Source of the DNA: Fibrobacter sp.
GTDB taxonomy: Bacteria > Fibrobacterota > Fibrobacteria > Fibrobacterales > Fibrobacteraceae
Length of the DNA stretch: 64,000 nt
Direction of reading: 5' to 3'
Assembly: GCA_016285835.1 (NCBI GenBank)
Contig: JAEERM010000002.1
Coordinates: 17,089-81,088 of the forward strand
Part shown: positions 1-64,000 of the stretch, piece by piece
How positions within the stretch are numbered: the stretch's first letter is position 1
Layout of the letters: each line of letters begins with the position of its first letter
Notes under the pieces: model-generated
What the model was told of the DNA's origin: nothing
Databases searched by the model: none
The model's input: only the letters and a program-made list of their open reading frames with translations
Translations under genes and position numbers: made by a program

Positions 1-357
1 CACGGAAAGGGCTACGCCCAGCTTGCCGCCCACCTGCCGCAACATAAAGTAGACAAACACCGTAAACGCAGCAAACGCAGCCAGCAACTCAAAAATAAAG
101 TACCAGCCCACCTTGGGGAAAATCGCATAGAATTGCTTCAAGAAATAGGCGTAGGCGCCGTTCACGAACAGCGTATGCGGATCGAATTCGCCCCCGTAAG
201 CCCCCGTAATCATCGCCGACATGAAGTAATCGTCCAGGGAGCCCCTATGGAGCCCGCAAACCGCAAGGCAAACCAGGAGGATCACCAGGTTCAAGCAAAG
301 CGCCAAAAGAAAGGAGCCATGCACAATCTTTAGCCTTGTCAAATCGCGAAACTTCAT
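1..357 (-). CDS. Polytopic membrane protein, N-terminal part (runs off window)
   Basis: This reading frame is open from an ATG at 357 to the window edge, so only the first 119 residues are seen and it is absent from the ORF track. It starts MKFRDLTRLK, followed by a hydrophobic segment at about residues 13-36. A conserved-looking stretch DDYFMSAMITGAYGG follows, then a second hydrophobic segment around residues 80-105. The layout (one helix, a short DDY-containing loop, more helices) recalls large integral membrane proteins of envelope glycan assembly, but I cannot name a family. A TATATT box lies six bases before the ATG, so the transcript may be leaderless. The C-terminal part is needed to assign function. 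Confidence 0.7.
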   Translation of the reverse strand, partial: MKFRDLTRLKIVHGSFLLALCLNLVILLVCLAVCGLHRGSLDDYFMSAMITGAYGGEFDPHTLFVNGAYAYFLKQFYAIFPKVGWYFIFELLAAFAAFTVFVYFMLRQVGGKLGVALSV

Positions 358-363
358 GTTGTA

Positions 364-371
364 AATATACC
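364..371 (-). promoter_or_regulatory. Putative -10 box, leaderless-type spacing
   Basis: On the minus strand the sequence reads GGTATATTTACAAC then ATG. TATATT is separated from the start codon by exactly six bases, so transcription would begin at or next to the ATG. No Shine-Dalgarno sequence is possible. The same arrangement recurs upstream of several other genes in this window. Confidence 0.4.
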
Positions 372-444
372 TTATACAGCCTCATGGCCTCATTGATTCT
401 GCGATAAAAATATATATATTAAGCAAGAAACAAGTGATGTTTTC

Positions 445-1512
445 ATGACTAAGGAACCTGTAGACTTTCGCATATCCCTTGCCGAAACCAATATAATCAA
501 AGGCATCGCAATATGCGCCATGCTATTCCACCACCTATTCTTTGAAACAGATACTTACGGTTTCTTCACCCAGCAGGTTGCCATAATCTGCAAAGTCTGT
601 GTTTCAATGTTCCTATTCGTTTCTGGCTATGGTCTAGCAATACAATATTCCAAGCAGGCAAAACAAATAAGTATCCCTTTGAAAATCATTTGCACCATCA
701 AATTTCTACTGAAGAGATTCCGCAAATTCTATCTCAACTATTGGGTCATTTTTGCCCTACTGGTTCCTCTTGGTGTATTTGCTTTAGGAAGACCTTTATC
801 TGTAGCCTATGGCACAGAAACCGCCATTTGGCAAAACCTTATCAAAGATATTTTCGGCATCCAAGGCGGAGACTCCTATATTATCACATGGTGGTTCAAC
901 GCACTCATTATATCGCTTTATTTGTTATTCCCAATATTATATTGGCTGATGGGAAACGGATTGATTGCAATAGGAGCACTGACACTTCTCCTGTTATGGC
1001 CAAGAGATTACATCGTCGGAAATTTCTTTTATATATTCGAATTGTGGAATTCCAACCTTATCATTTTTTCTTTTGTTTTCACATTTGGAATATTTGCAGC
1101 ACGCCACAGCGATTTGTTGAACAAAATTCTAAACAAAATCAGGGCACAAGCCGTCCTAATTCTATCATTTTTCATCTCCGTAGGGTTATGTTTTGCAAGA
1201 CAAATATGGGCAGAATGTTATGCCGACGCTATAACAATTGATGCTTTCCTCACCGTCTTTATTGCACTATCCGTCATCAGTTTTTGCCGACTGACAAAAC
1301 TACAGATAAAACCTCTTGCCTTATTAGGCAAGCACTCAATGAACATTTATCTATTTCACACATTTCTCTTAATGTATTTCTTTCCAAAATTCATGTATGG
1401 CACAAATTTTCCATTGCTAATTTTTGCCGCATTACTTGGTGAATCCCTAATCATATCGATGTTATTAGAATTCGCAAAGAAAAAACTTGGATTTTACAAG
1501 CTATATGTTTAG
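445..1512 (+). CDS. Acyltransferase family 3 (OafA-like) membrane protein
   Basis: The product is a 355-residue polytopic membrane protein of the acyltransferase-3 family, which transfers acetyl or other acyl groups to surface polysaccharides or lipids. The N-terminal IIKGIAICAMLFHHL matches the family's first helix with its conserved His. It is followed by many hydrophobic segments and a late GKHSMNIYLFHTFLL stretch, also typical. Length is normal for the family. The ATG at 445 follows an AT-rich region with a TATATT box near 414-419. The 3' end overlaps the next gene, a sulfatase-fold phosphotransferase, suggesting joint modification of a surface glycan. Base composition is clearly more AT-rich than the flanking housekeeping genes. 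The substrate is unknown. Confidence 0.85.
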   Translation: MTKEPVDFRISLAETNIIKGIAICAMLFHHLFFETDTYGFFTQQVAIICKVCVSMFLFVSGYGLAIQYSKQAKQISIPLKIICTIKFLLKRFRKFYLNYWVIFALLVPLGVFALGRPLSVAYGTETAIWQNLIKDIFGIQGGDSYIITWWFNALIISLYLLFPILYWLMGNGLIAIGALTLLLLWPRDYIVGNFFYIFELWNSNLIIFSFVFTFGIFAARHSDLLNKILNKIRAQAVLILSFFISVGLCFARQIWAECYADAITIDAFLTVFIALSVISFCRLTKLQIKPLALLGKHSMNIYLFHTFLLMYFFPKFMYGTNFPLLIFAALLGESLIISMLLEFAKKKLGFYKLYV

Positions 1513-2995
1513 AAAGATAATCCCTCCCATATCTTTATTCTTTTTTCTCTTTATAGAAATCTTTCTCATAAAGGCGATTCCCGTCTTGAAAGAGACTTTC
1601 CCTCTTGAAAATACAGAAGCGGTCCTTTTTACGCTATCTCAAAACATTGAGGGCAGTCGTGATTTCGTCGTCACGCTCTTCATAGGGATTCTAAAAGATT
1701 CGCTCATAACAACCGCGGCAATCGTCTCTTTATTTTCAATATTTTTCTTAATCATAAGAAAACTTTTTCACTACACGAAGCTTTCTAAAATTTCATACAA
1801 TCGTTTGATTCTTTTCGTCAATCTAGTTACAATCGTATGGTTTGCCTACACCGCCTATACACAACTACCTATTATAGACTATTATTTGAAATGGCAAAAT
1901 CTCGATGCAAAATCAGAGCATTCTGAATTTTATGCAAAAGAATACATCGATCCAGATTCAGTACAAATTGGATTTAAGGAGAAGCGTAATTTAATACTCA
2001 TTTTCCTTGAATCAATGGAATACAACTTCCAGGATTCAGCAAATGGGGGAAATTTATCCGAGAATTTAATTCCCGAAATTACAGAATACATCAAAAACGA
2101 GCAAAGTTTTATTCCCGGTGGCACACAAGCTTGGGGCATGGGATGGACAATGGCCGATGCAGTGGCCAAGACTTGCGGTATTCCTCTTACACTCCCTCCA
2201 AGTATTAGCGGATCATTTAAGCCAATGAAATCGTTCCTACCTGGAGCAACATGTCTGACAGATATTCTAATTCGCAACGATTATAATGTTGTCGTTTCAA
2301 AAGGTGCGAATATAAAATTTTCAGGAATGGACGATTTTTTGCACACGCACTCTTCTCCACAAGCTCTTGGATTACAGGAACACCGAAAAAAAGATTATGT
2401 AAAAAAAGAGGGCGTCCGAGACCAACTACATTACGAGCTAGTCAAAGAACAAATTAGCCACCTCGCAAAGCAGAATAAACCTTGGGCAATATGGTTCTTC
2501 ACAGTCGACACACATACTCCTTATGGCTACTTAGATCCAGAATGTTTCACAAATCAAAGCATCACAAAAGAGGAGCAATTTCCTTATGTTGTAAAATGCG
2601 CATCAAAACAACTTAAGTCTTTTATAGACTGGGCAAAAACCAACGACTGGTATAACCAAACCACAATTGCCGTCATGGGAGACCACGCCGCCATGGCAGA
2701 ACCGGAAATTATTGGATTCAAAGATCTTAATCTAATACACTATTGGCTTGATTTTTTCATCAACTCAGCCCAAACAACTGAGACATACAAAAGGCTCTTC
2801 ACATCATTAGATTTTTTTCCAACTATTCTTGAATCAATAGGAGCAGAGATTTCCGGTAGAGCTCTTGGACTTGGAAGATCCCTTTATTCATCAACGCCAA
2901 CCCTTCTCGAAAAATATGGTCTTGATTCTTTGAACGCAGCTTTAAAAAAGAAAAGCATTGAATACGACTATTTCTTGTATTTTGACAAGAAATAG
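1505..2995 (+). CDS. LTA synthase/OpgB-like sulfatase-fold phosphotransferase
   Basis: This membrane-anchored alkaline-phosphatase-superfamily enzyme resembles lipoteichoic acid synthase and phosphoglycerol transferase I (OpgB), which move phosphoglycerol or phosphoethanolamine onto glycans. About four hydrophobic segments occupy the first 130 residues, then an extracytoplasmic sulfatase domain. Visible marks are ILIFLESMEYN (metal-binding Glu), KTCGIP with the expected nucleophile region, WFFTVDTHTPYG and AVMGDHAAM (late metal Asp-His). The ORF track starts at a TTG (1487). The ATG at 1505, giving an 8-base overlap with the acyltransferase, is more likely and yields 496 residues. The two genes are probably translationally coupled. 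An 18-bp perfect inverted repeat spans the stop codon. The exact substrate cannot be told. Confidence 0.8.
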   Translation: MFRKIIPPISLFFFLFIEIFLIKAIPVLKETFPLENTEAVLFTLSQNIEGSRDFVVTLFIGILKDSLITTAAIVSLFSIFFLIIRKLFHYTKLSKISYNRLILFVNLVTIVWFAYTAYTQLPIIDYYLKWQNLDAKSEHSEFYAKEYIDPDSVQIGFKEKRNLILIFLESMEYNFQDSANGGNLSENLIPEITEYIKNEQSFIPGGTQAWGMGWTMADAVAKTCGIPLTLPPSISGSFKPMKSFLPGATCLTDILIRNDYNVVVSKGANIKFSGMDDFLHTHSSPQALGLQEHRKKDYVKKEGVRDQLHYELVKEQISHLAKQNKPWAIWFFTVDTHTPYGYLDPECFTNQSITKEEQFPYVVKCASKQLKSFIDWAKTNDWYNQTTIAVMGDHAAMAEPEIIGFKDLNLIHYWLDFFINSAQTTETYKRLFTSLDFFPTILESIGAEISGRALGLGRSLYSSTPTLLEKYGLDSLNAALKKKSIEYDYFLYFDKK

Positions 2996-3002
2996 TCGTA
3001 TT
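2961..3002 (+). repeat. 18-bp perfect inverted repeat across stop codon
   Basis: AATACGACTATTTCTTGT (2961-2978) and its exact complement at 2985-3002 are separated by six bases. The repeat includes the last coding triplets and the TAG stop of the sulfatase gene. The right arm is not followed by a T-run, so this is not a classical intrinsic terminator. It could stabilise mRNA, slow ribosomes or be a recombination scar. Confidence 0.8.
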
Positions 3003-3110
3003 GTCAAACAAAAGAACAACTGGGCAAGCAGGACGAAAGCAAGATTAACTCTATGTCATGGAAACGGATTGCCATTGCCGTGATTTTTTTAGAATCTTGA
3101 CAAACTATAC

Positions 3111-3145
3111 AAAAAAAAGAGACGGAAAATCCGTCTCCTTTTTTT
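3111..3145 (-). terminator. Bidirectional intrinsic terminator
   Basis: The stem GAGACGGA/TCCGTCTC has a 3-base loop, with an eight-base A-run on the left and a seven-base T-run on the right. It can therefore terminate the minus-strand pilin gene ending at 3158 and also the plus-strand sulfatase transcript. Confidence 0.85.
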
Positions 3146-3157
3146 GTATTCGCTAAA

Positions 3158-3634
3158 TTACTTCACGAGCTTGTTGAAAGCCGGAGTCAAAGCAAGGCAC
3201 TTGGCTTCCATGGTAGAACCTGCTGTTGTATGGACTTCGCCTGCGTTAGCCTGAGTTGCAGATGCTACAGTAGCTTCCAGATTCCATGTTTTGTTTGCAG
3301 CGCAATCATCCAACTTGTGGAGAGCCTTTGCCTGCCAGGTACCCTTGGTGCCGGAAACTCCACCAGTATATTCAAACTCGTTGGATGTGTACTTTGCACT
3401 ATTGGACTTCGTACCCGGAGCGGTGTAACCAATCTGGCCCCAGTCACCAACAGTGTAGTTTTCAGAGCCGTAAGCTTCCATCATATTGATCCAGGTACCG
3501 GCGGCGGTCGGAACTTCCGAAGCCTTGGACTTGGCGATCATGCCGAACAGTTTCGGCACAGCGACGGCAGCCAGGATGCCCATGATAACAATCACGACCA
3601 TCAATTCGATAAGGGTAAAACCTTGTTTCTTCAT
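3158..3634 (-). CDS. Type IV pilin-like protein (major pilin candidate)
   Basis: The 158-residue prepilin has a class III signal MKKQG|FTLIELMVVIVIMG. The basic leader ends in Gly, cleavage falls before Phe, Glu sits at mature position 5, and a hydrophobic assembly helix continues to about residue 28. A short globular domain with two Cys (about 110 and 146) follows, as expected of a PilA/PulG-type pilin. An AAGGAG ribosome site lies eight bases before the ATG, and a TTGCTT/TATATT promoter lies about 65-90 bases upstream. It is monocistronic with its own terminator. This arrangement suits an abundant structural subunit, but abundance is inferred. It is related to the divergent pilin at 3963-4481 in its first 40 residues and general plan. 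Confidence 0.9.
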   Translation of the reverse strand: MKKQGFTLIELMVVIVIMGILAAVAVPKLFGMIAKSKASEVPTAAGTWINMMEAYGSENYTVGDWGQIGYTAPGTKSNSAKYTSNEFEYTGGVSGTKGTWQAKALHKLDDCAANKTWNLEATVASATQANAGEVHTTAGSTMEAKCLALTPAFNKLVK

Positions 3635-3650
3635 AGTGTACTCCTTGTTG

Positions 3651-3661
3651 TTTGTGACACA
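3651..3661 (-). promoter_or_regulatory. TGTGTCACAAA element in pilin leader
   Basis: This 11-base sequence reads TGTGTCACAAA on the minus strand, 17 bases before the pilin ATG. It is found again at 3751-3761 and, in the same orientation as that copy, at 37593-37603 upstream of pilus operon III. A role as regulator binding site is inferred only from this recurrence. Confidence 0.35.
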
Positions 3662-3696
3662 CTTGTTTTGGGCATCATTGCCCGTTTACTTCCATA

Positions 3697-3724
3697 AATA
3701 TACCATCTTTTTTCTCAAAAGCAA
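3697..3724 (-). promoter_or_regulatory. Promoter of minus-strand pilin gene
   Basis: The -35 TTGCTT (3719-3724) and -10 TATATT (3697-3702) are spaced by 16 bases on the minus strand. The leader downstream contains a small hairpin, GGGCA-N4-TGCCC (3670-3683), and then the AAGGAG site. The 3635-3962 interval holds no gene. It contains this promoter, two TGTGTCACAAA elements, an AT-rich stretch and the palindrome at 3891-3907. Confidence 0.55.
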
Positions 3725-3750
3725 CACTTCTGTCAAATTTTTGTCACGAA

Positions 3751-3761
3751 TGTGTCACAAA
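3751..3761 (+). promoter_or_regulatory. TGTGTCACAAA element between divergent pilins
   Basis: This is the second copy of the 11-base element, upstream of the -35 box of the minus-strand pilin and between the two divergent pilin genes. A partial relative, TTGTCACGAA, lies directly before it. Confidence 0.35.
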
Positions 3762-3890
3762 ACACACTCGCCAGGCAAAAATGGCACTTTTGCGACCAAA
3801 AACAGCTCCTCATGGACTGTTGGATGTTCTATATATAGTAAATTTTTTTTAAAAAAATCGTATTTTTCCTCAATTTTTTTCACTTTTTTT

Positions 3891-3907
3891 TATTCCACCT
3901 TGGAATA
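3891..3907 (+). promoter_or_regulatory. Palindrome TATTCCA-CCT-TGGAATA
   Basis: A perfect 7-bp inverted repeat with a 3-base spacer lies about 55 bases before the ATG of the plus-strand pilin, in a T-rich region. Its size and place suit an operator or a short leader hairpin. No regulator can be named. Confidence 0.4.
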
Positions 3908-3962
3908 ATCAGCCTTTATTGCTAGTTTTTTTTTACAGAGTTTAAAAACCACGGGATTGGTT

Positions 3963-4481
3963 ATGAATTTTAGCACCAAAAATAGAGGATTCACGCTCAT
4001 AGAGCTTATGGTGGCCATTCTTATAACAGGCTTTCTCGCCGCCGTTGCCATACCCAAGGTTTTCGGACAAGTAGCAAAGGCACGAGCAAGTGAGCTCTAT
4101 TCAGCAGCAGGCAGTTACATTCACCTGCAAGATTCGTACAACATTCAGTTCCATGACAGCATCGGAACCTGGATTTCTATCGGGTACAAGCCGCCCGTCA
4201 GCAATAATTTCAAGTACTTTGAAGACAACACAGAAGGCGGAATAACAACAGCTACAGCGATATCCATTGATGTCGGCGAAACTGCCGGATGGAAAGCACA
4301 GAACATCAGCGATCTCAACGACTGCAATGCACAAAATTCTTGGCAACTGGATGTTTCCAAGTCCGCAAATAACGCATACAACATTGTGTACAAAGTTCTC
4401 ATCAGCGCTGTTGAATGCGAAGCACTCACCGCCAAGTTTGACGGGCTCGACACCTACAACAAAATCACCGCCACACCGTAG
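3963..4481 (+). CDS. Type IV pilin-like protein, second copy
   Basis: This is a prepilin of 172 residues when started at the ATG at 3963. The track begins two codons earlier at a TTG. The leader MNFSTKNRG|FTLIELMVAILITG has the Gly/Phe cleavage site and Glu5, and the assembly helix continues through FLAAVAIPKVFG. The globular domain has two Cys near its C-terminal half. The helix end AVAIPKVFGQVAKARASEL closely parallels AVAVPKLFGMIAKSKASEV of the divergent pilin at 3158-3634, so the two are paralogues. No intrinsic terminator with a T-run on the plus strand is seen. The hairpin at 4511-4540 follows it. It may be an alternative major pilin or a minor one. Confidence 0.88.
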   Translation: MNFSTKNRGFTLIELMVAILITGFLAAVAIPKVFGQVAKARASELYSAAGSYIHLQDSYNIQFHDSIGTWISIGYKPPVSNNFKYFEDNTEGGITTATAISIDVGETAGWKAQNISDLNDCNAQNSWQLDVSKSANNAYNIVYKVLISAVECEALTAKFDGLDTYNKITATP

Positions 4482-4510
4482 ACAGTTCACAATAAAGGCA
4501 TTACAAAACA

Positions 4511-4540
4511 AACGGGCCGGGTCAAATGAACCGGTCCGTT
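4511..4540 (-). terminator. Hairpin repeat copy 1 (terminator-like)
   Basis: This is one of three copies of a 28-bp sequence beginning AACGGGCCGGGTCAAATGAA. Read on the minus strand it folds into a long stem with one mismatch and is followed by TTTGTTTTG. It therefore terminates minus-strand reading after the fragment at 4557-4871. The other copies are at 4921 and 5333. Confidence 0.7.
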
Positions 4541-4556
4541 GTCGCTATAGATACCA

Positions 4557-4871
4557 CTATTTAATTGCCGCCGCCCCGACAATAATCTCTTCGGGAACGC
4601 CCATTGAACGGAGGAAGTCCATCCGCTTGGCAGCCCGGTCATCGGCTCTTTTTTCGGCTGCGGCTTCGCCCTCGGCGCGTCCTTCGGCACGGGAACGTTT
4701 CTTCTCGACGTATAATTCGTAGTTTCGGTCGCTCATGTTCTTTGCCTCGCTTATAAGGAAGTCCTCTGTAAAAATACTCAATTTCGCACATTCGTGCAAG
4801 TGGGCAAACATCGAGCCTTCCGGCACGGGGAGCGGCTGTTCATTGTGAGTTTCATTGATGTCGATAAGCAT
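4557..4871 (-). pseudogene. C-terminal remnant of PD-(D/E)XK nuclease-family transposase
   Basis: The 104-codon frame lacks any nuclease core. It begins MLIDINETHNEQ and continues with a helical segment LSIFTEDFLISEAKNMSDRN, then a charged Arg/Ala/Glu-rich coiled part. It ends FLRSMGVPEEIIVGAAAIK. That end matches YLRSMGVSEEIIAGAAAIE, the C-terminus of the intact gene at 26463-27431, identifying it as a truncated relative of that family. A 149-bp stretch (4681-4829) is nearly identical to 5088-5236 in the neighbouring remnant. It sits between two copies of the same terminator hairpin. Expression and function are unlikely. Confidence 0.7.
4681..4829 (-). repeat. 149-bp repeat, copy 1
   Basis: This is nearly identical to 5088-5236 (offset 407 bp, only a few substitutions). 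It codes the HECAKLSIFTEDFLISEAKN part of both nuclease remnants and marks a tandem duplication. Confidence 0.85.
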
Positions 4872-4920
4872 TGCCGCATGCTGTTACTCGATTTTATCCT
4901 GAAAAAAATCACAATACAAT

Positions 4921-4950
4921 AACGGGCCGGGTCAAATGAACCGGTCCGCA
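4921..4950 (-). terminator. Hairpin repeat copy 2 (terminator-like)
   Basis: This is the second copy of the 28-bp hairpin, lying between the two nuclease remnants. The flanking sequence on its left (GATTTTATCCTGAAAAAAAT) resembles that left of copy 3, showing that a unit of remnant plus hairpin was duplicated. Confidence 0.65.
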
Positions 4951-4984
4951 TTTTTTTTGAACATTCCCAAATTAACTATAGAAA

Positions 4985-5347
4985 TCAAGGTTGCTTTGCA
5001 GCCATTGCGGCAAGCCGCGCCTGCACCTCGGCAATCTGCTCCGCGGGGAAGTTCATGTCTTTCATGACGCCTAGGACATTAGCTTCGCCTTCGGCACGGG
5101 AACGTTTCTTCTCGACGTATAATTCGTAGTTTCGGTCGCTCATGTTCTTCGCCTCGCTTATAAGGAAGTCCTCTGTAAAAATACTCAATTTTGCGCATTC
5201 GTGCAAGTGGGCAAACATCGAGTCTTCCGGCACGGGAACGCGCCCGCTGCGCAAACGGAATTTGCTTCCGCCTGTACTATAAGACGTTCTAAATGACGAT
5301 TTTATCCTCAAAAAAATTTTCACAAAACAGCAAACGGGCCGGGTCAA
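4985..5347 (-). pseudogene. Second nuclease-family remnant with fused leader
   Basis: This 120-codon frame is not a plausible intact protein. Its middle (5088-5236) repeats the neighbouring remnant. Its upstream part (about 5234-5285) resembles the untranslated leader of the intact nuclease gene, seen at about 27450-27495 (shared ACGCGCCCGCTGCGCA and CCGCCTGTAC). An internal deletion has therefore joined the leader directly to the C-terminal region. Its own C-terminus (NFPAEQIAEVQARLAAMAAKQP) differs from the first remnant. The start of the frame lies inside hairpin copy 3, so the reading there is meaningless. Confidence 0.65.
5088..5236 (-). repeat. 149-bp repeat, copy 2
   Basis: This is the partner of 4681-4829, with near identity along its whole length. 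Confidence 0.85.
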
Positions 5348-5362
5348 ATGAACCGGTCCGTT
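5333..5362 (-). terminator. Hairpin repeat copy 3, terminator of giant-pilin operon I
   Basis: This third copy of the 28-bp hairpin lies 23 bases after the stop codon of the giant pilin gene and is followed on the minus strand by TTTGCTGTTTTG. It is placed as that operon's natural terminator and is probably the parent of copies 1 and 2. Confidence 0.7.
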
Positions 5363-5384
5363 GTTGAATTGTTCTTATCGTTTG

Positions 5385-8300
5385 TTAGGGATTTTCTTCG
5401 GATTCGTCCTTTACTTCATAAGTGACGGAGCAGAGGAGCTCACTTCCCCACAGATTGTAGGTGTACGTTCCCGGAGTTGTGGGCACGTAGGCATCCAGGT
5501 CCACGAACCCGTCCGCTGACCAGGAACCAGTACTCACCGTGTTGCCATAGGGCGTCCCGTTGTCATTACGGTTCAACGAGACACTGTATATTGTCTCACC
5601 GGTGTTCTTGTTCTTAGTCTTGAAGCGGCCATTCTCAATGTAGCAATCGGCTTTAATTTCAGCCGGTGCTGTATATTCGTAGTTCACGGAGCAAGCTTCC
5701 TTGCCATTGATGCTCAGCACGAGTACATACTGCCCACTGACCGTAATAGCCGGCAAATGTTCACGGAAGGACGTCGTCGAAGAAGACGTACTCTTCGCCT
5801 GACCAATGACATTGCCCAAGTAATCCGTATACCAAAGTTTCACAGAGCTGTTTCCACCAGAAGGCAGAGAAAGGTCGGCCGTGAAGGTACTGTCGGAGAA
5901 GTCAATAGCGCAATTGGTCGCTTCGCCGTCTTGCCCATCCTTGAAGGTGACCGAGGCTTCGCATGTAAGGCCACCGTATTCCAGTATGTACTGGTAGGTC
6001 CCGGCCTTAGTGTTGATGTTGGGCATCCAGCTTGCCACGAGTCCGTCATCTCGGTAATTCAAGGTAACAGGGGCCTCGCCACCCACAGTCGCAATCACAG
6101 AGCACCCACCTAGCGGACAGTTGGTAATGCTGTAATTGATGGCAGGCATTTCATCGCCCGCGACAAGTTCACCATGTGTCGAAACGCTACAAGTAAATTC
6201 GTTCCTGGACAGCACCACAGGATCCGTTGTGCAAGTCGTTTTCTGGCTCTTATTGTCCTTGGCGGTCGTAGTCACTGTAAAGGTATAGCTACGCTGCAAG
6301 TCACCGCTGTTATTCAAGTTTTTATAGACGTCAACAGCAGGAATGTAGAATACACCATCCGACGGGCAATCCTTTTCGGCGGTTCCGTATTTTTCAGAGC
6401 CATCCACCTTACAAACTGCAGCGCTCGCATTAGTTATCGTCGAGTGGACAACAAAACGGTCTCCTTCAATTTGCGCAGAGCATCCCAAAACGCCCACCGT
6501 ATTCGGGCAAGAACTGGTGAGGCCCGAGAGGGTGAAGGCATGGGCACTGCTGAATTCAATGGAAACGACTTTTTCAGGGTCAAATTCCTGCATGTCGGCC
6601 ATCAGGTTCACATCGCGGTTGAATCTCCCGTTTCCGTTAATCTGGAATTCCTGCGATAGTCGGCCATTTGCATCCTTCATAATCATCGAAATTGTCGGAG
6701 CAATACCGCTGTTCGGGTCTTCGGGAAGGCCAGACACATCTCCACTCATCGTAGAGGAGCGGAGGTTGGCGATGCCGCCAGAAACAGAAACCATGCAACT
6801 CGTCTGGTTGACGCAAGCATCTGTCGAGAAAGAGACATCCTGAGCACATTCCGTGATATCACCCACCATGAAACGGCCGCAACTGGCCGTATACAAATGG
6901 CCATTGCCTCCGCTGCCACTGCAATCTACAGTCACACTCGCCTCACGGACAGAGCCATAGACGGCCGATCCATTGTAGTTGTAGGTCTTCGACATACCAT
7001 GGAGCCCTGCAACACCAAATGTGTATGTCGAATTCTTGAGTGTATTCGCAGATTTTCCGGTCACATAGTAGGGGCCATCATCGGTATTAAAGTTACAAGA
7101 AGAGCAATGCGTCGTTCCATCAAGCCACGGATCGCAGCGATTCGTGAGCAAATTGTCATCGAGATCGCAACCATTATAGTGGTACGACAGAGTGCAGCCA
7201 TCGTGCATTTTCGTCGGATCCGTCGGATCATTGAACCACTTGGACAAACCGACCCACGGGGTAGTTTCTTCGTTCAGAGGCAGGATGCCGCCCAAGTAAT
7301 TCGTGGCGAAGGAACACGTGACCTTGGGAATATCAAAGCAATCCTGACCATACCAGTCATTCGATTCCCAGCCCAAGTTATACACCTTGAAGCAGTCTTC
7401 TGCAAGGCTCAGCCCCACAAACTGCCCGTAACTCGCCGGGATGGTCAGCGGGAGCGATACGGTAGAACGCACCCAAGAAGAGCCGTTCTTATAGCTCAAC
7501 TCGATAACCGCATTATCACCGCGGACATCAACATTGACATTGAATGCCGTATTGGCGAACTCAGAACTGGTCAAGCGGATTCCAAAGGGTTTCTCGGCAC
7601 TGCAATGCGCTTTGCTCACATTATTAATCCCAGTACCATCACCTTCGCACATCCTAGCAACCACGCTGAAATTCCCGGATTCTTGTATTCCATAAATACT
7701 CAGAATAGAATATTCACCGGCATTGTCGCTAGAGCGCAAGATAAATCCGCTGTTCATCAAGGAATTTTTCTTATTGCCTTGCATTGCACAAGATTTGAAA
7801 CGGGACATCAGGAGCCCATGGCCTCCCGCCTCGGCCCTGTTGAGTAGATAAGTCACAGTAGCATTGCTGCTGTTCCCGTTACCGGAGCCAGAATAGTAAA
7901 TCGCATCGGCATCTCTAGAAATCTCCGCATAATTGTGCCCGCTATTCGTGCGAGGCACGAGCCAGTGAGATTCAGGACGTAAACCGTCGCCCTTGACGCT
8001 GCAACTATTCTTTTTGCCGGTAGAAGTACACTTGTCAATACATTCACGGCTACTCGTCGCCGAGCACCAACCCGATTCCGTATCCTTGAAATCGGTATAG
8101 AAACAATGGTTTTTGTTCTTGTTGAACACGGCATGCACCAAGGTATCTCTCACAGCCAGAATTTTGAGTGTTTGATCACTCGAGGCACTATAGACCTCTC
8201 CCGTCGAGGCACTCTTTATGAATTGCCATTGGCTAAATTCATCGTTTCCATTTTCCTCATATTCCAAGAACACACTATCACCCGCGAACATGGGTATTTC

Positions 8301-11300
8301 GCAGGAATTCTTTGAATCACAAACCGAGGTCGCTACAGTTCCAGAAGCGTCCGTGGTGTAGTGAACTTTAACCTTGGAATTGTCGTTCACACCTTCCAAA
8401 AGAAGATTCAACTTGAAAACCTTCGCCTTGTATGATGCAAAGAAGTTATAGACTCCTTGATCATGCAAAGTTGCGACAGAAGAATCGTGAACAAACACTT
8501 CGCAGAAAGGCGAGATTACATCCTTTTCAAGGCGTACCGGGTCCCCGTTCACCAATCCACAGCGCCACCGTTTATTCTTCTCATTCGTATTTATCTCGGA
8601 ACAATTGGGCCGAACCCACTCACCCGCAGCACTGTGTAACAAGCTTCCAGCACAATCAGGGCGTTTGACAATATCTTCGCAAAGCTCACCATCAATGGTT
8701 TTATGCTTCTTGTTATCACAAAATCCCGTCGAAGGAATGTCTGAACGATTAACAAACGCCTCTCCCATCAAATTGACAGACTCATAACTCGGCTGGACAA
8801 TCGTCCCGTTTTCGTTACAGGATTTAAGACGGAAGAAAACGGTGCCATTGGTTGCCGAATTGTTTGCTGTCACTTTGAATATGGGTGTCGTTGAGTTACC
8901 CTCTAGCGCCACACGATAGGTCGTTAGTCCATTTGAAGAGCTGATTTTCACGACCGGATTCTCAGGCGAAATCTTCCAGTTTGCATCAGGGGGATCTTCC
9001 ACCGTAACATCAACCTCGATTGGCTTTTTTCCCTCGGTAACAAGACTTACTGTGACACCACTCGTAGAGGCATCGCCTGCAAAAAGACGTTCACTAGCAA
9101 CCTCAAACTTAACCCTAGTCGCCTCACCATTTTCTCCATCGACACTTATCCAGAATGGCATTTTCTTGTAGTTTTTTTTATCATTGGGCGTAAAAGAACA
9201 CTGATAGTTACCCGGAGACAACTTCCCATTGTGTGTAAGAACTTCGGTCATCGGGAAAGACGGGGTACAGTTCATTTGTCCCGCAGTCAAATTCATTTTA
9301 CCCCCATTCAAATTGACAATGCTCAGGTAATCAGAAAGCCTCCCAGGAGAATCCTTTGTCAGGTAAATAATTCTCGGTAACAATACGTAGCTCGGTTTGA
9401 TGGTTGTATAACTCCCCGAAGTCAAATTATCATACTGCACTTCCTTGTTCCTGTACTGAGATTCAAGCGTTACAGAAAGTTGCGGAGCATTAGAAATGTA
9501 GTAGTTGTCAAAGCCATTCACCAATTCCTCACCATCCGTGACAATCGTGGGATCTTTATCGTCTTCTGGGACATTACCACAACCTATTTCATTTTTACCG
9601 CAAATTATGTAATTGTCGACGAGATCCTGCTGCAAGGATTCGTCGAATCGAATAAATATGTTGTCCGAGTTGGTATTCTGAATCTTGGCGCAATTCTTGC
9701 CCGCCATGAAGAAGGTGCCATCCCACACCCTAACGTTACGACCATCAATTTTCTTCGTGTTTGAGTTAAGCATAAACATTCCAATATCACCCTTAGAATA
9801 GACATAATAGCGGTGAGTTCCAGCTCCTTCACCGATAACCTGGCTTGCGCCGTTACCCAAATAGACAAAAACATTTGACCGGGCCGTCGTCTCAGGGAAG
9901 TTTATATTTCCAAGTTTGTTTGCCGCATAAAAGATAAAGTTTCCGTCCAAAGTTCCGCTGGGATTATTGAATACATTTTTAGAACCGAGATTGACCACAA
10001 GATAACCATGATAAAGATTCTCAGGAGCCGCTTTTTTCCAGCAAGTGTTGAGCGCAGACACATTGAAGTTATCAACGTTCTTGCCATTAAGGCAGGTGGT
10101 CTTCTTATCGTAGTCCTTAAATGCATCATAAGCAGTTGTGATGCCATCTTCAATCTGGTAATTAGTGCCATTACATCCTTTTTGCTTGGTACCCAAAATA
10201 CTTTTACAATAGTCAACAATGCTCGTATTGCATTGCATCGAGGATGTCGAAGAACTCACCACATTTCCGAATGTCTTAAACATGTTATAGTCCTGCACAT
10301 ACGTAGTCGGAGATTGTTTCGGCATATTCGTGCAGCCATTGTAGTTAACACACTTTTGCGCACCTTTTATATATACGGACTTGCCTTGTCCACCGAGAGT
10401 CAAGTGCTTCGCACTGAATTCTTGCGATAACCCGCCATCATGATTCGGACCACTACCACCAAACGGAGACGATTTTTCAAATTTGACATGCCCCTTTGCA
10501 ACAAAATCATGCTGCAATTTCGCAACATAAAACTCGGCCGAAGGCCCCATACAGAAATTTCCTTTGATTTCCGCATCTTTTGTATCGTCTGGCGTGAATT
10601 TTCCATTTACGGTAAGGTCCCCACCCACCACAAATTTATAACCCGTATTCGCCATAAAAAGATTCTTTTCAAAAACGGCATTGCCCCCTAGATTCAACAT
10701 TAAATTAGTCGCATTTCCCATCACATAGAGGTCTCCGCCAGTTAAAGCTTCGTTCTGATATTTCAAATCCCCCGCAATACAAGCGCGTTTACCCGCGCTA
10801 ATGTTGTTACCGCTAAGTTCCATATTTCCCGTAATCACTAATTCATCTTGTATTATAAACGGGTTTCCGCTCCAGTTCCCGTTAATCAATGCAGAAGACG
10901 TCGTAAAGCCCTCCGTCGAATGGACGGAAGAACCGACATACGCATACGGGTTATCGACATGCTTGTGAACAACAATCTGCGGAACCTGGACCTTGTAAAG
11001 GCCACGAACATTGAATACAGCCGTCTCACTATATTTCGCATTCCCGCGAGAAGTTCCCGTCGACACGACGGTGAACTTGAAGGCCGAACCATCGGCATCG
11101 ACACCTGTCAGCCACACTGAAAAAAGTTGCTTTCCGCCATTCATCCCACGCACAACACTCGTAAGAGCAACGGGTTTCTTTTTACCATCGTAATATTGCC
11201 GGACAATGCCGCCCACATCATTCGCATGGTAAGTCATCCACGACCGGGCACTTTCGAGACCAGCATGGGCGGCTTCCCTCGCCTCAGACATAGCCATGCG

Positions 11301-11429
11301 TTCTGCACTCGTGAATCCTGTACTACTGAGCCACTTGTACGTAGCCGTAGCAGCAATCGTCGCAACCATCATGAAGATGAGGACTGTTATAAGGGATACA
11401 CCTTTCTTTTTTAGGCAATACATGTTCAT
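5385..11429 (-). CDS. Giant PilX/GspK-like minor pilin, putative tip adhesin I
   Basis: The product is a 2014-residue secreted protein whose N-terminus is a prepilin (LKKKG|VSLITVLIFMMVATIAATATYKW). Cleavage would follow the Gly, but mature position 5 is Thr rather than Glu, as in GspK/PilX-type subunits that cap pseudopili. Residues 1-150 form the pilin-like part. About 165-320 shows repeated GN/GD turns suggesting a beta-solenoid. A segment near 660-780 with LLPRIIYLTKDSPGRLSDY recurs in all three giants. A Cys-rich module runs from HCFYTDF (about 1108) to the CSFATNYLGG region (about 1371). The C-terminal quarter has Ig-like repeats with one CPLGGC motif (about 1770). It follows pilW-like gene I by nine bases with a good GGGGGA site. 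An adhesin role is inferred. Confidence 0.8.
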   Translation of the reverse strand: MNMYCLKKKGVSLITVLIFMMVATIAATATYKWLSSTGFTSAERMAMSEAREAAHAGLESARSWMTYHANDVGGIVRQYYDGKKKPVALTSVVRGMNGGKQLFSVWLTGVDADGSAFKFTVVSTGTSRGNAKYSETAVFNVRGLYKVQVPQIVVHKHVDNPYAYVGSSVHSTEGFTTSSALINGNWSGNPFIIQDELVITGNMELSGNNISAGKRACIAGDLKYQNEALTGGDLYVMGNATNLMLNLGGNAVFEKNLFMANTGYKFVVGGDLTVNGKFTPDDTKDAEIKGNFCMGPSAEFYVAKLQHDFVAKGHVKFEKSSPFGGSGPNHDGGLSQEFSAKHLTLGGQGKSVYIKGAQKCVNYNGCTNMPKQSPTTYVQDYNMFKTFGNVVSSSTSSMQCNTSIVDYCKSILGTKQKGCNGTNYQIEDGITTAYDAFKDYDKKTTCLNGKNVDNFNVSALNTCWKKAAPENLYHGYLVVNLGSKNVFNNPSGTLDGNFIFYAANKLGNINFPETTARSNVFVYLGNGASQVIGEGAGTHRYYVYSKGDIGMFMLNSNTKKIDGRNVRVWDGTFFMAGKNCAKIQNTNSDNIFIRFDESLQQDLVDNYIICGKNEIGCGNVPEDDKDPTIVTDGEELVNGFDNYYISNAPQLSVTLESQYRNKEVQYDNLTSGSYTTIKPSYVLLPRIIYLTKDSPGRLSDYLSIVNLNGGKMNLTAGQMNCTPSFPMTEVLTHNGKLSPGNYQCSFTPNDKKNYKKMPFWISVDGENGEATRVKFEVASERLFAGDASTSGVTVSLVTEGKKPIEVDVTVEDPPDANWKISPENPVVKISSSNGLTTYRVALEGNSTTPIFKVTANNSATNGTVFFRLKSCNENGTIVQPSYESVNLMGEAFVNRSDIPSTGFCDNKKHKTIDGELCEDIVKRPDCAGSLLHSAAGEWVRPNCSEINTNEKNKRWRCGLVNGDPVRLEKDVISPFCEVFVHDSSVATLHDQGVYNFFASYKAKVFKLNLLLEGVNDNSKVKVHYTTDASGTVATSVCDSKNSCEIPMFAGDSVFLEYEENGNDEFSQWQFIKSASTGEVYSASSDQTLKILAVRDTLVHAVFNKNKNHCFYTDFKDTESGWCSATSSRECIDKCTSTGKKNSCSVKGDGLRPESHWLVPRTNSGHNYAEISRDADAIYYSGSGNGNSSNATVTYLLNRAEAGGHGLLMSRFKSCAMQGNKKNSLMNSGFILRSSDNAGEYSILSIYGIQESGNFSVVARMCEGDGTGINNVSKAHCSAEKPFGIRLTSSEFANTAFNVNVDVRGDNAVIELSYKNGSSWVRSTVSLPLTIPASYGQFVGLSLAEDCFKVYNLGWESNDWYGQDCFDIPKVTCSFATNYLGGILPLNEETTPWVGLSKWFNDPTDPTKMHDGCTLSYHYNGCDLDDNLLTNRCDPWLDGTTHCSSCNFNTDDGPYYVTGKSANTLKNSTYTFGVAGLHGMSKTYNYNGSAVYGSVREASVTVDCSGSGGNGHLYTASCGRFMVGDITECAQDVSFSTDACVNQTSCMVSVSGGIANLRSSTMSGDVSGLPEDPNSGIAPTISMIMKDANGRLSQEFQINGNGRFNRDVNLMADMQEFDPEKVVSIEFSSAHAFTLSGLTSSCPNTVGVLGCSAQIEGDRFVVHSTITNASAAVCKVDGSEKYGTAEKDCPSDGVFYIPAVDVYKNLNNSGDLQRSYTFTVTTTAKDNKSQKTTCTTDPVVLSRNEFTCSVSTHGELVAGDEMPAINYSITNCPLGGCSVIATVGGEAPVTLNYRDDGLVASWMPNINTKAGTYQYILEYGGLTCEASVTFKDGQDGEATNCAIDFSDSTFTADLSLPSGGNSSVKLWYTDYLGNVIGQAKSTSSSTTSFREHLPAITVSGQYVLVLSINGKEACSVNYEYTAPAEIKADCYIENGRFKTKNKNTGETIYSVSLNRNDNGTPYGNTVSTGSWSADGFVDLDAYVPTTPGTYTYNLWGSELLCSVTYEVKDESEENP

Positions 11430-11438
11430 CTCGTCCCC

Positions 11439-12797
11439 CTAATCCCTCGGCCCGTTACTCGGAACGGGTACCACTAGTGAAATATTCGATTTTTCGCCGC
11501 CCCTGTTTACCGCGAGTTCCAGCAAGAACGCTTTCACATTCTTCTTATCCGGAATCAGAGGGACATAATTCTTGTCATCGAAGTTGTAATTCGCCGATTC
11601 GACTCTTCGCAACTGCAAATTCCGTATAGTCACCCTGCCCAACGCCGACGAGGGCGAATAGCTCGCGAAAGTGAATGCAAGACAAACGTTCTTCTCCTGT
11701 TTTTTCAAGCTAAAGCGGAAGGAACGCAAATTCGGTTCATAATCTGTCGCCGGTACATAGAACAAAAAGTCATCAAGATCCTGGACCAAGGTTCCATCCA
11801 AATGGCGAAATCCCACAGCAGCATGATCGCGGCCAGGGCAGAACAATCGACTATTGTCTGCATTGTACGGCAATTCAAACGAAATTTCATACGTCACGCT
11901 CGGTTCCAAAGTCACTTTAGAACAGAGGATGTTCCACTGGCTGCCGTCCACCGGCGCAACCCCCGTAAAGGCCTTGCCCACGAACACCTGGTTCACCTCT
12001 TTTCCCGTTGTAATGGGTTTATTGTGTTCTCTGTCGTAGTTGGACACAAAACCTGTAAGATTAATTTTTTCGCCCCCATCGGCAGGCGAAATAGAAAGGA
12101 AATGGAAATGCTCATCGCCACTATGGCCCGAAGCATATCTCGAAAGAAGCCTGAAAGGAGTTCCGCTCACCCCAGCACCGACAACAGGGAGCACGAGCGC
12201 TTTTTCCGCAGAAGTCGAGAACGCATCCCCGACAACGCCCGGCTGAGCAGGAATTACGTGGAATCGTTCGATATCGGAGGCAATTTCCACCACCACGGAC
12301 GGATCAGGGCAATCAGACGACGTTTTCGCTTTTATTTTTTCAACGACCGAACACTTACGGTAAAGGGACTTGCCACGTTTGAACCAGGCAACCTCTTCAA
12401 CGACATCAGCCTGTCCCGCCGAAGAATAGCGCAGGCGCCTCATCCTCAAAGTATCCGTTTCGCCATTTGCGGACTGGACTAGGTGGAACGACGATGAATC
12501 CGGAACTAGAGCGGATGGATCCATATAAACTTTAGGGGAAGCAACAAACATATCGGGCAAAGAGGCGCTGCCAGCTTCTTTATAGACCTTGGCCCCCATC
12601 TGCGACACATCAACAGAAAACATATCAGCAACTTTTTCCGCGACTTCGCTAGCCTTGAGCATGTTCTGAGTGCGTACTCGGAACTTGGTACTGTCACTGA
12701 AAGCACGGCCTGCAACAAGGACCACCACCCCTAGAATGGCGATATAGACCATAAGCTCCATTAACGTGAAGCCGCGTTTTTCACAATTCCCGTTCAT
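11439..12797 (-). CDS. PilW/GspJ-like minor pilin I
   Basis: The minor prepilin is 452 residues from the ATG at 12797. The track extends 16 codons upstream without a signal. The leader MNGNCEKRG|FTLMELMVYIAILG has the Gly/Phe cleavage site and Glu5. A large extracytoplasmic domain follows, containing PGRDHAAVGFR (about 325) and ending in VVPVPSNGPRD. Both motifs recur in the PilW-like proteins of modules II and III. The family usually sits under the pilus tip between the V/I and X/K subunits. It is the first gene of operon I, directly before the giant pilin. No FimT or PilV gene precedes it, unlike module III. A 7-bp inverted repeat (12814-12830) contains a GGAGG sequence just upstream. Confidence 0.82.
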   Translation of the reverse strand: MNGNCEKRGFTLMELMVYIAILGVVVLVAGRAFSDSTKFRVRTQNMLKASEVAEKVADMFSVDVSQMGAKVYKEAGSASLPDMFVASPKVYMDPSALVPDSSSFHLVQSANGETDTLRMRRLRYSSAGQADVVEEVAWFKRGKSLYRKCSVVEKIKAKTSSDCPDPSVVVEIASDIERFHVIPAQPGVVGDAFSTSAEKALVLPVVGAGVSGTPFRLLSRYASGHSGDEHFHFLSISPADGGEKINLTGFVSNYDREHNKPITTGKEVNQVFVGKAFTGVAPVDGSQWNILCSKVTLEPSVTYEISFELPYNADNSRLFCPGRDHAAVGFRHLDGTLVQDLDDFLFYVPATDYEPNLRSFRFSLKKQEKNVCLAFTFASYSPSSALGRVTIRNLQLRRVESANYNFDDKNYVPLIPDKKNVKAFLLELAVNRGGEKSNISLVVPVPSNGPRD

Positions 12798-12813
12798 ACG
12801 CCCCGACGGTAAC

Positions 12814-12830
12814 GTCCTCCAGAGGAGGAC
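12814..12830 (-). promoter_or_regulatory. Perfect hairpin GTCCTCC-TCT-GGAGGAC before pilW I
   Basis: On the minus strand a 7-bp stem with a 3-base loop ends 16 bases before the ATG at 12797 and locks up a GGAGG sequence. It could shield a ribosome-binding site, though the GGAGG is rather far from the chosen start. Confidence 0.4.
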
Positions 12831-12871
12831 AATTTCAAACAACATCCCGAATCCACCGGACCCCGGAGTTC

Positions 12872-12908
12872 ATAAAATAATAAAAAGGGTGTGACGTACG
12901 CCACACCC
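12872..12908 (-). terminator. Terminator-like hairpin in leader of pilus operon I
   Basis: The stem GGGTGTG/CACACCC (12887-12893 with 12902-12908) is followed on the minus strand by TTTTTATTATTTTATG. It lies 75-110 bases before pilW I. A separate terminator (13003-13028) already closes the giant pilin gene II, so this one may act as an attenuator inside the operon I leader. The 12798-13067 interval otherwise holds only AT-rich putative promoter sequence. Confidence 0.6.
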
Positions 12909-13002
12909 AACAGATAAAATAGTGGTAAAATAAGAAATCAAAGACTCAGCCACCAAAAGGGCCACCAGTCAAGACGTAATTTTATGATAAGAAAAATATA
13001 AC

Positions 13003-13028
13003 AAAAAGGAGAAAGCCCCCAAAGGGGC
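13003..13028 (-). terminator. Intrinsic terminator after giant pilin II
   Basis: The minus-strand hairpin GCCCC-N4-GGGGC is followed by TTTCTCCTTTTTG. It lies about 40 bases after the stop codon at 13068. Confidence 0.7.
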
Positions 13029-13067
13029 ATCCTCCTACTTATTGCCAAATATGAACATCAAACTCCT

Positions 13068-16000
13068 CTATTCAAAACAACTGGTTTGTACCCACCACCA
13101 AGCATCACTTGCATCTTGATTTATCCATTCTGGATCATCAGTTCTGTCTGGATTCACTTTATAACACTTTCCACTGGCCATGTTATCAAGCCCACTCTTA
13201 TAACATTTACCATGATAACCACCTTTACCATTTACAAAGTCCACACAAATATTTTGTTGCGCCGGAGCAAATGTCACCTTAAACGTGCACTCCTTGGACA
13301 CCTTCACACCATTCACATCACGGCTGATATTGAATTGATAATCCTTTTCACCAGTACCGCTTTGATCATAGAACGATACATTTCCGGAAGTGTAGCCAGA
13401 CCCACTTTCATATACCGTCGGCCCTTTTTTAATTTTCCATTCGCACTCTCCATCGCATCCACTCACGTTAGGAGAAACCACAATTGGGCTTTCGGGATTC
13501 TGTCCGGTCGTTGGCGAAGGACACGTCAAGGTCAGGTTAACATTGTTCACCGTATGCGTCACCGTACAAGCCGGATTACCATTCAAACTCAGGATGAAAT
13601 CATAGGTTCCATTGGCATATTCACCCAAATGCAAATCGAAATTCAGTGGGGCGTTAGAATTCGCAGCCACATTCTGTTGACCAAGCACATTGCCCAAGAG
13701 ATCAGATCTCGTGAGAGTTGCAGCGACATTCCCCATATTTCCGCCAGAAACAAATGCCGTAAAATGCCCCTGAGGCGTAATCTTACACTCTGATGCAGAC
13801 GCAGGAATAGACTCTATTATTTCAAAGCTACCCGACGTACAGGAACCGTAAACCTTTGTTTTTGTCGCATTATAAACCGTCACCGTATAGGAATAGGTTC
13901 CAGCACTCATCGCTGTCGCCGTATTCAGGCTCGGCGCCCAAGACATGGAGCCTTGAAGGGTCGAGCTATGTGCGTATTCCGTACCATCCGACAGAGTAAG
14001 GTCGTATACGCAGCCTCCAGCAGGGCAATTATTGGCTTCGACAACAACTGCCGGGACACCTCCCCCCTGCACAAAGCTAGTCGTAGGTCCATCAAGCCGG
14101 CAATTTAAGGAAACTGGGCTAAGAGGCATCGATGTCGCAGTACATTCGCTCGTTGGAGGAGTAAGTTCTGTCGCGGCATCATCATCGTACACCGACACCT
14201 TGAAGGAATACTGTTGCGCTTGAGTTCCTTCGTACAATCTATCTTCAAAATTTGGATCATCGATGAGGAATATGCCTTGTGAATTACAGGGGCCAAAATA
14301 AGTCGGTAAGGAAGATTCCGTTAGAGATTCCACCTTGCACTTCTTTGCAATCTGGAACGGGTCAATATTCGTACTTATACGCCACTGTCCTGCCGGAGTA
14401 TAAGTAACATCGTTTTCACCGCAATTCACGCTCAAGGTTGCCGAGCATTGGCTCGTAATGGAATCAATCGTATAAGTGCCGAACCCGCTTCTCAGAATTA
14501 TTTCTTTAACATGTTCCGGATCAAACCCATAACGGGAAGCAAAGTCCTTGTTTTCAAAATCGTTCACTGCGGAGGCCTCTAAATTTACCGCATCGGAGGT
14601 TTTGCCCGAGACATCTTTAAATGTAGCCGTAACCTTAGTCCCCGCGTCCATCGTCACATAGAACATCACTCTCGCATCGCGGAGATTTACTCCACCTTCT
14701 CTATTCAAAACAACTTTGTGCTCTCCGGTAATGCCCGATGTCGTCCCTGCCAAGCGTTCATTCTGGACACAAGTATGCTTTTGGCCCACATAAAACTCAC
14801 CGCAGCCAGCCGTAAACACTTTTCCGCGTTGCATACAATAGACCCTTACAGAGGCATTACGGACCGCTCCATTCAGGCTATCGTGCTGGAAGCCATGATC
14901 TCCTTCGTACTTGAAATAGAAGTTACCCGATCTGAGTTCGAGCGCATCATTCACAAGGCCACTCTCCACATATCCATCGGCTCCAATATTCCCGCCACAA
15001 TACGTTCCATTTATCAAGCCGGCACCAAGCAAACGTTTATATCTACCACTGGGCATATCGCAACCATTATAATAATACGAGATGTCGTCAACACAATCCG
15101 CACCTTTATCCGCGAACCACTTGGAATAACCGATCACAGGGGTCACGTCTTCATTGCGTGGGACCTGACCTGCCATATATTTAGCTGCAAAAGAACAAGT
15201 TATGGTCGGGGTGGCATAGCACTTGTCTTTATACTGTTCAGAGAACCAGCTTACATCGTACACACCAAAATCGGAATCACCCAATTTAAGCCCAACATAA
15301 GCATGTTCATCATCATCCAAGGAGCCACCCATTAAGGCAGAAAGCGCTTTCAAATCAAATTTTGCGACAGCACGCCTAAAACCGGATGCGCCAGGAACAT
15401 TCCCCATAATAAGTAAGCTATCTCTCTTATATATAGTCACATCGAAATTCAACGAGGCCCTAGATTCCCAAGAAAGCCCAGCCCCCGAAACGGAGTCTTT
15501 CAATCGAGCGGACATACAATTTGCCCCCTTTGCATAAGTTTCAGTCATCGAGACCGATGTCAAATAACAGACACGGGCAAACGTTTCCTTTGCTGTCGAA
15601 TTACGTCCAGTTGAATCAATTCCAAAGAAATTCACCGAAACATATTCCGTTCCAGCCCTATTTGACCTAATTACAAGGCCACTATTCAAGGATGTTTTGT
15701 CCACTTTTGTAGGGCTGGTTATATCCGTCCAAAGTTGAATATTATATGTACCTTCAATACCTGCATCCACAGTATTCATCATCATCGCAACATTTCCGTC
15801 ATCAGGCCGTTTTAAATATTTATGCGAGAAAATTTCCGGCCGAGCACGTCCACCACCATTACTATTTACAACGATCCAGTTGGCATTTTCATAGCGAAGG
15901 TCGTTATTTTTGCATGGCATCGACCCTTGACAATAATCTATACAATCAGGATCTTTGTTGTTTTTACACCAAATATCCGTTTTATTGAATTCCGCATAGA

Positions 16001-19000
16001 AGCAATGCGGATCTCTCTCATTGAACACGGCCGTATAGGACACATCATCACTCATTACAAACCGTACTGTATCCGAGGAGTTTTCAGAATGGTTCCCTGA
16101 GCCATCCGAAATAGACCAACGAGCAAATCGATCATCACCACCTTCTTTTGTGGTCAAACGAACATTTTGGCCCGAATAGACAATTATATCGCACCCTACC
16201 GAACTCGAACAAGTTTTCTTTTTGGGGTGAGAGAATGTTGTATCTTCCGGTTCGAAAATATCTATGAGAACATCACTGTCATCGGCGTTTTTTAGCGCAA
16301 CATGGAGCATGTAGTGTAAGCGTTTGAGCGAGGCATACAGGATATACCCTCCAGCGTTAGTTGCATCATCCTTTGGCGCAGTCACATAATTGAATTTTTC
16401 AGGATTATACATGACACAAGTTCGTCTGTCAAACGAGCCCTCTATAAAACCGTATTTTACAGATTCACCTAAACCCGCATCACATTCCCACTTTTCATTT
16501 GCAACTTTATTATCACACCCATGGTATCGAGGAAGATCAACCCATTCCAATGGCGTTGGCATCGGGCAATTTTCCAAGGAATCGGCGGCCAGTTTGTACT
16601 TAGGATTTTTTTCACATTCTTCCTCATATTCACGGCAGTAATCAGCAATCGAGCCTCGATGTATCGTTGCAACACCACGACGGTTAAAGGCCTTTATTAC
16701 AGAACCCCCACCAACAATACAGCCTTCTGGGTTTTGCAAAGTAAACCGAACCGTACCAGGCAAAGCCGATGGACTTACAGACACATTAAATATCGGATAC
16801 GTGGTTTCTACACTGGAGTATGGTTTTTCGACGGCATAATACTGGGAGCCATCCGCAGCTTGTTTCCAGGTAATATTAGAATTATCGGATTTCCTCACAT
16901 CCCAACCGGTGGGCAAGTCCGACATTCCGATACGTATCTTAAAATCGCCCGTTAATGACGAGGGTTTTACAACCAGTTTGACTTCACCGGAACCCGATTG
17001 CCCCACTTGGAAGAATTCATTTGCGGCACCTGCAAAATGGACCATGGGAGTCGTCGTAGAGTCGCCCTCTAGAAGTTGCACATAGAAATCGGATTTAAGC
17101 GTTCCACCTTGCGGATTATTCCGAGTGAAAGAACAATTATAGACATTCGTATTCAAGTTAGCACTGACAATTTTGTCTTTAACCTTACCACTTGTAAGAT
17201 CATTTGCACGCCCGTCACACGAAAGAATTCCACCTTGTTTCGGCGCTCCCGTACGCGGAATCACCGTTATATAATCCGACAGTTGACCAGGAGAACTGGC
17301 ATTCAGGTAAACAACTCTCGGCATAACCTGGATGGTGGGCCCAGGATTAACCACATTCATTTCATCAATTTTATCAGGACTCTTATATTCAGACTCTACG
17401 GTAACATACAGCTGAGGGCCCATCGCAACAAAATCCGGATCGTACGGACCTTCCACAAAGCCAACCGACGACGAGGAGACCAACGCTGCCGATGACGAAC
17501 TTGTAGGAGAATCGCCGCAATAAGCACTATCGGCTACGGGGCAAACAATTCCACTTTGCGCAATATCGTCGACAACATCTTCGTCGTACATCATGGTGAC
17601 CGTACCATTTATATCCGGAATTTTTGCACAGCTTGACGCCGTTGCATATACAGAACCGGCCCAAGTACACTGCCCCAGGAAGCCCTTTATATCAGCCCTT
17701 GTAAAAAAGAAATAATTTCGAGTTGACTTGTCATTTTCACAGTTGATATGAACATCAGCCCCATCTTTCAAATACACAAAAACACGGGAATTCGGCGTTG
17801 TTTTGGGGAAACGGCCATGGTTTGCATTCGGCCCACCAAATTTAGTGTCATAGATAAACAAGAATTTTCCATTCAAAGACGGGGCGCTAGCATCGTTAAC
17901 ACCTCCAGCAGCATTCTCGTTAAAAGTCAATTTAAGAACCAGATAATCATTAAACAAGTATCTCTTTCTCTTATCCTTATCGTTGTATAGCTTTTCGTAA
18001 CAGCTATTCATTTTTGTTGTTTTATCATTTGAAATATGATTAAGGTGATTGCAGTCTGGAATACCCGACTTCGACGCAGTATCGGCGTATTTCTCAAATT
18101 TTTTCCACCCTGTCATAAGAATATCGCTAACATAATACGGCGAATTGCTACAAGATTTCCCTGTTTGTGATTTCGGTTTCCAAATAGCATCACAGTAATT
18201 TTTTACAGATTTGCCACATTGGAAAGACGGATTTTCTGGAAGCGTTCCGCGCACAATTCCCCTTGACGCAAATCCTGCGTAACCCAAGTCCTTATTTCCA
18301 CCCTTAATTTGATAATATTTTTTGAATTTTTTCCCGTTTACAGTCTCTTCATTACAATTATCCACGCCAGGAACCACATTAACTTGGCATGCGGCAGCAT
18401 CTTTTACATACACTGTATCTTTGTCACTTGTTCCAAGTTGCCTATGGCTAAGTCCGGAAATCCCGTTGTTTGTATTTAAGCCATATCCACGGCCATTCTT
18501 AAACGATGTCGGCATCCAGACATGATGCGCTACAATAAAATCATGGTTTGCTGACTCCGATTCAAACTGGATGGAAGCAGAATTCCCTAGGCACAGATTC
18601 CCTCCTATCGAATGTTGGAAAGCACTTAAATTCGGACGCATCACGCCCTCTAAGTACATATTTCCACCCACAGAAAAACCGGGATCGCCAATATTGCCGA
18701 TGGTCAAGTTGCCCGCAAAATAGGCATTTTCTCCAATATTTCCAACAAACTTATTCGAACCAGATCCAGCCAGGCCACCCACAAAAAGATTTTTGGTCCA
18801 TATTCCGTTATTGGGATCCAAATTGCCCCCCACGCAAGTCGTTCCGCCAGCCTTAATCTTGTTACCGCTCAACGTGACTTTACCCGTAACAACAAAGTCT
18901 CCATCCAGATTAATCGGGTTCGACCCATTCGCCATACCCCAGTCCCCATTGATAAGGGCAGATGTGACTCCATGCCCACCAGCAAAGGATGTAGAGCCAC

Positions 19001-19505
19001 CAAAATAAGCATAATGGTAATCAAGGTGAAATTCTTCTTCGGGAACTGGTTTCAGGACTCTATACAAGCCCGAGACATTCAAGATTGCAGTTTCGGTGTA
19101 CGAAGCAGCATTATTGTGAGCATAACCGGTAGATACAATCTTTAACTTATAAGTAGCACTTGTCGTCGGAGCATCAGCCCCTACGAGAGCCACAGAAAAG
19201 GACTGCCCCGATTTGGCCATGGGCTTAAGAAAATCATCCAACGATATCGGATTCCTGTTTGCGACATCTTCGCTAAAATACTGCTGCAAAATGGACCCAA
19301 CGTCATTGGCGTGGTACATCATCCATGCACGTGCAGCCTCGACACCGGCTTGAGACGATGTACGAGCCTCATTGACCAACATTCTGTCTGCAGAAGAAAA
19401 ACCTTCGGAGGACAGCCACTTATACGTCGCCGTACCGGCGATAGTCGCCACCAGCATAAACATCAATACAGCAAAGAGAGAAACGCCTTTTTGCGACTTG
19501 AACAT
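13068..19505 (-). CDS. Giant PilX/GspK-like minor pilin, putative tip adhesin II
   Basis: The protein is 2145 residues from the ATG at 19505, which has a strong AAAGGAGG site; the longer track start lacks one. The prepilin leader MFKSQKG|VSLFAVLMFMLVATIAG lacks Glu5 (Ala there). The order of parts matches giant I: pilin-like region (1-150), GN-rich solenoid-like region (about 165-330), MPRVVYLNASSPGQLSDY segment, Cys-rich module from HCFYAEF (about 1165) to CSFAAKYMAG (about 1435), then Ig-like C-terminal repeats. Two CxGxC-type motifs are seen (CPAGGC and CDGEC). A Ser-rich patch SSSSAALVSSSS interrupts the middle. It ends VQTSCFE. It is the last gene of operon II, ten bases after pilW II. 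Extracellular location follows from the signal and Cys content; ligand unknown. Confidence 0.8.
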   Translation of the reverse strand: MFKSQKGVSLFAVLMFMLVATIAGTATYKWLSSEGFSSADRMLVNEARTSSQAGVEAARAWMMYHANDVGSILQQYFSEDVANRNPISLDDFLKPMAKSGQSFSVALVGADAPTTSATYKLKIVSTGYAHNNAASYTETAILNVSGLYRVLKPVPEEEFHLDYHYAYFGGSTSFAGGHGVTSALINGDWGMANGSNPINLDGDFVVTGKVTLSGNKIKAGGTTCVGGNLDPNNGIWTKNLFVGGLAGSGSNKFVGNIGENAYFAGNLTIGNIGDPGFSVGGNMYLEGVMRPNLSAFQHSIGGNLCLGNSASIQFESESANHDFIVAHHVWMPTSFKNGRGYGLNTNNGISGLSHRQLGTSDKDTVYVKDAAACQVNVVPGVDNCNEETVNGKKFKKYYQIKGGNKDLGYAGFASRGIVRGTLPENPSFQCGKSVKNYCDAIWKPKSQTGKSCSNSPYYVSDILMTGWKKFEKYADTASKSGIPDCNHLNHISNDKTTKMNSCYEKLYNDKDKRKRYLFNDYLVLKLTFNENAAGGVNDASAPSLNGKFLFIYDTKFGGPNANHGRFPKTTPNSRVFVYLKDGADVHINCENDKSTRNYFFFTRADIKGFLGQCTWAGSVYATASSCAKIPDINGTVTMMYDEDVVDDIAQSGIVCPVADSAYCGDSPTSSSSAALVSSSSVGFVEGPYDPDFVAMGPQLYVTVESEYKSPDKIDEMNVVNPGPTIQVMPRVVYLNASSPGQLSDYITVIPRTGAPKQGGILSCDGRANDLTSGKVKDKIVSANLNTNVYNCSFTRNNPQGGTLKSDFYVQLLEGDSTTTPMVHFAGAANEFFQVGQSGSGEVKLVVKPSSLTGDFKIRIGMSDLPTGWDVRKSDNSNITWKQAADGSQYYAVEKPYSSVETTYPIFNVSVSPSALPGTVRFTLQNPEGCIVGGGSVIKAFNRRGVATIHRGSIADYCREYEEECEKNPKYKLAADSLENCPMPTPLEWVDLPRYHGCDNKVANEKWECDAGLGESVKYGFIEGSFDRRTCVMYNPEKFNYVTAPKDDATNAGGYILYASLKRLHYMLHVALKNADDSDVLIDIFEPEDTTFSHPKKKTCSSSVGCDIIVYSGQNVRLTTKEGGDDRFARWSISDGSGNHSENSSDTVRFVMSDDVSYTAVFNERDPHCFYAEFNKTDIWCKNNKDPDCIDYCQGSMPCKNNDLRYENANWIVVNSNGGGRARPEIFSHKYLKRPDDGNVAMMMNTVDAGIEGTYNIQLWTDITSPTKVDKTSLNSGLVIRSNRAGTEYVSVNFFGIDSTGRNSTAKETFARVCYLTSVSMTETYAKGANCMSARLKDSVSGAGLSWESRASLNFDVTIYKRDSLLIMGNVPGASGFRRAVAKFDLKALSALMGGSLDDDEHAYVGLKLGDSDFGVYDVSWFSEQYKDKCYATPTITCSFAAKYMAGQVPRNEDVTPVIGYSKWFADKGADCVDDISYYYNGCDMPSGRYKRLLGAGLINGTYCGGNIGADGYVESGLVNDALELRSGNFYFKYEGDHGFQHDSLNGAVRNASVRVYCMQRGKVFTAGCGEFYVGQKHTCVQNERLAGTTSGITGEHKVVLNREGGVNLRDARVMFYVTMDAGTKVTATFKDVSGKTSDAVNLEASAVNDFENKDFASRYGFDPEHVKEIILRSGFGTYTIDSITSQCSATLSVNCGENDVTYTPAGQWRISTNIDPFQIAKKCKVESLTESSLPTYFGPCNSQGIFLIDDPNFEDRLYEGTQAQQYSFKVSVYDDDAATELTPPTSECTATSMPLSPVSLNCRLDGPTTSFVQGGGVPAVVVEANNCPAGGCVYDLTLSDGTEYAHSSTLQGSMSWAPSLNTATAMSAGTYSYTVTVYNATKTKVYGSCTSGSFEIIESIPASASECKITPQGHFTAFVSGGNMGNVAATLTRSDLLGNVLGQQNVAANSNAPLNFDLHLGEYANGTYDFILSLNGNPACTVTHTVNNVNLTLTCPSPTTGQNPESPIVVSPNVSGCDGECEWKIKKGPTVYESGSGYTSGNVSFYDQSGTGEKDYQFNISRDVNGVKVSKECTFKVTFAPAQQNICVDFVNGKGGYHGKCYKSGLDNMASGKCYKVNPDRTDDPEWINQDASDAWWWVQTSCFE

Positions 19506-19515
19506 AACGCCTCCT

Positions 19516-20844
19516 TTATAACTCCGTCGTTCCGTTACTAGGAACCGGGACAACAACGGAAGTCTCTCCACTCACGTGATTTTCCATTAGTTTTAAATCC
19601 AATTTAAAAGCACGAACATTCGCTTTGTCTAGCGTGTCTGGAACATACCCTTGAACAAACTTGTAATTTCTGTCGGAAATTTTTTTCAGACGCAAATCGG
19701 CAAACGAGAATGTGCCTGAACCGACGGTTGGCGAAAAAACGGCCATCCTAAACACAATACATGCATTACTAAAATTATTCCGCGGGACAAAGCGCATCAC
19801 ATGTTCATCCGGAGCTTCGGACGTCTGCGGAGGAAAAATCATCAAATCATCAACATCATCAGAAGGGATGGATTCGGCATTCGAAACCATCCTAAACCCA
19901 ATAGACAAGTGATCCATCCCAGGTCGGAACATGCGGGCATCGTCTCTTACGTTCAACGGAGTTCTGAACCTAAGTTCGTAAGTTAGATCCTTGCTAAAAT
20001 TAAACTTTTCACAATCTTTCCAATCATCGGTATTTTCTCCCGTTTTGCCAACATACACCTCATGAGATTTTATATCAACCCCGTGGTAGTTGCCATCCTC
20101 GCGGAAATTCGAAGAAAATCCGGACATTGTAAATGATGTCGCTCCATAGTCTGGAATCACATTTATTTTGACCACATGAGTCGCAGCGTGTTCACGGGAA
20201 ATCAGACGGAATTGCCCCGCATCGGCACTCGAAGGAAACAACACCGAATCGGCAACACTTTTGAGAAGTCCCGGTGTCGCAGGAGTTATCACAAACTTGG
20301 AAACGCCCGAAGCCATGGTGACTGTTCTTGGCTTGATTTCCGGACAACTCGCTGTATCTTCAGTCCCTCGAATCGTACGGCACGAACGTTTCAAAATGCC
20401 ATCATTAGTGGTATACCAAGAAATTTCTTCAACACGCTTAAATCTACCTACACTATCCACAACCTTACGGAAAACAAGACTATCTTTATCCGCCCCTCTT
20501 TTTGTGCTATTCGGATTATTAACATTCGTATCGCCTCGGAAATAATCAAACGACGAGAAATCGTTTCTGGCCACATTCATGAAAACTTCAGGCCTTACGT
20601 CAAATCCGGATCTAAGTTCATCTGTAAATTCCGGGTCTATAACCGTTTTCGCACCCATCTGGGCAACATCGTCCCGGAAAAGATTTCCCAGATTTTCAGC
20701 TTTTTGGTTCGCCTTAATCATACTTTCGGAAACAATGCGCATCTTTGTACTATCGCTAAACGCATGCCCAGCAATAATGACAACGACACCGACAATAGCC
20801 AGGTAGACCATTAATTCAATCATTGTAAAACCGCGCTTATTCAT
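19516..20844 (-). CDS. PilW/GspJ-like minor pilin II
   Basis: The minor prepilin is 443 residues from the ATG at 20844, which overlaps the TGA of pilV II in an ATGA. The leader MNKRG|FTMIELMVYLAIVGVVVIIAG has Glu5. The ectodomain carries PGMDHLSIGFRM and the terminal VVPVPSNG motif shared with the other two PilW-like proteins. Members of this family join the V/I and X/K subunits into the tip complex that primes pilus assembly. Translational coupling to pilV II and the short gap to the giant indicate a single operon and probably one complex. The ectodomain is far from the usual PilW length and probably adds a surface domain. Confidence 0.83.
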   Translation of the reverse strand: MNKRGFTMIELMVYLAIVGVVVIIAGHAFSDSTKMRIVSESMIKANQKAENLGNLFRDDVAQMGAKTVIDPEFTDELRSGFDVRPEVFMNVARNDFSSFDYFRGDTNVNNPNSTKRGADKDSLVFRKVVDSVGRFKRVEEISWYTTNDGILKRSCRTIRGTEDTASCPEIKPRTVTMASGVSKFVITPATPGLLKSVADSVLFPSSADAGQFRLISREHAATHVVKINVIPDYGATSFTMSGFSSNFREDGNYHGVDIKSHEVYVGKTGENTDDWKDCEKFNFSKDLTYELRFRTPLNVRDDARMFRPGMDHLSIGFRMVSNAESIPSDDVDDLMIFPPQTSEAPDEHVMRFVPRNNFSNACIVFRMAVFSPTVGSGTFSFADLRLKKISDRNYKFVQGYVPDTLDKANVRAFKLDLKLMENHVSGETSVVVPVPSNGTTEL

Positions 20845-21341
20845 CGTATAACCCCCGAAACGCTGACGCTCTGGATAGACCCCTTGAACCGCCATGAAAC
20901 ATCGACCTTAACATTCTTCGCATAAACATGCTTTACAGAATCAATCAAGGATGTATCTTTTGAAAAATAAATGTTGTCAGGCATTACCGTAATTTTCGTG
21001 AAATATTTCACCTCAGAAACAACACAATCTTGATTCTGGTTATTACACCGCTCCCAAGTTCGCACGTAGTCCGGATTACCGTCATAGTCCGGCATTTTAG
21101 CGATGGTTTCGTCGTCACGTGCAGATTCGATGGCAGCAGCCCCGACCGCCTGCAGCGAATCGAGCACCAGCTGAGCCACCTCGACAGCGCCATCACGCCC
21201 GCGAATGCGCTGCAAAGTCTGCCGGTTCCCCAACTGGAGCTGCATCACGGCAAGATACAGGAATCCAAGGACAGCAGCAGAAACCAGCACCTCAACGATG
21301 CCGAAGCCCTTCCTTCTTTTAAGAGCCTTACCTAGCAACAT
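20841..21341 (-). CDS. PilV/GspI-like minor pilin II
   Basis: The 166-residue minor prepilin has leader LKRRKG|FGIVEVLVSAAVLGFLYLAV, with the Gly cleavage site and Glu at mature position 5. The following helix RIRGRDGAVEVAQ is almost the same as in PilV III (37016-36564). The C-terminus VSWRFKGSIQSVSVSGVIR is also conserved between the two. An AGAGG ribosome site precedes the ATG. It is the first gene of operon II. The hairpin at 21391-21422 lies in its leader. It is probably the I-type subunit of a GspI-J-K-like tip complex. Confidence 0.85.
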   Translation of the reverse strand: MLLGKALKRRKGFGIVEVLVSAAVLGFLYLAVMQLQLGNRQTLQRIRGRDGAVEVAQLVLDSLQAVGAAAIESARDDETIAKMPDYDGNPDYVRTWERCNNQNQDCVVSEVKYFTKITVMPDNIYFSKDTSLIDSVKHVYAKNVKVDVSWRFKGSIQSVSVSGVIR

Positions 21342-21390
21342 CTCAACCTCTTCTTGCGCCTATCGGCGCGTCCTATCCACATATACGAAC

Positions 21391-21424
21391 AAAAAGGCCA
21401 ATCCCTCCAAACAGGCCTTTTTTA
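21391..21424 (-). terminator. Bidirectional hairpin between dikinase gene and pilus operon II
   Basis: AAAAAGGCC and GGCCTTTTT are separated by 14 bases, giving T-runs on both strands. It lies 50-80 bases upstream of pilV II and 120 bases after the dikinase-like gene. It may end the latter transcript, or act as a leader attenuator of operon II if that promoter lies in the AT-rich stretch at 21425-21480. The 21342-21544 interval holds no gene. Confidence 0.6.
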
Positions 21425-21544
21425 CCAATATATATATGTTTTCGCCCCACGTATAAAAAATTTTTACATCCATGAGAAAAATCACGTTTTCGGAGGTATA
21501 AAACGGATTTTCCTGCTCAAACGGGGCTTTTTTTGTAAAAAAAT

Positions 21545-23824
21545 CTAATTAATGTAGGGACGGACCTGCTTGAACACCATCCGGCGGTCCTCCCCCATGA
21601 CCTTGAACTCGATATCGAGGGCGAGTGCATCGGCATTTTTCTTGTAAAGCGAGGCAAAGTGGTCCTGGATCATCTTGACCGTCCGGTAGAGCACGTAAAT
21701 TTCGCCGCTATTGAGGATTAGCGAGTCGGGGCAGAGCGTAGAATGTTGCAAGAGCACACTCTGCACGCCGCGCTGCGGTGGTGGCGAGGGGATGATGGAA
21801 ATGATTTCCGGGAGTTCGCCGCCTTCGGGATTGGTGACGGATGTTTCGCCAACCTGGATGTTCGCATAGATACCCGCGACCGAGTAGTCCGCGATGTTCT
21901 GCGTGATGATGACGCCATTTGCGACTTCGTCCGGGTAGGATTCATGCACGGCCACGGCCATCTGCACCGAGAAGTGGTCGATGTTCCAGAGGGAACGCTC
22001 CTCGAAAACCTTGAAACTCCATACAGAGGCCCACACCTTGCGAATCTCGTCGGACGGGAGGTCCTTTTCGCGCGTGGTGGCCTTGACGGACTTGTAGAGG
22101 CCCGCTCCGTTGAAGTCGCTCAAGTCTTCGGAATTGGTGCTGGAACGCAGGCGCACGCCAGCTTCGCCATAAAGCCCGCGCACCTTGGCATCGAGAGCTT
22201 CGCCAAAAGAAGTTTCGACGGGGATGTGCTTGAACATGTAGCGGATGTTGTCGAGCATCGCTTCGCGGAGGCGCGTATTGGCGGCAAAGTCTTCGCGGGA
22301 AACCAAAGACGTAATGTAGTTGCGGAGAGATGTTCCCTTCGAAAAGCTCAGGGAACTTGTTGAGGACGCTTCGACAGGCTCAGCGGCCTTTGATTCAGCG
22401 TCCAAAACCTGCAGGGCGCCAGCACAGGCGGTTTTTACCTGGGTACATATTTCCGAAGAGCGGCCCTCGGTCCCGCAGTCAGCAAAGGAGCGTTCGCAAA
22501 GTTCCCCGGTCACCTGGGCATAATCCATAAAGTGGCTGTAATGGTAGAACGGCACAGCGAACCCGTCGGGCGAGTTGTCGGGGAGCAGTTTGTGGAGTTC
22601 CGCAAGGTTCGCGGCCTTCACGCCCACCGATTTCGCCGAATTGAAATCGAGGTCCGCGAAGTCAATGAATCCTGTATCCGACAAATCATAGGAGAGCGTC
22701 ACCGGATCGCGCACGTTCTTGTTCCAGAAAGTTTTTGCCTCGTCAAGAGCGGCCTCGACCACCGTATAGGAATTTGACTTGACTTCCAACTTCACCAACT
22801 TTCCGCAAAGGGCGAGCAGGCTATCGGGAAGTTCGTTGCCGTTAAACGCGATGTTCGGAGTCTTGCGGGCCTTCGCGGCTAGGTTCACGTGCGAAAGCGG
22901 AGTCTGCGCATCTTTGCTGATTGTCGCCGCGACAAGCGGGATTTCGGCGGGGAGCGTTTCGAGAATCAGGATGTCGTGCGAAGAGACAATCGCCGTATCG
23001 AGTTCCGCGGCAGTCAGTTTGCGAAGCGTTCCGTATGCAATCCCGGAGTTCATAATCAAGAAGGGTATATCGCCAAACAACTGGGCATGTGTATAGACAG
23101 GGATGTTCGCCGCCTTGAACTCAGCGGCATATTCGGCGGCAGCCTCCTCGGCATTTGTCCCCGCAGGCATATAGAACAGGCAGTTTTTGGGCGCTCCCGG
23201 AGAAAGGAACAGCATACGGGATTCTATCAGCTTGTATACCGCAGCCACTTGCTCGGGCGTAATGAGATCGGTCGGGAAGAACGTCAGCGCAATCATGGAA
23301 TCGACAGAAGCGTAGTACGCAAGCGTCCCGGCAACCGTGTTCTTCTCTGTCGTGAAATACGTCTCGCTTTCGAACTCAAACACAGTACGGGTATCGTGGA
23401 GAATTATTTCCGCAAAATCGTAATGTATCGGGTACGCCTTCGTGTTCATGAAATGAACTTCAGGGGTATCCGTATCGAAACCGGTAATGACAAATTTCAC
23501 CAAGTAGCTCGAGCCCATTTCTGTCTTCGACGTGTAGGCTAACTTACGGAAAGCGGAGTAGCCGTCTTCTTTGTAGAAGCCTGTGTACTCGTTCTCGTTC
23601 TGGATAAAAACAGGAAGTGTATCAGTTTTGATAGAATCCGACCGCGTCGTGTCTGTATGGGTTGTGTCTTTCTTGGTGGTATCTGTACTCGTCGTGTCCG
23701 GCACAATGATATCGGGATCGTCAGGACCGCTCGGATCCCTGGAAGAATCATCATTTGAGCACGCCCAAAACGTCGCCACTAAAACCGACAACAAGAAATA
23801 GGCAAGTACAGACAAACGCATCAT
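21545..23824 (-). CDS. Lipoprotein with dikinase-like phosphohistidine and PEP/pyruvate-ATP-binding domains
   Basis: This 759-residue protein has a lipoprotein signal (hydrophobic segment ending FWAC, Cys at about 22), then a Thr/Asp-rich linker of about 35 residues. Near residue 312 is PLSHVNLAAKARKTPNIAF, resembling the phosphohistidine swivelling domain of glucan-water dikinases and PEP synthases, with its His. After it, at about 555-580, comes VRLRSSTNSEDLSDFNGAG, the signature of the PEP/pyruvate-binding ATP-grasp domain. KVWASVWSFKVFEER and a late VFKQVRPYI follow. The order (His domain first) is that of glucan-water dikinase, not of PEP synthase. An ATP-dependent enzyme outside the cytoplasm would be odd, so its reaction is open. 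It follows the poly-Ser lipoprotein gene by nine bases. Confidence 0.75.
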   Translation of the reverse strand: MMRLSVLAYFLLSVLVATFWACSNDDSSRDPSGPDDPDIIVPDTTSTDTTKKDTTHTDTTRSDSIKTDTLPVFIQNENEYTGFYKEDGYSAFRKLAYTSKTEMGSSYLVKFVITGFDTDTPEVHFMNTKAYPIHYDFAEIILHDTRTVFEFESETYFTTEKNTVAGTLAYYASVDSMIALTFFPTDLITPEQVAAVYKLIESRMLFLSPGAPKNCLFYMPAGTNAEEAAAEYAAEFKAANIPVYTHAQLFGDIPFLIMNSGIAYGTLRKLTAAELDTAIVSSHDILILETLPAEIPLVAATISKDAQTPLSHVNLAAKARKTPNIAFNGNELPDSLLALCGKLVKLEVKSNSYTVVEAALDEAKTFWNKNVRDPVTLSYDLSDTGFIDFADLDFNSAKSVGVKAANLAELHKLLPDNSPDGFAVPFYHYSHFMDYAQVTGELCERSFADCGTEGRSSEICTQVKTACAGALQVLDAESKAAEPVEASSTSSLSFSKGTSLRNYITSLVSREDFAANTRLREAMLDNIRYMFKHIPVETSFGEALDAKVRGLYGEAGVRLRSSTNSEDLSDFNGAGLYKSVKATTREKDLPSDEIRKVWASVWSFKVFEERSLWNIDHFSVQMAVAVHESYPDEVANGVIITQNIADYSVAGIYANIQVGETSVTNPEGGELPEIISIIPSPPPQRGVQSVLLQHSTLCPDSLILNSGEIYVLYRTVKMIQDHFASLYKKNADALALDIEFKVMGEDRRMVFKQVRPYIN

Positions 23825-23833
23825 AGGAACAGT

Positions 23834-24823
23834 TTATTCTTGATCCATGTCCAGTCGGAAATCGCCATTACAGAGCTCAAACGTGTCGGTAAAATCACCG
23901 AACGAGCCGTCTTCCAGGCTAGCAAAACGACACACGACCGGCAGCGAACGCACTTCGCTGAGGTCTTCGTCAAAGGTCTTGCAACCATCTTCGATAAGCG
24001 TCGTACCATCTGACTCGAAAACTCTTATGCAATCCATTTCTTGGCAACTACGGCCGCCCCAGCCATACGAAGAATGGAAGTATTCGTAAACCTTGCCATC
24101 GTAAGCGAAGCGGAACTTGTCGTTGTGGTGGTTGCCACCCCATTCATAGCTCAAGTTTTTCGGGGTCGAATATTTACCGTTCACGTACAACACGGCCGTG
24201 TCCACACTGATTTCTGGATTCATTCCCATACCTACCTTCTGGCAATCAGTCGGCGAGCCCTGCACATAAATAAAGCCTTCCAAATCGGCATACTTGAAAG
24301 TGCAAATCCAATCTTGCTGGTCAAAATCCATGTCCCACTTTATAGATTCTTTTCCAATTTTTTCTTCAAAACTGCATTGATGGACAGCCGCTTTCGGAGT
24401 TCGAGTTTTGAAAATTTTCATAGGGTCCGTCAGGACAACTTTTGCAGAACTGGAGGAGTTTTTCACAACCGAGGAACTGGAAGATTTCGAAGACTTCTTG
24501 GACGAGCTGGAAGAACTATTCGATTTTGTTGAGCTAGAGGAACTATTGGATTTTTTCGAACTAGAGGAGTGTTTTGATTTCCCCGAGCTAGAAGATTCTT
24601 CGACAGCTGAGGAACTAGATGAGCGCGCTTCCTTTTTGCTTGAAGACGAAACCTTAGCTTTGCCAGAGGAACTTTTACCTTTCTCGAAGCTGGAGCTGGT
24701 TTCAGCAATTTCATCCGAGCTAGAAGAAGTTTCGGGGTCAGCACTAATTGCACTGGAAGAATCGTCACCGCAAGCGACGAAGAAAAGCAAAGAGAAAACA
24801 GGTAATAAATTGAGAATCTTCAT
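23834..24823 (-). CDS. Poly-serine-linker lipoprotein of unknown function
   Basis: Starting at the ATG at 24823 gives 329 residues; the track ORF begins 69 codons earlier without support. The signal MKILNLLPVFSLLFFVACGD has a lipobox with Cys at 18. Residues about 25-130 are a low-complexity linker of Ser runs broken by Lys and Glu, a style common in Fibrobacter secreted proteins. The C-terminal 190 residues form a Cys- and aromatic-rich domain (GWGGRSCQEMDCIRVFESDG) that I do not recognise. A TATATT box lies exactly six bases before the ATG. It is co-directional with and nine bases before the dikinase-like lipoprotein, so the two probably form an operon and may act together at the cell surface. 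Confidence 0.75.
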   Translation of the reverse strand: MKILNLLPVFSLLFFVACGDDSSSAISADPETSSSSDEIAETSSSFEKGKSSSGKAKVSSSSKKEARSSSSSAVEESSSSGKSKHSSSSKKSNSSSSSTKSNSSSSSSKKSSKSSSSSVVKNSSSSAKVVLTDPMKIFKTRTPKAAVHQCSFEEKIGKESIKWDMDFDQQDWICTFKYADLEGFIYVQGSPTDCQKVGMGMNPEISVDTAVLYVNGKYSTPKNLSYEWGGNHHNDKFRFAYDGKVYEYFHSSYGWGGRSCQEMDCIRVFESDGTTLIEDGCKTFDEDLSEVRSLPVVCRFASLEDGSFGDFTDTFELCNGDFRLDMDQE

Positions 24824-24829
24824 ATCTAA

Positions 24830-24837
24830 AATATACC
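24830..24837 (-). promoter_or_regulatory. Putative -10 box, leaderless-type spacing
   Basis: The minus strand reads GGTATATTTTAGAT then ATG. The TATATT box is six bases from the lipoprotein start codon, leaving no room for a Shine-Dalgarno sequence. Confidence 0.4.
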
Positions 24838-24925
24838 ATGTTTTGGTAAAATTTTTCATTTTTTGGGGACAAAAGTGTCTGTTAAAACGTCTATAGGATA
24901 TGAACCCTCTATATGGAGTAAACAG

Positions 24926-25921
24926 ATGGGAAATACAGATCCAAAGACAAAAAAAGACGAAGCATCCGAACCAAAACCACACGACGCTTTTTTCAGATGG
25001 CTTTTTTCCGACGTCGGGCGGCTCCGGCACCTGCTGGAGCTTTCCGGCAAGGTGAACAGGGACATAGGCGAGTTCATCTCAGAAGTGGATCTTGACACGC
25101 TCGTACGCATCCCCGATTCGTATTCCGAAGTCGAAGAAACCGGAGAAGCCGACCTCGCCTTCCGCGTGGAAGTCGCCTCGGGGGCGCCGCTGCTCGTGGG
25201 CATCCTCGTGGAACACAAGTCCGGGCGCGATTCCGGCACGCTTGACCAGATTGCGCGATACGTGAATTCCGTGATGAAGATATACAGCGAGCACAGGGCT
25301 TTCAGCGGGCTCCCCACGATGGCCATCATCTTCTACAACGGGCGCGAGAACTGGAACCCGCTCGGGAGCATCGAGGACAAATATCCATCGTGTTTCCGCG
25401 GGAGGATTCTCCCGTTCGCCTGCTCGTTCGTGAACATGATCGATATACCCGACAGCGACTGCCTCACCTGCGAGGACACGGCCGCGGGAATGGGCATCGT
25501 AGCAATGAAGTACGCCTACGACAAGGAAAACCTGCTCAGAGTACTACCTTTATTCAAAAAGGCGCTGCAGCGAATGCCGCACGACGAGGCTGCTTGCCTA
25601 TTGGCGAAGATTAGTATATATTTGAAGGAGTACGTCACCAGGGACGTGCTGAAGGAGCTTGACATGGCATTCGTAAGCATCGGACAGAAATACGGTTTCG
25701 TGAGTGCCGGAGACGAATTCCGCAGGGAACTCGCGGAAGCGCGCGCGGAAGCGCAAGCGAAGGCGAAAGCTGAGGAACAGGCACGGGCTGAATTTGAAAG
25801 GAACCAGGATCGTGCAGACACATTGGCCATTTTACGGAAAATGGGTTTGTCCGAAAAAAAGATTACCGAGGCTTGCGCCGAACTTGACGCACTTCAGAAG
25901 AAGCGGCGTAGACAGGCGTAA
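24926..25921 (+). CDS. Rpn/YhgA-family recombination-promoting nuclease (transposase_31-like)
   Basis: The protein is 331 residues from the ATG at 24926, which has a GGAG site eight bases upstream; the track start at 24863 is a TTG. The family cleaves DNA and promotes RecA-independent recombination in E. coli. PHDAFFRWLFSD near the start is the family hallmark. EADLAFRV followed by ILVEHKSG provides the Asp and Glu-X-Lys of a PD-(D/E)XK nuclease core. The C-terminal third is helical with an Ala/Glu/Lys-rich region and ends KKRRRQA. Codons 217 onward are duplicated downstream (25987-26178). It is the only complete member of this subtype here, so it is probably active. Confidence 0.85.
   Translation: MGNTDPKTKKDEASEPKPHDAFFRWLFSDVGRLRHLLELSGKVNRDIGEFISEVDLDTLVRIPDSYSEVEETGEADLAFRVEVASGAPLLVGILVEHKSGRDSGTLDQIARYVNSVMKIYSEHRAFSGLPTMAIIFYNGRENWNPLGSIEDKYPSCFRGRILPFACSFVNMIDIPDSDCLTCEDTAAGMGIVAMKYAYDKENLLRVLPLFKKALQRMPHDEAACLLAKISIYLKEYVTRDVLKELDMAFVSIGQKYGFVSAGDEFRRELAEARAEAQAKAKAEEQARAEFERNQDRADTLAILRKMGLSEKKITEACAELDALQKKRRRQA
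25574..25765 (+). repeat. 192-bp tandem repeat, copy 1 (inside Rpn gene)
   Basis: This is nearly identical to 25987-26178 (offset 413 bp). It covers residues 217-280 of the Rpn-family gene. Confidence 0.85.
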
Positions 25922-25940
25922 GCCAAATACTTTTATACGA
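25913..25940 (+). repeat. 28-bp direct repeat, copy 1
   Basis: The sequence starting CAGGCGTAAGCCAAATACTT is repeated exactly at 26344-26371. In both cases it spans the stop region of a nuclease reading frame and is followed by a hairpin. The hairpin here (CGGCTCCTGAAAGGGGGTCG then TTTTC) is degenerate. Confidence 0.85.
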
Positions 25941-25986
25941 GCGGCTCCTGAAAGGGGGTCGTTTTCTCACAACAAAAGTACCTAAA

Positions 25987-26178
25987 ATGCCGCCCGCCAA
26001 CGCAGCTTGCCTATTGGCGAAGATTAGTATATATTTGAAGGAGTACGTCACCAGGGACGTGCTGAAGGAGCTTGACATGGCATTCGTAAGCATCGGACAG
26101 AAATACGGTTTCGTGAGTGCCGGAGACGAATTCCGCAGGGAAATCGCGGAAGCGCGCGCGGAAGCACAAGCGAAGGCG
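25987..26178 (+). repeat. 192-bp tandem repeat, copy 2
   Basis: This is the partner of 25574-25765, with only a few substitutions. Confidence 0.85.
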
Positions 26179-26334
26179 CAGAAGCAAATTGCCAACGCAC
26201 GCTCCGATGAGCAAGCGAAAGCAGAAGAAAACAAACTAGCAACAGCCCAGAAAATGGTCCGCGACGGAGTCATTTCCGTTGAAAATGCAATCTCCTACTT
26301 TGGGTATTCCAAGGAACAAATCCTTGCGAAATAG
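25987..26334 (+). pseudogene. Partial duplicate of the Rpn-family gene (C-terminal part)
   Basis: This 115-codon frame begins at an ATG equivalent to codon 217 of the upstream gene. It keeps the same sequence for about 64 residues (ISIYLKEYVTRDVLKEL and following), then diverges into a different tail, EENKLATAQKMVRDG, ending QILAK. The nuclease core is missing and no ribosome site is evident. It lies between two exact copies of a 28-bp sequence plus hairpin, so it arose by tandem duplication with loss of the 5' part. The different tail resembles C-termini of other Rpn relatives, hinting at recombination between family members. Confidence 0.7.
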
Positions 26335-26343
26335 CGGCGCGAG

Positions 26344-26371
26344 CAGGCGTAAGCCAAATACTTTTATACGA
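26344..26371 (+). repeat. 28-bp direct repeat, copy 2
   Basis: This is an exact copy of 25913-25940, immediately before the intact terminator at 26372-26397. Confidence 0.85.
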
Positions 26372-26397
26372 ACGGCTCCCGACGGGGAGCCGTTTTT
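26372..26397 (+). terminator. Intrinsic terminator of plus-strand Rpn cluster
   Basis: The hairpin ACGGCTCCC-GACG-GGGAGCCGT is followed by TTTTT. It converges with the minus-strand terminator at 26404-26433. Confidence 0.85.
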
Positions 26398-26403
26398 GTT
26401 TAT

Positions 26404-26433
26404 ACAAAAAGGCCCGCGGCTAGCGCGAAACCT
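26404..26433 (-). terminator. Terminator of PD-(D/E)XK gene, copy of operon III terminator
   Basis: On the minus strand a CGCGCTAGCCGCGGGCC hairpin region is followed by TTTTTGT. The first 24 bases on the plus strand (ACAAAAAGGCCCGCGGCTAG and on) are identical to 27542-27565, which terminates giant-pilin operon III. Confidence 0.75.
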
Positions 26434-26462
26434 AGAGTCAATAACATTACTTTTGTAGACAC

Positions 26463-27431
26463 TTATTCGATAGCCGCCGCCCCGGCAATGATCTCTTCGG
26501 AAACGCCCATAGAACGGAGGTAATCTATCCGTTTAGCTGTGCGGTCGGAGGCCTTCTTCTCAGCCTCCGCTTTGCCACGGGATTCGCCAACAATCTCGCC
26601 TTCGGCTCTTGCCTTGATTACTTTCCCGGCCATCCAGCTCTCATAATCTTCCTTCGTTGTCATGTTCAGCTCCTGTGCCTGTAAAAGTTCATCATCGGCG
26701 TTCTCCACACGGATGCGTTCCAACGCATCCTCGACAATCCCGCTGCCGAAATCGGGAAGTTCGCCGCCATCCCTCGCGTGATTCAGCAGATAGAGCCACA
26801 CATCAGCGGCACAATCCACCTCGTCGGCGGACTTGGTGAAGTTGGGGACGCTCAAGAAAATATACCTATTTTTTCCCGAAAGAGGTACAGTCTTGCCCTC
26901 CCTAACGGCATGCCTGCTGTAGAGCGCCCATTCGTCGCGGTACTCGCCCTTGGCGTCGGGCAGGTCAAAATCGCAGATCCAGATGGAAATTGTTTCCGGT
27001 AGCAAGTAGCGACGATACCTCTGTTGCTCCGGAGTCAGTGCCTTGAACTCTGGCGAGATTTCCATCTCCTTGCGACCCTTGATAACGAGGAACGCCTTGT
27101 AAAGTATGGTGCGGTCTACGAAGAAGTCGTTTTCCAATCGCTGCATCTCTACATTGAGAAAACGCCCACTACCCGTGGTCGCAAAGATATCGAAGACGAC
27201 CTTCGACCGCTGCGGGACACGGAAAAGAACGGCCTTATCGAAACTGAACCGTAGCGTCTTGATTTTGTCGTCTCCCTCAAGGTCAAGCACACCATCGAGA
27301 AAATCCCTCAACGCATCCTCGCTGTCGAAAAGTTCTTTGAATGCCGGGTCGTATGTCGGATCTAGATAAACCTTCCCCCTAAACGCCTCGGGAATAGGTC
27401 TGTTGCGAGAAACCTTGCGAGTCTTATTCAT
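26463..27431 (-). CDS. PD-(D/E)XK nuclease-family transposase (Rpn-related)
   Basis: The protein is 322 residues from the ATG at 27431, preceded by AGAGG; the track ORF runs 38 codons further without support. The fold belongs to the PD-(D/E)XK nuclease-family transposases related to Rpn. DPTYDPAFKELF is the N-terminal hallmark. VVFDIFATTG followed by FLNVEMQRLEN gives the Asp and the Glu-X-Gln variant of the catalytic core. FFVDRTILYKA is also typical. The helical C-terminus ends YLRSMGVSEEIIAGAAAIE, the same end as the remnant at 4557-4871. The gene is bracketed by direct copies of one hairpin (26404 and 27542). It appears intact. Confidence 0.85.
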   Translation of the reverse strand: MNKTRKVSRNRPIPEAFRGKVYLDPTYDPAFKELFDSEDALRDFLDGVLDLEGDDKIKTLRFSFDKAVLFRVPQRSKVVFDIFATTGSGRFLNVEMQRLENDFFVDRTILYKAFLVIKGRKEMEISPEFKALTPEQQRYRRYLLPETISIWICDFDLPDAKGEYRDEWALYSRHAVREGKTVPLSGKNRYIFLSVPNFTKSADEVDCAADVWLYLLNHARDGGELPDFGSGIVEDALERIRVENADDELLQAQELNMTTKEDYESWMAGKVIKARAEGEIVGESRGKAEAEKKASDRTAKRIDYLRSMGVSEEIIAGAAAIE

Positions 27432-27541
27432 TTTCTGACCTCTTTCGCGGGGACGCGCCCGCTGCGCAGGCAGGACTTGTTCCCGCCTGTACCTATAGAC
27501 ATATTTGCCGACTCTTTTTTCCAGAAAAAGATGTTTACAAG

Positions 27542-27571
27542 ACAAAAAGGCCCGCGGCTAGCGCGGGACCT
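27542..27571 (-). terminator. Terminator of giant-pilin operon III
   Basis: GGTCCCGCG-N-CGCGGGCC followed by TTTTTGTC on the minus strand lies 30 bases after the stop codon of giant pilin III. Twenty-four bases are repeated exactly at 26404-26427 on the far side of the PD-(D/E)XK gene. Confidence 0.8.
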
Positions 27572-27601
27572 TCGGGAAATTTTTTAGTGCTTATGGGAAA
27601 A

Positions 27602-30600
27602 TTAGTAGTCGTTCGGGCAGGGGTACGTTTTACTTGGATTATCATCAAAATAGACTCTCCATGTAGATTCTCCACTAACATTTTCTTTTGTAAAGGTATT
27701 CGTTATATAATTACCACTATATTTATTTTGTCCATGATATGTGAAATAACAACCTTGTTTACAGCCGGTAGCTTGAACAACGAGAGAATACGATGTATAC
27801 ATTTTACATTTACCATACCAATCTTTATCACATGTCCTCTTGCAAGTTAAAGATTTCGGCATTTGACCACTAACACAATTAACAGCAGTACTTACATCAT
27901 TTTCCGCAAAATAAACTTTATAGCCAGAAGAACTATGAACACTTTGTACATCCGCTATTGTTATATCATAAGGGCCATGAGAAGAGCTTCCTTGATACTT
28001 ATATGTACAGCCACTTTCACACCCTACAGCTTGAACATAAATTTGTTTTCCATCCTGAATGCAAGACAATGATTTTTTCTTTACATTGAGATCCGCAGAA
28101 CAAGTCTTTCCACTGCCATTCAGCGTAAACACATACGTTCCCGCCGTTGCAGAAGTCGCCTTGAAATTGTTACTGCCATACGTAGAGAATTCTTCGTCAA
28201 GCTTGTTCAAGCCAGAGCCACTTGCAAAAACGGTATTTCCCTTCTTAATCGTCCAGGATTCATTCATTGCAGAGACCCCTGTAGCAATAAACTTGACATA
28301 GCCTTCATTATTGCTATACTCATCCTTTTCGAAACGACAGCTGCCTATACCGCTGGGAGTCATTCCTTCGTCTGTTATTTCAATCGTACAAGCAGCGGCA
28401 TCGCTACCGTTGAGGTACAGAGCATACGTACCGCCACCGGTAATTTCCTTCTCTATTGTTCCATTGGACTGGACTTCTCCAGAGTAGATTTCACCATTAT
28501 TTTTCTTGAGAACCCAAGGCCACTTGCAACTACCATCGGAGCAAGTACCGAAGGTCGCCGTGAACATTGCCTTTTGGTCTGAATAAAGTTTAGTCACATT
28601 GTTCCCGATATCGCAAGATGCCGGAATAGTTCCCATGACTGGGATTTTATCGGAGCATTCATCGATCTTCTTGCCATTGACCGTCAAGTCAAATGTTTCA
28701 ACCTTGGACACTGTAAATTCAACGTCCGTTGCACCATTTTCCAAGAGGTTCGTCACGCCAGAATATCCAACACCTGTCGGAGATCTTAATTCATAGCTAC
28801 AACCAGCACAATTTGTCGTGAACGTGTATTTAGCGAGTCCACCCCATTCGGTATTACCCGTAAATCCACAGTTCCCTACACTCAAAGCAGCGTTCGTATA
28901 TGTCACATTAAAGTCGCAATTAAACAAGCCTTGAGAGAACTCATCATCTGCCGAGACTGTGAAGGTGTAGGTTTTCGTTCCCACGGATCCCGGATCCGAG
29001 AATGTCAAGAGAGTATTGCCATCGTAGCCAGAGCCCTCGGCAAGGGTATTCCCGTTCCTCGTCACAGACCACTTACAAGAATTATCTTCGCAGCCGCCAA
29101 TCGCAGGCTGGAAACTGACCAACGCAGAAGCATCCTGGTTCTGGATGGACGGGCAACTGGAATTGAGGTTATTCATTGCTCGAACTTTCCATTCCTTAGT
29201 GCAGTAATTACCACCATACAGCAGCAACGAAACAAGGTAGTTGCATACACCCATGTTGCATTGGAACATTTCATGAGGAAGCGCGTACTTAAATTCGGCC
29301 ACAGATTGCTTAACACCCTCATTGAAGAAGACAGAGTCCGCCGTCGCAATCCTTTGGTTTTCCACTTCCAAAACATGGCCAAGATAGTCGGTATAGACAA
29401 TCCTTGCGGAGCCGGCAATGCTACCCTTCCAATAGCCTCCATCATCAAAAGCGATAGATGCAGCAAAGAATTCATTGCCATTTTCATCGATTTCAATTCT
29501 GGGATCGTTACAAACGCCCTTTTCTGGTTCTGGAGCTACGTAGAACTTATTGCTATCGATCGGGCAGCTATGTCCCATTACATCGAGCTGATATTCATAA
29601 GTACCCTTATTCAACTTATTGTGTTCGGTATTAATCGCTGTACAGCTTCCACCCGGACAGTTCTGGAATTGGTCACCTGCAACGAGGCTACCTTCCTCCG
29701 GCTCCAGCCCAAATTCGGCAGGATACGTAACCGTGTACGGGCACCCTCCCGAAGGACAGTTCTCAATACTGAATTTAAACAGAGGTATACCAAAGCCCTG
29801 TTCCACAGTATCAGCCGAAAGCGAACAATGCACTTTGAAGGGCTCATATGTTTTTGTGGGAGTTTCACATTCATCCAAAACTTGTCCATGAATATCCCTT
29901 GCTACAACCTTGAACGCGTAATTACGCTGAACAAACTGGCCATAAACGTTGTCTTGATCATAGAACTGGACAAAATCTTCGCCACAGGCCTGCGGTTCGG
30001 GAACATCTCCACTGTGGACTTCGAAACCATCTTCCAACGGAATAATTTCACAAGTTTCCGCACGTTCAGGATGAACAACGCTGGCGGACACAGTCCATTT
30101 TTTCGTCAGGAAGTCATACGTGCCATCCTTACAAGTAACGCTAAATGCATAACGGCACTTGCTTTGCACGTGATTCACCCGGAACACCTGCGAAACATTC
30201 TTGAAAAGGATTCCGCGTAGATTCTGGGGATTGAATCCTGCTGCATCCGATACAGATGCAACATCAATGGAATATTCCTTTTCACCAACCTTTTCCACAT
30301 TCAAATCGCTAATGTTGCTATCAACATCTACTAAATACGCATAAATTGTAGACGTTATGGCATCCTCTAGCGTAAACGAAAGCGAGGCATCGCGCACATT
30401 ATAGATGGTATCTAGTTCAATAAAGCAGCTACCATCCGTGGCATAACAATTTTCTGGGTATGAAAGCATTTCGGAGAAAGATTCATCGCACTGTTTGTAC
30501 TCACCCACAATAAAGTCGCCGCAACTAGCATCATACATGTGCGTATTGTTATTATTGGCATCTGCCGCACAAGTTACAATGACAGAAGCTTCATTGACTC

Positions 30601-33600
30601 GGCCTTTACCCCTAGAAGTCTGTATCGGGTAACCATGGTAACCTTCATCCTCGAACCAATATTTATCCGATTTGAGGCGGCCCTTCTTATATTTTTCCAA
30701 TTTCCTTGCAGAATATGTATACAGGCCCTTTCCACGCGGACGGACATAACTACAAACCAAATCATTCGTATTGTTCGCAATACCGTATTGTTTCAATATT
30801 CTGTATTCTTCCTGGAAATGACTATCATCTAAATCACAACCATTGTAGTAATACGTCACTTTACAATTCTTGCCTTCAAACCACGATGACATACCCACCC
30901 AAGGAGTGACATCTGCACTATCAGGAACCATTCCTCCAATATAGTTCGCCTTGAAGGAGCAATTCACCTTCGGAGTATCCCAGCAGTTCGCATCATAGTC
31001 ATAGCTTCGCCAGCCAATATCACGGAACTTATATTCCAGCGTGCCAAGAAGCCCAGTATACGGATGGCCCAAATTTATACCGACATACTGATGCGCATCA
31101 TCAAGAAGCGTCGTGCCGAATTTATTTTTCAGGTTAAAGGTCGCCTTCGCAGCACCCCATTCCCTGCCACCAAAATTTTTACTCAGGACGATTTCTACTT
31201 CTTCTCCATCCACATCAATATTGAATGTTAACGGAACATCACCAATATCAAGTTCTATTGATTCCGAACCAGCCGAGAACGGGACCTCGACACATTTTGA
31301 TTGATTATAATCCTGATTCTTAACATAGCAAAGGCGCGCAATCAATTTAATATTGTTTATCACATTCAACATGAAATATTCAGATCCATTTTCATTGGAA
31401 CGAATAATGAAACCATAGTCCTGCATTAAGGGCTTATTCATAATTTCGCTTATGATTTGCCCACCAAATGTCATTATATTGGTATAAAGATCCGGAATCG
31501 AGAACATTACCGTCATCAATCCATTAGACCCAGCCTTGACATTACTCAACAAGACCGATGCACTTCCCCTAGAATCAATGTCCAAATAGGGAATAATGAA
31601 AGCCCACTTCAAAGCTAACTGGTCCCTAATATAGTTCTTTGGAGTCAGCATACTGTTATCCGTAAAATCAGGGAATCTAAAGTTGCTTCCATCATTTGAA
31701 CGGACCATTAACCAATTAGAATTACTATAGCGGCCACCATAATTATCCGGATTAACAGAGCACACAGTACCCGTTTTACACTTGTCTATACACTGATCGT
31801 CTTCTTCATTACTCGTACACCAATCGGATTTTTTAAATTCCTCAAAGTTTGTATAGAAGCAGTGAGCATCCTTCTGACCAAACCAAGCCGTTACGGAGTC
31901 ACGCCCCCCCTGTAATGTCATCATCGTCGGCATGTCATTATTTTGCACATTTGGACCGTAAGGACAAGATTTTCCATTACAAGTCCAATACGAGAACCGT
32001 CCCGATCCGCCATCCTTTCCTAAATACACCGTATCACCGGCAAACAAAGCAAATTTGCAAATACCTTCCGAACAGGTCATATCTTCGCTATGAACATAGT
32101 CACTCATCAAGCGCTGATAATTGACGGTAACATTTGTCCCCTTGTTGGGCCCTTCAATCTTCACAACGAGAGTATCGCGCTTACGCTTAAGAGATGCGGG
32201 CAACCTGTATTCGCCCTTATGTGATTCCAATTTTTTATTGATTGACGGAACGTAAGCCTCGCACAACTGATCTGCAGAAAGGGTAGCTTCCAAAGAAACC
32301 CGAGATCCACCTGTATAACAGTTCCACTTATTGTTCCTCTCCAGAGGGAAGCAACCCGAACCACGTGCAGTCACCCATGTTTCTTTTTCATCATCCAGTA
32401 ATGTTCCACAAGGAGGCATCGCATACAGTTCGTTACACTCCATCCCGTATGCCTGTATAAAATCACCCAGTTCGCCCTCACTGAGCTGGCTACAATTCAC
32501 TTCTTCGCGAGAAACTCGCACTCGGTTTCCAATAAACACAACCGCTTCCGTGGGAGAGCGGATAATACAATTGTCGCAAACCTTGAGGTGCAGGTCTACG
32601 TCTCCGAGTTCCGCGTCCTCAGTGGTGCTCACGCGGAATACAGGAATATCATTCCCAGAAGGAATTGTATGCAGCGTATATATCTTCCAGCCATTTTCGA
32701 CCTCTTTCAAATTCAAATTTGCGTGAATGGGTTCCACAGACCAGCCATTCAACAAATGATTGGGCACCATGATGTCCAAATCCATTGCCGTTGCGCTCTG
32801 AGTTGTAGCCAAGCGTATATCGACACTGCTACCGGCATCAATTTCCCTGTTTTGATCGTCAGGATGGAATCTCACTTCGGCATTTTCGCCAAGAGTTCCT
32901 TCCACGACAACATAGACCGGGACATAGCCTGCAACATCATCACCATAACTACACAAATACTTCCCTTCCTGCAAGCTAGACAGTTTTGATTCCCCCGTGG
33001 GAATTTCATTGGGGCACTGCATCTTAGAGGCAACTTTCTTTGCCTTAGAACCATTCAAGCCAATAACATTGTAATAATCAGAAAGGCGGCCAAAAGCATC
33101 ACGAGGCAAGTAGATTACACGCGGCAAAACAATCTCCGACGGAACGACAGTCCCATACGATAGAGCCCCCTGCGGCAAAGGTTCTGTGTTCCTATACTGC
33201 GATTCCACATCGACAATCAACTGCGGAGATGTAGAAATATGGTAGGGATCGACCGTCTGGTACTGATTGATTCCAGCAAATCCAACCGCACCCGAGAAAT
33301 CCGAACACATATTGGTTCCATCATATTCGCAGAGCACCGAAGATTTAACAAGAGCTTTAAACAAAGTCGGATTAAAGGTTACTGACAACGTATTGTTACC
33401 CGTAAGCGTATTCAACTGCGAACAGCCCTGCATATACACAGAACCTAGAATCGGTGTTCCCGCTCTAGTATCAAAGCGGCCGATGTTGTCAACACTATAA
33501 ATAAAATAATTATATACGGCGTTAGCTTTATTTTGATTTGTTTTTAAGGCCTTCTCGGAAGACGTATTTTTCCATCCATCCGGCAAATAAATCATCACGT

Positions 33601-35242
33601 TGGCACTATAGTCCGTTTCGGGCAGTTCCAGCTCTGCCTGCGGGGCAGAAGAAGAATTAATGATGAAAATGAAATTACCAGACAATTTATCTTCCGTGGC
33701 ACGCCATTTAGGAGCATTGTCCCATTTTACGACAAGCCAAGTCTTATCCAAGAGTTGATTATCATTGTTCGCCGTATTGAAGCAAGTGTTCAGAGCTTGC
33801 ACAGGGAATTCGATATCGTTCTTCCAGATATCTTCATTACAACCGAACCTTGCATTTGCAGAATGAACAAAATCGGAATTCAATATACCCGTATTGAACT
33901 GTATCCGGTCCTTAGAGACCCCACACTCATCATACTTCTCGGACGAAATCATGTCGCGGTAAGCGGTCATTTCATTGGCATTCCAATCCCTATATTCTTC
34001 CTCCAACGGCATAGAAATCAAACTGCCTTTGTAAGCAACATAAATATTGCCGTTTGTAGACTTAGCACACTTGAACATGGCGCCACCACACACATTGCCG
34101 TCACTAATATTCTGGAAAGCGGACAAATAAAGTTTATCATCGGAACTAGAGCCGAATCGAGTCTTACTCACATAGTTGGCATTAATATTACCCGAAGAAG
34201 TCGAGTTATCACGGATGAATGCATTATGCAAGATTTCAATGGAATCCGTTCTCGCAGCAACAGCCGACGGGAAATTAATTCTACCATTCAAGACAAGGTT
34301 TTCACGCATCTTGATGTAACTGACACCCGTGTTCCCCGTAAAATGGTCAATATTGCCATTTGAGGTCACGTTACCATAAAAATCAAACTTGCCCCCCACA
34401 ACAGCGGGCGCCCCTCCAGGGAGACTCTGCGCATAACTAGAAAGGTTATTGATCCTAATTCCCCCATTTAAGTAGGAGGTCCCAGATACAGACAGCTTGT
34501 TACCAGACGCCGTTCCATATACCGTACCGCCAACATAAAGGTTTCCACTCACATTGAGGTTGTTCCCGAAAGACAAATCACCTGTAACATACAGGTCCTT
34601 CACATCGCCATTATTATTTACATAGAAATTTCCATCTAAAACAAGATAATCCGAAACGTTAATTTTGTTCAGAGCCTGTCCACCCGCTCCTGCAACCGCC
34701 GGAGTCTGTTTAATAAAGGCCGAAGACACTTCAATAACGTCAGCAGTTGCAAGCCCCCCGTAGAAGGCTTCCTTATAATCGACCTTGTGTTCTTCTGTGG
34801 GAATCTCGACTTGGTATAATCCGTTTACATTGAAGATAGCGACTTCGCTATACTTCACATTTTCCCTGGTAGTCCCCAACGAGACTATCTTGATCTTGTA
34901 CCTTGACGATTTTTCAACGTTCACGCCCATGAGCCAAACACTGTCCCTCATCTTGGCAGAGCCCATCCTCGGCAGCACAGAATTCAGCAAAATCGGTTTC
35001 TTCCCGTTTTCAAAGTATTGCTTGATAACGGCACCCAAATCATTACCGTTAAAGGTCATCCACGAACGGGCGGCTTCAATACCGGACAGGGCAGCTTGAC
35101 GAGCCTCGCTCACCTGCAGGCGAGCAGCCGACGAAGAGCCAATCGAGCTAACCCACTTGTATGTAGCAGTCGCAGCAATCGTAGCCACCATCATGAACAG
35201 CAGCACGGTTACAAGAGATACACCTTTTTTCATCTTTCTCAT
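27602..35242 (-). CDS. Giant PilX/GspK-like minor pilin, putative tip adhesin III
   Basis: The largest of the three giants has 2546 residues. The prepilin leader MRKMKKG|VSLVTVLLFMMVATIAATATYKW lacks Glu5 (Thr). The pilin-like part (1-150) and a GN/GD solenoid-like region (about 190-330) are followed by the shared LPRVIYLPRDAFGRLSDY segment. Next comes the Cys-rich module from HCFYTNF (about 1126) to CSFKANYIGG (about 1426). The C-terminal third is an array of small domains, each with a Cys pair such as CPSGGC, CEDNSC, CAGC, CSDGSC, CESGC and CKQGC. The last two form an obvious tandem (VQAVGCESGC and VQATGCKQGC). It ends operon III behind FimT, PilV and PilW. It is probably a pilus-tip adhesin; ligand unknown. 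Confidence 0.82.
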   Translation of the reverse strand: MRKMKKGVSLVTVLLFMMVATIAATATYKWVSSIGSSSAARLQVSEARQAALSGIEAARSWMTFNGNDLGAVIKQYFENGKKPILLNSVLPRMGSAKMRDSVWLMGVNVEKSSRYKIKIVSLGTTRENVKYSEVAIFNVNGLYQVEIPTEEHKVDYKEAFYGGLATADVIEVSSAFIKQTPAVAGAGGQALNKINVSDYLVLDGNFYVNNNGDVKDLYVTGDLSFGNNLNVSGNLYVGGTVYGTASGNKLSVSGTSYLNGGIRINNLSSYAQSLPGGAPAVVGGKFDFYGNVTSNGNIDHFTGNTGVSYIKMRENLVLNGRINFPSAVAARTDSIEILHNAFIRDNSTSSGNINANYVSKTRFGSSSDDKLYLSAFQNISDGNVCGGAMFKCAKSTNGNIYVAYKGSLISMPLEEEYRDWNANEMTAYRDMISSEKYDECGVSKDRIQFNTGILNSDFVHSANARFGCNEDIWKNDIEFPVQALNTCFNTANNDNQLLDKTWLVVKWDNAPKWRATEDKLSGNFIFIINSSSAPQAELELPETDYSANVMIYLPDGWKNTSSEKALKTNQNKANAVYNYFIYSVDNIGRFDTRAGTPILGSVYMQGCSQLNTLTGNNTLSVTFNPTLFKALVKSSVLCEYDGTNMCSDFSGAVGFAGINQYQTVDPYHISTSPQLIVDVESQYRNTEPLPQGALSYGTVVPSEIVLPRVIYLPRDAFGRLSDYYNVIGLNGSKAKKVASKMQCPNEIPTGESKLSSLQEGKYLCSYGDDVAGYVPVYVVVEGTLGENAEVRFHPDDQNREIDAGSSVDIRLATTQSATAMDLDIMVPNHLLNGWSVEPIHANLNLKEVENGWKIYTLHTIPSGNDIPVFRVSTTEDAELGDVDLHLKVCDNCIIRSPTEAVVFIGNRVRVSREEVNCSQLSEGELGDFIQAYGMECNELYAMPPCGTLLDDEKETWVTARGSGCFPLERNNKWNCYTGGSRVSLEATLSADQLCEAYVPSINKKLESHKGEYRLPASLKRKRDTLVVKIEGPNKGTNVTVNYQRLMSDYVHSEDMTCSEGICKFALFAGDTVYLGKDGGSGRFSYWTCNGKSCPYGPNVQNNDMPTMMTLQGGRDSVTAWFGQKDAHCFYTNFEEFKKSDWCTSNEEDDQCIDKCKTGTVCSVNPDNYGGRYSNSNWLMVRSNDGSNFRFPDFTDNSMLTPKNYIRDQLALKWAFIIPYLDIDSRGSASVLLSNVKAGSNGLMTVMFSIPDLYTNIMTFGGQIISEIMNKPLMQDYGFIIRSNENGSEYFMLNVINNIKLIARLCYVKNQDYNQSKCVEVPFSAGSESIELDIGDVPLTFNIDVDGEEVEIVLSKNFGGREWGAAKATFNLKNKFGTTLLDDAHQYVGINLGHPYTGLLGTLEYKFRDIGWRSYDYDANCWDTPKVNCSFKANYIGGMVPDSADVTPWVGMSSWFEGKNCKVTYYYNGCDLDDSHFQEEYRILKQYGIANNTNDLVCSYVRPRGKGLYTYSARKLEKYKKGRLKSDKYWFEDEGYHGYPIQTSRGKGRVNEASVIVTCAADANNNNTHMYDASCGDFIVGEYKQCDESFSEMLSYPENCYATDGSCFIELDTIYNVRDASLSFTLEDAITSTIYAYLVDVDSNISDLNVEKVGEKEYSIDVASVSDAAGFNPQNLRGILFKNVSQVFRVNHVQSKCRYAFSVTCKDGTYDFLTKKWTVSASVVHPERAETCEIIPLEDGFEVHSGDVPEPQACGEDFVQFYDQDNVYGQFVQRNYAFKVVARDIHGQVLDECETPTKTYEPFKVHCSLSADTVEQGFGIPLFKFSIENCPSGGCPYTVTYPAEFGLEPEEGSLVAGDQFQNCPGGSCTAINTEHNKLNKGTYEYQLDVMGHSCPIDSNKFYVAPEPEKGVCNDPRIEIDENGNEFFAASIAFDDGGYWKGSIAGSARIVYTDYLGHVLEVENQRIATADSVFFNEGVKQSVAEFKYALPHEMFQCNMGVCNYLVSLLLYGGNYCTKEWKVRAMNNLNSSCPSIQNQDASALVSFQPAIGGCEDNSCKWSVTRNGNTLAEGSGYDGNTLLTFSDPGSVGTKTYTFTVSADDEFSQGLFNCDFNVTYTNAALSVGNCGFTGNTEWGGLAKYTFTTNCAGCSYELRSPTGVGYSGVTNLLENGATDVEFTVSKVETFDLTVNGKKIDECSDKIPVMGTIPASCDIGNNVTKLYSDQKAMFTATFGTCSDGSCKWPWVLKKNNGEIYSGEVQSNGTIEKEITGGGTYALYLNGSDAAACTIEITDEGMTPSGIGSCRFEKDEYSNNEGYVKFIATGVSAMNESWTIKKGNTVFASGSGLNKLDEEFSTYGSNNFKATSATAGTYVFTLNGSGKTCSADLNVKKKSLSCIQDGKQIYVQAVGCESGCTYKYQGSSSHGPYDITIADVQSVHSSSGYKVYFAENDVSTAVNCVSGQMPKSLTCKRTCDKDWYGKCKMYTSYSLVVQATGCKQGCYFTYHGQNKYSGNYITNTFTKENVSGESTWRVYFDDNPSKTYPCPNDY

Positions 35243-35253
35243 ACTTTCTCACT

Positions 35254-36567
35254 CTAGTCCTTAGGACCATTACTTGGCGTAGGAACAACCAAAGCGACAT
35301 CACCCTTCTCGCCGTTCCTGCCTACCTGCAATTTAAACTTGAAAGCTTTAACTTTAGCTTTGTCCGGCAACGCCGGTTTGTAGGAATCAACAAACTCGAA
35401 ATTAGAGGTTTCCACTTTATTCAATTCCAAATTGCTAATGGCAACTCTACCCTTCGAGGCCATAGGTGAATAAAAGGCGAACGTAAATGCAAGACACAAA
35501 TCCTTCTTGGCATTTTTTACTGAGAATCGCATTGAGCGCTTATTATTCGCCGCGGCATCAATCGGCGGATAGAACGCAAAATCAGGCAATTCCGAATCCA
35601 TCACACCAGCCATATTACGGAATCCGACAGTCATGTGGTCCATACCCGGAGTAAATGAACGAACCATATTCTCGTTCAAGAACGGAATCTTGAAGGAAAT
35701 CTCATATTCCACATTCGGTTCCAAATTAACCTTCGTACAAACATCCGACCAAACCGAAGATAAAGGAATTACTCCCGTCCCCCCCACGACAAAAACCTGG
35801 TTCGCCTTTTTGGTGTCCTTCGCCTCTTCTGCATCCTCGTCATAATTAGATTCAAAATTGGTTAGCGTGACACTCGACCCACCCCTTTCAGGATCACGAT
35901 CTACATTGTAGAATTCGTTTCCCTGAATTCGAGGAAAAAGGCGGAAGGCTTGATCAGCAACATTCGCAGTTGAAGGCAGAAGCCGCGGAGAAACCCCTGC
36001 AACAGCACTATTGTAATCGCTGTTCAACACGGCAGGCTTAGCAGGAATCGCTTTGAACGATTCCACATTATCCAAGACCTCAACCGCAGGAGAATTTGAT
36101 TCAAGGCATGTTTCCGGTGCAGACGGGAGCCTGCTTTTATCTCGGTCAATCGTCTTGCAAACACGGAAGAGTTGTTTGCCCTTCAGGTACCAGGCGACTT
36201 CCTCGATGGAGAGAAAACGCCCCTGCGAATCGTAGTTCATACGTCGGAGAATCAAGGAATCCCCATTTATGCGGAAAGACGAGGAATCGCCCTTCTCGGC
36301 ATCCATGTAGACCATATTTGACTTGAAAAACACATCCGATGCAGAGCCGCTTCCCGATTCCTTCGCACTCTTCGCCCCCATCTGGGCAACATCTTCTTGT
36401 ATGAGCATTCCGGCTTCTTCGACAGTTGCATTGGCCTTGATCATGCTCTCGGTGCGGACTCGCATCTTGGTGCTGTTGCTGAACGCCTGCCCCGCTACGA
36501 TGACCACCACACCGACAATCCCGATGTAGACCATGAGTTCAACTAGGGTAAAGCCGGATTTTTTCAT
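35254..36567 (-). CDS. PilW/GspJ-like minor pilin III
   Basis: The 437-residue minor prepilin has leader MKKSG|FTLVELMVYIGIVGVVVIVAG with Glu5. Its ATG overlaps the pilV III stop (ATGA). The ectodomain has PGMDHMTVGFRNM near residue 310 and the terminal VVPTPSNGPKD, both shared with modules I and II. Shared segments such as DVAQMGAK just after the helix show that the three PilW-like genes are paralogues. The product probably links the PilV-like subunit to the giant X/K subunit whose gene follows after 11 bases. Confidence 0.85.
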   Translation of the reverse strand: MKKSGFTLVELMVYIGIVGVVVIVAGQAFSNSTKMRVRTESMIKANATVEEAGMLIQEDVAQMGAKSAKESGSGSASDVFFKSNMVYMDAEKGDSSSFRINGDSLILRRMNYDSQGRFLSIEEVAWYLKGKQLFRVCKTIDRDKSRLPSAPETCLESNSPAVEVLDNVESFKAIPAKPAVLNSDYNSAVAGVSPRLLPSTANVADQAFRLFPRIQGNEFYNVDRDPERGGSSVTLTNFESNYDEDAEEAKDTKKANQVFVVGGTGVIPLSSVWSDVCTKVNLEPNVEYEISFKIPFLNENMVRSFTPGMDHMTVGFRNMAGVMDSELPDFAFYPPIDAAANNKRSMRFSVKNAKKDLCLAFTFAFYSPMASKGRVAISNLELNKVETSNFEFVDSYKPALPDKAKVKAFKFKLQVGRNGEKGDVALVVPTPSNGPKD

Positions 36568-37016
36568 CTTACCACGCTAGATACATTGACGGATTGTTCT
36601 GACCCCTTGAAGTTCCACGAAACCTTGACGTCCACCTGCTTGGCGTACACATGTTCAACGTTCTCGTAGTTGGACTTTGTCGTAGCCTTGTATTCGTTGG
36701 CATTGCCTACGGTCACGTCGGCCTTGTAAGTCACAGTGGATGTACCACCCGGACCGCGTTCCCAGGACTTGACGATGTTGTCTTTGCTGAACGACGCGAT
36801 GGATGCCACACCGACGGTCTTGAGGGAATCGATGATGTTCTGCGCCACCTCGACGGCGCCGTCGCGGCCGCGGATTCTGAGGAGCGCTTCGCGGTTGCCG
36901 ACCTGCATGTGCAGGAGGGCGAGATATAAAAAGCCGAGTACGGCGGCAGAGATGAGCACTTCGACGATACCGAAGCCGGACAAGTTGCCAAATATTTTTC
37001 TGCGTAAATCTTTCAT
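36564..37016 (-). CDS. PilV/GspI-like minor pilin III
   Basis: The minor prepilin is 150 residues from the ATG at 37016, four bases after the fimT stop; the track ORF starts inside fimT. The leader MKDLRRKIFGNLSG|FGIVEVLISAAVLGF is slightly long but has the Gly cleavage site and Glu5. RIRGRDGAVEVAQNIIDSLK and the terminal VSWNFKGSEQSVNVSSVVR are shared with PilV II. The tight spacing on both sides indicates translational coupling in the FimT-PilV-PilW-PilX operon. Confidence 0.85.
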   Translation of the reverse strand: MKDLRRKIFGNLSGFGIVEVLISAAVLGFLYLALLHMQVGNREALLRIRGRDGAVEVAQNIIDSLKTVGVASIASFSKDNIVKSWERGPGGTSTVTYKADVTVGNANEYKATTKSNYENVEHVYAKQVDVKVSWNFKGSEQSVNVSSVVR

Positions 37017-37020
37017 AAGG

Positions 37021-37563
37021 CTACAGGTCCGTCCAAGAATTGCCGCGATCGTAAGAGACTTGCGGGATAATGTTGTTCTTTTCTTTTTTCTTGAGCGCAC
37101 GTGCCTTCTTTTCGCCGCCACTGTATTTAACAACGATACACCCCTGTACCGGAGCCGCACTCAAGCCGAACTTGGGTTCGAAGGTATCTGTAACATCACT
37201 ATTATACCAACTGTTGGTGCAATCCTTATGAGTCGCATTCTCAAAAGTGAGCGCATTCTCTAGAGTGAGTTGGCTTATGGCTTTATTGATTCCAGCACTA
37301 TTGGGACATGCGCCCTTGACCGCATAAATCGTTTTGCCGTTATTACCGATTTTAACGCAAACCTTATCAGAAAAACGGTTTGCTTCGCTAGCCACGCGTT
37401 CCAGGTAAGCGGTGACATTCACTGCAGCGTCACGAACACGGTTGTTCACGATGGCCGCATGCAGGCTCGCGACACCCATCGTAGACAAAATACCCATGAT
37501 GGACACCACCACGAGCAGCTCAACCATTGTGAAGCCTTTTTTCATCTCTATAGAATGTTTCAT
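37021..37563 (-). CDS. FimT/GspH-like minor pilin
   Basis: The 180-residue minor prepilin has leader MKHSIEMKKG|FTMVELLVVVSIMGILSTMG, with Glu5. The region after the helix (ASLHAAIVNNRVRDAAVNVTAYLERVASEANR) is the typical GspH/FimT helix leading into a beta-rich domain. It has four Cys and a basic stretch KKARALKKKEKN near the C-terminus. It is the first gene of operon III and the only FimT-type gene in the window. With PilV, PilW and PilX it completes an H-I-J-K set like the tip complex of type II secretion pseudopili. A second Met (residue 7) could be the true start. Confidence 0.85.
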   Translation of the reverse strand: MKHSIEMKKGFTMVELLVVVSIMGILSTMGVASLHAAIVNNRVRDAAVNVTAYLERVASEANRFSDKVCVKIGNNGKTIYAVKGACPNSAGINKAISQLTLENALTFENATHKDCTNSWYNSDVTDTFEPKFGLSAAPVQGCIVVKYSGGEKKARALKKKEKNNIIPQVSYDRGNSWTDL

Positions 37564-37592
37564 ATGTATACCCTATTTCTCCTAAGTGATTA

Positions 37593-37603
37593 TGTGTCAC
37601 AAA
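37593..37603 (-). promoter_or_regulatory. TTTGTGACACA element before pilus operon III
   Basis: On the minus strand this reads TTTGTGACACA, 30 bases upstream of fimT. The same 11-base element occurs twice in the divergent pilin intergenic region (3651-3661 and 3751-3761). Confidence 0.35.
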
Positions 37604-37645
37604 GTAAGAAATATCGCAGACATCTCCTGGACATGTAAGAAAAGG

Positions 37646-37670
37646 GAGCTCACTTTTCGGAAGTAAGCTC
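37646..37670 (-). terminator. Terminator-like hairpin in leader of pilus operon III
   Basis: A 10-bp stem with one mismatch (GAGCTTACTT/AAGTGAGCTC on the minus strand, loop CCGAA) is followed by CCCTTTTCTTA. It lies between the putative promoter (37690-37718) and fimT, so it is a candidate attenuator. Confidence 0.5.
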
Positions 37671-37689
37671 ACCCTACCTACATAGCTCT

Positions 37690-37718
37690 AATATAAGTAA
37701 TTATATCGATGACATCAA
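37690..37718 (-). promoter_or_regulatory. Putative promoter of pilus operon III
   Basis: The -35 TTGATG (37713-37718) and -10 TATATT (37690-37695) are spaced 17 bases apart on the minus strand. Repeats AAGTGATTATGT (37584-37595 and 37717-37728) and AAGTAATTATAT (37695-37706) lie on and around it, as operator sites might. The 37564-37851 interval holds no gene. Confidence 0.5.
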
Positions 37719-37783
37719 GTGATTATGTTAACATTTTCTTACTCTAGACACGGAGTAAATATTTTTTAACACAAATAATGCGT

Positions 37784-37811
37784 AAAATGATGGCGGACCG
37801 AAGCCCGCCAT
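37784..37811 (-). terminator. Terminator after the exported hypothetical gene
   Basis: ATGGCGG-N8-CCGCCAT is followed on the minus strand by CATTTTACG. It lies 40 bases after the stop at 37852. The T-run is short. Confidence 0.55.
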
Positions 37812-37851
37812 ATCGTGTTAAATGGGATGTTGGCCCATTGGCCAGCTGTTT

Positions 37852-38418
37852 TTACTTTTTCTTCTTCTTGAGGCCCAAGGTGCCCTGCTTGTATTCGTGA
37901 ATGCAGGTCACGGCAGCCATCTTGCAAGGCGTGGAGTTATCGTAGTACACCACGCGGTCGTTACGGAAGAGTTCCATCACGAGGTTCTTGAAGTCTGCGC
38001 TGGTGCCCTTCATGAACACGCGGTCGTAGAAGATGTCCATGTCGCGGGTAACGACCGTAATCTTCACGTCGCCACTGTACTGCCCGACCTTGCCCTGGAT
38101 ATGCAGGCCATACGGAATTTCGGTGACCTTCAGGTGCTGAAGGCTCTTGGGAACCTCATAGCTGAGATCGGCCCATGTGGCGGCCTTGCCTTCGTCGCGG
38201 AGGTGGAACCACGGGGTAAGATCCTCGGTGTTCTCGCCGAGAGAGGCTTCGATGGCCTCGTTCAAGCTGACAAGGTAGCTATCGCGGATGAGGGCGAGTT
38301 CTTCCTTGAGAATGGTGAAGTTATCGGGGGGTTCCGACCCGTCGTCAACGGCAAAAGCCGGAACAAAAGACGCAAGGCACACGGCCAATGCAAAAAAGAG
38401 GGAGGTTGTTTTTTTCAT
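37852..38418 (-). CDS. Exported protein of unknown function
   Basis: The 188-residue protein has a clear Sec signal peptide (MKKTTSLFFALAVCLASFVPAFA, cleavage after AFA at about 23). The mature part is soluble-looking, with a helical start (FTILKEELALIRDSYLVSLNEAIEASL). A beta-rich middle (YGLHIQGKVGQYSGDVKITVVTR) follows, then a basic tail GLKKKKK. Two Cys occur near the end. I do not recognise a family. It is transcribed alone, with a terminator after it and tRNA-Leu diverging upstream. It is probably periplasmic. Confidence 0.75.
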   Translation of the reverse strand: MKKTTSLFFALAVCLASFVPAFAVDDGSEPPDNFTILKEELALIRDSYLVSLNEAIEASLGENTEDLTPWFHLRDEGKAATWADLSYEVPKSLQHLKVTEIPYGLHIQGKVGQYSGDVKITVVTRDMDIFYDRVFMKGTSADFKNLVMELFRNDRVVYYDNSTPCKMAAVTCIHEYKQGTLGLKKKKK

Positions 38419-38467
38419 AAATTAAAAGTTAACAAAATTTGCTATATTTTCAAGGCAACTCACTGCT

Positions 38468-38550
<83 letters not shown>

Positions 38551-38588
38551 TTAAAAACAAAGGTTTTTCGTAAAATTTCGAGTAAAAC

Positions 38589-39014
38589 ATGATAGAATTC
38601 TACCCCAACAGCATTTACTACCCCCGCGAGGCGGTAGAAGAAAAGCTCGCCAAGGGCGAACTCGACAAGACAGAGAAACACCTGATGGGCTGGACCGAGC
38701 GCCATCGCGGCGAAATCTGGGACTGCGCCCGTGACGATGCAGAGAACCCTACCGACGAAATCCTGCTCGATAACCTGCGCGCCCTGCTCCTGTGCAAGGG
38801 CTCCCTGCAGCCTGCCGCCGAGATGGGCGACATGATCAAGGAAATCAAGAAGGAAGTCTGGTACAGGAACGAGAAGGAACACGAAGCCGCCGAAGAAGTA
38901 GCCGAAGAATGGCGTGCCAAGTACCTGGTCAAGTGGCGCGAAGCCCGCATGTTCGAAGCCTTCATCCTCATCGAGAAGCGCGCCGCTGAACTGCTCAAGA
39001 TTCTGAGGGACTAG
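38589..39014 (+). CDS. Hypothetical helical cytoplasmic protein
   Basis: The 141-residue protein has no signal or membrane segment. The C-terminal half is strongly charged and helical, with Glu/Ala/Lys/Arg-rich stretches (KEHEAAEEVAEEWRAKYL) that suggest a coiled coil or helical bundle. The N-terminus MIEFYPNSIYYPREAVEEKLAKGELDKTEKH also looks helical. It follows tRNA-Leu by 38 bases and could be read from the tRNA promoter. It converges with the gene ending at 39024. I do not recognise a family. Confidence 0.7.
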   Translation: MIEFYPNSIYYPREAVEEKLAKGELDKTEKHLMGWTERHRGEIWDCARDDAENPTDEILLDNLRALLLCKGSLQPAAEMGDMIKEIKKEVWYRNEKEHEAAEEVAEEWRAKYLVKWREARMFEAFILIEKRAAELLKILRD

Positions 39015-39023
39015 CCCCCGCCG

Positions 39024-39533
39024 TCAGGGCCGGTTATTGTATTCCGCTAACCAGCGGACCGGGAACCAGAATTCCGTTATGCCGTGCACGCTGCGCGGGT
39101 AAACCCAGTACGTCCTGATGTGGTGGATGAGTTTCCACTTGAAATCATCGTCGTTGGTACTGCAATACAGTATTTCGGGGTAATCGATGTGCCCCGTGGA
39201 ATCAATCGTCAGCTTTAAGCCGACGAGTACATCCTCGTCGTTGGTGCGGAAATGCTGGGTGGCGAGCCAGTGCAACCCGGCGGCCCTCCCCTGCAGAGAC
39301 TTGCCCAATTTGAGTACGTCACGGCCGGCACTATTTTCCAACACGTACAGTTCGTCGACATCGGGCATGAGGACTCGCCCACGGTAATAGGAGTGCGGCA
39401 CGAACTCCTCCACCTCCTCCATGACCATCTTGGTCTTGGCGGGGGCATAGCGCGGTGGTGTCGTGATAAGGCCATAGGCGATGACCAGGAACACCAAAGC
39501 GAACAGGACGACAGGCAAGTCTCTCTTGATCAT
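39024..39533 (-). CDS. Membrane-anchored protein with TonB/AgmX-like C-terminal domain
   Basis: The 169-residue protein has one N-terminal membrane segment (VVLFALVFLVIAYGLI, about 8-24) and a periplasmic remainder. The C-terminal GLKLTIDSTGHIDYPEILY, then FKWKLIHHIRTYWVYP, resembles the TonB_C/AgmX beta-alpha-beta fold. In that fold a central IDxxGHI turn precedes a helix and a W-x-(Y/F)-P end. The Pro/Lys-rich spacer of true TonB is absent, so direct TonB function is unlikely. It follows recJ by nine bases and is the last gene of the ftsX operon. The assignment is by motif only. Confidence 0.6.
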   Translation of the reverse strand: MIKRDLPVVLFALVFLVIAYGLITTPPRYAPAKTKMVMEEVEEFVPHSYYRGRVLMPDVDELYVLENSAGRDVLKLGKSLQGRAAGLHWLATQHFRTNDEDVLVGLKLTIDSTGHIDYPEILYCSTNDDDFKWKLIHHIRTYWVYPRSVHGITEFWFPVRWLAEYNNRP

Positions 39534-39542
39534 TTCGCCTCC

Positions 39543-41243
39543 CTACTCTATCGCCTTCACACAGAGCTGGATAGTCTTCTTGTCGTTGTAGTAGTTCCAC
39601 GTAGGTTCGAAGACTATGGACAGGGGCTTGTTCTTGCCGACAAGCACCTTGTTCTTGCGCAGGCCAAAACCGATGGCGGAGTATGCCGGGCTCCCGGCCT
39701 GGGAAATTTCCATTTGCAAGTGGCCGCCGCGCAGTTCGCGCACACGGTGCACCTTGACTCCCTCGGCGCGGAAAACCGGGTAAGGGAAGTTGCCGCCGAA
39801 CGGCTCCATCAATTCGAAATAGTCGAGCACGGTGTGCGCCTTCGGGCGCGACAACGACGGGGCCACGGAAAGTTCACGCAGCGCGACATCGATGTCGAAA
39901 CGGTGGGCCTCGTCCACCTCGGGGGCGCCGCCGGTGTAGCCCTGCTCACGGGCGGCGGCTTCCAGCCGCTCCCGGAGTTCGTCAATCTTTGTCGCGGCAA
40001 GCGAAAAGCCTGCGGCATTCGCATGGCCGCCCCAGCGTTCGAACAAATCGCGCACGTCGAAAAGGGCCTTGTGCCAATTAAAACCGGGAACGGCGCGGGC
40101 ACTCGCATGCGCCATGCCGTCGATAATCGACAGCACCGCCGCGGGTCTGTGGAATTCCTGGGCGAGTTTCGCAGAGACAATGCCGATAACGCCCACGTGC
40201 CAGTTTTCGCCCGCCACCACGATGACCTCGGGAATTTTTTCGCCGTACTGTTCGCGAACGTTCTTGAGCGCCATCTCGGTAATCTCGGATTCCTTCTGCT
40301 TGCGGCGGGCGTTCCAATTCTTGAGTTCCGAAAGCAACGCCATTGCCTCGGTCTTGCTTGCACTCAACAACAACTTAAGTGCCGGGTCGGGCCGTTCCAT
40401 ACGGCCAGGCGCATTGAAGAGTGGCGCATACTTGTACATCACGTCGATGCCGCCCACACTGCTCGCGGACTTCATGAGCGAACTGTACATGGCCTGCAAT
40501 CCCGGCCACTCGCTATTGCGCAAGTGTTCAAGACCAATCTTGGTGAAGCGTCTGTTTTCCGGAGTCATCTGCACAAGGTCGGCCAAAGTACCCAAGGCGA
40601 CCAAGTCGAGATACCGCGTCGGCACGGGCCGGCCAAGCTTTGCAAACAGGGCACATACAAACTTGTACGAAACACCGACACCGCAGAGTTCCGGGTTCGG
40701 ATAAGCGTCGCCCTCCTGGTGCGGGTCGAGCAGTACATCGCACTGCGGCAGTCCATCACCGCTGGGCTGATGGTGATCCATGACCATGACCCGCATCCCA
40801 AGTTCCTTGGCGTGGGCTATTTCTGCATTCGCCGTGATGCCTGTATCTACCGTAATCAGGTTGCGCGCACCGGCCTCGTACATTTCGTCGACAGCGCTGA
40901 CAGAAAGCCCGTACCCGTCGCCGAATCGGTTGGGCAGGCGCCACTGCGTCGCGATGCCGATTTCGGCGAGCGCCTTGCTGAGCAGCGTCACCGAGGTCAT
41001 GCCGTCCAAGTCGTAGTCGCCGAAGATGAAAATTTCTTCACCGCTCTTCTGGACATCCAAAAGCCATTCAACGGCCTCCCCCATGCCCTTCATGAGCATC
41101 GGGTCTGCGATGTCGCTGTCGCTGCCATACAGGAACTTGTATGCATCGGCCACGTTCTTCACGCCACGCGACACGAGGAACCGGGCCACCAGGTGCGGCA
41201 CCTTGAGTTCGCGAGCGAGCGTCGAGGCGACAAGTTCTTCCAT
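39543..41243 (-). CDS. recJ: Single-stranded-DNA-specific exonuclease RecJ
   Basis: RecJ degrades single-stranded DNA 5' to 3' in recombination and mismatch repair. The start at 41243 (566 residues) shares one base with the holB stop; the longer track start lies inside holB. DHH-superfamily motifs are present: FGDYDLDGMTS (about 75-85), VDTGITA and MDHHQP (about 150), and GVGVSYKF. The DHHA1 part carries GGHANAAGFSL (about 410), and an OB-like C-terminus follows. Asp-Tyr-Asp-Leu-Asp replaces the more usual Asp-Tyr-Asp-Val-Asp, a conservative change. Length is normal. Confidence 0.95.
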   Translation of the reverse strand: MEELVASTLARELKVPHLVARFLVSRGVKNVADAYKFLYGSDSDIADPMLMKGMGEAVEWLLDVQKSGEEIFIFGDYDLDGMTSVTLLSKALAEIGIATQWRLPNRFGDGYGLSVSAVDEMYEAGARNLITVDTGITANAEIAHAKELGMRVMVMDHHQPSGDGLPQCDVLLDPHQEGDAYPNPELCGVGVSYKFVCALFAKLGRPVPTRYLDLVALGTLADLVQMTPENRRFTKIGLEHLRNSEWPGLQAMYSSLMKSASSVGGIDVMYKYAPLFNAPGRMERPDPALKLLLSASKTEAMALLSELKNWNARRKQKESEITEMALKNVREQYGEKIPEVIVVAGENWHVGVIGIVSAKLAQEFHRPAAVLSIIDGMAHASARAVPGFNWHKALFDVRDLFERWGGHANAAGFSLAATKIDELRERLEAAAREQGYTGGAPEVDEAHRFDIDVALRELSVAPSLSRPKAHTVLDYFELMEPFGGNFPYPVFRAEGVKVHRVRELRGGHLQMEISQAGSPAYSAIGFGLRKNKVLVGKNKPLSIVFEPTWNYYNDKKTIQLCVKAIE

Positions 41244-42367
41244 CACTTGGCCCCCTCGAATAGTTTTACCGCAAGGGCCTGGATGCACACGCGCGGCGAT
41301 GTACGGCGGCTCGCAATGCGCGACATAGTCTCCTGCACGTCCACCAGGGCGAGGTCCACGGCATTCGCATCGATCTGCGGATAACGGGATGTATCGACCT
41401 TGGCCGTCGTGTCGGCGATGCGAAGCGGGGCTCCGGCCATTCCGCGGGCCATATCGGCCAGCAAGAACGAAACCACTTCCAAAAAGCGGTTCGCGACGGC
41501 GGCATCTTCGATGCCCGCATCTTCCAAATCAAAGAACAAGTCGGTGTAATCGCCCGAAAGGGAAAGGTTCACGAACCTAGCCGACAGGTCGAGCCAAGCA
41601 GAAGCGTGCTGCGCGTAATACATGGCCTTGCCGGGGGAACCCACAGAAAGCCCAACCACGTCGTCGGTGACGGCGGACTCGTCGTAGTCGTCGTGCGCAT
41701 ACTCCACCGCAATGTTGCGAACTTCGTCGTCGGTCAGCGGCAAAAGGTGCAAGGCAAGGCAGCGGCTGCGGATGGTCTGCAGCAAACGTTCGCGGCTGCT
41801 GGTCGTCAAAATAAAGTAGGTGTCCGGCGGGACTTCCTCTAGTGTCTTGAGGAAGGCGTTCGCAGCGGAATCATTCATGCGATCCGCTTCCGCGACAATA
41901 ATCGTGCGAACGCGGTCGCCCTTGAGGGCGAATCCCGCCGTCATGTTGCGAATAAGGTCCACCGTTATACCCGCAGCGGCGCTGAACACGTCGATGCGGT
42001 AAGGGTTCTTCACAATTTCTTCGATGTAGGCTTGCTTGTAATCCTGAATTGTCTTCGCGGTGCTCCCCGCCGACACGTCGGACGCGCTCCGCGCGGAAGA
42101 CTCCTTGGACTCCATGGGAACGACCCAGCCATCGGTATTGCCCGGATCGGCAGCCATCTTACAGCCGAAGCAATGCCCACAAGGCCTGGATTCCCCAGCG
42201 CTGCACTGTAGTGCCTTCGCGATTTCCATCGCGAGCGCCTTCTTGCCTATGCCTACCGGCCCATCGATAAGAATCGCCTGCGGGAACCGGTTTTCACGGA
42301 GCGCAGCCATAAGACGGATGCGTTGCCGGTTCTGCGATGATGGGCCGTTCAAGCGATATTCAATCAT
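41243..42367 (-). CDS. holB: DNA polymerase III subunit delta' (clamp loader)
   Basis: This is an AAA+ clamp-loader subunit of about 374 residues. The ATG at 42367 overlaps the upstream TGA (ATGA) and is preferred over the track start five codons earlier. The P-loop-like GPVGIGKKALAMEIAK (about 35-50) is followed by the zinc-binding CGHCFGCK. VAEADRMNDSAANAFLKTLEEVP is the Walker B/sensor region, and TSSRERLLQTIRSRC is the sensor 1/SRC motif. A Ser-rich insertion (ESKESSARSASDVSAGST) separates the zinc region from the next helix. It is coupled to the envC-like gene before it and recJ after it. Confidence 0.93.
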   Translation of the reverse strand: MIEYRLNGPSSQNRQRIRLMAALRENRFPQAILIDGPVGIGKKALAMEIAKALQCSAGESRPCGHCFGCKMAADPGNTDGWVVPMESKESSARSASDVSAGSTAKTIQDYKQAYIEEIVKNPYRIDVFSAAAGITVDLIRNMTAGFALKGDRVRTIIVAEADRMNDSAANAFLKTLEEVPPDTYFILTTSSRERLLQTIRSRCLALHLLPLTDDEVRNIAVEYAHDDYDESAVTDDVVGLSVGSPGKAMYYAQHASAWLDLSARFVNLSLSGDYTDLFFDLEDAGIEDAAVANRFLEVVSFLLADMARGMAGAPLRIADTTAKVDTSRYPQIDANAVDLALVDVQETMSRIASRRTSPRVCIQALAVKLFEGAK

Positions 42368-43626
42368 TTCTGTTTCAACCATTCAAGAGGGTCCACGGTC
42401 TGTGTACCCTCGCTAACTTGGAAATACAATTTAATTCCATTTAAAGAAGCGATGTCACCGACAATGCCGATTTCTTCGCAATTCTGTACCGTTTTTCCCT
42501 CCTGCACACGGATGCTCTGGAGGTGCCCGTACACGGAATATGTTCCGCCCTCGTGCTCGATAATTACAGACGGACCGCGCCCGTCAATTTCTGCAACCAT
42601 GGCCACGGTACCTGCCGCTGCAGCACGCACCGCGGAGCCCTTCTTGCCACGGATTTCCACACCGAGGTTACGCGTAGTGATATGCAATACCGGATGTTCC
42701 TGCAAGCCGTACTGGCTTATGACTTCGCCCTTGAGCGGCATGCACTTGGGGCCTGTCACCGGAGTCGTCACGGCGACCTGCGGTTTCTTCACAACCTTCT
42801 CTTCCTTCTCGGGCTTGCCGCCCTTGCCCTTCTTGGCCTTGGCCGCCTTCTCTTTCCTCTTACGTTCTTCTTCGGCCTTCTTCGCCGCCTCAATTTCCTT
42901 CTTGCGCTTTTCTTCGAGTTTCTTGATGAGGGCCTGCATCGTCTTCTGGTTGCGTTCAAATTCTTGCAGCGCCTTCTTCTGCATGTTCTTGTCTTGCTTG
43001 AGCGAGAGGAGCATTTTTTCTTGGCCACTCATCTGGGTCACGAGGCCCTTCTCCTCTTGTGCCTTGCGGCTACGCATCCTGTTCAAATCTTCCAGGTGCC
43101 CCTGTTCCGTCTTCTTCATCTCGTCGCGTTCTTCCATCATGCGCGAAAGCATCAGCACCTGTTCACGGTCCTCGTTGAGGATGTGGTGTACCCAGTACAC
43201 CTGCCTGTCTGGGTTTCCCTTCTGCGAAAGGAGGTTATACAAAACAAGGGCTTCGCTCTGCCGGCCATTCACGTAGAGGCTGCGGATTCGGCGCCTCATG
43301 GCCTCCTTGCGTTCGACAATTTTGCGGTCAAGCGAATCGATATCGGCAGCAAGCCGCACCACAGCCCCCTGCACCATGGCCTCGCTCTTCTCCAATTCGG
43401 CAATGTAGGTACGGGTCTGGTTGAGGTTCTGGTCCAAAAGAGAAATCGTGTTGAGGACGCCCTTTTCCTCGCTTTCAAGCATCGCCAGTTCCTGCCGTTT
43501 CTTGGCGAGGTCTCCTTCGAGTTTCTTGAGAGCCTGCTTCTGCTCCTTGATTTGCGCATCGGTCTTCTTGGGCGCAGCAAGCGGAAAACAGACCAACAAG
43601 CACAGGAGAATCGTGAACAGGCGCAT
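42364..43626 (-). CDS. EnvC-like murein hydrolase activator (degenerate LytM domain)
   Basis: The 420-residue exported protein has a signal peptide (MRLFTILLCLLVCFPLAA). A long coiled coil (about 22-270) with a very Lys/Glu-rich end follows, then a C-terminal M23/LytM domain (about 305-420). The zinc ligands of active M23 peptidases are lost: GVEI stands where GxD is expected and KLYFQV where HxH is expected. One His remains in VYGHLQ. This is the pattern of EnvC-type proteins, which activate amidases at the septum under control of FtsEX. The gene directly follows ftsX, which fits that partnership. Confidence 0.88.
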   Translation of the reverse strand: MRLFTILLCLLVCFPLAAPKKTDAQIKEQKQALKKLEGDLAKKRQELAMLESEEKGVLNTISLLDQNLNQTRTYIAELEKSEAMVQGAVVRLAADIDSLDRKIVERKEAMRRRIRSLYVNGRQSEALVLYNLLSQKGNPDRQVYWVHHILNEDREQVLMLSRMMEERDEMKKTEQGHLEDLNRMRSRKAQEEKGLVTQMSGQEKMLLSLKQDKNMQKKALQEFERNQKTMQALIKKLEEKRKKEIEAAKKAEEERKRKEKAAKAKKGKGGKPEKEEKVVKKPQVAVTTPVTGPKCMPLKGEVISQYGLQEHPVLHITTRNLGVEIRGKKGSAVRAAAAGTVAMVAEIDGRGPSVIIEHEGGTYSVYGHLQSIRVQEGKTVQNCEEIGIVGDIASLNGIKLYFQVSEGTQTVDPLEWLKQK

Positions 43627-43632
43627 GGGTTT

Positions 43633-44553
43633 CTATTCCTGCTCGTTGCGTTTAATCTTGAGGAACCCGCGAACCGTGTGGAAGCTGAAATAGGTCGAGA
43701 GGGAAGAAACCGCAAGTACGACGAGGAACAAAATCCCGCCAAACCCGTCGACATAGCTACCGACTATCGGGAACGATTCCGTGAAGGCATCCACGACCAT
43801 CCAAAGGACAATCACCGCCGAAACACTCCCGAACAAGCCTTGCACAAGGCCTTCCAGCACAAAGGGGAACTGGATAAAGAACGTACTGCCGCCCGCATAC
43901 TTCATGTTTTCGACAAGCAACTTGCGCGAAAGCAGGGAAAGCCGCACCGAATTACAAATGATGAGCGAAAGCGTCACAAGCAAAAGGATACATATCGTCA
44001 CGGGCCAGAACACCATCTTGAACTTCCATTCGGCGATACGGTTCACCCAGTCCACGGGGGCCTGCACCTCCTCAAACACTCCGTCTCTCGCAATGGACTT
44101 GCGCACCTCGATGAGGTCAATCGGAGTCTTGCTCCTGTCGTCTAGCTTGATGCGGAAAAAAGGCGGAATGGGATTGTCGTCCACCAGGTCGAGCATGTCT
44201 CCCGAGAAATGCCTCCGGAAGTCGGCCAAGGCACTGTCGGCGCTCACGTACTCAACGCTGTCCACATGCTTCATGTGCAAAAGCCGTGAACGCACTGCCG
44301 CCACGGAATCGTCCGGAATGGGCCCCGGCAAAAATGCCTCGATAGCGTAAAGCGACTTTTCGGTGTCGATGACGCGCATCGCGCCCCCAAGGAACAGCGA
44401 AGACGCCGCCAGCAACAGCGAGCAGAGGAATATCGTCACAAGGGAGGGCAAAATAACCGTGCGGTGCTGCTTCCATCCCCTGAAGGATTCCGATACTAAA
44501 TAACCTAATTGACCTAACACAAAGCGAATAATAACTAAATTTAAAGGAGTCAT
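43633..44553 (-). CDS. ftsX: Cell division protein FtsX
   Basis: This is the permease-like partner of the FtsE ATPase, with up to 306 residues. It has one N-terminal helix (about 35-55) and a periplasmic domain with SVEYVSADSALADFRRHF and PPFFRIKL. Three C-terminal helices follow, with the conserved ENMKYAGGSTFFIQFPFVLEG loop between the second and third. The region before residue 12 is unusually AT-rich and overlaps the promoter of the divergent ybbR-like gene. A GTG at 44520 may therefore be the true start. No ftsE lies next to it, although ftsE normally precedes ftsX. Downstream is the envC-like gene, its expected functional partner. Confidence 0.9.
   Translation of the reverse strand: MTPLNLVIIRFVLGQLGYLVSESFRGWKQHRTVILPSLVTIFLCSLLLAASSLFLGGAMRVIDTEKSLYAIEAFLPGPIPDDSVAAVRSRLLHMKHVDSVEYVSADSALADFRRHFSGDMLDLVDDNPIPPFFRIKLDDRSKTPIDLIEVRKSIARDGVFEEVQAPVDWVNRIAEWKFKMVFWPVTICILLLVTLSLIICNSVRLSLLSRKLLVENMKYAGGSTFFIQFPFVLEGLVQGLFGSVSAVIVLWMVVDAFTESFPIVGSYVDGFGGILFLVVLAVSSLSTYFSFHTVRGFLKIKRNEQE
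44509..44537 (+). promoter_or_regulatory. Promoter of ybbR-tsaD operon
   Basis: TTGACC (44509-44514), a 17-base spacer, then TAACTA (44532-44537) precede AAAGGAG and AGGGG sites before the ATG at 44566. The promoter lies within the annotated start of ftsX on the other strand. Confidence 0.55.
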
Positions 44554-44565
44554 TTAGGGGCGAAC

Positions 44566-45609
44566 ATGAAACACATCGCATTAAAGATTACAGCCTTCCT
44601 CTTCGGGATTGCCCTCTGGTTCTATGTCATCTCACTGAAGAATTTCCAGCTCGAGATAGAAGCCCCCATCATCCTCTCCAAACTCCCGGAAACGCTCGCC
44701 ATCGCTTCGAGGCCACCGCAGAGCATGCCCATCACCGTGGAAGGCCGGCCATTTGACCTCATCCGCATGCGCGCCCAGGAGACAAAGGCCGCAAGCATCA
44801 TCGTCGATCTGCACGACATTGAACTCGGCAGCCACCGCGTACACATTGGTTCCAAGAACTACTCCTCCCCGAACTTTCCGAACATCCATTACGTGGACTC
44901 CGACGAAAGGCTCAGCTTTATTGACCTCGACATCGACACGCGCATCGTCCGTAACGTTCCCATCAAGTCGAACGTGACTTTCCGGCCCGCCAGCGGTTAT
45001 ATCATCACCAGCGACCCGGTGCTCAACCCCGAAGGCCTCAACGTGTCCGGTGCACGCAACGCACTCATGCGCATCATCGAAGTACCCACCGATTCCATCC
45101 GCTACGATTCCGTCAAGGCGCCCGGCCGGTACACGGTGCCACTCCGCTTTGACCAGTTACCCGCATACGTTGCACCAAACGATTCTGCAATCGAGATTTC
45201 TATCGACGTACAGAAAGTTACAAATAAAGTATTTAAGAACATTCCGGTTCACCTGATTGGCCGCTACGACAAGAACGAGGTAAGCCTCGTGCCAAGCACC
45301 GTCGAGGTGGAAATCACCGGCGGCGAAAAAATTCTGGACACGCTCAAGGCCGAAGCGCTTGACCTGTTCGTCGAAATCAACCGGTTCACCATCGAAGACG
45401 TGGATAGCCTACCTCCCACCGTAAGGCTCATACTCGACAAGAGCATCAACACCGACATGAGCATCAAGGGCATCCAGATCAAGCCCGACAAGGTGCGCCT
45501 GCAGAGGAAGATTCCTCAATCCACCACCGGGACGGAATCCGATTCCACGCAACCACCGGCCAAGCCCACCGTATTCACGATGGACGACCTCGAAGAGGAG
45601 GGCAAATAG
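44566..45609 (+). CDS. YbbR-domain protein (CdaR-like)
   Basis: The 347-residue protein has one N-terminal membrane helix (KITAFLFGIALWFYVIS) with the typical LWFYV pattern of YbbR/CdaR proteins. About three tandem YbbR repeats follow in the extracytoplasmic part, each with an LPxxL-like opening and a VxGxxxxL-like end. In Firmicutes the family regulates the diadenylate cyclase CdaA. No cdaA is seen here, so its partner is unknown. It ends in a Pro/Thr linker. The stop codon overlaps the GTG start of tsaD, so the two are co-translated. Confidence 0.8.
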   Translation: MKHIALKITAFLFGIALWFYVISLKNFQLEIEAPIILSKLPETLAIASRPPQSMPITVEGRPFDLIRMRAQETKAASIIVDLHDIELGSHRVHIGSKNYSSPNFPNIHYVDSDERLSFIDLDIDTRIVRNVPIKSNVTFRPASGYIITSDPVLNPEGLNVSGARNALMRIIEVPTDSIRYDSVKAPGRYTVPLRFDQLPAYVAPNDSAIEISIDVQKVTNKVFKNIPVHLIGRYDKNEVSLVPSTVEVEITGGEKILDTLKAEALDLFVEINRFTIEDVDSLPPTVRLILDKSINTDMSIKGIQIKPDKVRLQRKIPQSTTGTESDSTQPPAKPTVFTMDDLEEEGK

Positions 45610-46616
45610 TGCTCTGGCTCGGAATTGAATCCAGCTGCGACGAGACCGCCTGCGCCGTACTGCAAGATGAACCTCTTCAGGTGCTTTCGAACCCGCTCTA
45701 TAGCCAAATCGACGAACATGCGCTTTACGGGGGCGTAGTCCCCGAAATTGCGGCAAGGGCCCACCTGCAAAAGATTGCGCCCATCGCCGAAGCCGCCGTC
45801 AAAGAGGCGGGAATTTCGCTCAAGGATATCGACGCCATCGCCTACACCACGGGCCCCGGGCTCATGGGACCGCTACTCGTCGGTGCGAGCTTCGCCAAGG
45901 GGCTTTCCCGCGACCTGGGAATCCCGGCATACGGCATGAACCACCTCGAAGGCCATCTCGCGGCCGCCTGGCTCAGCAACCCCGATATCGAGCCGCCCTT
46001 CCTCACGCTCACAGTCTCGGGCGGGCACACGGAACTCATCCTGGAAGAACCCGGGTTTAAATACACAAGCATCGGCCGTACCCGCGACGATGCCGCCGGA
46101 GAAGCCTTCGACAAATGTGGCAAACTTATCGGCCTCAAGTACCCCGCAGGAGCGACCATCAGCAAGCTCGCCCAGGGGCACAACCGCAAGTTCGTGGACT
46201 TCCCGCGAGCACTGCATGTCCGCAACAACTGCGAATTCTCTTTCAGCGGCCTCAAGACGGCCGTGCTCCGCTACACGGAAACCCATGAGCCCGACTTTAT
46301 CAAGGTCCACCTCGGCGACATCTGCGCTTCGCTTGAAGACGCCATCGTCGACAGCCTCGTGGAAAAGACCATCACGGCCCTCAAATTGACCAAAATGAAG
46401 ACCCTGGTGGTCGGAGGCGGCGTGAGCGCGAACGCCTGGCTGCGCACACGCCTCCAAGACTACTGCGACCGTCACGGCATCCGATTCTGCATCCCCGACA
46501 GGAGCCTCAGCACCGACAACGGGGCGATGATTGCCGCCGCGGCCATCCGCCGCAACCGGCAGGGACTGCTCAAGTCTATCGACACAGTGAAACCATGGAT
46601 GCCGTTAGCCCCTTAA
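45609..46616 (+). CDS. tsaD: tRNA N6-adenosine threonylcarbamoyltransferase TsaD
   Basis: TsaD forms t6A37 on tRNAs that read ANN codons. The 335 residues start at a GTG that shares its G with the ybbR stop. Family motifs are IESSCDETACAV, GGVVPEIAARAH, TTGPGLMGPLLVG, the metal-binding MNHLEGHLAA, LTVSGGHTEL, DDAAGEAFDKCGKLIG, FSFSGLKTAV and VVGGGVSAN, ending with CIPDRSLSTDNGAMIA. All are in place and length is standard. It is universally conserved and essential in most bacteria. Confidence 0.97.
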   Translation: MLWLGIESSCDETACAVLQDEPLQVLSNPLYSQIDEHALYGGVVPEIAARAHLQKIAPIAEAAVKEAGISLKDIDAIAYTTGPGLMGPLLVGASFAKGLSRDLGIPAYGMNHLEGHLAAAWLSNPDIEPPFLTLTVSGGHTELILEEPGFKYTSIGRTRDDAAGEAFDKCGKLIGLKYPAGATISKLAQGHNRKFVDFPRALHVRNNCEFSFSGLKTAVLRYTETHEPDFIKVHLGDICASLEDAIVDSLVEKTITALKLTKMKTLVVGGGVSANAWLRTRLQDYCDRHGIRFCIPDRSLSTDNGAMIAAAAIRRNRQGLLKSIDTVKPWMPLAP

Positions 46617-46735
46617 AAGGCATACAAGTTCAATTTTTCGCCCTAATTTCTTCAAAATCCCGTATTTTTACTCACAGATTTCGAAATTTATGCGAAATCC
46701 CAAAAAATATTATACTTCCATGCACCTCTAAAAAT

Positions 46736-46743
46736 TATATTAT
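46736..46743 (+). promoter_or_regulatory. Putative -10 box, leaderless-type spacing
   Basis: TATATTAT ends six bases before the ATG at 46750 (TATTAT then ACACGT). No ribosome site precedes the start. Confidence 0.35.
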
Positions 46744-46749
46744 ACACGT

Positions 46750-47220
46750 ATGAGACTCTGGGGTTACCATAAGCATTTCGAGCACCGGGCAATTAACCGG
46801 TGCATTTTTGGCGTTTTTACGCTCTGTGCACTTCTTGCATTCCCCGCTGCCGCCCAAGACATAAATAAAAAGGTCAACGATGTAGACGTTTTCCGTCCGG
46901 AGAAACGCGAGACTAGAGTCGAACTTGTCGATTCCAGCAAGAGCAATTCCATCAAATTGAACGTCGACATTTTCGGTAGCCTGGATGTGCAATCCTACTA
47001 CATTTTGTGGGACGAAGTAGACCTTTCCGAGGACATCAAGAAATTGATGACCACCCGCGACTTCGCCCGCGACGAGTTCTTCATGCAGAACATCGACCGC
47101 GAGCAGTTCGAACAGGAACGCCTACTGCAACTCTTTGAAGACAAGAAGCGCGAATACTTCAACATCTTCCCCGAAGAGGCGCTCAAGATGCTCGAAGACG
47201 AGCGCAAGGACGACGACTAG
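46750..47220 (+). CDS. Exported protein of unknown function
   Basis: The 156-residue protein has an N-terminal basic region and a hydrophobic signal (FGVFTLCALLAFPAAAQ, cleavage after AAA or AQ at about 36). The mature part contains KLNVDIFGSLDVQSYYILW, probably beta-stranded. A long charged helix at the C-terminus (REQFEQERLLQLFEDKKREYF) follows, ending in an acidic tail DERKDDD. I know no family. It precedes birA by 12 bases and may be cotranscribed with it. Confidence 0.7.
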   Translation: MRLWGYHKHFEHRAINRCIFGVFTLCALLAFPAAAQDINKKVNDVDVFRPEKRETRVELVDSSKSNSIKLNVDIFGSLDVQSYYILWDEVDLSEDIKKLMTTRDFARDEFFMQNIDREQFEQERLLQLFEDKKREYFNIFPEEALKMLEDERKDDD

Positions 47221-47232
47221 CCGGAACCGCAA

Positions 47233-48072
47233 ATGGACACCCATAAGTTCCATGACTGGCAAGTATTCGGCTTTGACAGCGCACCGGCAAGACTCTTTGA
47301 CGAAATCGGCAGCACGCACACGCACATGAAGGAACAGGCCCGCGAAGGGCTTATTCCGCCAGGCACCCTCTTCGTCGCAAATTCGCAGAGCGCAGGACGC
47401 GGACGGCACGAGAGGACCTGGAGTTCGCCAGTCGGCAAAAACCTCTACTTCAACATTCTCATCCCGCTCGAGGGCATTCCCCCGAAGCGCTTCGCGCAGA
47501 TTACCCAAGTCGCAGCACTCACGTTCGCCGAGGTGTTCACCGGGATGCAGGAACAGCAGGCAAGCGACGGCACAAAGATTACCGTCAAGTGGCCCAACGA
47601 CATCCTTTACGGCAAGAGCAAGTTCTGCGGGATCCTTTCCGAGATTGTCTATATCCCGGCCAGCACGGTCAACAACTCGCACGGCAGGACCGTCCCCGCT
47701 CTTTCCATGGGTGTTGGCATCAACGTGAACAGCGACCCAGAAGACTACGCGGAACTCAACCGCGACGTCACGACGCTCAAGGCGATTCTCGGATTCGAAG
47801 TGGACAGGGAAAGATTACTGAAGGCACTCATCGGGAGCCTGGAACGCGCAGTGAAGCAGTTCACGGCTTTCGGCATCGCCCCATGGGTTAACGCTTGGCG
47901 AAAGATGGACAAGTTCATCGGAGCCCCAGGCACAATTATCGAGTTGGACATGAGCGGGCAACCCATCCGCAAGCACGGCAAAATCCTCGACATGCAAGAA
48001 GACGGCAGCCTGAAATTTGAATGTGACGACGGGACAATCGAAACCGTCTACAGCGCGGATTTAGAAATTTAA
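47233..48072 (+). CDS. birA: Biotin--[acetyl-CoA-carboxylase] ligase
   Basis: The enzyme activates biotin with ATP and attaches it to the biotin carboxyl carrier protein. The 279 residues show the catalytic motif GRGRHERTWSSPVGKNLYFN (about 55-74) and KWPNDILYGKSKFCGILSE (about 119-137). MGVGININSDP-like sequence follows as MGVGINVNSDP. A C-terminal SH3-like domain (GKILDMQEDGSLKFECDDG) is present. The helix-turn-helix of E. coli BirA is missing, so this is a class I ligase without repressor function. Confidence 0.94.
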   Translation: MDTHKFHDWQVFGFDSAPARLFDEIGSTHTHMKEQAREGLIPPGTLFVANSQSAGRGRHERTWSSPVGKNLYFNILIPLEGIPPKRFAQITQVAALTFAEVFTGMQEQQASDGTKITVKWPNDILYGKSKFCGILSEIVYIPASTVNNSHGRTVPALSMGVGINVNSDPEDYAELNRDVTTLKAILGFEVDRERLLKALIGSLERAVKQFTAFGIAPWVNAWRKMDKFIGAPGTIIELDMSGQPIRKHGKILDMQEDGSLKFECDDGTIETVYSADLEI

Positions 48073-48105
48073 TAGTGGTTGGTGGTTAGGAATTGCCAAT
48101 CACTA

Positions 48106-48324
48106 TTATTTTTTACGTTTGAAGAACATGCTGCCGACAAGCGAGACGGCAAGCACCACAATCATCGCCGTAAGGGCCGTATCGGCGGCTTCCCTGTTTT
48201 CACCCGCAAGGCCTGTTTCGATGAGGACCACCAGCACAAGCGCGATAACGGCGGCAGTGGAGCCCATGCGTTCGAACATCTTGATTTTATCTTCGGTAGT
48301 AAAGGGCTTTTTAATAAAGGGCAT
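48106..48324 (-). CDS. Small two-helix membrane protein
   Basis: The protein is 72 residues from the ATG at 48324; the track start lies inside ubiA. It has two hydrophobic segments (TAAVIALVLVVLIETGLAG and LTAMIVVLAVSLVGSMFF), a short acidic loop between them and a terminal KRKK. It overlaps the end of the ubiA-like gene by 14 bases, so it is probably the last gene of the ubiE-ubiX-ubiA operon. No function can be assigned. Confidence 0.7.
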   Translation of the reverse strand: MPFIKKPFTTEDKIKMFERMGSTAAVIALVLVVLIETGLAGENREAADTALTAMIVVLAVSLVGSMFFKRKK

Positions 48325-49204
48325 TGACGTCGCCTCCCATGCAAATCCACACGATGAGCCCAACCATTACGAGTACGCTGATGGCGACATTCGCCAAGAA
48401 AAAGTCGCGGTTCATGGCGTCCAGGTCATCGGACTTGCGGAACAAGTGTATATAAAGAACTGCTGCGGCCATGAGGCCCGACACAATCCACCAAGGCAAT
48501 CCCATACTCCAAATAAAGCCGAACGCTCCACATAGAGCGAGCATGGCGATGTGGCTCCAGAAAGCAATCTGCAAGGCTCGCTTGCGGCCAAAGCGGGCGG
48601 GCACCGAATGTAGCCCCATCGCACGGTCAATTTCTTCGTCCTGCGTCGCGTAGATGATGTCAAAGCCGCCCATCCAGAGCATGAGAATCACGAGCAGGAA
48701 TATCGGGAATACGGCGAACTCGCCGCGGATGGCAATCCAGGCGCCGAGCGGGCTCATTCCGATGGCGAAGCCGAGGAACCAGTGGCAAAGCCACGAGAAG
48801 CGTTTCCAGTACGAATACGAGAGCAGCAGAAGCCACACCGGAAGCGCGAGCGCACCCGCGAGGGGCTGCAACAAAAAGGCGAACAGCACGAACAGCAAAC
48901 CGTTGACGGCGAGGAACGCAATGACCGAAGCCTTGCTCAAGCGCCCATCCGGCAAATGGCGTTTTGCGGTGCGCGGGTTCTTCGCGTCAATATCGACATC
49001 GGCAATGCGGTTGAAACTCATCGCGCTATTGCGGGCAGTCACCATGCAGCCCACGATGAGCAAAACAATCCGCGCAGTCTCGGCAGCAGTCATACCACGG
49101 AAACCGTTTGCCGCCACCCACATGGAACCGAGGGCAAAAGGCATCGCGAACAGCGAGTGGCTGAAGCGAACGAGATGGCCGAATTCGAGAATTTTCTTCA
49201 ACAT
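48311..49204 (-). CDS. ubiA: UbiA-family prenyltransferase (menaquinone-type)
   Basis: This is a 297-residue integral membrane prenyltransferase; the start at 49204 lies two bases after the ubiX stop. The track adds 87 codons that belong to ubiX in another frame. The first aspartate motif is NRIADVDIDAKNPRTAKR and the second is DIIYATQDEEIDRAMGLHSVP. Seven or eight hydrophobic segments surround them. The UbiA/MqnP group prenylates an aromatic acid in quinone synthesis. With ubiX and ubiE next to it and no UbiD here, a menaquinone (possibly futalosine-route) role is inferred. Confidence 0.88.
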   Translation of the reverse strand: MLKKILEFGHLVRFSHSLFAMPFALGSMWVAANGFRGMTAAETARIVLLIVGCMVTARNSAMSFNRIADVDIDAKNPRTAKRHLPDGRLSKASVIAFLAVNGLLFVLFAFLLQPLAGALALPVWLLLLSYSYWKRFSWLCHWFLGFAIGMSPLGAWIAIRGEFAVFPIFLLVILMLWMGGFDIIYATQDEEIDRAMGLHSVPARFGRKRALQIAFWSHIAMLALCGAFGFIWSMGLPWWIVSGLMAAAVLYIHLFRKSDDLDAMNRDFFLANVAISVLVMVGLIVWICMGGDVNALY

Positions 49205-49206
49205 AA

Positions 49207-49782
49207 TCAATTTTTTTTGGGGGGTCCCCATGGTTTGACGATTCCGGCGCAGTCCGCAGCCGATCCCGCACCTAGGTGTTTCAGAACCTTCGCGACAACG
49301 GTATCCACGAGGTCTTCGATGGTGGCGGCCTTGCTGTAAAACTGTGGCGAAGCGGGAATCACCACGGCACCAGCGCGGGTCACGCGCTCCATGTTTTCGA
49401 GATGAATCAAGTTGTACGGCATTTCGCGGGGTACGATTACCAACGGGCGGCGCTCCTTGAGGCACACGTCCGCGCTGCGCACCAGCAAATTATCCGAAGT
49501 TCCCGCAGCAATGCGGCCTAGCGTTCCCATGGAACACGGCACCACGGCCATGCCCGCATAGTCGGCAGAACCGCTCGCACATTCCGCAAAGAAATCGTCC
49601 ACATTGAACACGGTATCGGTATAATCAAAAAGCGCCTTCTGCCCTTCGTATTCCACAACTTCACGGCCCGGCGCCGTCACAATCAGCGACACATCATGCC
49701 CGAGGCGTTTCAAGTGCATCGCCGTGCGCGTGGCGTAAATGGCCCCGCTAGCGCCAGTCACCCCAAGAATATAGCGGTTCAC
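49207..49782 (-). CDS. ubiX: Flavin prenyltransferase UbiX
   Basis: UbiX makes prenylated FMN, the cofactor of UbiD-type decarboxylases. The 191 residues show GVTGASGAIYATR near the N-terminus and VVPCSMGTLGRIAAGTSDNL (about 82-101). RPLVIVPREMPYNLIHLENM follows and ASPQFYSKAATIEDLVD completes the family pattern. Its ATG overlaps the ubiE stop (ATGA). No UbiD gene is in the window, so its client enzyme is encoded elsewhere. Confidence 0.95.
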   Translation of the reverse strand: MNRYILGVTGASGAIYATRTAMHLKRLGHDVSLIVTAPGREVVEYEGQKALFDYTDTVFNVDDFFAECASGSADYAGMAVVPCSMGTLGRIAAGTSDNLLVRSADVCLKERRPLVIVPREMPYNLIHLENMERVTRAGAVVIPASPQFYSKAATIEDLVDTVVAKVLKHLGAGSAADCAGIVKPWGPPKKN

Positions 49783-50480
49783 GCTTCACCTCCCGCCGGC
49801 ACAGACTTCCGGCGTAAAAGCACGCGGTACGCCACCCCGAAAAAGCAGGGCTTCACATGCACGAGTTCAAAGCCGTTATTCTCCGCCAAGGCAACAAAGT
49901 CCGCCACCGGCAAAAAACGGATAATCGAATTCACCAGATATTCATACGCATCCCGCTTGCTGAAGAACGCTCCAAGCACAGGGATAAACAAGGGCGCAAG
50001 CCTCTTGTAAAAAAACTTGTTGAACACATTCCGCGGTGAAAAGAATTCAAGCACCTGCAAATAACCGCCCTCTGAAAGGACTCGAGCAGATTCCCGCAAG
50101 CCGCCTTCCGCATTAGGGAGGTTGCGCATCCCGAACCCATTCAAGATTACATCGAACGAGCCATCGGCAAAGGGCATCTTCATCGCATCAAGCTGCACGG
50201 GAACAGCCGACGTCTTCTTGCCCGCAGCCCCCTTTAGCATGCCGTATGAGAAATCCCCCAGCACAGCCACATCGGGTTTTCCGTTGAACTTTTCGTAGGT
50301 CGCCGCAAAATCACCCGTTCCGCCACAAAGGTCGAGCAAGCGCTTGCCCGGCTTCACGCGCTTCAGTTCGCGACAGCAGTTCCTACGCCAAAGAATGTCT
50401 TGGCAGCCACTCAACGCATGATTCAAGAAATCATAGCGGTTTGCAATTTCGTCGAACATCTTGCGCACAGGGCTCTTCAT
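49779..50480 (-). CDS. ubiE: Demethylmenaquinone methyltransferase (UbiE/MenG)
   Basis: This SAM-dependent C-methyltransferase of 233 residues catalyses a late step of menaquinone synthesis. Motifs are MFDEIANRYDFLNHALS at the start, LDLCGGTGDFA for SAM binding (about 50), NGFGMRNL, and GGYLQVLEFFSP. A TAAATT box lies six bases before the ATG and TATATT a little further up, with no Shine-Dalgarno sequence. It is the first gene of the ubiE-ubiX-ubiA set. Demethylmenaquinone rather than a ubiquinone precursor is inferred from the likely anaerobic host. Confidence 0.92.
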   Translation of the reverse strand: MKSPVRKMFDEIANRYDFLNHALSGCQDILWRRNCCRELKRVKPGKRLLDLCGGTGDFAATYEKFNGKPDVAVLGDFSYGMLKGAAGKKTSAVPVQLDAMKMPFADGSFDVILNGFGMRNLPNAEGGLRESARVLSEGGYLQVLEFFSPRNVFNKFFYKRLAPLFIPVLGAFFSKRDAYEYLVNSIIRFLPVADFVALAENNGFELVHVKPCFFGVAYRVLLRRKSVPAGGEA

Positions 50481-50486
50481 GCCACA

Positions 50487-50492
50487 AATTTA
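50487..50492 (-). promoter_or_regulatory. Putative -10 box before ubiE, leaderless-type spacing
   Basis: TAAATT then TGTGGC then ATG on the minus strand gives a six-base gap. A second possible box, TATATT, lies eight bases further upstream. Confidence 0.3.
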
Positions 50493-50577
50493 GAAATATA
50501 CCTCGCACAAGCCATGTACAAAAAAAGAAAAGCGCGGACTTAAAAGCCCGCGCGAAAAATTTTGCCAAACAACAATC

Positions 50578-53136
50578 TTACTTGAAGCTAGCAGTAATCG
50601 TCAAACCATCCGTAACCGTCGCACGGCAGGTTTCCGGCTTGCCTTCTACGGCTTCGCAACCCGACCAGCTCTTGAACACGGCACCATTCGTTGGCACGGC
50701 AGTCAGTTCCATCTGCATTCCGTTGAAGAATTCGCCAGAATAGTTCGTAGGCGAGCTCGTTCCCGGCAGATTCATGCCTTCCATGAGCACCGTGCCATCA
50801 CCATCGGCTTTAATCTTGACCGTCACAAGTTTGGCATCCCCTTCGTCCTTGAAGAATTCACCCTTGTAGAGGCTGACGACTTCACCATCGCGAGATCTTG
50901 CCCATTCCTTGAGACGATCACCCTTCCAGTCGAAACCGCCCGGATAGTACATCTCGTTCTGCTTGAACTTTTCAAGGTCCCTATCCTTCTCGGACGACGG
51001 AATAGTGGAAACCATCTTGTCGACGACCTTGCTCACATTATTACCATTCAAGTAGCCTTTCCACATAGCGCAACTGCGGTTGATGAACAAACGCTTGAAA
51101 TCGGGGTTCTTGATAAGCTGGATGTACAGGTTGGCAAAGCAGCCGGTTTCCTTACAGAGTCTCTTACCGCCGCCCTGCTTAATCCAGGTAAACATATTCG
51201 TTCCTTCGCTAAATTTGCCTCCACCAACAGGATCGGCAACACCCCAATCCGACGCCCAACCGAAACCATGATCCAAGTCATAGACCATGAACTTCCAGGG
51301 CTGTTCGGGACTGCGCCAAGCACGGACGTTGTTGTTCGGCCAGTCACCGTTGTGGATGTAAATCTCGGCCGCCATGTAATCGGCAAAGTTGCCCACATCG
51401 ATCAATTTCTTCGCTTCTTCGTATTTGGCGTTATTTTCACCAGAGAAATCGTTCGTGCCGATAAACTTAAGCATCTGCTCGTAACCTTCTGTGGAACCGC
51501 CATTGGCATGCAAACTATCGTTGAGGTGCTTCACCATATCAACTGTTTTGCTGTCGATGCCGTAGTTAGATTCGACATAGCTCTCGTTGAAGCGTTCGCG
51601 CATATCGTGGATACCGTAGTAACGACCGTTGTAGAACACAACCACTTGACGGCTGTGCTGGTAATCCACACCGCTGCCGTTCAAGATTTCACCGCCCATG
51701 GCGTCTTCGATATAGTCGCTCACGAAACGGTTACCATTGTTGCGGAGGTTGAACGCCTTGTATTTAGTGACATTCGGGTTCGTCGGGAACAGCGGATAAT
51801 TGATACGCCCATTCTGATACTTTTCACGCATCACAATGGCAACAGACTTCTTGTCCTTGACACGGCTCCAGTTACCCATGAGAGAAATACCGGCATCGAT
51901 CTCCCAAGTTTTTTCCTTAGAATCGCTGCCATTCTCGAAATATTCCACATGGACCGGACGTTCCACGTCGGCGTACATGCCGCTCGGACATTCATCAGGA
52001 TCAGAAGCCTCGCACTTGACATAATTTTCCCTAAAGAAGGCGGAGTCCACAGTCACGGCTACTACCGGCATCCTGACCTGTTCATTGATGAAGTAAGTGT
52101 TAGTGACGACTTCCTTCGTCAGATAGCCTTCCTTATACGCAGCGCAACGCAGCACCATGCTGTGGTCAATGACCATGTCGCTGTTAAATTCTTCGGAACT
52201 CTTCGTGGGGAGTGATCCGTTCTTAGTGCAACGAATCTTGGTACCATCAGAAACTTTCGGCTTTTTCAAAGTAACCGTAGAATTGTAGAAACCTGCCTTC
52301 GCAGAGCCGAAATCAAACTTGGGAACCACTCCCTGATACGCTTCGGCCTCGGTATTCGGGGCTTCGGGAGTAGGCTTGTTCATGTATCTCCAGACACCGC
52401 CATCGACACGGCCCCAGCTCATGCCTGGTTCAAGCACCGGGAACTGGACCGTATCACGAATTTGGTAATACCTGTCAATTAGGTAGATCTTGCCACCATT
52501 CTTGTCAAGTTTCCAGTTAGTGTGCGTACGATAATGGCGATTGTCGACATCCTTGGCTTCGGAAGCCTTCGGGATGTTCTTCTTGGAGATAAATACATTG
52601 CGGAATGATTTAGGACGGATGATTTCGTTACTGAAAGCCCACTTGCGTGTTTTATCCTCTTTTTCGACCAGATAATAGCCGTTCAAGTCTGCGACTTCGT
52701 CGCCGGCATTATAGATTTCGACCCATGCGGGATCGTCTCCGTCTTCGTCAAGCCAGTCCAAGTTGATCGAAACAACTTCGGTTATACGTAATGCAGACTT
52801 ACCCACCCAATGGATAAGCGTATCGCGAGGAATGTACAACGTGTCATATCGCCAGATAGTATCACCTTCTTCGGTGATATCCTCAATGGTCGAATGAACT
52901 TCCGGGTCCTTGATTTCAACGACCTTATTCACTTCACCCGTCTTAGGATCTACAACTTCGGTAGTATCGATCCTTGGCGGAAGATCAAGCGAATGATCAG
53001 GATCAGCCGGATTATTAGGATTATCCGGTACACTAGAATCCGTAGAGGTAGGTTGTGTTACGTCCTCGCTCTCAGAATCCCCGCAAGCAAGCAAGAATCC
53101 AGCGACAGCCCCAACAGTCATTAGATTTCGAATCAT
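50578..53136 (-). CDS. CotH-kinase family lipoprotein with lamin-tail and chitobiase-like domains
   Basis: This secreted lipoprotein of about 852 residues starts at the ATG at 53136, or at a GTG 15 bases earlier that has a closer GGCGGA. The lipobox GFLLACG lies at about 15. A Pro/Asp linker is followed by a lamin-tail-like domain (about 110-225, ALRITEVVSINLDW, WVEIYNAG and LNGYYLVEK). A chitobiase C-terminal-like segment comes at about 300-370. A CotH kinase domain follows, with VVFYNGRYYGIHDMRERFNE and the metal-binding DLDHGFGW (about 622). The last 80 residues resemble a bacterial-repeat domain (FKSWSGCEAVEG). CotH kinases phosphorylate proteins outside the cytoplasm. The target here is unknown. 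Confidence 0.85.
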   Translation of the reverse strand: MIRNLMTVGAVAGFLLACGDSESEDVTQPTSTDSSVPDNPNNPADPDHSLDLPPRIDTTEVVDPKTGEVNKVVEIKDPEVHSTIEDITEEGDTIWRYDTLYIPRDTLIHWVGKSALRITEVVSINLDWLDEDGDDPAWVEIYNAGDEVADLNGYYLVEKEDKTRKWAFSNEIIRPKSFRNVFISKKNIPKASEAKDVDNRHYRTHTNWKLDKNGGKIYLIDRYYQIRDTVQFPVLEPGMSWGRVDGGVWRYMNKPTPEAPNTEAEAYQGVVPKFDFGSAKAGFYNSTVTLKKPKVSDGTKIRCTKNGSLPTKSSEEFNSDMVIDHSMVLRCAAYKEGYLTKEVVTNTYFINEQVRMPVVAVTVDSAFFRENYVKCEASDPDECPSGMYADVERPVHVEYFENGSDSKEKTWEIDAGISLMGNWSRVKDKKSVAIVMREKYQNGRINYPLFPTNPNVTKYKAFNLRNNGNRFVSDYIEDAMGGEILNGSGVDYQHSRQVVVFYNGRYYGIHDMRERFNESYVESNYGIDSKTVDMVKHLNDSLHANGGSTEGYEQMLKFIGTNDFSGENNAKYEEAKKLIDVGNFADYMAAEIYIHNGDWPNNNVRAWRSPEQPWKFMVYDLDHGFGWASDWGVADPVGGGKFSEGTNMFTWIKQGGGKRLCKETGCFANLYIQLIKNPDFKRLFINRSCAMWKGYLNGNNVSKVVDKMVSTIPSSEKDRDLEKFKQNEMYYPGGFDWKGDRLKEWARSRDGEVVSLYKGEFFKDEGDAKLVTVKIKADGDGTVLMEGMNLPGTSSPTNYSGEFFNGMQMELTAVPTNGAVFKSWSGCEAVEGKPETCRATVTDGLTITASFK

Positions 53137-53287
53137 TTTAAAGTAACGCACAATATCCGCCTATAAAATAAAGAAACCATTCCACACGTTCCCCGTGTAG
53201 AAACAGCCCAATTCAATTCATCCACTACTAAATCTAGTAGAAAATCAAGAAAAAATGAAAAAACATTGGTAATATCTTCTTTACACC

Positions 53288-53315
53288 TTGACAAGGAACA
53301 CATTTTTGCTAAATT
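53288..53315 (+). promoter_or_regulatory. Promoter of tRNA-Phe
   Basis: A perfect TTGACA (53288-53293), a 16-base spacer and TAAATT (53310-53315) end 14 bases before the tRNA. Confidence 0.8.
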
Positions 53316-53329
53316 TGGTCTACCCAAAT

Positions 53330-53402
53330 GGTTCTGTAGCTCAGTTGGTAGAGCAGTGGACTGAAAATCCACGTGTCGGCGGTTCAATTCCGCCCGGGAC
53401 CA
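53330..53402 (+). tRNA. tRNA-Phe (anticodon GAA)
   Basis: The acceptor GGTTCTG pairs with CGGGACC through wobble pairs, discriminator A. The anticodon stem TGGAC with loop TGAAAA region gives GAA, and the T-arm is GGCGG-TTCAATT-CCGCC. It is 73 bases long and CCA is not encoded. Confidence 0.95.
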
Positions 53403-53408
53403 CGAAAA

Positions 53409-53435
53409 GCCTCCGGTAACGGAGGCTTTTTTTTT
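53409..53435 (+). terminator. Terminator of tRNA-Phe
   Basis: GCCTCCG-GTAA-CGGAGGC is followed by nine T residues. Confidence 0.92.
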
Positions 53436-53520
53436 ACCCAAAATTTACACGATTTGGCTAGTCCAAGAAGGTCTGCCTTTTGTACGCGGAGCATAAGGCA
53501 CAAAAAAAGGCACGCAGGGC

Positions 53521-54645
53521 CTAAATTCGCCTATTACGGTATCCAGAGTAGAAAAGTTCCCAATGATCCAGAAGAACATCCACCAGTTCCGGTTGGAACT
53601 GCGTTCCACGCTGTTTAATGAACTCGGCGCGCACATCCTCTTCGGGCCAAGCTTCTTTGTAGCAACGCGGGCAAGACAAGGCGTCCAGCACGTCGGCAAC
53701 AGCGCAGATACGCCCAGAAAGCGGGATATCTTCGCCCTTGAGCCCATCGGGATAACCCGTGCCGTCCCAGCGCTCGTGGTGAGTACCGGCAATCTCGGCA
53801 GCAAAGCGCAGCAATTTGCGCTTGGAAGCTCGCAACATCTCGCGCCCGATGACAGAATGCGTCTTCATGACAGCGAACTCCGTCGTGTTGAGGCGGCCCG
53901 GCTTATTGAGCACAGCATCGGGGATGCCAATCTTGCCCAAGTCGTGCAGAGGCGCCGCAAGGCGAATCTTCTGGCAGTAGGATTCTGGCAGTCCCATGAA
54001 TTTCGCTAGGTTGTACGAGACCTCGGCAACACGCTGAATGTGGTCACCCGTCTCCTGACTGCGATACTCGGATGCGTCACCCAAGATATGGATAATATCC
54101 CTCTGGGTCGCTTCCAGTTCGGCATTGAGCATCGTGGATTCCACAGTCTTCGCGGAATACACGGCGATAAGCGAAAGGTTTTCAAGATCCTTCGGGGTGA
54201 AATACCCCGGTTCCCCTTGTTTGTTGATAGCCTGGTAAACACCCATGACCTTTCCAACGGAATTCTTGAGGGGGACGGCCAGCACGGACTTCGTGTGGTA
54301 GTGCGTCTTCTCGTCGCTGCGGCGGTCGAACCGCTCATCGTTGTACGCATCTTCCACAAGCAGGGACACACCCGTCGTCATACAATGCCCGGCAAAGCCC
54401 GCTTCCATCGGAATGCGGAGTTCGTCGACACCGTGGGCAACCTTGGTCCACAGTTCGCGTTTTTCCTTATCCAAAAGCCACAGGGAACAGCGGTCAGAGC
54501 GTACGATAGAACGCCCCAAATCGTTCATGAGCACAAGGAGACTGTCCACCTTGCGTTCCGAAGCAATCTTGGGCATATACTCAAAAAGCAGATGAAGTAT
54601 CCGCTGAGAGTCGTCCATTTCGTTTTTGTGCTCTTCCGTAGCCAT
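53521..54645 (-). CDS. GAF/HD-GYP domain protein (putative c-di-GMP phosphodiesterase)
   Basis: The protein is 374 residues from the ATG at 54645. An N-terminal GAF domain (about 30-175) shows the SLWLLDKEKRELW, AGFAGHCMTTG and SVLAVPLKN landmarks. An HD-GYP domain follows (about 190-365) with ETGDHIQRV, LHDLGKIGIPD, HHERWDGTGYPDGLKGEDIP and RICAVADVLDAL. HD-GYP enzymes hydrolyse cyclic di-GMP, which often controls pili and adhesion. The GYP part reads GTGYPDGL, as in active members. No receiver domain is present, so the GAF domain is presumably the input. It is monocistronic with a TATACT box near the start. Confidence 0.92.
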   Translation of the reverse strand: MATEEHKNEMDDSQRILHLLFEYMPKIASERKVDSLLVLMNDLGRSIVRSDRCSLWLLDKEKRELWTKVAHGVDELRIPMEAGFAGHCMTTGVSLLVEDAYNDERFDRRSDEKTHYHTKSVLAVPLKNSVGKVMGVYQAINKQGEPGYFTPKDLENLSLIAVYSAKTVESTMLNAELEATQRDIIHILGDASEYRSQETGDHIQRVAEVSYNLAKFMGLPESYCQKIRLAAPLHDLGKIGIPDAVLNKPGRLNTTEFAVMKTHSVIGREMLRASKRKLLRFAAEIAGTHHERWDGTGYPDGLKGEDIPLSGRICAVADVLDALSCPRCYKEAWPEEDVRAEFIKQRGTQFQPELVDVLLDHWELFYSGYRNRRI

Positions 54646-54687
54646 CACCTTAAAAGTATAAAACTTTTCAGCAAAATGGTTTACCTG

Positions 54688-54716
54688 TTGACACGGAAGA
54701 TAAACTTTTTTACCTT
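54688..54716 (+). promoter_or_regulatory. Promoter of tRNA-Ser
   Basis: TTGACA (54688-54693), a 17-base spacer and TACCTT (54711-54716) lie just upstream of the tRNA. Confidence 0.75.
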
Positions 54717-54726
54717 ACACTCGCCT

Positions 54727-54807
54727 GGAGGAATAGGCTAATTGGTAAGTCAGCGGTCTTGAAAACCGCCGCCGTAAGGCTTGGGGGTTCGAGTCCCTCT
54801 TCCTCCG
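54727..54807 (+). tRNA. tRNA-Ser (anticodon UGA)
   Basis: The acceptor GGAGGAA pairs perfectly with TTCCTCC and the discriminator is G. The anticodon loop CTTGAAA in stem GCGGT/ACCGC gives UGA. A variable arm and T-arm GGGGG-TTCGAGT-CCCTC follow, typical of class II tRNA-Ser. CCA is not encoded. Confidence 0.94.
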
Positions 54808-54816
54808 CTAAAAAAG

Positions 54817-54841
54817 AGTCGGTTTACGCCGGCTTTTTTTT
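54817..54841 (+). terminator. Terminator of tRNA-Ser
   Basis: AGTCGG-N6-CCGGCT is followed by eight T residues. It overlaps the end of the convergent comF-like gene. Confidence 0.8.
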
Positions 54842-55559
54842 ATTGTTCGACCCCATAAAATTCCTGCATGTCTGCCGCGAAATCGGCCGATGCCGAGACC
54901 GGTTGGTCGTAAAGCAGGGTAAAGACCTTTACAGGCAACGGGAAATCCCGCCCAAGCGCGTTCAGACAGGAGAACGTGGTCGCCCCCGTGGTGAACACGT
55001 CGTCCACCACAAAAACGGTCCCACGGGGCGGCAATCGCGCAGGCAAGGCCCCTTCGAAAGCACCCGCTACGTTCCATTCGCGTTGCGAACGCGAGAGCTT
55101 GGTCTGCGACACCCGAAACGTCCTGCGCCGCAGCCAACGGCACACACGGCCGCTGTACAGTTCGGCAAGCGCCCGCGCAATCATCTCGGCCTGGTTGTAG
55201 CCCCGCTCCCTATAGCGAGCCCTATGAAGCGGCACCGGCACAAAGAAGAACGGCCTCGGGAGCGTATCCACAGTCTGGTAAATTTCACCTCCCGGCATCG
55301 CCGACGAGTGGCGCACCAAGAAGCGAGCCATCCCAGGTATCGACTTGTACTTGAGCGAATGGATAAGGCGCCGCGTGAGAGAATCCATCGGGTAAAGGCA
55401 GAACACGTCCGGCGCAGGGAAGCTCATCCCGAGCGACTCGCGCCTCAGCCGGCGTTCGCAGTCCGGGCACAGCCACGGGTCCAGCGCATCCGAGCTTTTG
55501 CCACAACCGAGGCAATCCATACCAAAAACAAAATTTTCTATGGTCCTAAGAACACCCAT
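54840..55559 (-). CDS. ComF family protein (phosphoribosyltransferase-like)
   Basis: The protein is 239 residues from the ATG at 55559, which has an AGGAGG site at good distance; the track start is 16 codons earlier. The N-terminal zinc-ribbon CLGCGK and CPDCERRL (about 15-40) are followed by a phosphoribosyltransferase fold. That fold has PVPLHRARYRERGYNQAE and the PRPP-binding FVVDDVFTTGATT. ComF/ComFC proteins are needed for DNA uptake in competent bacteria, where type IV pilus-like machines operate. Here it lies downstream of rodA, and its exact role is unproved. Confidence 0.9.
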   Translation of the reverse strand: MGVLRTIENFVFGMDCLGCGKSSDALDPWLCPDCERRLRRESLGMSFPAPDVFCLYPMDSLTRRLIHSLKYKSIPGMARFLVRHSSAMPGGEIYQTVDTLPRPFFFVPVPLHRARYRERGYNQAEMIARALAELYSGRVCRWLRRRTFRVSQTKLSRSQREWNVAGAFEGALPARLPPRGTVFVVDDVFTTGATTFSCLNALGRDFPLPVKVFTLLYDQPVSASADFAADMQEFYGVEQ

Positions 55560-55665
55560 ATAAGGCCTCCTAAGGCTATAGACGTTTTTACGCGGGATTT
55601 TGTCCACCCCAAACGAAAAAAAACGGCAGACAGGCGTCTTTTCGCAAATAAGGGGGGGGTATGGC

Positions 55666-56916
55666 CTACTGATGGCCGTGGAGCCTCATGTTCACGAGGA
55701 AGCCGACTAAAACCATGCAGGTAAGCGCGAACGAACCACCATACGAGATAAACGGGAGCGGGAGGCCAGTGACCGGCATAAGCCCCACCGTCATGGCGAT
55801 ATTCACCACCACATGGAACAAAATAATTGTCGAAGCACCCATCGTCACGAGGGTGACAAACGGGTCGGAAGACATCTTGCAAATACTCGTTGCCCGCCAG
55901 AGGAACAGGGCAAAGAGCAGCAGCACGAACGTACAACCGAAAAAGCCGAATTGCTCGCCAAGCACGCTGAAGATGAAGTCCGTATGTTCTTCGGGCAAGA
56001 AAGCGAGGTTCGTCTGCGAACCGTTACCAAAGCCCTTCCCCACCGCGCCACCGGAACCGATAGCCGTAATGGACTGCAATACCTGGTAGCCGTCGCCTAG
56101 CGGGTCACTCATCGGGTCGAGGAACGTATTCACGCGCTTCTGCTGGTGCGGTTCAAGCATGTTCCACGCCATGGAACTCGCATACCCCGAAAGGATGTTC
56201 ACCACAAGGATAGCCGCCATCAGAGCCTTGGGCAAGCGCCTACGGAACACGGCAAACACAACGAGGCAAATGAAGGCTCCCCACAGCACCTGGAACAGGA
56301 TAGACTGCGAATGTGAAAGCAGCACCGAGAACACTGGGCTTACCACGAGGAACAAATCCGTGAGCGAAAGCCCCGCAAAGAAGAACGCCACCAGCGTCAC
56401 CGCAATAAACACGAGCGCCGTACTCAAGTCCGGCTGTTTGAGCACCAGCGCAAAAGGCACGATGAACAGCAGAGCAGGCACAGCAAACGTTTTAAGTTTA
56501 AACAAACTAACAGGATGCTTAGAAAGCCAAAACGATATGGTCAGCAAATACGCAATCTTTGCAAACTCCGAAGGCTGCAACTTGAAGATGCCCAAGTCAA
56601 TCCATCGCCCGGCGCCCTTCACCACATCACCCGCCAAGAAAAGCACAATGCACAGCAGCACGAGCGACACGACATAGATAGGGAACGCAATATTCTTGAG
56701 CCAGTCAATTTTCACGAACACGATACCGGCCGCAAGGAGGCTACCGCCGAAAAAGTAGACAATCTGCTTGAACCAGAAGGTATCGTACATGGGGATATCC
56801 TCGCCGGTCGTCGCAGAATACACCAAGCACACGCCGACAGTCATCAGCGCAAACGTGATGCCCAAGAATAGCCAGTCGTACTTGAGCGACTTGTCTAAGA
56901 AGCGTCCTGAGCTCAT
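55666..56916 (-). CDS. rodA: Rod shape-determining SEDS glycosyltransferase RodA
   Basis: RodA is the SEDS peptidoglycan polymerase of the elongasome. Its 416 residues contain about ten membrane helices, with the typical GAGRWIDLGIFKLQPSEFAKI, KQPDLSTALVF, IGSGGAVGKGFGNGSQTNLAFLPEEHTDFIF and SYGGSF. The start overlaps the mrdA stop in an ATGA, so RodA and its partner PBP2 are translationally coupled. It is the last gene of mreB-mreC-mreD-mrdA-rodA. Confidence 0.96.
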   Translation of the reverse strand: MSSGRFLDKSLKYDWLFLGITFALMTVGVCLVYSATTGEDIPMYDTFWFKQIVYFFGGSLLAAGIVFVKIDWLKNIAFPIYVVSLVLLCIVLFLAGDVVKGAGRWIDLGIFKLQPSEFAKIAYLLTISFWLSKHPVSLFKLKTFAVPALLFIVPFALVLKQPDLSTALVFIAVTLVAFFFAGLSLTDLFLVVSPVFSVLLSHSQSILFQVLWGAFICLVVFAVFRRRLPKALMAAILVVNILSGYASSMAWNMLEPHQQKRVNTFLDPMSDPLGDGYQVLQSITAIGSGGAVGKGFGNGSQTNLAFLPEEHTDFIFSVLGEQFGFFGCTFVLLLFALFLWRATSICKMSSDPFVTLVTMGASTIILFHVVVNIAMTVGLMPVTGLPLPFISYGGSFALTCMVLVGFLVNMRLHGHQ

Positions 56917-58766
56917 TTCTTGGTTTCCTCCTCCTCGATACCGAAATACGCCATAAGGACCTTACGGGCCACCGGAGCGGCCTTCGCGCCACCACCGCCC
57001 GCCGCCTCAAGAATCACGGCAACCGCAATCTGCGGGTCGTTGAGCGGGGCTACCGCCGCAAACCAAGCGTGCGTCTTCTCGCCCTTTTTCCATTCGCCCG
57101 ACCCTGTCTTGCCACCGACACGGATGCCAGGCACAGCGCCACGCTTACCCGTGCCGCCCGGATGGTTCACCACAGAATCGAGGGCGTTCATCAAAATACG
57201 GTGGGTCTCGGGCTTCATATGGCCCGAACGGATTATCTTCGGCTCGTAACGGCGCACCAGCGTGCCATTCTCGTCACGGAGTTCCTTCATGAAGTGCGGC
57301 TGGTACACTCCCCTGTTGGTCGCAATGGAGCCGATGAGGACAGCCTGCTGCAGCGGAGTCACCAGTTCGCCCTGGCCAATAGCGAGGTTCAGAATGAGGC
57401 CTCGAGCCCAACGCCAGCCGAGGCGCTTGTTCTTCGCGTTGAAGGACGTTGAATCCGGCAACCATCCACCCTTCTCGCCAGGAATGTCCACACCGAGAGG
57501 TTTCTCGCCCAGGCCGAAACGTCTGCCGAATTCGTTGATGCGCGCCATGTCGATATCGAGACCCGCCTGGTAGAAGAAAACGTCACAGGAGAGGCGCAAC
57601 GCATGCACCACGTTCAGGTTCCCATGCACACCCCAGCACTTTTGGTAGCGGGCACCATACTGGTAGCCGCCCGTACAAGATTTCGGGTAATACTTGCTCT
57701 CGGAAAGGACCCCATATTCCAAACCCGCACCCGCCGTGACGAGCTTGAACACCGACGCAGGCGTATACGTACCGGATATGGCACGGTTCGTGAGCGGACG
57801 CATGGAATCGAGCGCCACCTGAGCCCATCCCTTGTTGCGTTCGCGCTTTTTCAACGAGAAAATATTCGGGTCGAGCCTCGGAGAACTCACCATCGCAAGA
57901 ATTTCGCCATTTCGCGGATCAATCGCCACAAGAGCCCCCTTCACTGAATCGGGAATCGCTTCTTCGGCCACTTTCTGCAATTTCAGGTCAATCGTCGAAA
58001 TCAATTGCAAGCCCGTAATCGGCGCCTGAGTTTCCACACCGCGCACCTGGCCCACCTCACGCCCGGCCGCGTTCACCTCGACCAGCTTCAAGCCGTTCTT
58101 GCCACGGAACTCCTGGTCGTAACCCTGCTCCAAGCCTTTTTGGCCAATGCGGTCCCCCAGAGAATAGCTTTCGTATTCGGGCAGCTTGAGCTGTTCTTCC
58201 GATATTTCGCTCGTATAGCCAAGCACGTGCGAGGCAAGCGTTCCGTAGGGATATTCGCGGCGAGATTCAATTTGCGTGATAACACCAGGAAGTTCGGAGG
58301 AATGTTCTTCGATAATGGCCACCTGTTCCGCAGTTGCATCTTCGAGAATGCGGATGGGGCGCGTCTTGATCCAGTTGATACGCTGGAAAGCCGTATCCAA
58401 GGAAAGCGTGTCGAACAGGTACTCGCCCTCCTTGTCCTTGATTTGCAGGAGTTTGTTGAAAATAACCTTGCGGTCTTCCTTCTTCTTGGGAAGGCTCATC
58501 GCATGGAGAGCTATCTGGTACGAGGGCCTGTTGCGCACGAGCACGTTGCCGTTGCGGTCGTAAATGTAGCCACGCTCGGCTGTAAGCACCACCTTACGCA
58601 AGCGGTTGTTTTCGGAACGTTGGAGGTTTTCCTCGTAATGCGTGAACTGCAAGGAATACAGCCTAATGACCAAGACCAAGAAAAGCAGGCCTACGCCCGC
58701 GAGGAACACGACGATATGCCAGTTCCTGCTCTGTACCGCCTCGTTATCTTGATTGTCATTTAGCAT
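56913..58766 (-). CDS. mrdA: Penicillin-binding protein 2
   Basis: This is the class B transpeptidase of cell elongation, with 617 residues. One N-terminal membrane helix (HIVVFLAGVGLLFLVLVIRLY) and a pedestal domain (RGYIYDRNGNVLVRNRPSY) precede the transpeptidase domain. Its motifs are TPASVFKLVT (active-site Ser about 337), SCD in the SxN position (LSCDVFFYQ) and GKTGSGEWKKG (about 551). It starts 11 bases inside mreD. A length near 620 is normal for PBP2. Confidence 0.96.
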   Translation of the reverse strand: MLNDNQDNEAVQSRNWHIVVFLAGVGLLFLVLVIRLYSLQFTHYEENLQRSENNRLRKVVLTAERGYIYDRNGNVLVRNRPSYQIALHAMSLPKKKEDRKVIFNKLLQIKDKEGEYLFDTLSLDTAFQRINWIKTRPIRILEDATAEQVAIIEEHSSELPGVITQIESRREYPYGTLASHVLGYTSEISEEQLKLPEYESYSLGDRIGQKGLEQGYDQEFRGKNGLKLVEVNAAGREVGQVRGVETQAPITGLQLISTIDLKLQKVAEEAIPDSVKGALVAIDPRNGEILAMVSSPRLDPNIFSLKKRERNKGWAQVALDSMRPLTNRAISGTYTPASVFKLVTAGAGLEYGVLSESKYYPKSCTGGYQYGARYQKCWGVHGNLNVVHALRLSCDVFFYQAGLDIDMARINEFGRRFGLGEKPLGVDIPGEKGGWLPDSTSFNAKNKRLGWRWARGLILNLAIGQGELVTPLQQAVLIGSIATNRGVYQPHFMKELRDENGTLVRRYEPKIIRSGHMKPETHRILMNALDSVVNHPGGTGKRGAVPGIRVGGKTGSGEWKKGEKTHAWFAAVAPLNDPQIAVAVILEAAGGGGAKAAPVARKVLMAYFGIEEEETKK

Positions 58767-59241
58767 GCTTTGCCGGTTTCCCCATACTCAAGTAGAACAC
58801 CAAGGCACCGACAAAAAGCGTGTATGCGCATTCCGGTAACGTTTCCTTGAAGAACAGGTTCGTGACGGCCTCCCCTTCCAGCCCAGTAAAGAAGAAGTAC
58901 ACCATATCGCACACGAAAAAGGCGAGCCCGAGCACACCGACCTTGGTCGGGAAATTAAGCGTAAGGAAGCGTTCCTCGAGTTGTCCGACAAGGAATCCAA
59001 TCAAGGTCATCGATATCGCATGCGCTCCGAGCCATTCCACCGGTGCGTAGACATCCTGCGTAAAGCCCGCCAGGAAACCCCAGAAGCATCCCGAAGCCGG
59101 GCCGCGCTTGATAGCGGCGGCAACGACGAAGATGATGACGAAATCCGGAGAAACGCCGAACATACTGATCCAGTCCGCAACGGTTGTCTGCAGGACAAAG
59201 CTCAGCAAAAAGAGCACAAATGCCTTCAGCCACTTACTCAT
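58756..59241 (-). CDS. mreD: Rod shape-determining protein MreD
   Basis: This small integral membrane protein has 161 residues from the ATG at 59241, overlapping the mreC end by eight bases; the track start is 30 codons earlier inside mreC. It has five to six hydrophobic segments beginning WLKAFVLFLLSFVLQTTVADW. The conserved GxxxGFLAGFTQDVYAP-type loop is present as FWGFLAGFTQDVYAPVEWLG. Its place between mreC and mrdA confirms the weakly conserved family. Confidence 0.9.
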   Translation of the reverse strand: MSKWLKAFVLFLLSFVLQTTVADWISMFGVSPDFVIIFVVAAAIKRGPASGCFWGFLAGFTQDVYAPVEWLGAHAISMTLIGFLVGQLEERFLTLNFPTKVGVLGLAFFVCDMVYFFFTGLEGEAVTNLFFKETLPECAYTLFVGALVFYLSMGKPAKHAK

Positions 59242-60061
59242 CCAGCAACTCCTGAATGACCCATTCCGGATCCTTCTGCATAATGAACACTTCCTCGAGC
59301 ATGGAAATATCCTGGAACGGTGTGACGTCAAGCTTGCGCATCACGTCGAGATCCGCCCTGTTCACATCCTTCACGAGCCCCACCGGGATACCCTTCGGGA
59401 ATATGCCTCCCAGCCCAGAAGTAATCAGCGTATCGCCTTCCTTGACACCGGCATGCGTTGGCACCATTGCCGAAAGCATATGGCCATCGGCGCTTTCGAG
59501 GAAGCCCACCACACGGGTGCGGCGCTCCATTACAGACAACTTAAGGTTTGGATCCGAAATCAGCTGGACCCTGGAATGAGTAAACGAAGCCTTGGTCACC
59601 TTGCCAACCAAACCCTTCGTCGAAAACACAGGCATGTTTTCCTTTATGCCATGGTAAGTTCCCCTGTTCACAACAAGCGTCGTGAGGAACCTTCCCGGAT
59701 TATGACCGACAACACGAGCCGTCACGATGGGAAAATCCCACTTGTCATCAAACCGGACCAGCGTATGGAGTCTAGCCAATTCTTCCAACCCTTCGCTGGC
59801 ATGGTACAGTTCCTGACGGAGGCGAGCATTTTCTTCTTTAAGCCGCTCGTTTTCGTCTACAACCGAACGGTATTCGTTCAGCGAAGACAGGGCCACCTGT
59901 GCCGGATAGAACACAGAACCAAGCACCGACGACACGATGCTCTCGCGCACCGTGTTGGGAGCCTCGCGCATAAGCAATCCAAGCAGCATAAAAAAGACAA
60001 AAGCAACAATGCCATGTCTTTGGGTAAACAAGTCTAAAATAAAGCGGAACGCCTTACGCAT
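59234..60061 (-). CDS. mreC: Rod shape-determining protein MreC
   Basis: MreC links MreB to PBP2 in the periplasm. Its 275 residues contain one N-terminal helix (IVAFVFFMLLGLLM) and a coiled coil (YRSVVDENERLKEENARLRQELYHA). The beta-barrel domain has NRGTYHGIKENMPVFSTKGLVGKV and the DTLITSGLGGIFPKGIPVG signature. It follows mreB by 21 bases. Confidence 0.95.
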   Translation of the reverse strand: MRKAFRFILDLFTQRHGIVAFVFFMLLGLLMREAPNTVRESIVSSVLGSVFYPAQVALSSLNEYRSVVDENERLKEENARLRQELYHASEGLEELARLHTLVRFDDKWDFPIVTARVVGHNPGRFLTTLVVNRGTYHGIKENMPVFSTKGLVGKVTKASFTHSRVQLISDPNLKLSVMERRTRVVGFLESADGHMLSAMVPTHAGVKEGDTLITSGLGGIFPKGIPVGLVKDVNRADLDVMRKLDVTPFQDISMLEEVFIMQKDPEWVIQELLDE

Positions 60062-60082
60062 CAGACTCCAACCAAACGGAAA

Positions 60083-61105
60083 TTAGTTGGACGAGGCGAT
60101 AAGGACAGGACGATACTTGTCGAGATCTTCGAGAATTCGGGCAGCACCCTTGCACACGCACACGAGGGCGTCATCAATCACGTTGACGGACAGGCCCGTT
60201 TCCTTGCGGATACGTTCGTCGAAACCGCGCAACTGGGACGCACCGCCAGTCATGATGATACCCTTGTCCAAAATGTCGGAAGACAGTTCGGGAGGAGTCA
60301 TGCTGAGAGCCTGCTTGACGGCTTCGATAATGGCCGTGACCGGCTCTTCCAGTGCGGAACGGATTTCGGTACTGGTAATGGTCATGGTACGCGGAACGCC
60401 GGCGATAAAGTCGTGTCCCTTGACTTCCATGGAAAGTTCTTCTTCGAGCGGGCTTGCAGAACCAATCTGGATCTTGATCTGTTCGGCAGTGCTCTCGCCC
60501 ACGCAGAGGTTGTACATTGTACGCAGGTGGCGCACAATAGCCTCGTCCATCTCGTCACCGCCCACACGCACGGAAGCGTTACAGACAGTGCCATTCAGCG
60601 CGATAACCGCAATATCGGACGTACCGCCGCCGATATCGACAATCATGTTGCCCACGGGATCTTCTACGGGGATTCCCATACCCACGGCAGCAGCCATCGG
60701 TTCGTGCACCAGGTGAACTTCCTTGGCACCAGCCTGGCGAGCAGCATCAATCACGGCACGCTTTTCCACCTCGGTAATGCCCGAAGGAACACCGACCACC
60801 ACACGAGGTTTCACCATCCACAGCGGGTATTTCTGCACACGCTTGATGAACGTCTGGAGGAGGTTTTCAACCAATTCAAAATCGGCAATCACGCCATCGC
60901 GCATCGGGCGCACGGCACGGCTTTCGCCGGGAGTACGGCCAAGCATCTTCTTGGCCTCGAAACCGATAGCCGAAACGCGATTGTTCTTGCTGTCTACGGC
61001 AATCACGGTCGGTTCGTTGATGACAATACCTTGGCCCGCCACATGAACGAGTGTATTTGCGGTCCCCAGGTCAATACCAATATCACAAGAAAATAAGCCG
61101 AACAA
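60083..61105 (-). CDS. mreB: Rod shape-determining protein MreB (actin homologue)
   Basis: MreB is the actin-like filament of the elongasome, with 340 residues. Motifs are DIGIDLGTANTLVHV (phosphate 1), GVPSGITEVEKRAV, MIVDIGGGTSDIAVIAL (phosphate 2), DEAIVRHLR and IIMTGGASQLRGFD. The start codon is a TTG at 61105, with AAGGAC seven bases upstream; no in-frame ATG fits the family N-terminus. It is the first gene of the shape operon. Confidence 0.95.
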   Translation of the reverse strand: MFGLFSCDIGIDLGTANTLVHVAGQGIVINEPTVIAVDSKNNRVSAIGFEAKKMLGRTPGESRAVRPMRDGVIADFELVENLLQTFIKRVQKYPLWMVKPRVVVGVPSGITEVEKRAVIDAARQAGAKEVHLVHEPMAAAVGMGIPVEDPVGNMIVDIGGGTSDIAVIALNGTVCNASVRVGGDEMDEAIVRHLRTMYNLCVGESTAEQIKIQIGSASPLEEELSMEVKGHDFIAGVPRTMTITSTEIRSALEEPVTAIIEAVKQALSMTPPELSSDILDKGIIMTGGASQLRGFDERIRKETGLSVNVIDDALVCVCKGAARILEDLDKYRPVLIASSN

Positions 61106-61184
61106 AATGTGGTCCTTTTTAAGGGGTTAAAACCAAATAATCCTATGTAAGAAAAATACAATTATTTGAGGAGCTCAGAGTGCG

Positions 61185-61547
61185 CTACTGCAAGGAATCC
61201 CCACCAAAATAGAGTTTCTTGAAATAGCGGTCCCAGTGGCGATAATGCGCGTCGTAGCGGTACTTGCGCTTCTCGTGCAACCTGATATCCTTGTACATGA
61301 AGAAGTCCACTTCGGCGTATGCCGAATAGATTTCCGCCTTTGCCCCTTCAAACAAACGAAAATCCTTGATGCGGTAGTAAGGCGTGTCGAGCAACGCGGC
61401 ACGGTCACCCGACCCATGCAGGAATTCTGCGACATTGAATTCGAGGTCGTCCTGGAGGAACGCCTCAAGCTTGGTCTCTATACGTTCCGTGGGTTCGGAA
61501 CAGCCAAGGAACAGGGCGCATGCGATTGCAAAAAAGAAAAATTTCAT
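61185..61547 (-). CDS. Small lipoprotein of unknown function
   Basis: The 120-residue protein has a lipoprotein signal MKFFFFAIACALFLGCSEP (Cys at 16). The mature part contains a short helix (ERIETKLEAFLQDDL) and an alpha/beta-looking region. It ends in a basic-aromatic segment HEKRKYRYDAHYRHWDRYFKKLYF. No family is recognised. A TATATT box lies eight bases before the ATG, so the message may be leaderless. It lies just upstream of mreB, 80 bases away, on the same strand. It could be read with the shape genes. Confidence 0.72.
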   Translation of the reverse strand: MKFFFFAIACALFLGCSEPTERIETKLEAFLQDDLEFNVAEFLHGSGDRAALLDTPYYRIKDFRLFEGAKAEIYSAYAEVDFFMYKDIRLHEKRKYRYDAHYRHWDRYFKKLYFGGDSLQ

Positions 61548-61587
61548 GGCGAAAAAATATAAATCTTGGTCCTAGGAAAAACACCAT

Positions 61588-61619
61588 AAAAAAAGAAACG
61601 CGCCCTTAAGGCGCGTTTC
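61588..61619 (-). terminator. Terminator of outer-membrane protein gene
   Basis: A 10-bp stem GAAACGCGCC/GGCGCGTTTC is followed on the minus strand by seven T residues. It lies just after the stop at 61638. Confidence 0.9.
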
Positions 61620-61637
61620 CCGTATTTAGGATTTCAA

Positions 61638-62927
61638 CTAGAAGGAGTAAGTTGCAGAAATTCTAGAGAAGATACGCCCTTCGCCCTGGAACGGGTTGCG
61701 GAAGAGCAAGTCTTCGGCAACGGTCACGTCGATCTTCAGTTTCTCTTCGATATTGATGCCGAAGCCGAAACCGACATGGTCGTCTGCAGTACCGTCTGCA
61801 AGCGGGTTCGTGGCGAAGAAGTTGCCATTGTCACGGCAAATACCGTTATTGCCGGTATTCTTCGAATCCACATCACATTCCGTATAGAAGATGGACTTCT
61901 GACCGCCAACGCGGATTACGAACCAATCCCACCAGATGTTGCGTTCAATACCGAAGCTGATCATGCCGCCGATATCGTTGCGCTTGTCCCAGTTCGGATC
62001 GTCTTCGTTCTGAGAATTGTAGAGGCTCTCGCCCGTCGAATAATCAAACGACCAATCATGAGCCTTCAGCTGGTTCCAGATGAAATCACCGCCCAACCAG
62101 AAGAAGCCGCGGTCGAGGGCAACATTGATACCGAGACCAACCTGGGCATGCTTGTCGTCGATGCCCGGAGCCTGGATGAGGTTCATGGAGAACGCCGGCA
62201 CGAGTTCGCCATCGATAGCGTCGAGGCTAAAGAACGCGCGGGAATTGGCGAGGAAAGAGAAGTCACCATCGTCAAAGAAGTTCTTGTGTTCGGGGCCGTA
62301 CTGGATACGGGCGAGGCCGAAGCTGAACTCGAAGTCGATGCTGCTGCCGAACTGGAGGTTAAGACCTGCATCCGCTTGCACAATGGAAGCAAAGGCATTC
62401 GGGACCACCTGGTAAGAACCATCTTCGGCCTTGTCACCACCGTCCTGGTGAGCGATATAGACATGCAAGCCCCATGCATCGCCGTTAGAAAGCGAACCGC
62501 CCAAGAAACCATCGAAGTTGGTCACAGTTTCGGGGACAAGAGTTGTGTCGTTCGCGGCATCACCAATGACGCGCGTCGGCAAATACTTGGCAAGAGGAGA
62601 CGTACGTCCAAACAGGCCACCGATAGAGAGGCGCGGATCCGGATTGCTTTCGTCACCAAGGGATACAGAGAATATGCCGCCGAAATTCGGATGCTGCGGA
62701 TCGAGGTTCGTCCCACGTTCCACGTCCTGCGTATAAGGACCGAATTCACCAATCAAGTAGTTCGGGTAGAGATTGATGTTTGCAGGATTGTCGAAAATAC
62801 TCACGTCATCCATGATGTACGTTGTATTCTTGCCCATAGATTCGATTCGGGCAAAAGTTGCAAAGGCGGAACCGACTCCTAAAATGCCGAACGCCATGCC
62901 CACTGCAGCAGCTGATTTGAAATTCAT
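61638..62927 (-). CDS. Putative outer-membrane beta-barrel protein
   Basis: The 429-residue protein has a Sec signal peptide (AAAVGMAFGILGVGSAFA, cleavage about 23). The mature chain has alternating hydrophobic strands rich in Gly and aromatics, and ends in Phe (RISATYSF), the usual outer-membrane protein C-terminus. The start MDDVSIFDNPANINLYPNYL resembles the first segment of FadL/PorV-like barrels found in Bacteroidetes and Fibrobacteres. It has an AGGAG site, its own terminator and probably its own promoter. Substrate or function is unknown; an abundant porin-like or structural role is only a guess. Confidence 0.75.
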   Translation of the reverse strand: MNFKSAAAVGMAFGILGVGSAFATFARIESMGKNTTYIMDDVSIFDNPANINLYPNYLIGEFGPYTQDVERGTNLDPQHPNFGGIFSVSLGDESNPDPRLSIGGLFGRTSPLAKYLPTRVIGDAANDTTLVPETVTNFDGFLGGSLSNGDAWGLHVYIAHQDGGDKAEDGSYQVVPNAFASIVQADAGLNLQFGSSIDFEFSFGLARIQYGPEHKNFFDDGDFSFLANSRAFFSLDAIDGELVPAFSMNLIQAPGIDDKHAQVGLGINVALDRGFFWLGGDFIWNQLKAHDWSFDYSTGESLYNSQNEDDPNWDKRNDIGGMISFGIERNIWWDWFVIRVGGQKSIFYTECDVDSKNTGNNGICRDNGNFFATNPLADGTADDHVGFGFGINIEEKLKIDVTVAEDLLFRNPFQGEGRIFSRISATYSF

Positions 62928-63027
62928 AGAGAACTCCTGTTGAAAAACCTGCTATAAAGTTAATTTTATTTAACCATAAAAACAATAGATTGTAACAAAT
63001 TTGCTCTTTTTTTTGGACATTTTCTAC

Positions 63028-63062
63028 AAAAAAAAGGACCGAGCCAAACTCGGTCCTTTTTT
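63028..63062 (-). terminator. Terminator of AgmX/TonB-like gene
   Basis: GGACCGAG/CTCGGTCC with a 5-base loop is flanked by A8 on the left and T6 on the right. It lies 16 bases after the stop at 63078. Confidence 0.92.
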
Positions 63063-63077
63063 CAAGCTTTCCAAAGA

Positions 63078-63989
63078 TTATTCGGAGAACGTGAACGGAA
63101 TGGTTACCGTCGTGTTACCGGACTTCACCTTGCTGAACTTCCAGCGGCTCACAGCAGACTTGATTTCGCCATCAAATTCGCCGTAACCAGTGGTGGAAGA
63201 TGCAATGGAGATGCTGATAACTTCGCCACCCGGAGCAATCGTGAACTTCAAGGTAACCTTACCCTGGAATCCCGGTTTCTTCTTCAGGAACTTGTTATAG
63301 ATGTGACGGAGACCCGGAGTACGCTGACGGACGACCTTCATGATGTCCGCTGCGGAACGGGAACCACCGCCGGCGCCCATGTCGATATCGCGTTCAGACG
63401 GAGTCTTGATGGAGCCCTTAGCCTTAGTAGCGATACCACCGCCACCACCGCCAAGGAGGCCAGCAAGGCCGTCACCGATACCACCGGAACCACCTTCAGC
63501 ATAACCTTCGTTGAAGCCGCCATCAGCCTTACCGCGACGACCACCGAGCACGGTCTTACCCGTTGTCTGGAGGCCAGCCACGTCCTTAAGAACCTTATCG
63601 ATGTCCTTGGTGAACTTCTGGTTCTTCATGAGGTCGTAAGCAGCAGCAGAGGCGTTCTTGGTCTGAGCGGTGAGGAGCTTGAGCACGCCGCGAGTCTGCG
63701 GAGCGTTCGGCTGACCCTTACCACGCGGCTTACCGCCACCACCAGCCTTCTTACGAGGCTTCTTGGGTTCTTCTTTCTTCTTTTCTTCCTTCTTCTCTTC
63801 CTTCTGTTCGATGGACATAGAAGCGGAAAGATCTTCATTTGCGGATTCTTCGAACACGACTTCGTCAACGACTGCTTCGTACATGGAAGCCCACATACAG
63901 ATAGCCAGAGCGACGACCAAGGAGATACCGGCGATAGCGCCCATCTTCTTGTCGGATTCCGGCATAAGCGACGCGACTAACGGATCCAT
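63078..63989 (-). CDS. AgmX/PglI-type TonB-like protein
   Basis: The 303-residue protein has one membrane helix near the N-terminus (IAGISLVVALAICMWAS) and a long Glu/Lys-rich spacer (KEEKKEEKKKEEPKKPRKK). Gly-rich stretches and a C-terminal AgmX/PglI domain (about 215-303) follow. That domain has IMKVVRQRTPGLRHIYNKF, then GKVTLKFTIAPGGEVISISI and WKFSKV, the usual TonB_C-like ending. In this family the helix-Pro/Lys spacer-TonB fold links ExbB/ExbD-type motors to the outer envelope; agmX-type genes are tied to gliding in myxobacteria. Upstream motor genes may lie beyond the window edge. Confidence 0.82.
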   Translation of the reverse strand: MDPLVASLMPESDKKMGAIAGISLVVALAICMWASMYEAVVDEVVFEESANEDLSASMSIEQKEEKKEEKKKEEPKKPRKKAGGGGKPRGKGQPNAPQTRGVLKLLTAQTKNASAAAYDLMKNQKFTKDIDKVLKDVAGLQTTGKTVLGGRRGKADGGFNEGYAEGGSGGIGDGLAGLLGGGGGGIATKAKGSIKTPSERDIDMGAGGGSRSAADIMKVVRQRTPGLRHIYNKFLKKKPGFQGKVTLKFTIAPGGEVISISIASSTTGYGEFDGEIKSAVSRWKFSKVKSGNTTVTIPFTFSE

Positions 63990-64000
63990 AGCAACATTCT

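Follow-up and report, generated by a model that had tools for sequence, protein, structure and literature searches.

The window, a stretch of 64,000 nucleotides of Fibrobacter sp. DNA, encodes a 759-amino acid protein that we read, with a probability of about one half, as a dikinase-superfamily phosphotransferase anchored by lipid outside the cytoplasm, which would relay phosphate through a swivelling histidine domain. On the strength of its sequence and a structural model the protein is likely to be catalytically competent, and it may serve most probably in the acquisition of phosphate, nucleotides or small molecules. ATP is not normally present outside cells or in the periplasm and, to our knowledge, the characterised dikinases of this superfamily all work where ATP is made; our literature searches returned no paper describing an exported dikinase. 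The gene has one copy in its own genome (protein search), and its product is the only PPDK_N match in this assembly, which is 86% complete. Its parts, and the gene directly upstream, are:

21545..23824, reverse strand: exported dikinase-like lipoprotein, 759 amino acids, ATG start (predicted from sequence)
23762..23824, reverse strand: signal peptide, residues 1-21, MMRLSVLAYFLLSVLVATFWA followed by C; relatives have signal peptides and a lipobox Cys too
23759..23761, reverse strand: lipobox Cys22
23600..23758, reverse strand: variable linker of the TTDTTKK type, residues 23-75, poorly conserved and Ser-rich in relatives
23060..23599, reverse strand: N-terminal domain, residues 76-255, with the invariant His134; shared with Streptomyces plasmid homologues and absent from glucan, water dikinases (GWDs)
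22730..23059, reverse strand: phosphohistidine swivel domain, residues 256-365; matches the swivel domain of rifampin phosphotransferase (RPH) and, weakly, GWD1_pHisD
22889..22891, reverse strand: His312, the predicted phosphorylated His, in every aligned member
21551..22675, reverse strand: ATP-grasp nucleotide-binding domain, residues 384-758; matches PPDK_N, a PEP synthase profile and the RPH structure
22616..22618, reverse strand: Lys403, equivalent of RPH Lys22 (triphosphate), by alignment and PDB profile mapping
22145..22147, reverse strand: Arg560, equivalent of RPH Arg117 (alpha-phosphate), by alignment and PDB profile mapping
22088..22090, reverse strand: Ser579, equivalent of RPH Thr136 (alpha-phosphate), in 27 of 28 rows, the remaining row being cut short
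21560..21610, reverse strand: Glu739, Gln753 and Arg755 (DIEF...KQVRP), cluster of Mg and phosphate ligands
22340..22519, reverse strand: genus-specific insertion, hypervariable at its tip, with the conserved Cys 443, 450, 460 and 467; every aligned Fibrobacter member has it and other genera do not
23834..24823, reverse strand: partner lipoprotein, 329 amino acids; its stop codon precedes the ATG of the dikinase-like gene by 9 bases

All motifs listed by the first-pass annotation (the lipobox FWAC with Cys22, SHVNLAAKAR with His312, VRLRSSTNSEDL and KVWASVWS) are found at their place in the 759-residue ORF, and its reading that the His domain precedes the ATP domain is correct. PPDK_N (E 1.2e-17, residues 398-649) is the sole Pfam family detected in the protein and is matched in all 34 family members. 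When the family profile was compared with the PDB, PEP synthase (8a8e) was matched with an E-value of 1.4e-22, and in the structure comparison RPH was matched (E 1.7e-16). The AlphaFold2 model (mean pLDDT 86, pTM 0.82) resembles as a whole RPH, PEP synthase and PPDK (Foldseek), and its phosphohistidine domain superimposes on the swivel domain of RPH (about 3.5 A, 111-113 columns). In a PEP-utilizers search of the own genome this phosphohistidine domain was not recognised, the match being to another gene only. In the model the N-terminal domain has pLDDT values that mostly exceed 80; it had no clear fold match in the structure search, and its sequence matched no Pfam family. It is probably the acceptor-binding domain. 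A viral origin was rejected: a search of viral contigs identified no relatives of the family, and there was no viral fold match at E <= 0.001.

An ATP-grasp domain (PPDK_N) with ligands of the Lys22/Arg117 type and a swivel domain with a catalytic-type His, both features of the dikinase superfamily, are present in one protein. The PDB profile alignment equates RPH Lys22 with Lys403, Arg117 with Arg560 and Thr136 with Ser579; RPH His825 corresponds to His312 and RPH Glu297, by motif, to Glu739. In RPH, activity is lost with Lys22Ala; the Arg117Ala and Thr136Val mutants no longer carry out transfer but retain ATP pyrophosphatase activity, and Glu297Ala is still active (PMC4844700). Since the residues match RPH sites proven important by mutation, nucleotide chemistry is to be expected, short of proof; the conserved Glu739 is no proof of catalysis, as the corresponding RPH mutant is active. 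The likeness to RPH and to small-molecule dikinases such as HpeHI includes the ATP-grasp domain, the swivelling phosphohistidine domain and equivalents of the Lys, Arg, Thr/Ser, Glu and His residues. The differences are a permutation (ATP-grasp, acceptor domain and His domain in RPH; candidate acceptor domain, His domain and ATP-grasp in the window protein), an N-terminal domain unrelated in sequence to RPH or HpeHI and the predicted export. RPH and HpeHI are cytoplasmic.

Of 168 Fibrobacterota genomes searched with a profile of the N-terminal and phosphohistidine domains, 36 have the family. Protein searches of the same 168 genomes identified close relatives within the genus, with about 61-95% identity over their length, and full-length relatives near 30% identity in other genera; relatives from outside the phylum were sampled through plasmid, viral-contig and PDB collections. 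The gene is accessory: its distribution is patchy and many genomes of the genus are without it. In an alignment of 35 proteins, Cys22, His134, His312, Asn314, Lys403, Arg558, Arg560, the SSTNxED motif, Gln753 and Arg755 are invariant in the lipoprotein rows that cover them, and Glu739 is replaced by Asp in one relative (L059). Wherever the sequence covers them, key residues (the Cys, His312 and the equivalents of RPH Lys22, Arg117, Thr136 and Glu297) are retained across 33 relatives, down to about 28-30% identity, with Ser at the position of RPH Thr136 and the one Asp for Glu. Judged from these sequences, recurrence across genomes with unvarying key residues is far beyond chance. Purifying selection is evident from synonymous changes that greatly outnumber amino acid changes; the excess is greatest in the ATP domain, where dN/dS is about 0.03-0.1. 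A distant relative of 1058 residues (L060, G153:C302, 5239-8409) has a Sec-like signal and the His-before-ATP order, and several of its key positions are changed.

Retention of the ATP-binding residues had been proposed as a check, and the ligands are kept across the family; the loss that was to refute the first reading is not seen. A pseudo-enzyme created by residue loss was therefore rejected, the catalytic-type residues being kept in the alignment. It had also been suggested that the fold may be reused for binding; the protein would then hold a nucleotide or other ligand outside the cell and have no catalytic activity. That ATP is not expected in the periplasm would fit such a role. We regard this as quite unlikely, because distant relatives retain the two half-sites, His312 and the ATP ligands, under strong purifying selection.

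The dikinase-like protein is predicted to be a lipoprotein with a signal peptide and a lipobox Cys, and the earlier lipoprotein claim thus holds as a prediction: Cys22 is present in 33 of the 33 lipoprotein rows that reach the position (the window included; a 34th row stops earlier, at a contig end). In the Fibrobacter insertion, four further cysteines are spaced C-x6-C-x9-C-x6-C, a pattern that the alignment shows to be absent from other genera and that would suit an oxidising, extracytoplasmic compartment. It is the invariance of the lipobox Cys, together with the four cysteines conserved in the genus, that argues for export. A short repeat, TGAGCCTGTCGAAG, lies within the hypervariable tip of the insertion (window positions 22369-22382) and has three copies in the genome assembly.

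The lipobox FWAC is atypical, and no signal peptide is visible in the relatives found on Streptomyces plasmids; both would be consistent with a cytoplasmic protein in which the lipobox is a false reading. This is very improbable, given that the Cys stands behind a hydrophobic stretch in each of the 33 rows, that the linkers are variable as in exported lipoproteins, that Cys pairs are conserved and that the operon partner is likewise a predicted lipoprotein.

The first-pass annotation had likened the protein to starch dikinases. This comparison is correct in part: like plant GWD1 and PWD, the protein has its phosphohistidine domain ahead of the ATP domain, and an LSHV motif. The match to GWD1_pHisD (PF22973) is weak, with an E-value of 0.25 for the window protein; at E-values up to 1, 11 of the 34 members match, 0.0012 being the best value, and no match passes the cut-off. 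The family phosphohistidine profile also matches a GWD1-like protein of the same phylum (G153, L063:9513-12704) with an E-value of 5.8e-7 in a set of five proteins and, taken with the weak GWD1_pHisD matches, this indicates that the His domains are related. Beyond this the likeness was overstated. In the window protein no carbohydrate-binding module or GWD N-terminal Ig-like domain was found, no family member matched a Pfam family for GWD N-terminal Ig-like or carbohydrate-binding domains, and the N-terminal domain it has instead is unrelated; the GWD1-like protein of the phylum, in contrast, carries PF23166 and matches GWD1_pHisD strongly. The order of motifs within the ATP-grasp domain is RSSTNSED then VWAS, as in PEP synthase and RPH, and is reversed (permuted) in the GWD1-like protein, with VWAS then R-S-D-S-N-G-E-D. 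The domain and motif order of the window protein presumably agrees with that of PWD. Strict membership in the GWDs was rejected on the absent N-terminal domains and the different ATP-grasp motif order. PEP synthase and PPDK share the ATP-grasp domain (PPDK_N) with the window protein but differ by the reverse domain order, the predicted export and the phosphohistidine domain, which is not recognised as PEP-utilizers; Pfam detected no PEP/pyruvate domain in family members.

Nor is the placing of His before ATP, although present as described, peculiar to starch dikinases, as it is found also in Streptomyces plasmid proteins in which no signal peptide is visible and which have the same N-terminal domain. 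These proteins (WP_142270066.1 and WP_331760287.1, named 'PEP/pyruvate-binding domain-containing protein') are the nearest full-length relatives found outside Fibrobacterota among the collections sampled, and have the same three domains over their full length (N-terminal domain 1.5e-11, phosphohistidine domain 1.6e-17, ATP-grasp about 1e-26; about 23% identity). They differ in having no visible signal peptide and in being flanked by an ATP-grasp gene and an MFS transporter gene, and a three-domain architecture that recurs between such genes is not specific to glucans. The arrangement of the two plasmid loci (L092 and L093: ATP-grasp gene, relative, MFS transporter gene) is suggestive of a biosynthetic cluster. 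In Fibrobacterota, locus L063 (G153:C15) has two GWD-type proteins (5842-9300 and 9513-12704) beside genes that by sequence are starch synthase-, GH57- and GH13-like: one has the plant GWD1 set of Ig_N_CWD1, GWD1_pHisD and PPDK_N with no visible signal peptide, and the other joins a xylose-isomerase-like barrel to the phosphohistidine and ATP-grasp domains. The two are possible bacterial glucan dikinases.

A GWD-like enzyme acting outside the cell, where it would phosphorylate polysaccharide of plants or bacteria and so loosen it for hydrolysis, would explain the resemblance to GWD1_pHisD and the domain order. One group of Fibrobacter has GH10 xylanase genes running divergently from the dikinase operon, which allows for a role with polysaccharides. 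Given the missing GWD domains, the ATP-grasp motif order and the recurrence of the architecture on Streptomyces plasmids, we consider this reading improbable, slightly more so than mere binding. In most of the loci L068-L073 a near-perfect palindrome, CTATATGCTACAAGTGTAGCATATAG, lies upstream of the operon, between it and divergent GH10 xylanase genes; from its sequence it looks like an operator.

Wherever upstream sequence is available in Fibrobacter (19 loci, with the window and near-duplicate strains counted), the partner lipoprotein is encoded directly upstream on the same strand. It matched no Pfam family and, presumably co-transcribed, probably acts as a binding or scaffolding partner. 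Outside the genus, 10 of 15 loci have an unrelated protein of about 300 residues at the upstream position, seven of them from one family and three from another; homology among the partner lipoproteins of different genera was rejected, as hhalign detected none.

Directly downstream, on the same strand, three genomes have a secreted phosphatase that bears the signature of class A acid phosphatases (gaps of 19, 19 and 70 bases), and the phosphatase gene is within about 5 kb in two further genomes, of 16 with a full-length copy. The acid phosphatase has one clear full-length copy in most of the 20 genomes searched, and the binomial probability of its linkage by chance is 3e-8 if all cases are counted and about 1e-4 with related arrangements collapsed. 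The genes that come after the dikinase-like gene encode DUF47 and a Pho4 phosphate transporter in L056, the phosphate-selective porin Porin_O_P in L044, an inorganic pyrophosphatase in L078 and a CitMHS-type transporter in L080; the neighbour in L058, similar to the L044 porin, had no Pfam match. The window itself has pilin genes downstream and no phosphate-linked neighbours, and in other lineages the neighbours of the dikinase-like gene are xylanases, CotH or LTD genes instead of phosphate genes. CotH is present near two loci (L050 and L058) and LTD genes near three; the linkage to CotH kinases is suggestive only, since CotH is frequent in these genomes. The phosphate theme was spotted post hoc and is a lead more than a result. 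Still, the context points to phosphate over glucans: for the phosphorylation or binding of glucans, as first proposed, we found nothing specific, and the genes that recur in linkage encode the acid phosphatase, the phosphate transporter and the phosphate-selective porin.

The same neighbours (phosphatase, Pho4/DUF47 and Porin_O_P) would fit an ecto-nucleotidase with water as the final acceptor, which would convert extracellular ATP to AMP and two Pi; the linked acid phosphatase would complete the reaction and feed the uptake of phosphate and nucleoside. In keeping with this, RPH has an ATP pyrophosphatase partial reaction (PMC4844700). We hold this for the less probable course by a good measure, as the conserved N-terminal domain with its invariant His134 suggests a true second substrate and the phosphate neighbours occur in some lineages only.

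In the phosphotransferase reading that we prefer, the ATP-grasp domain would bind nucleotide outside the cytoplasm, possibly supplied by lysed neighbours in the rumen, and pass a phosphoryl group to His312; the swivel domain would then deliver this group to an acceptor bound in the N-terminal domain, with release of AMP and Pi. The likeliest role would be to acquire phosphate, nucleotides or a phosphorylatable small molecule alongside the secreted acid phosphatase. The Km of RPH for ATP is 8 uM (PMC4844700), and with so low a value scarce extracellular ATP need not exclude activity. That exported, lipid-anchored ATP-dependent phosphotransferases form a phylum-wide class using the nucleotides of lysed neighbours is a more tentative proposal, plausible but short of even odds. 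If it is true, a histidine-relay kinase would operate in a compartment thought to be without ATP. An exported family that keeps every known ATP and His residue would use either extracellular nucleotides or another donor, and both options would alter the picture of the phosphate chemistry that takes place at the surface of major fibre degraders among the bacteria.

On either side of the operon, the window encodes very large proteins of 2167 and 2546 amino acids with pilin-like N-termini (13068-21341 and 27602-35242), and two smaller proteins beside the 2167-amino acid protein match the N_methyl pilin motif. Positions 24863-27545 encode proteins of the PD-(D/E)XK transposase family, with a PDDEXK_2 match at 26463-27545 and a duplicated fragment at 25987-26334.
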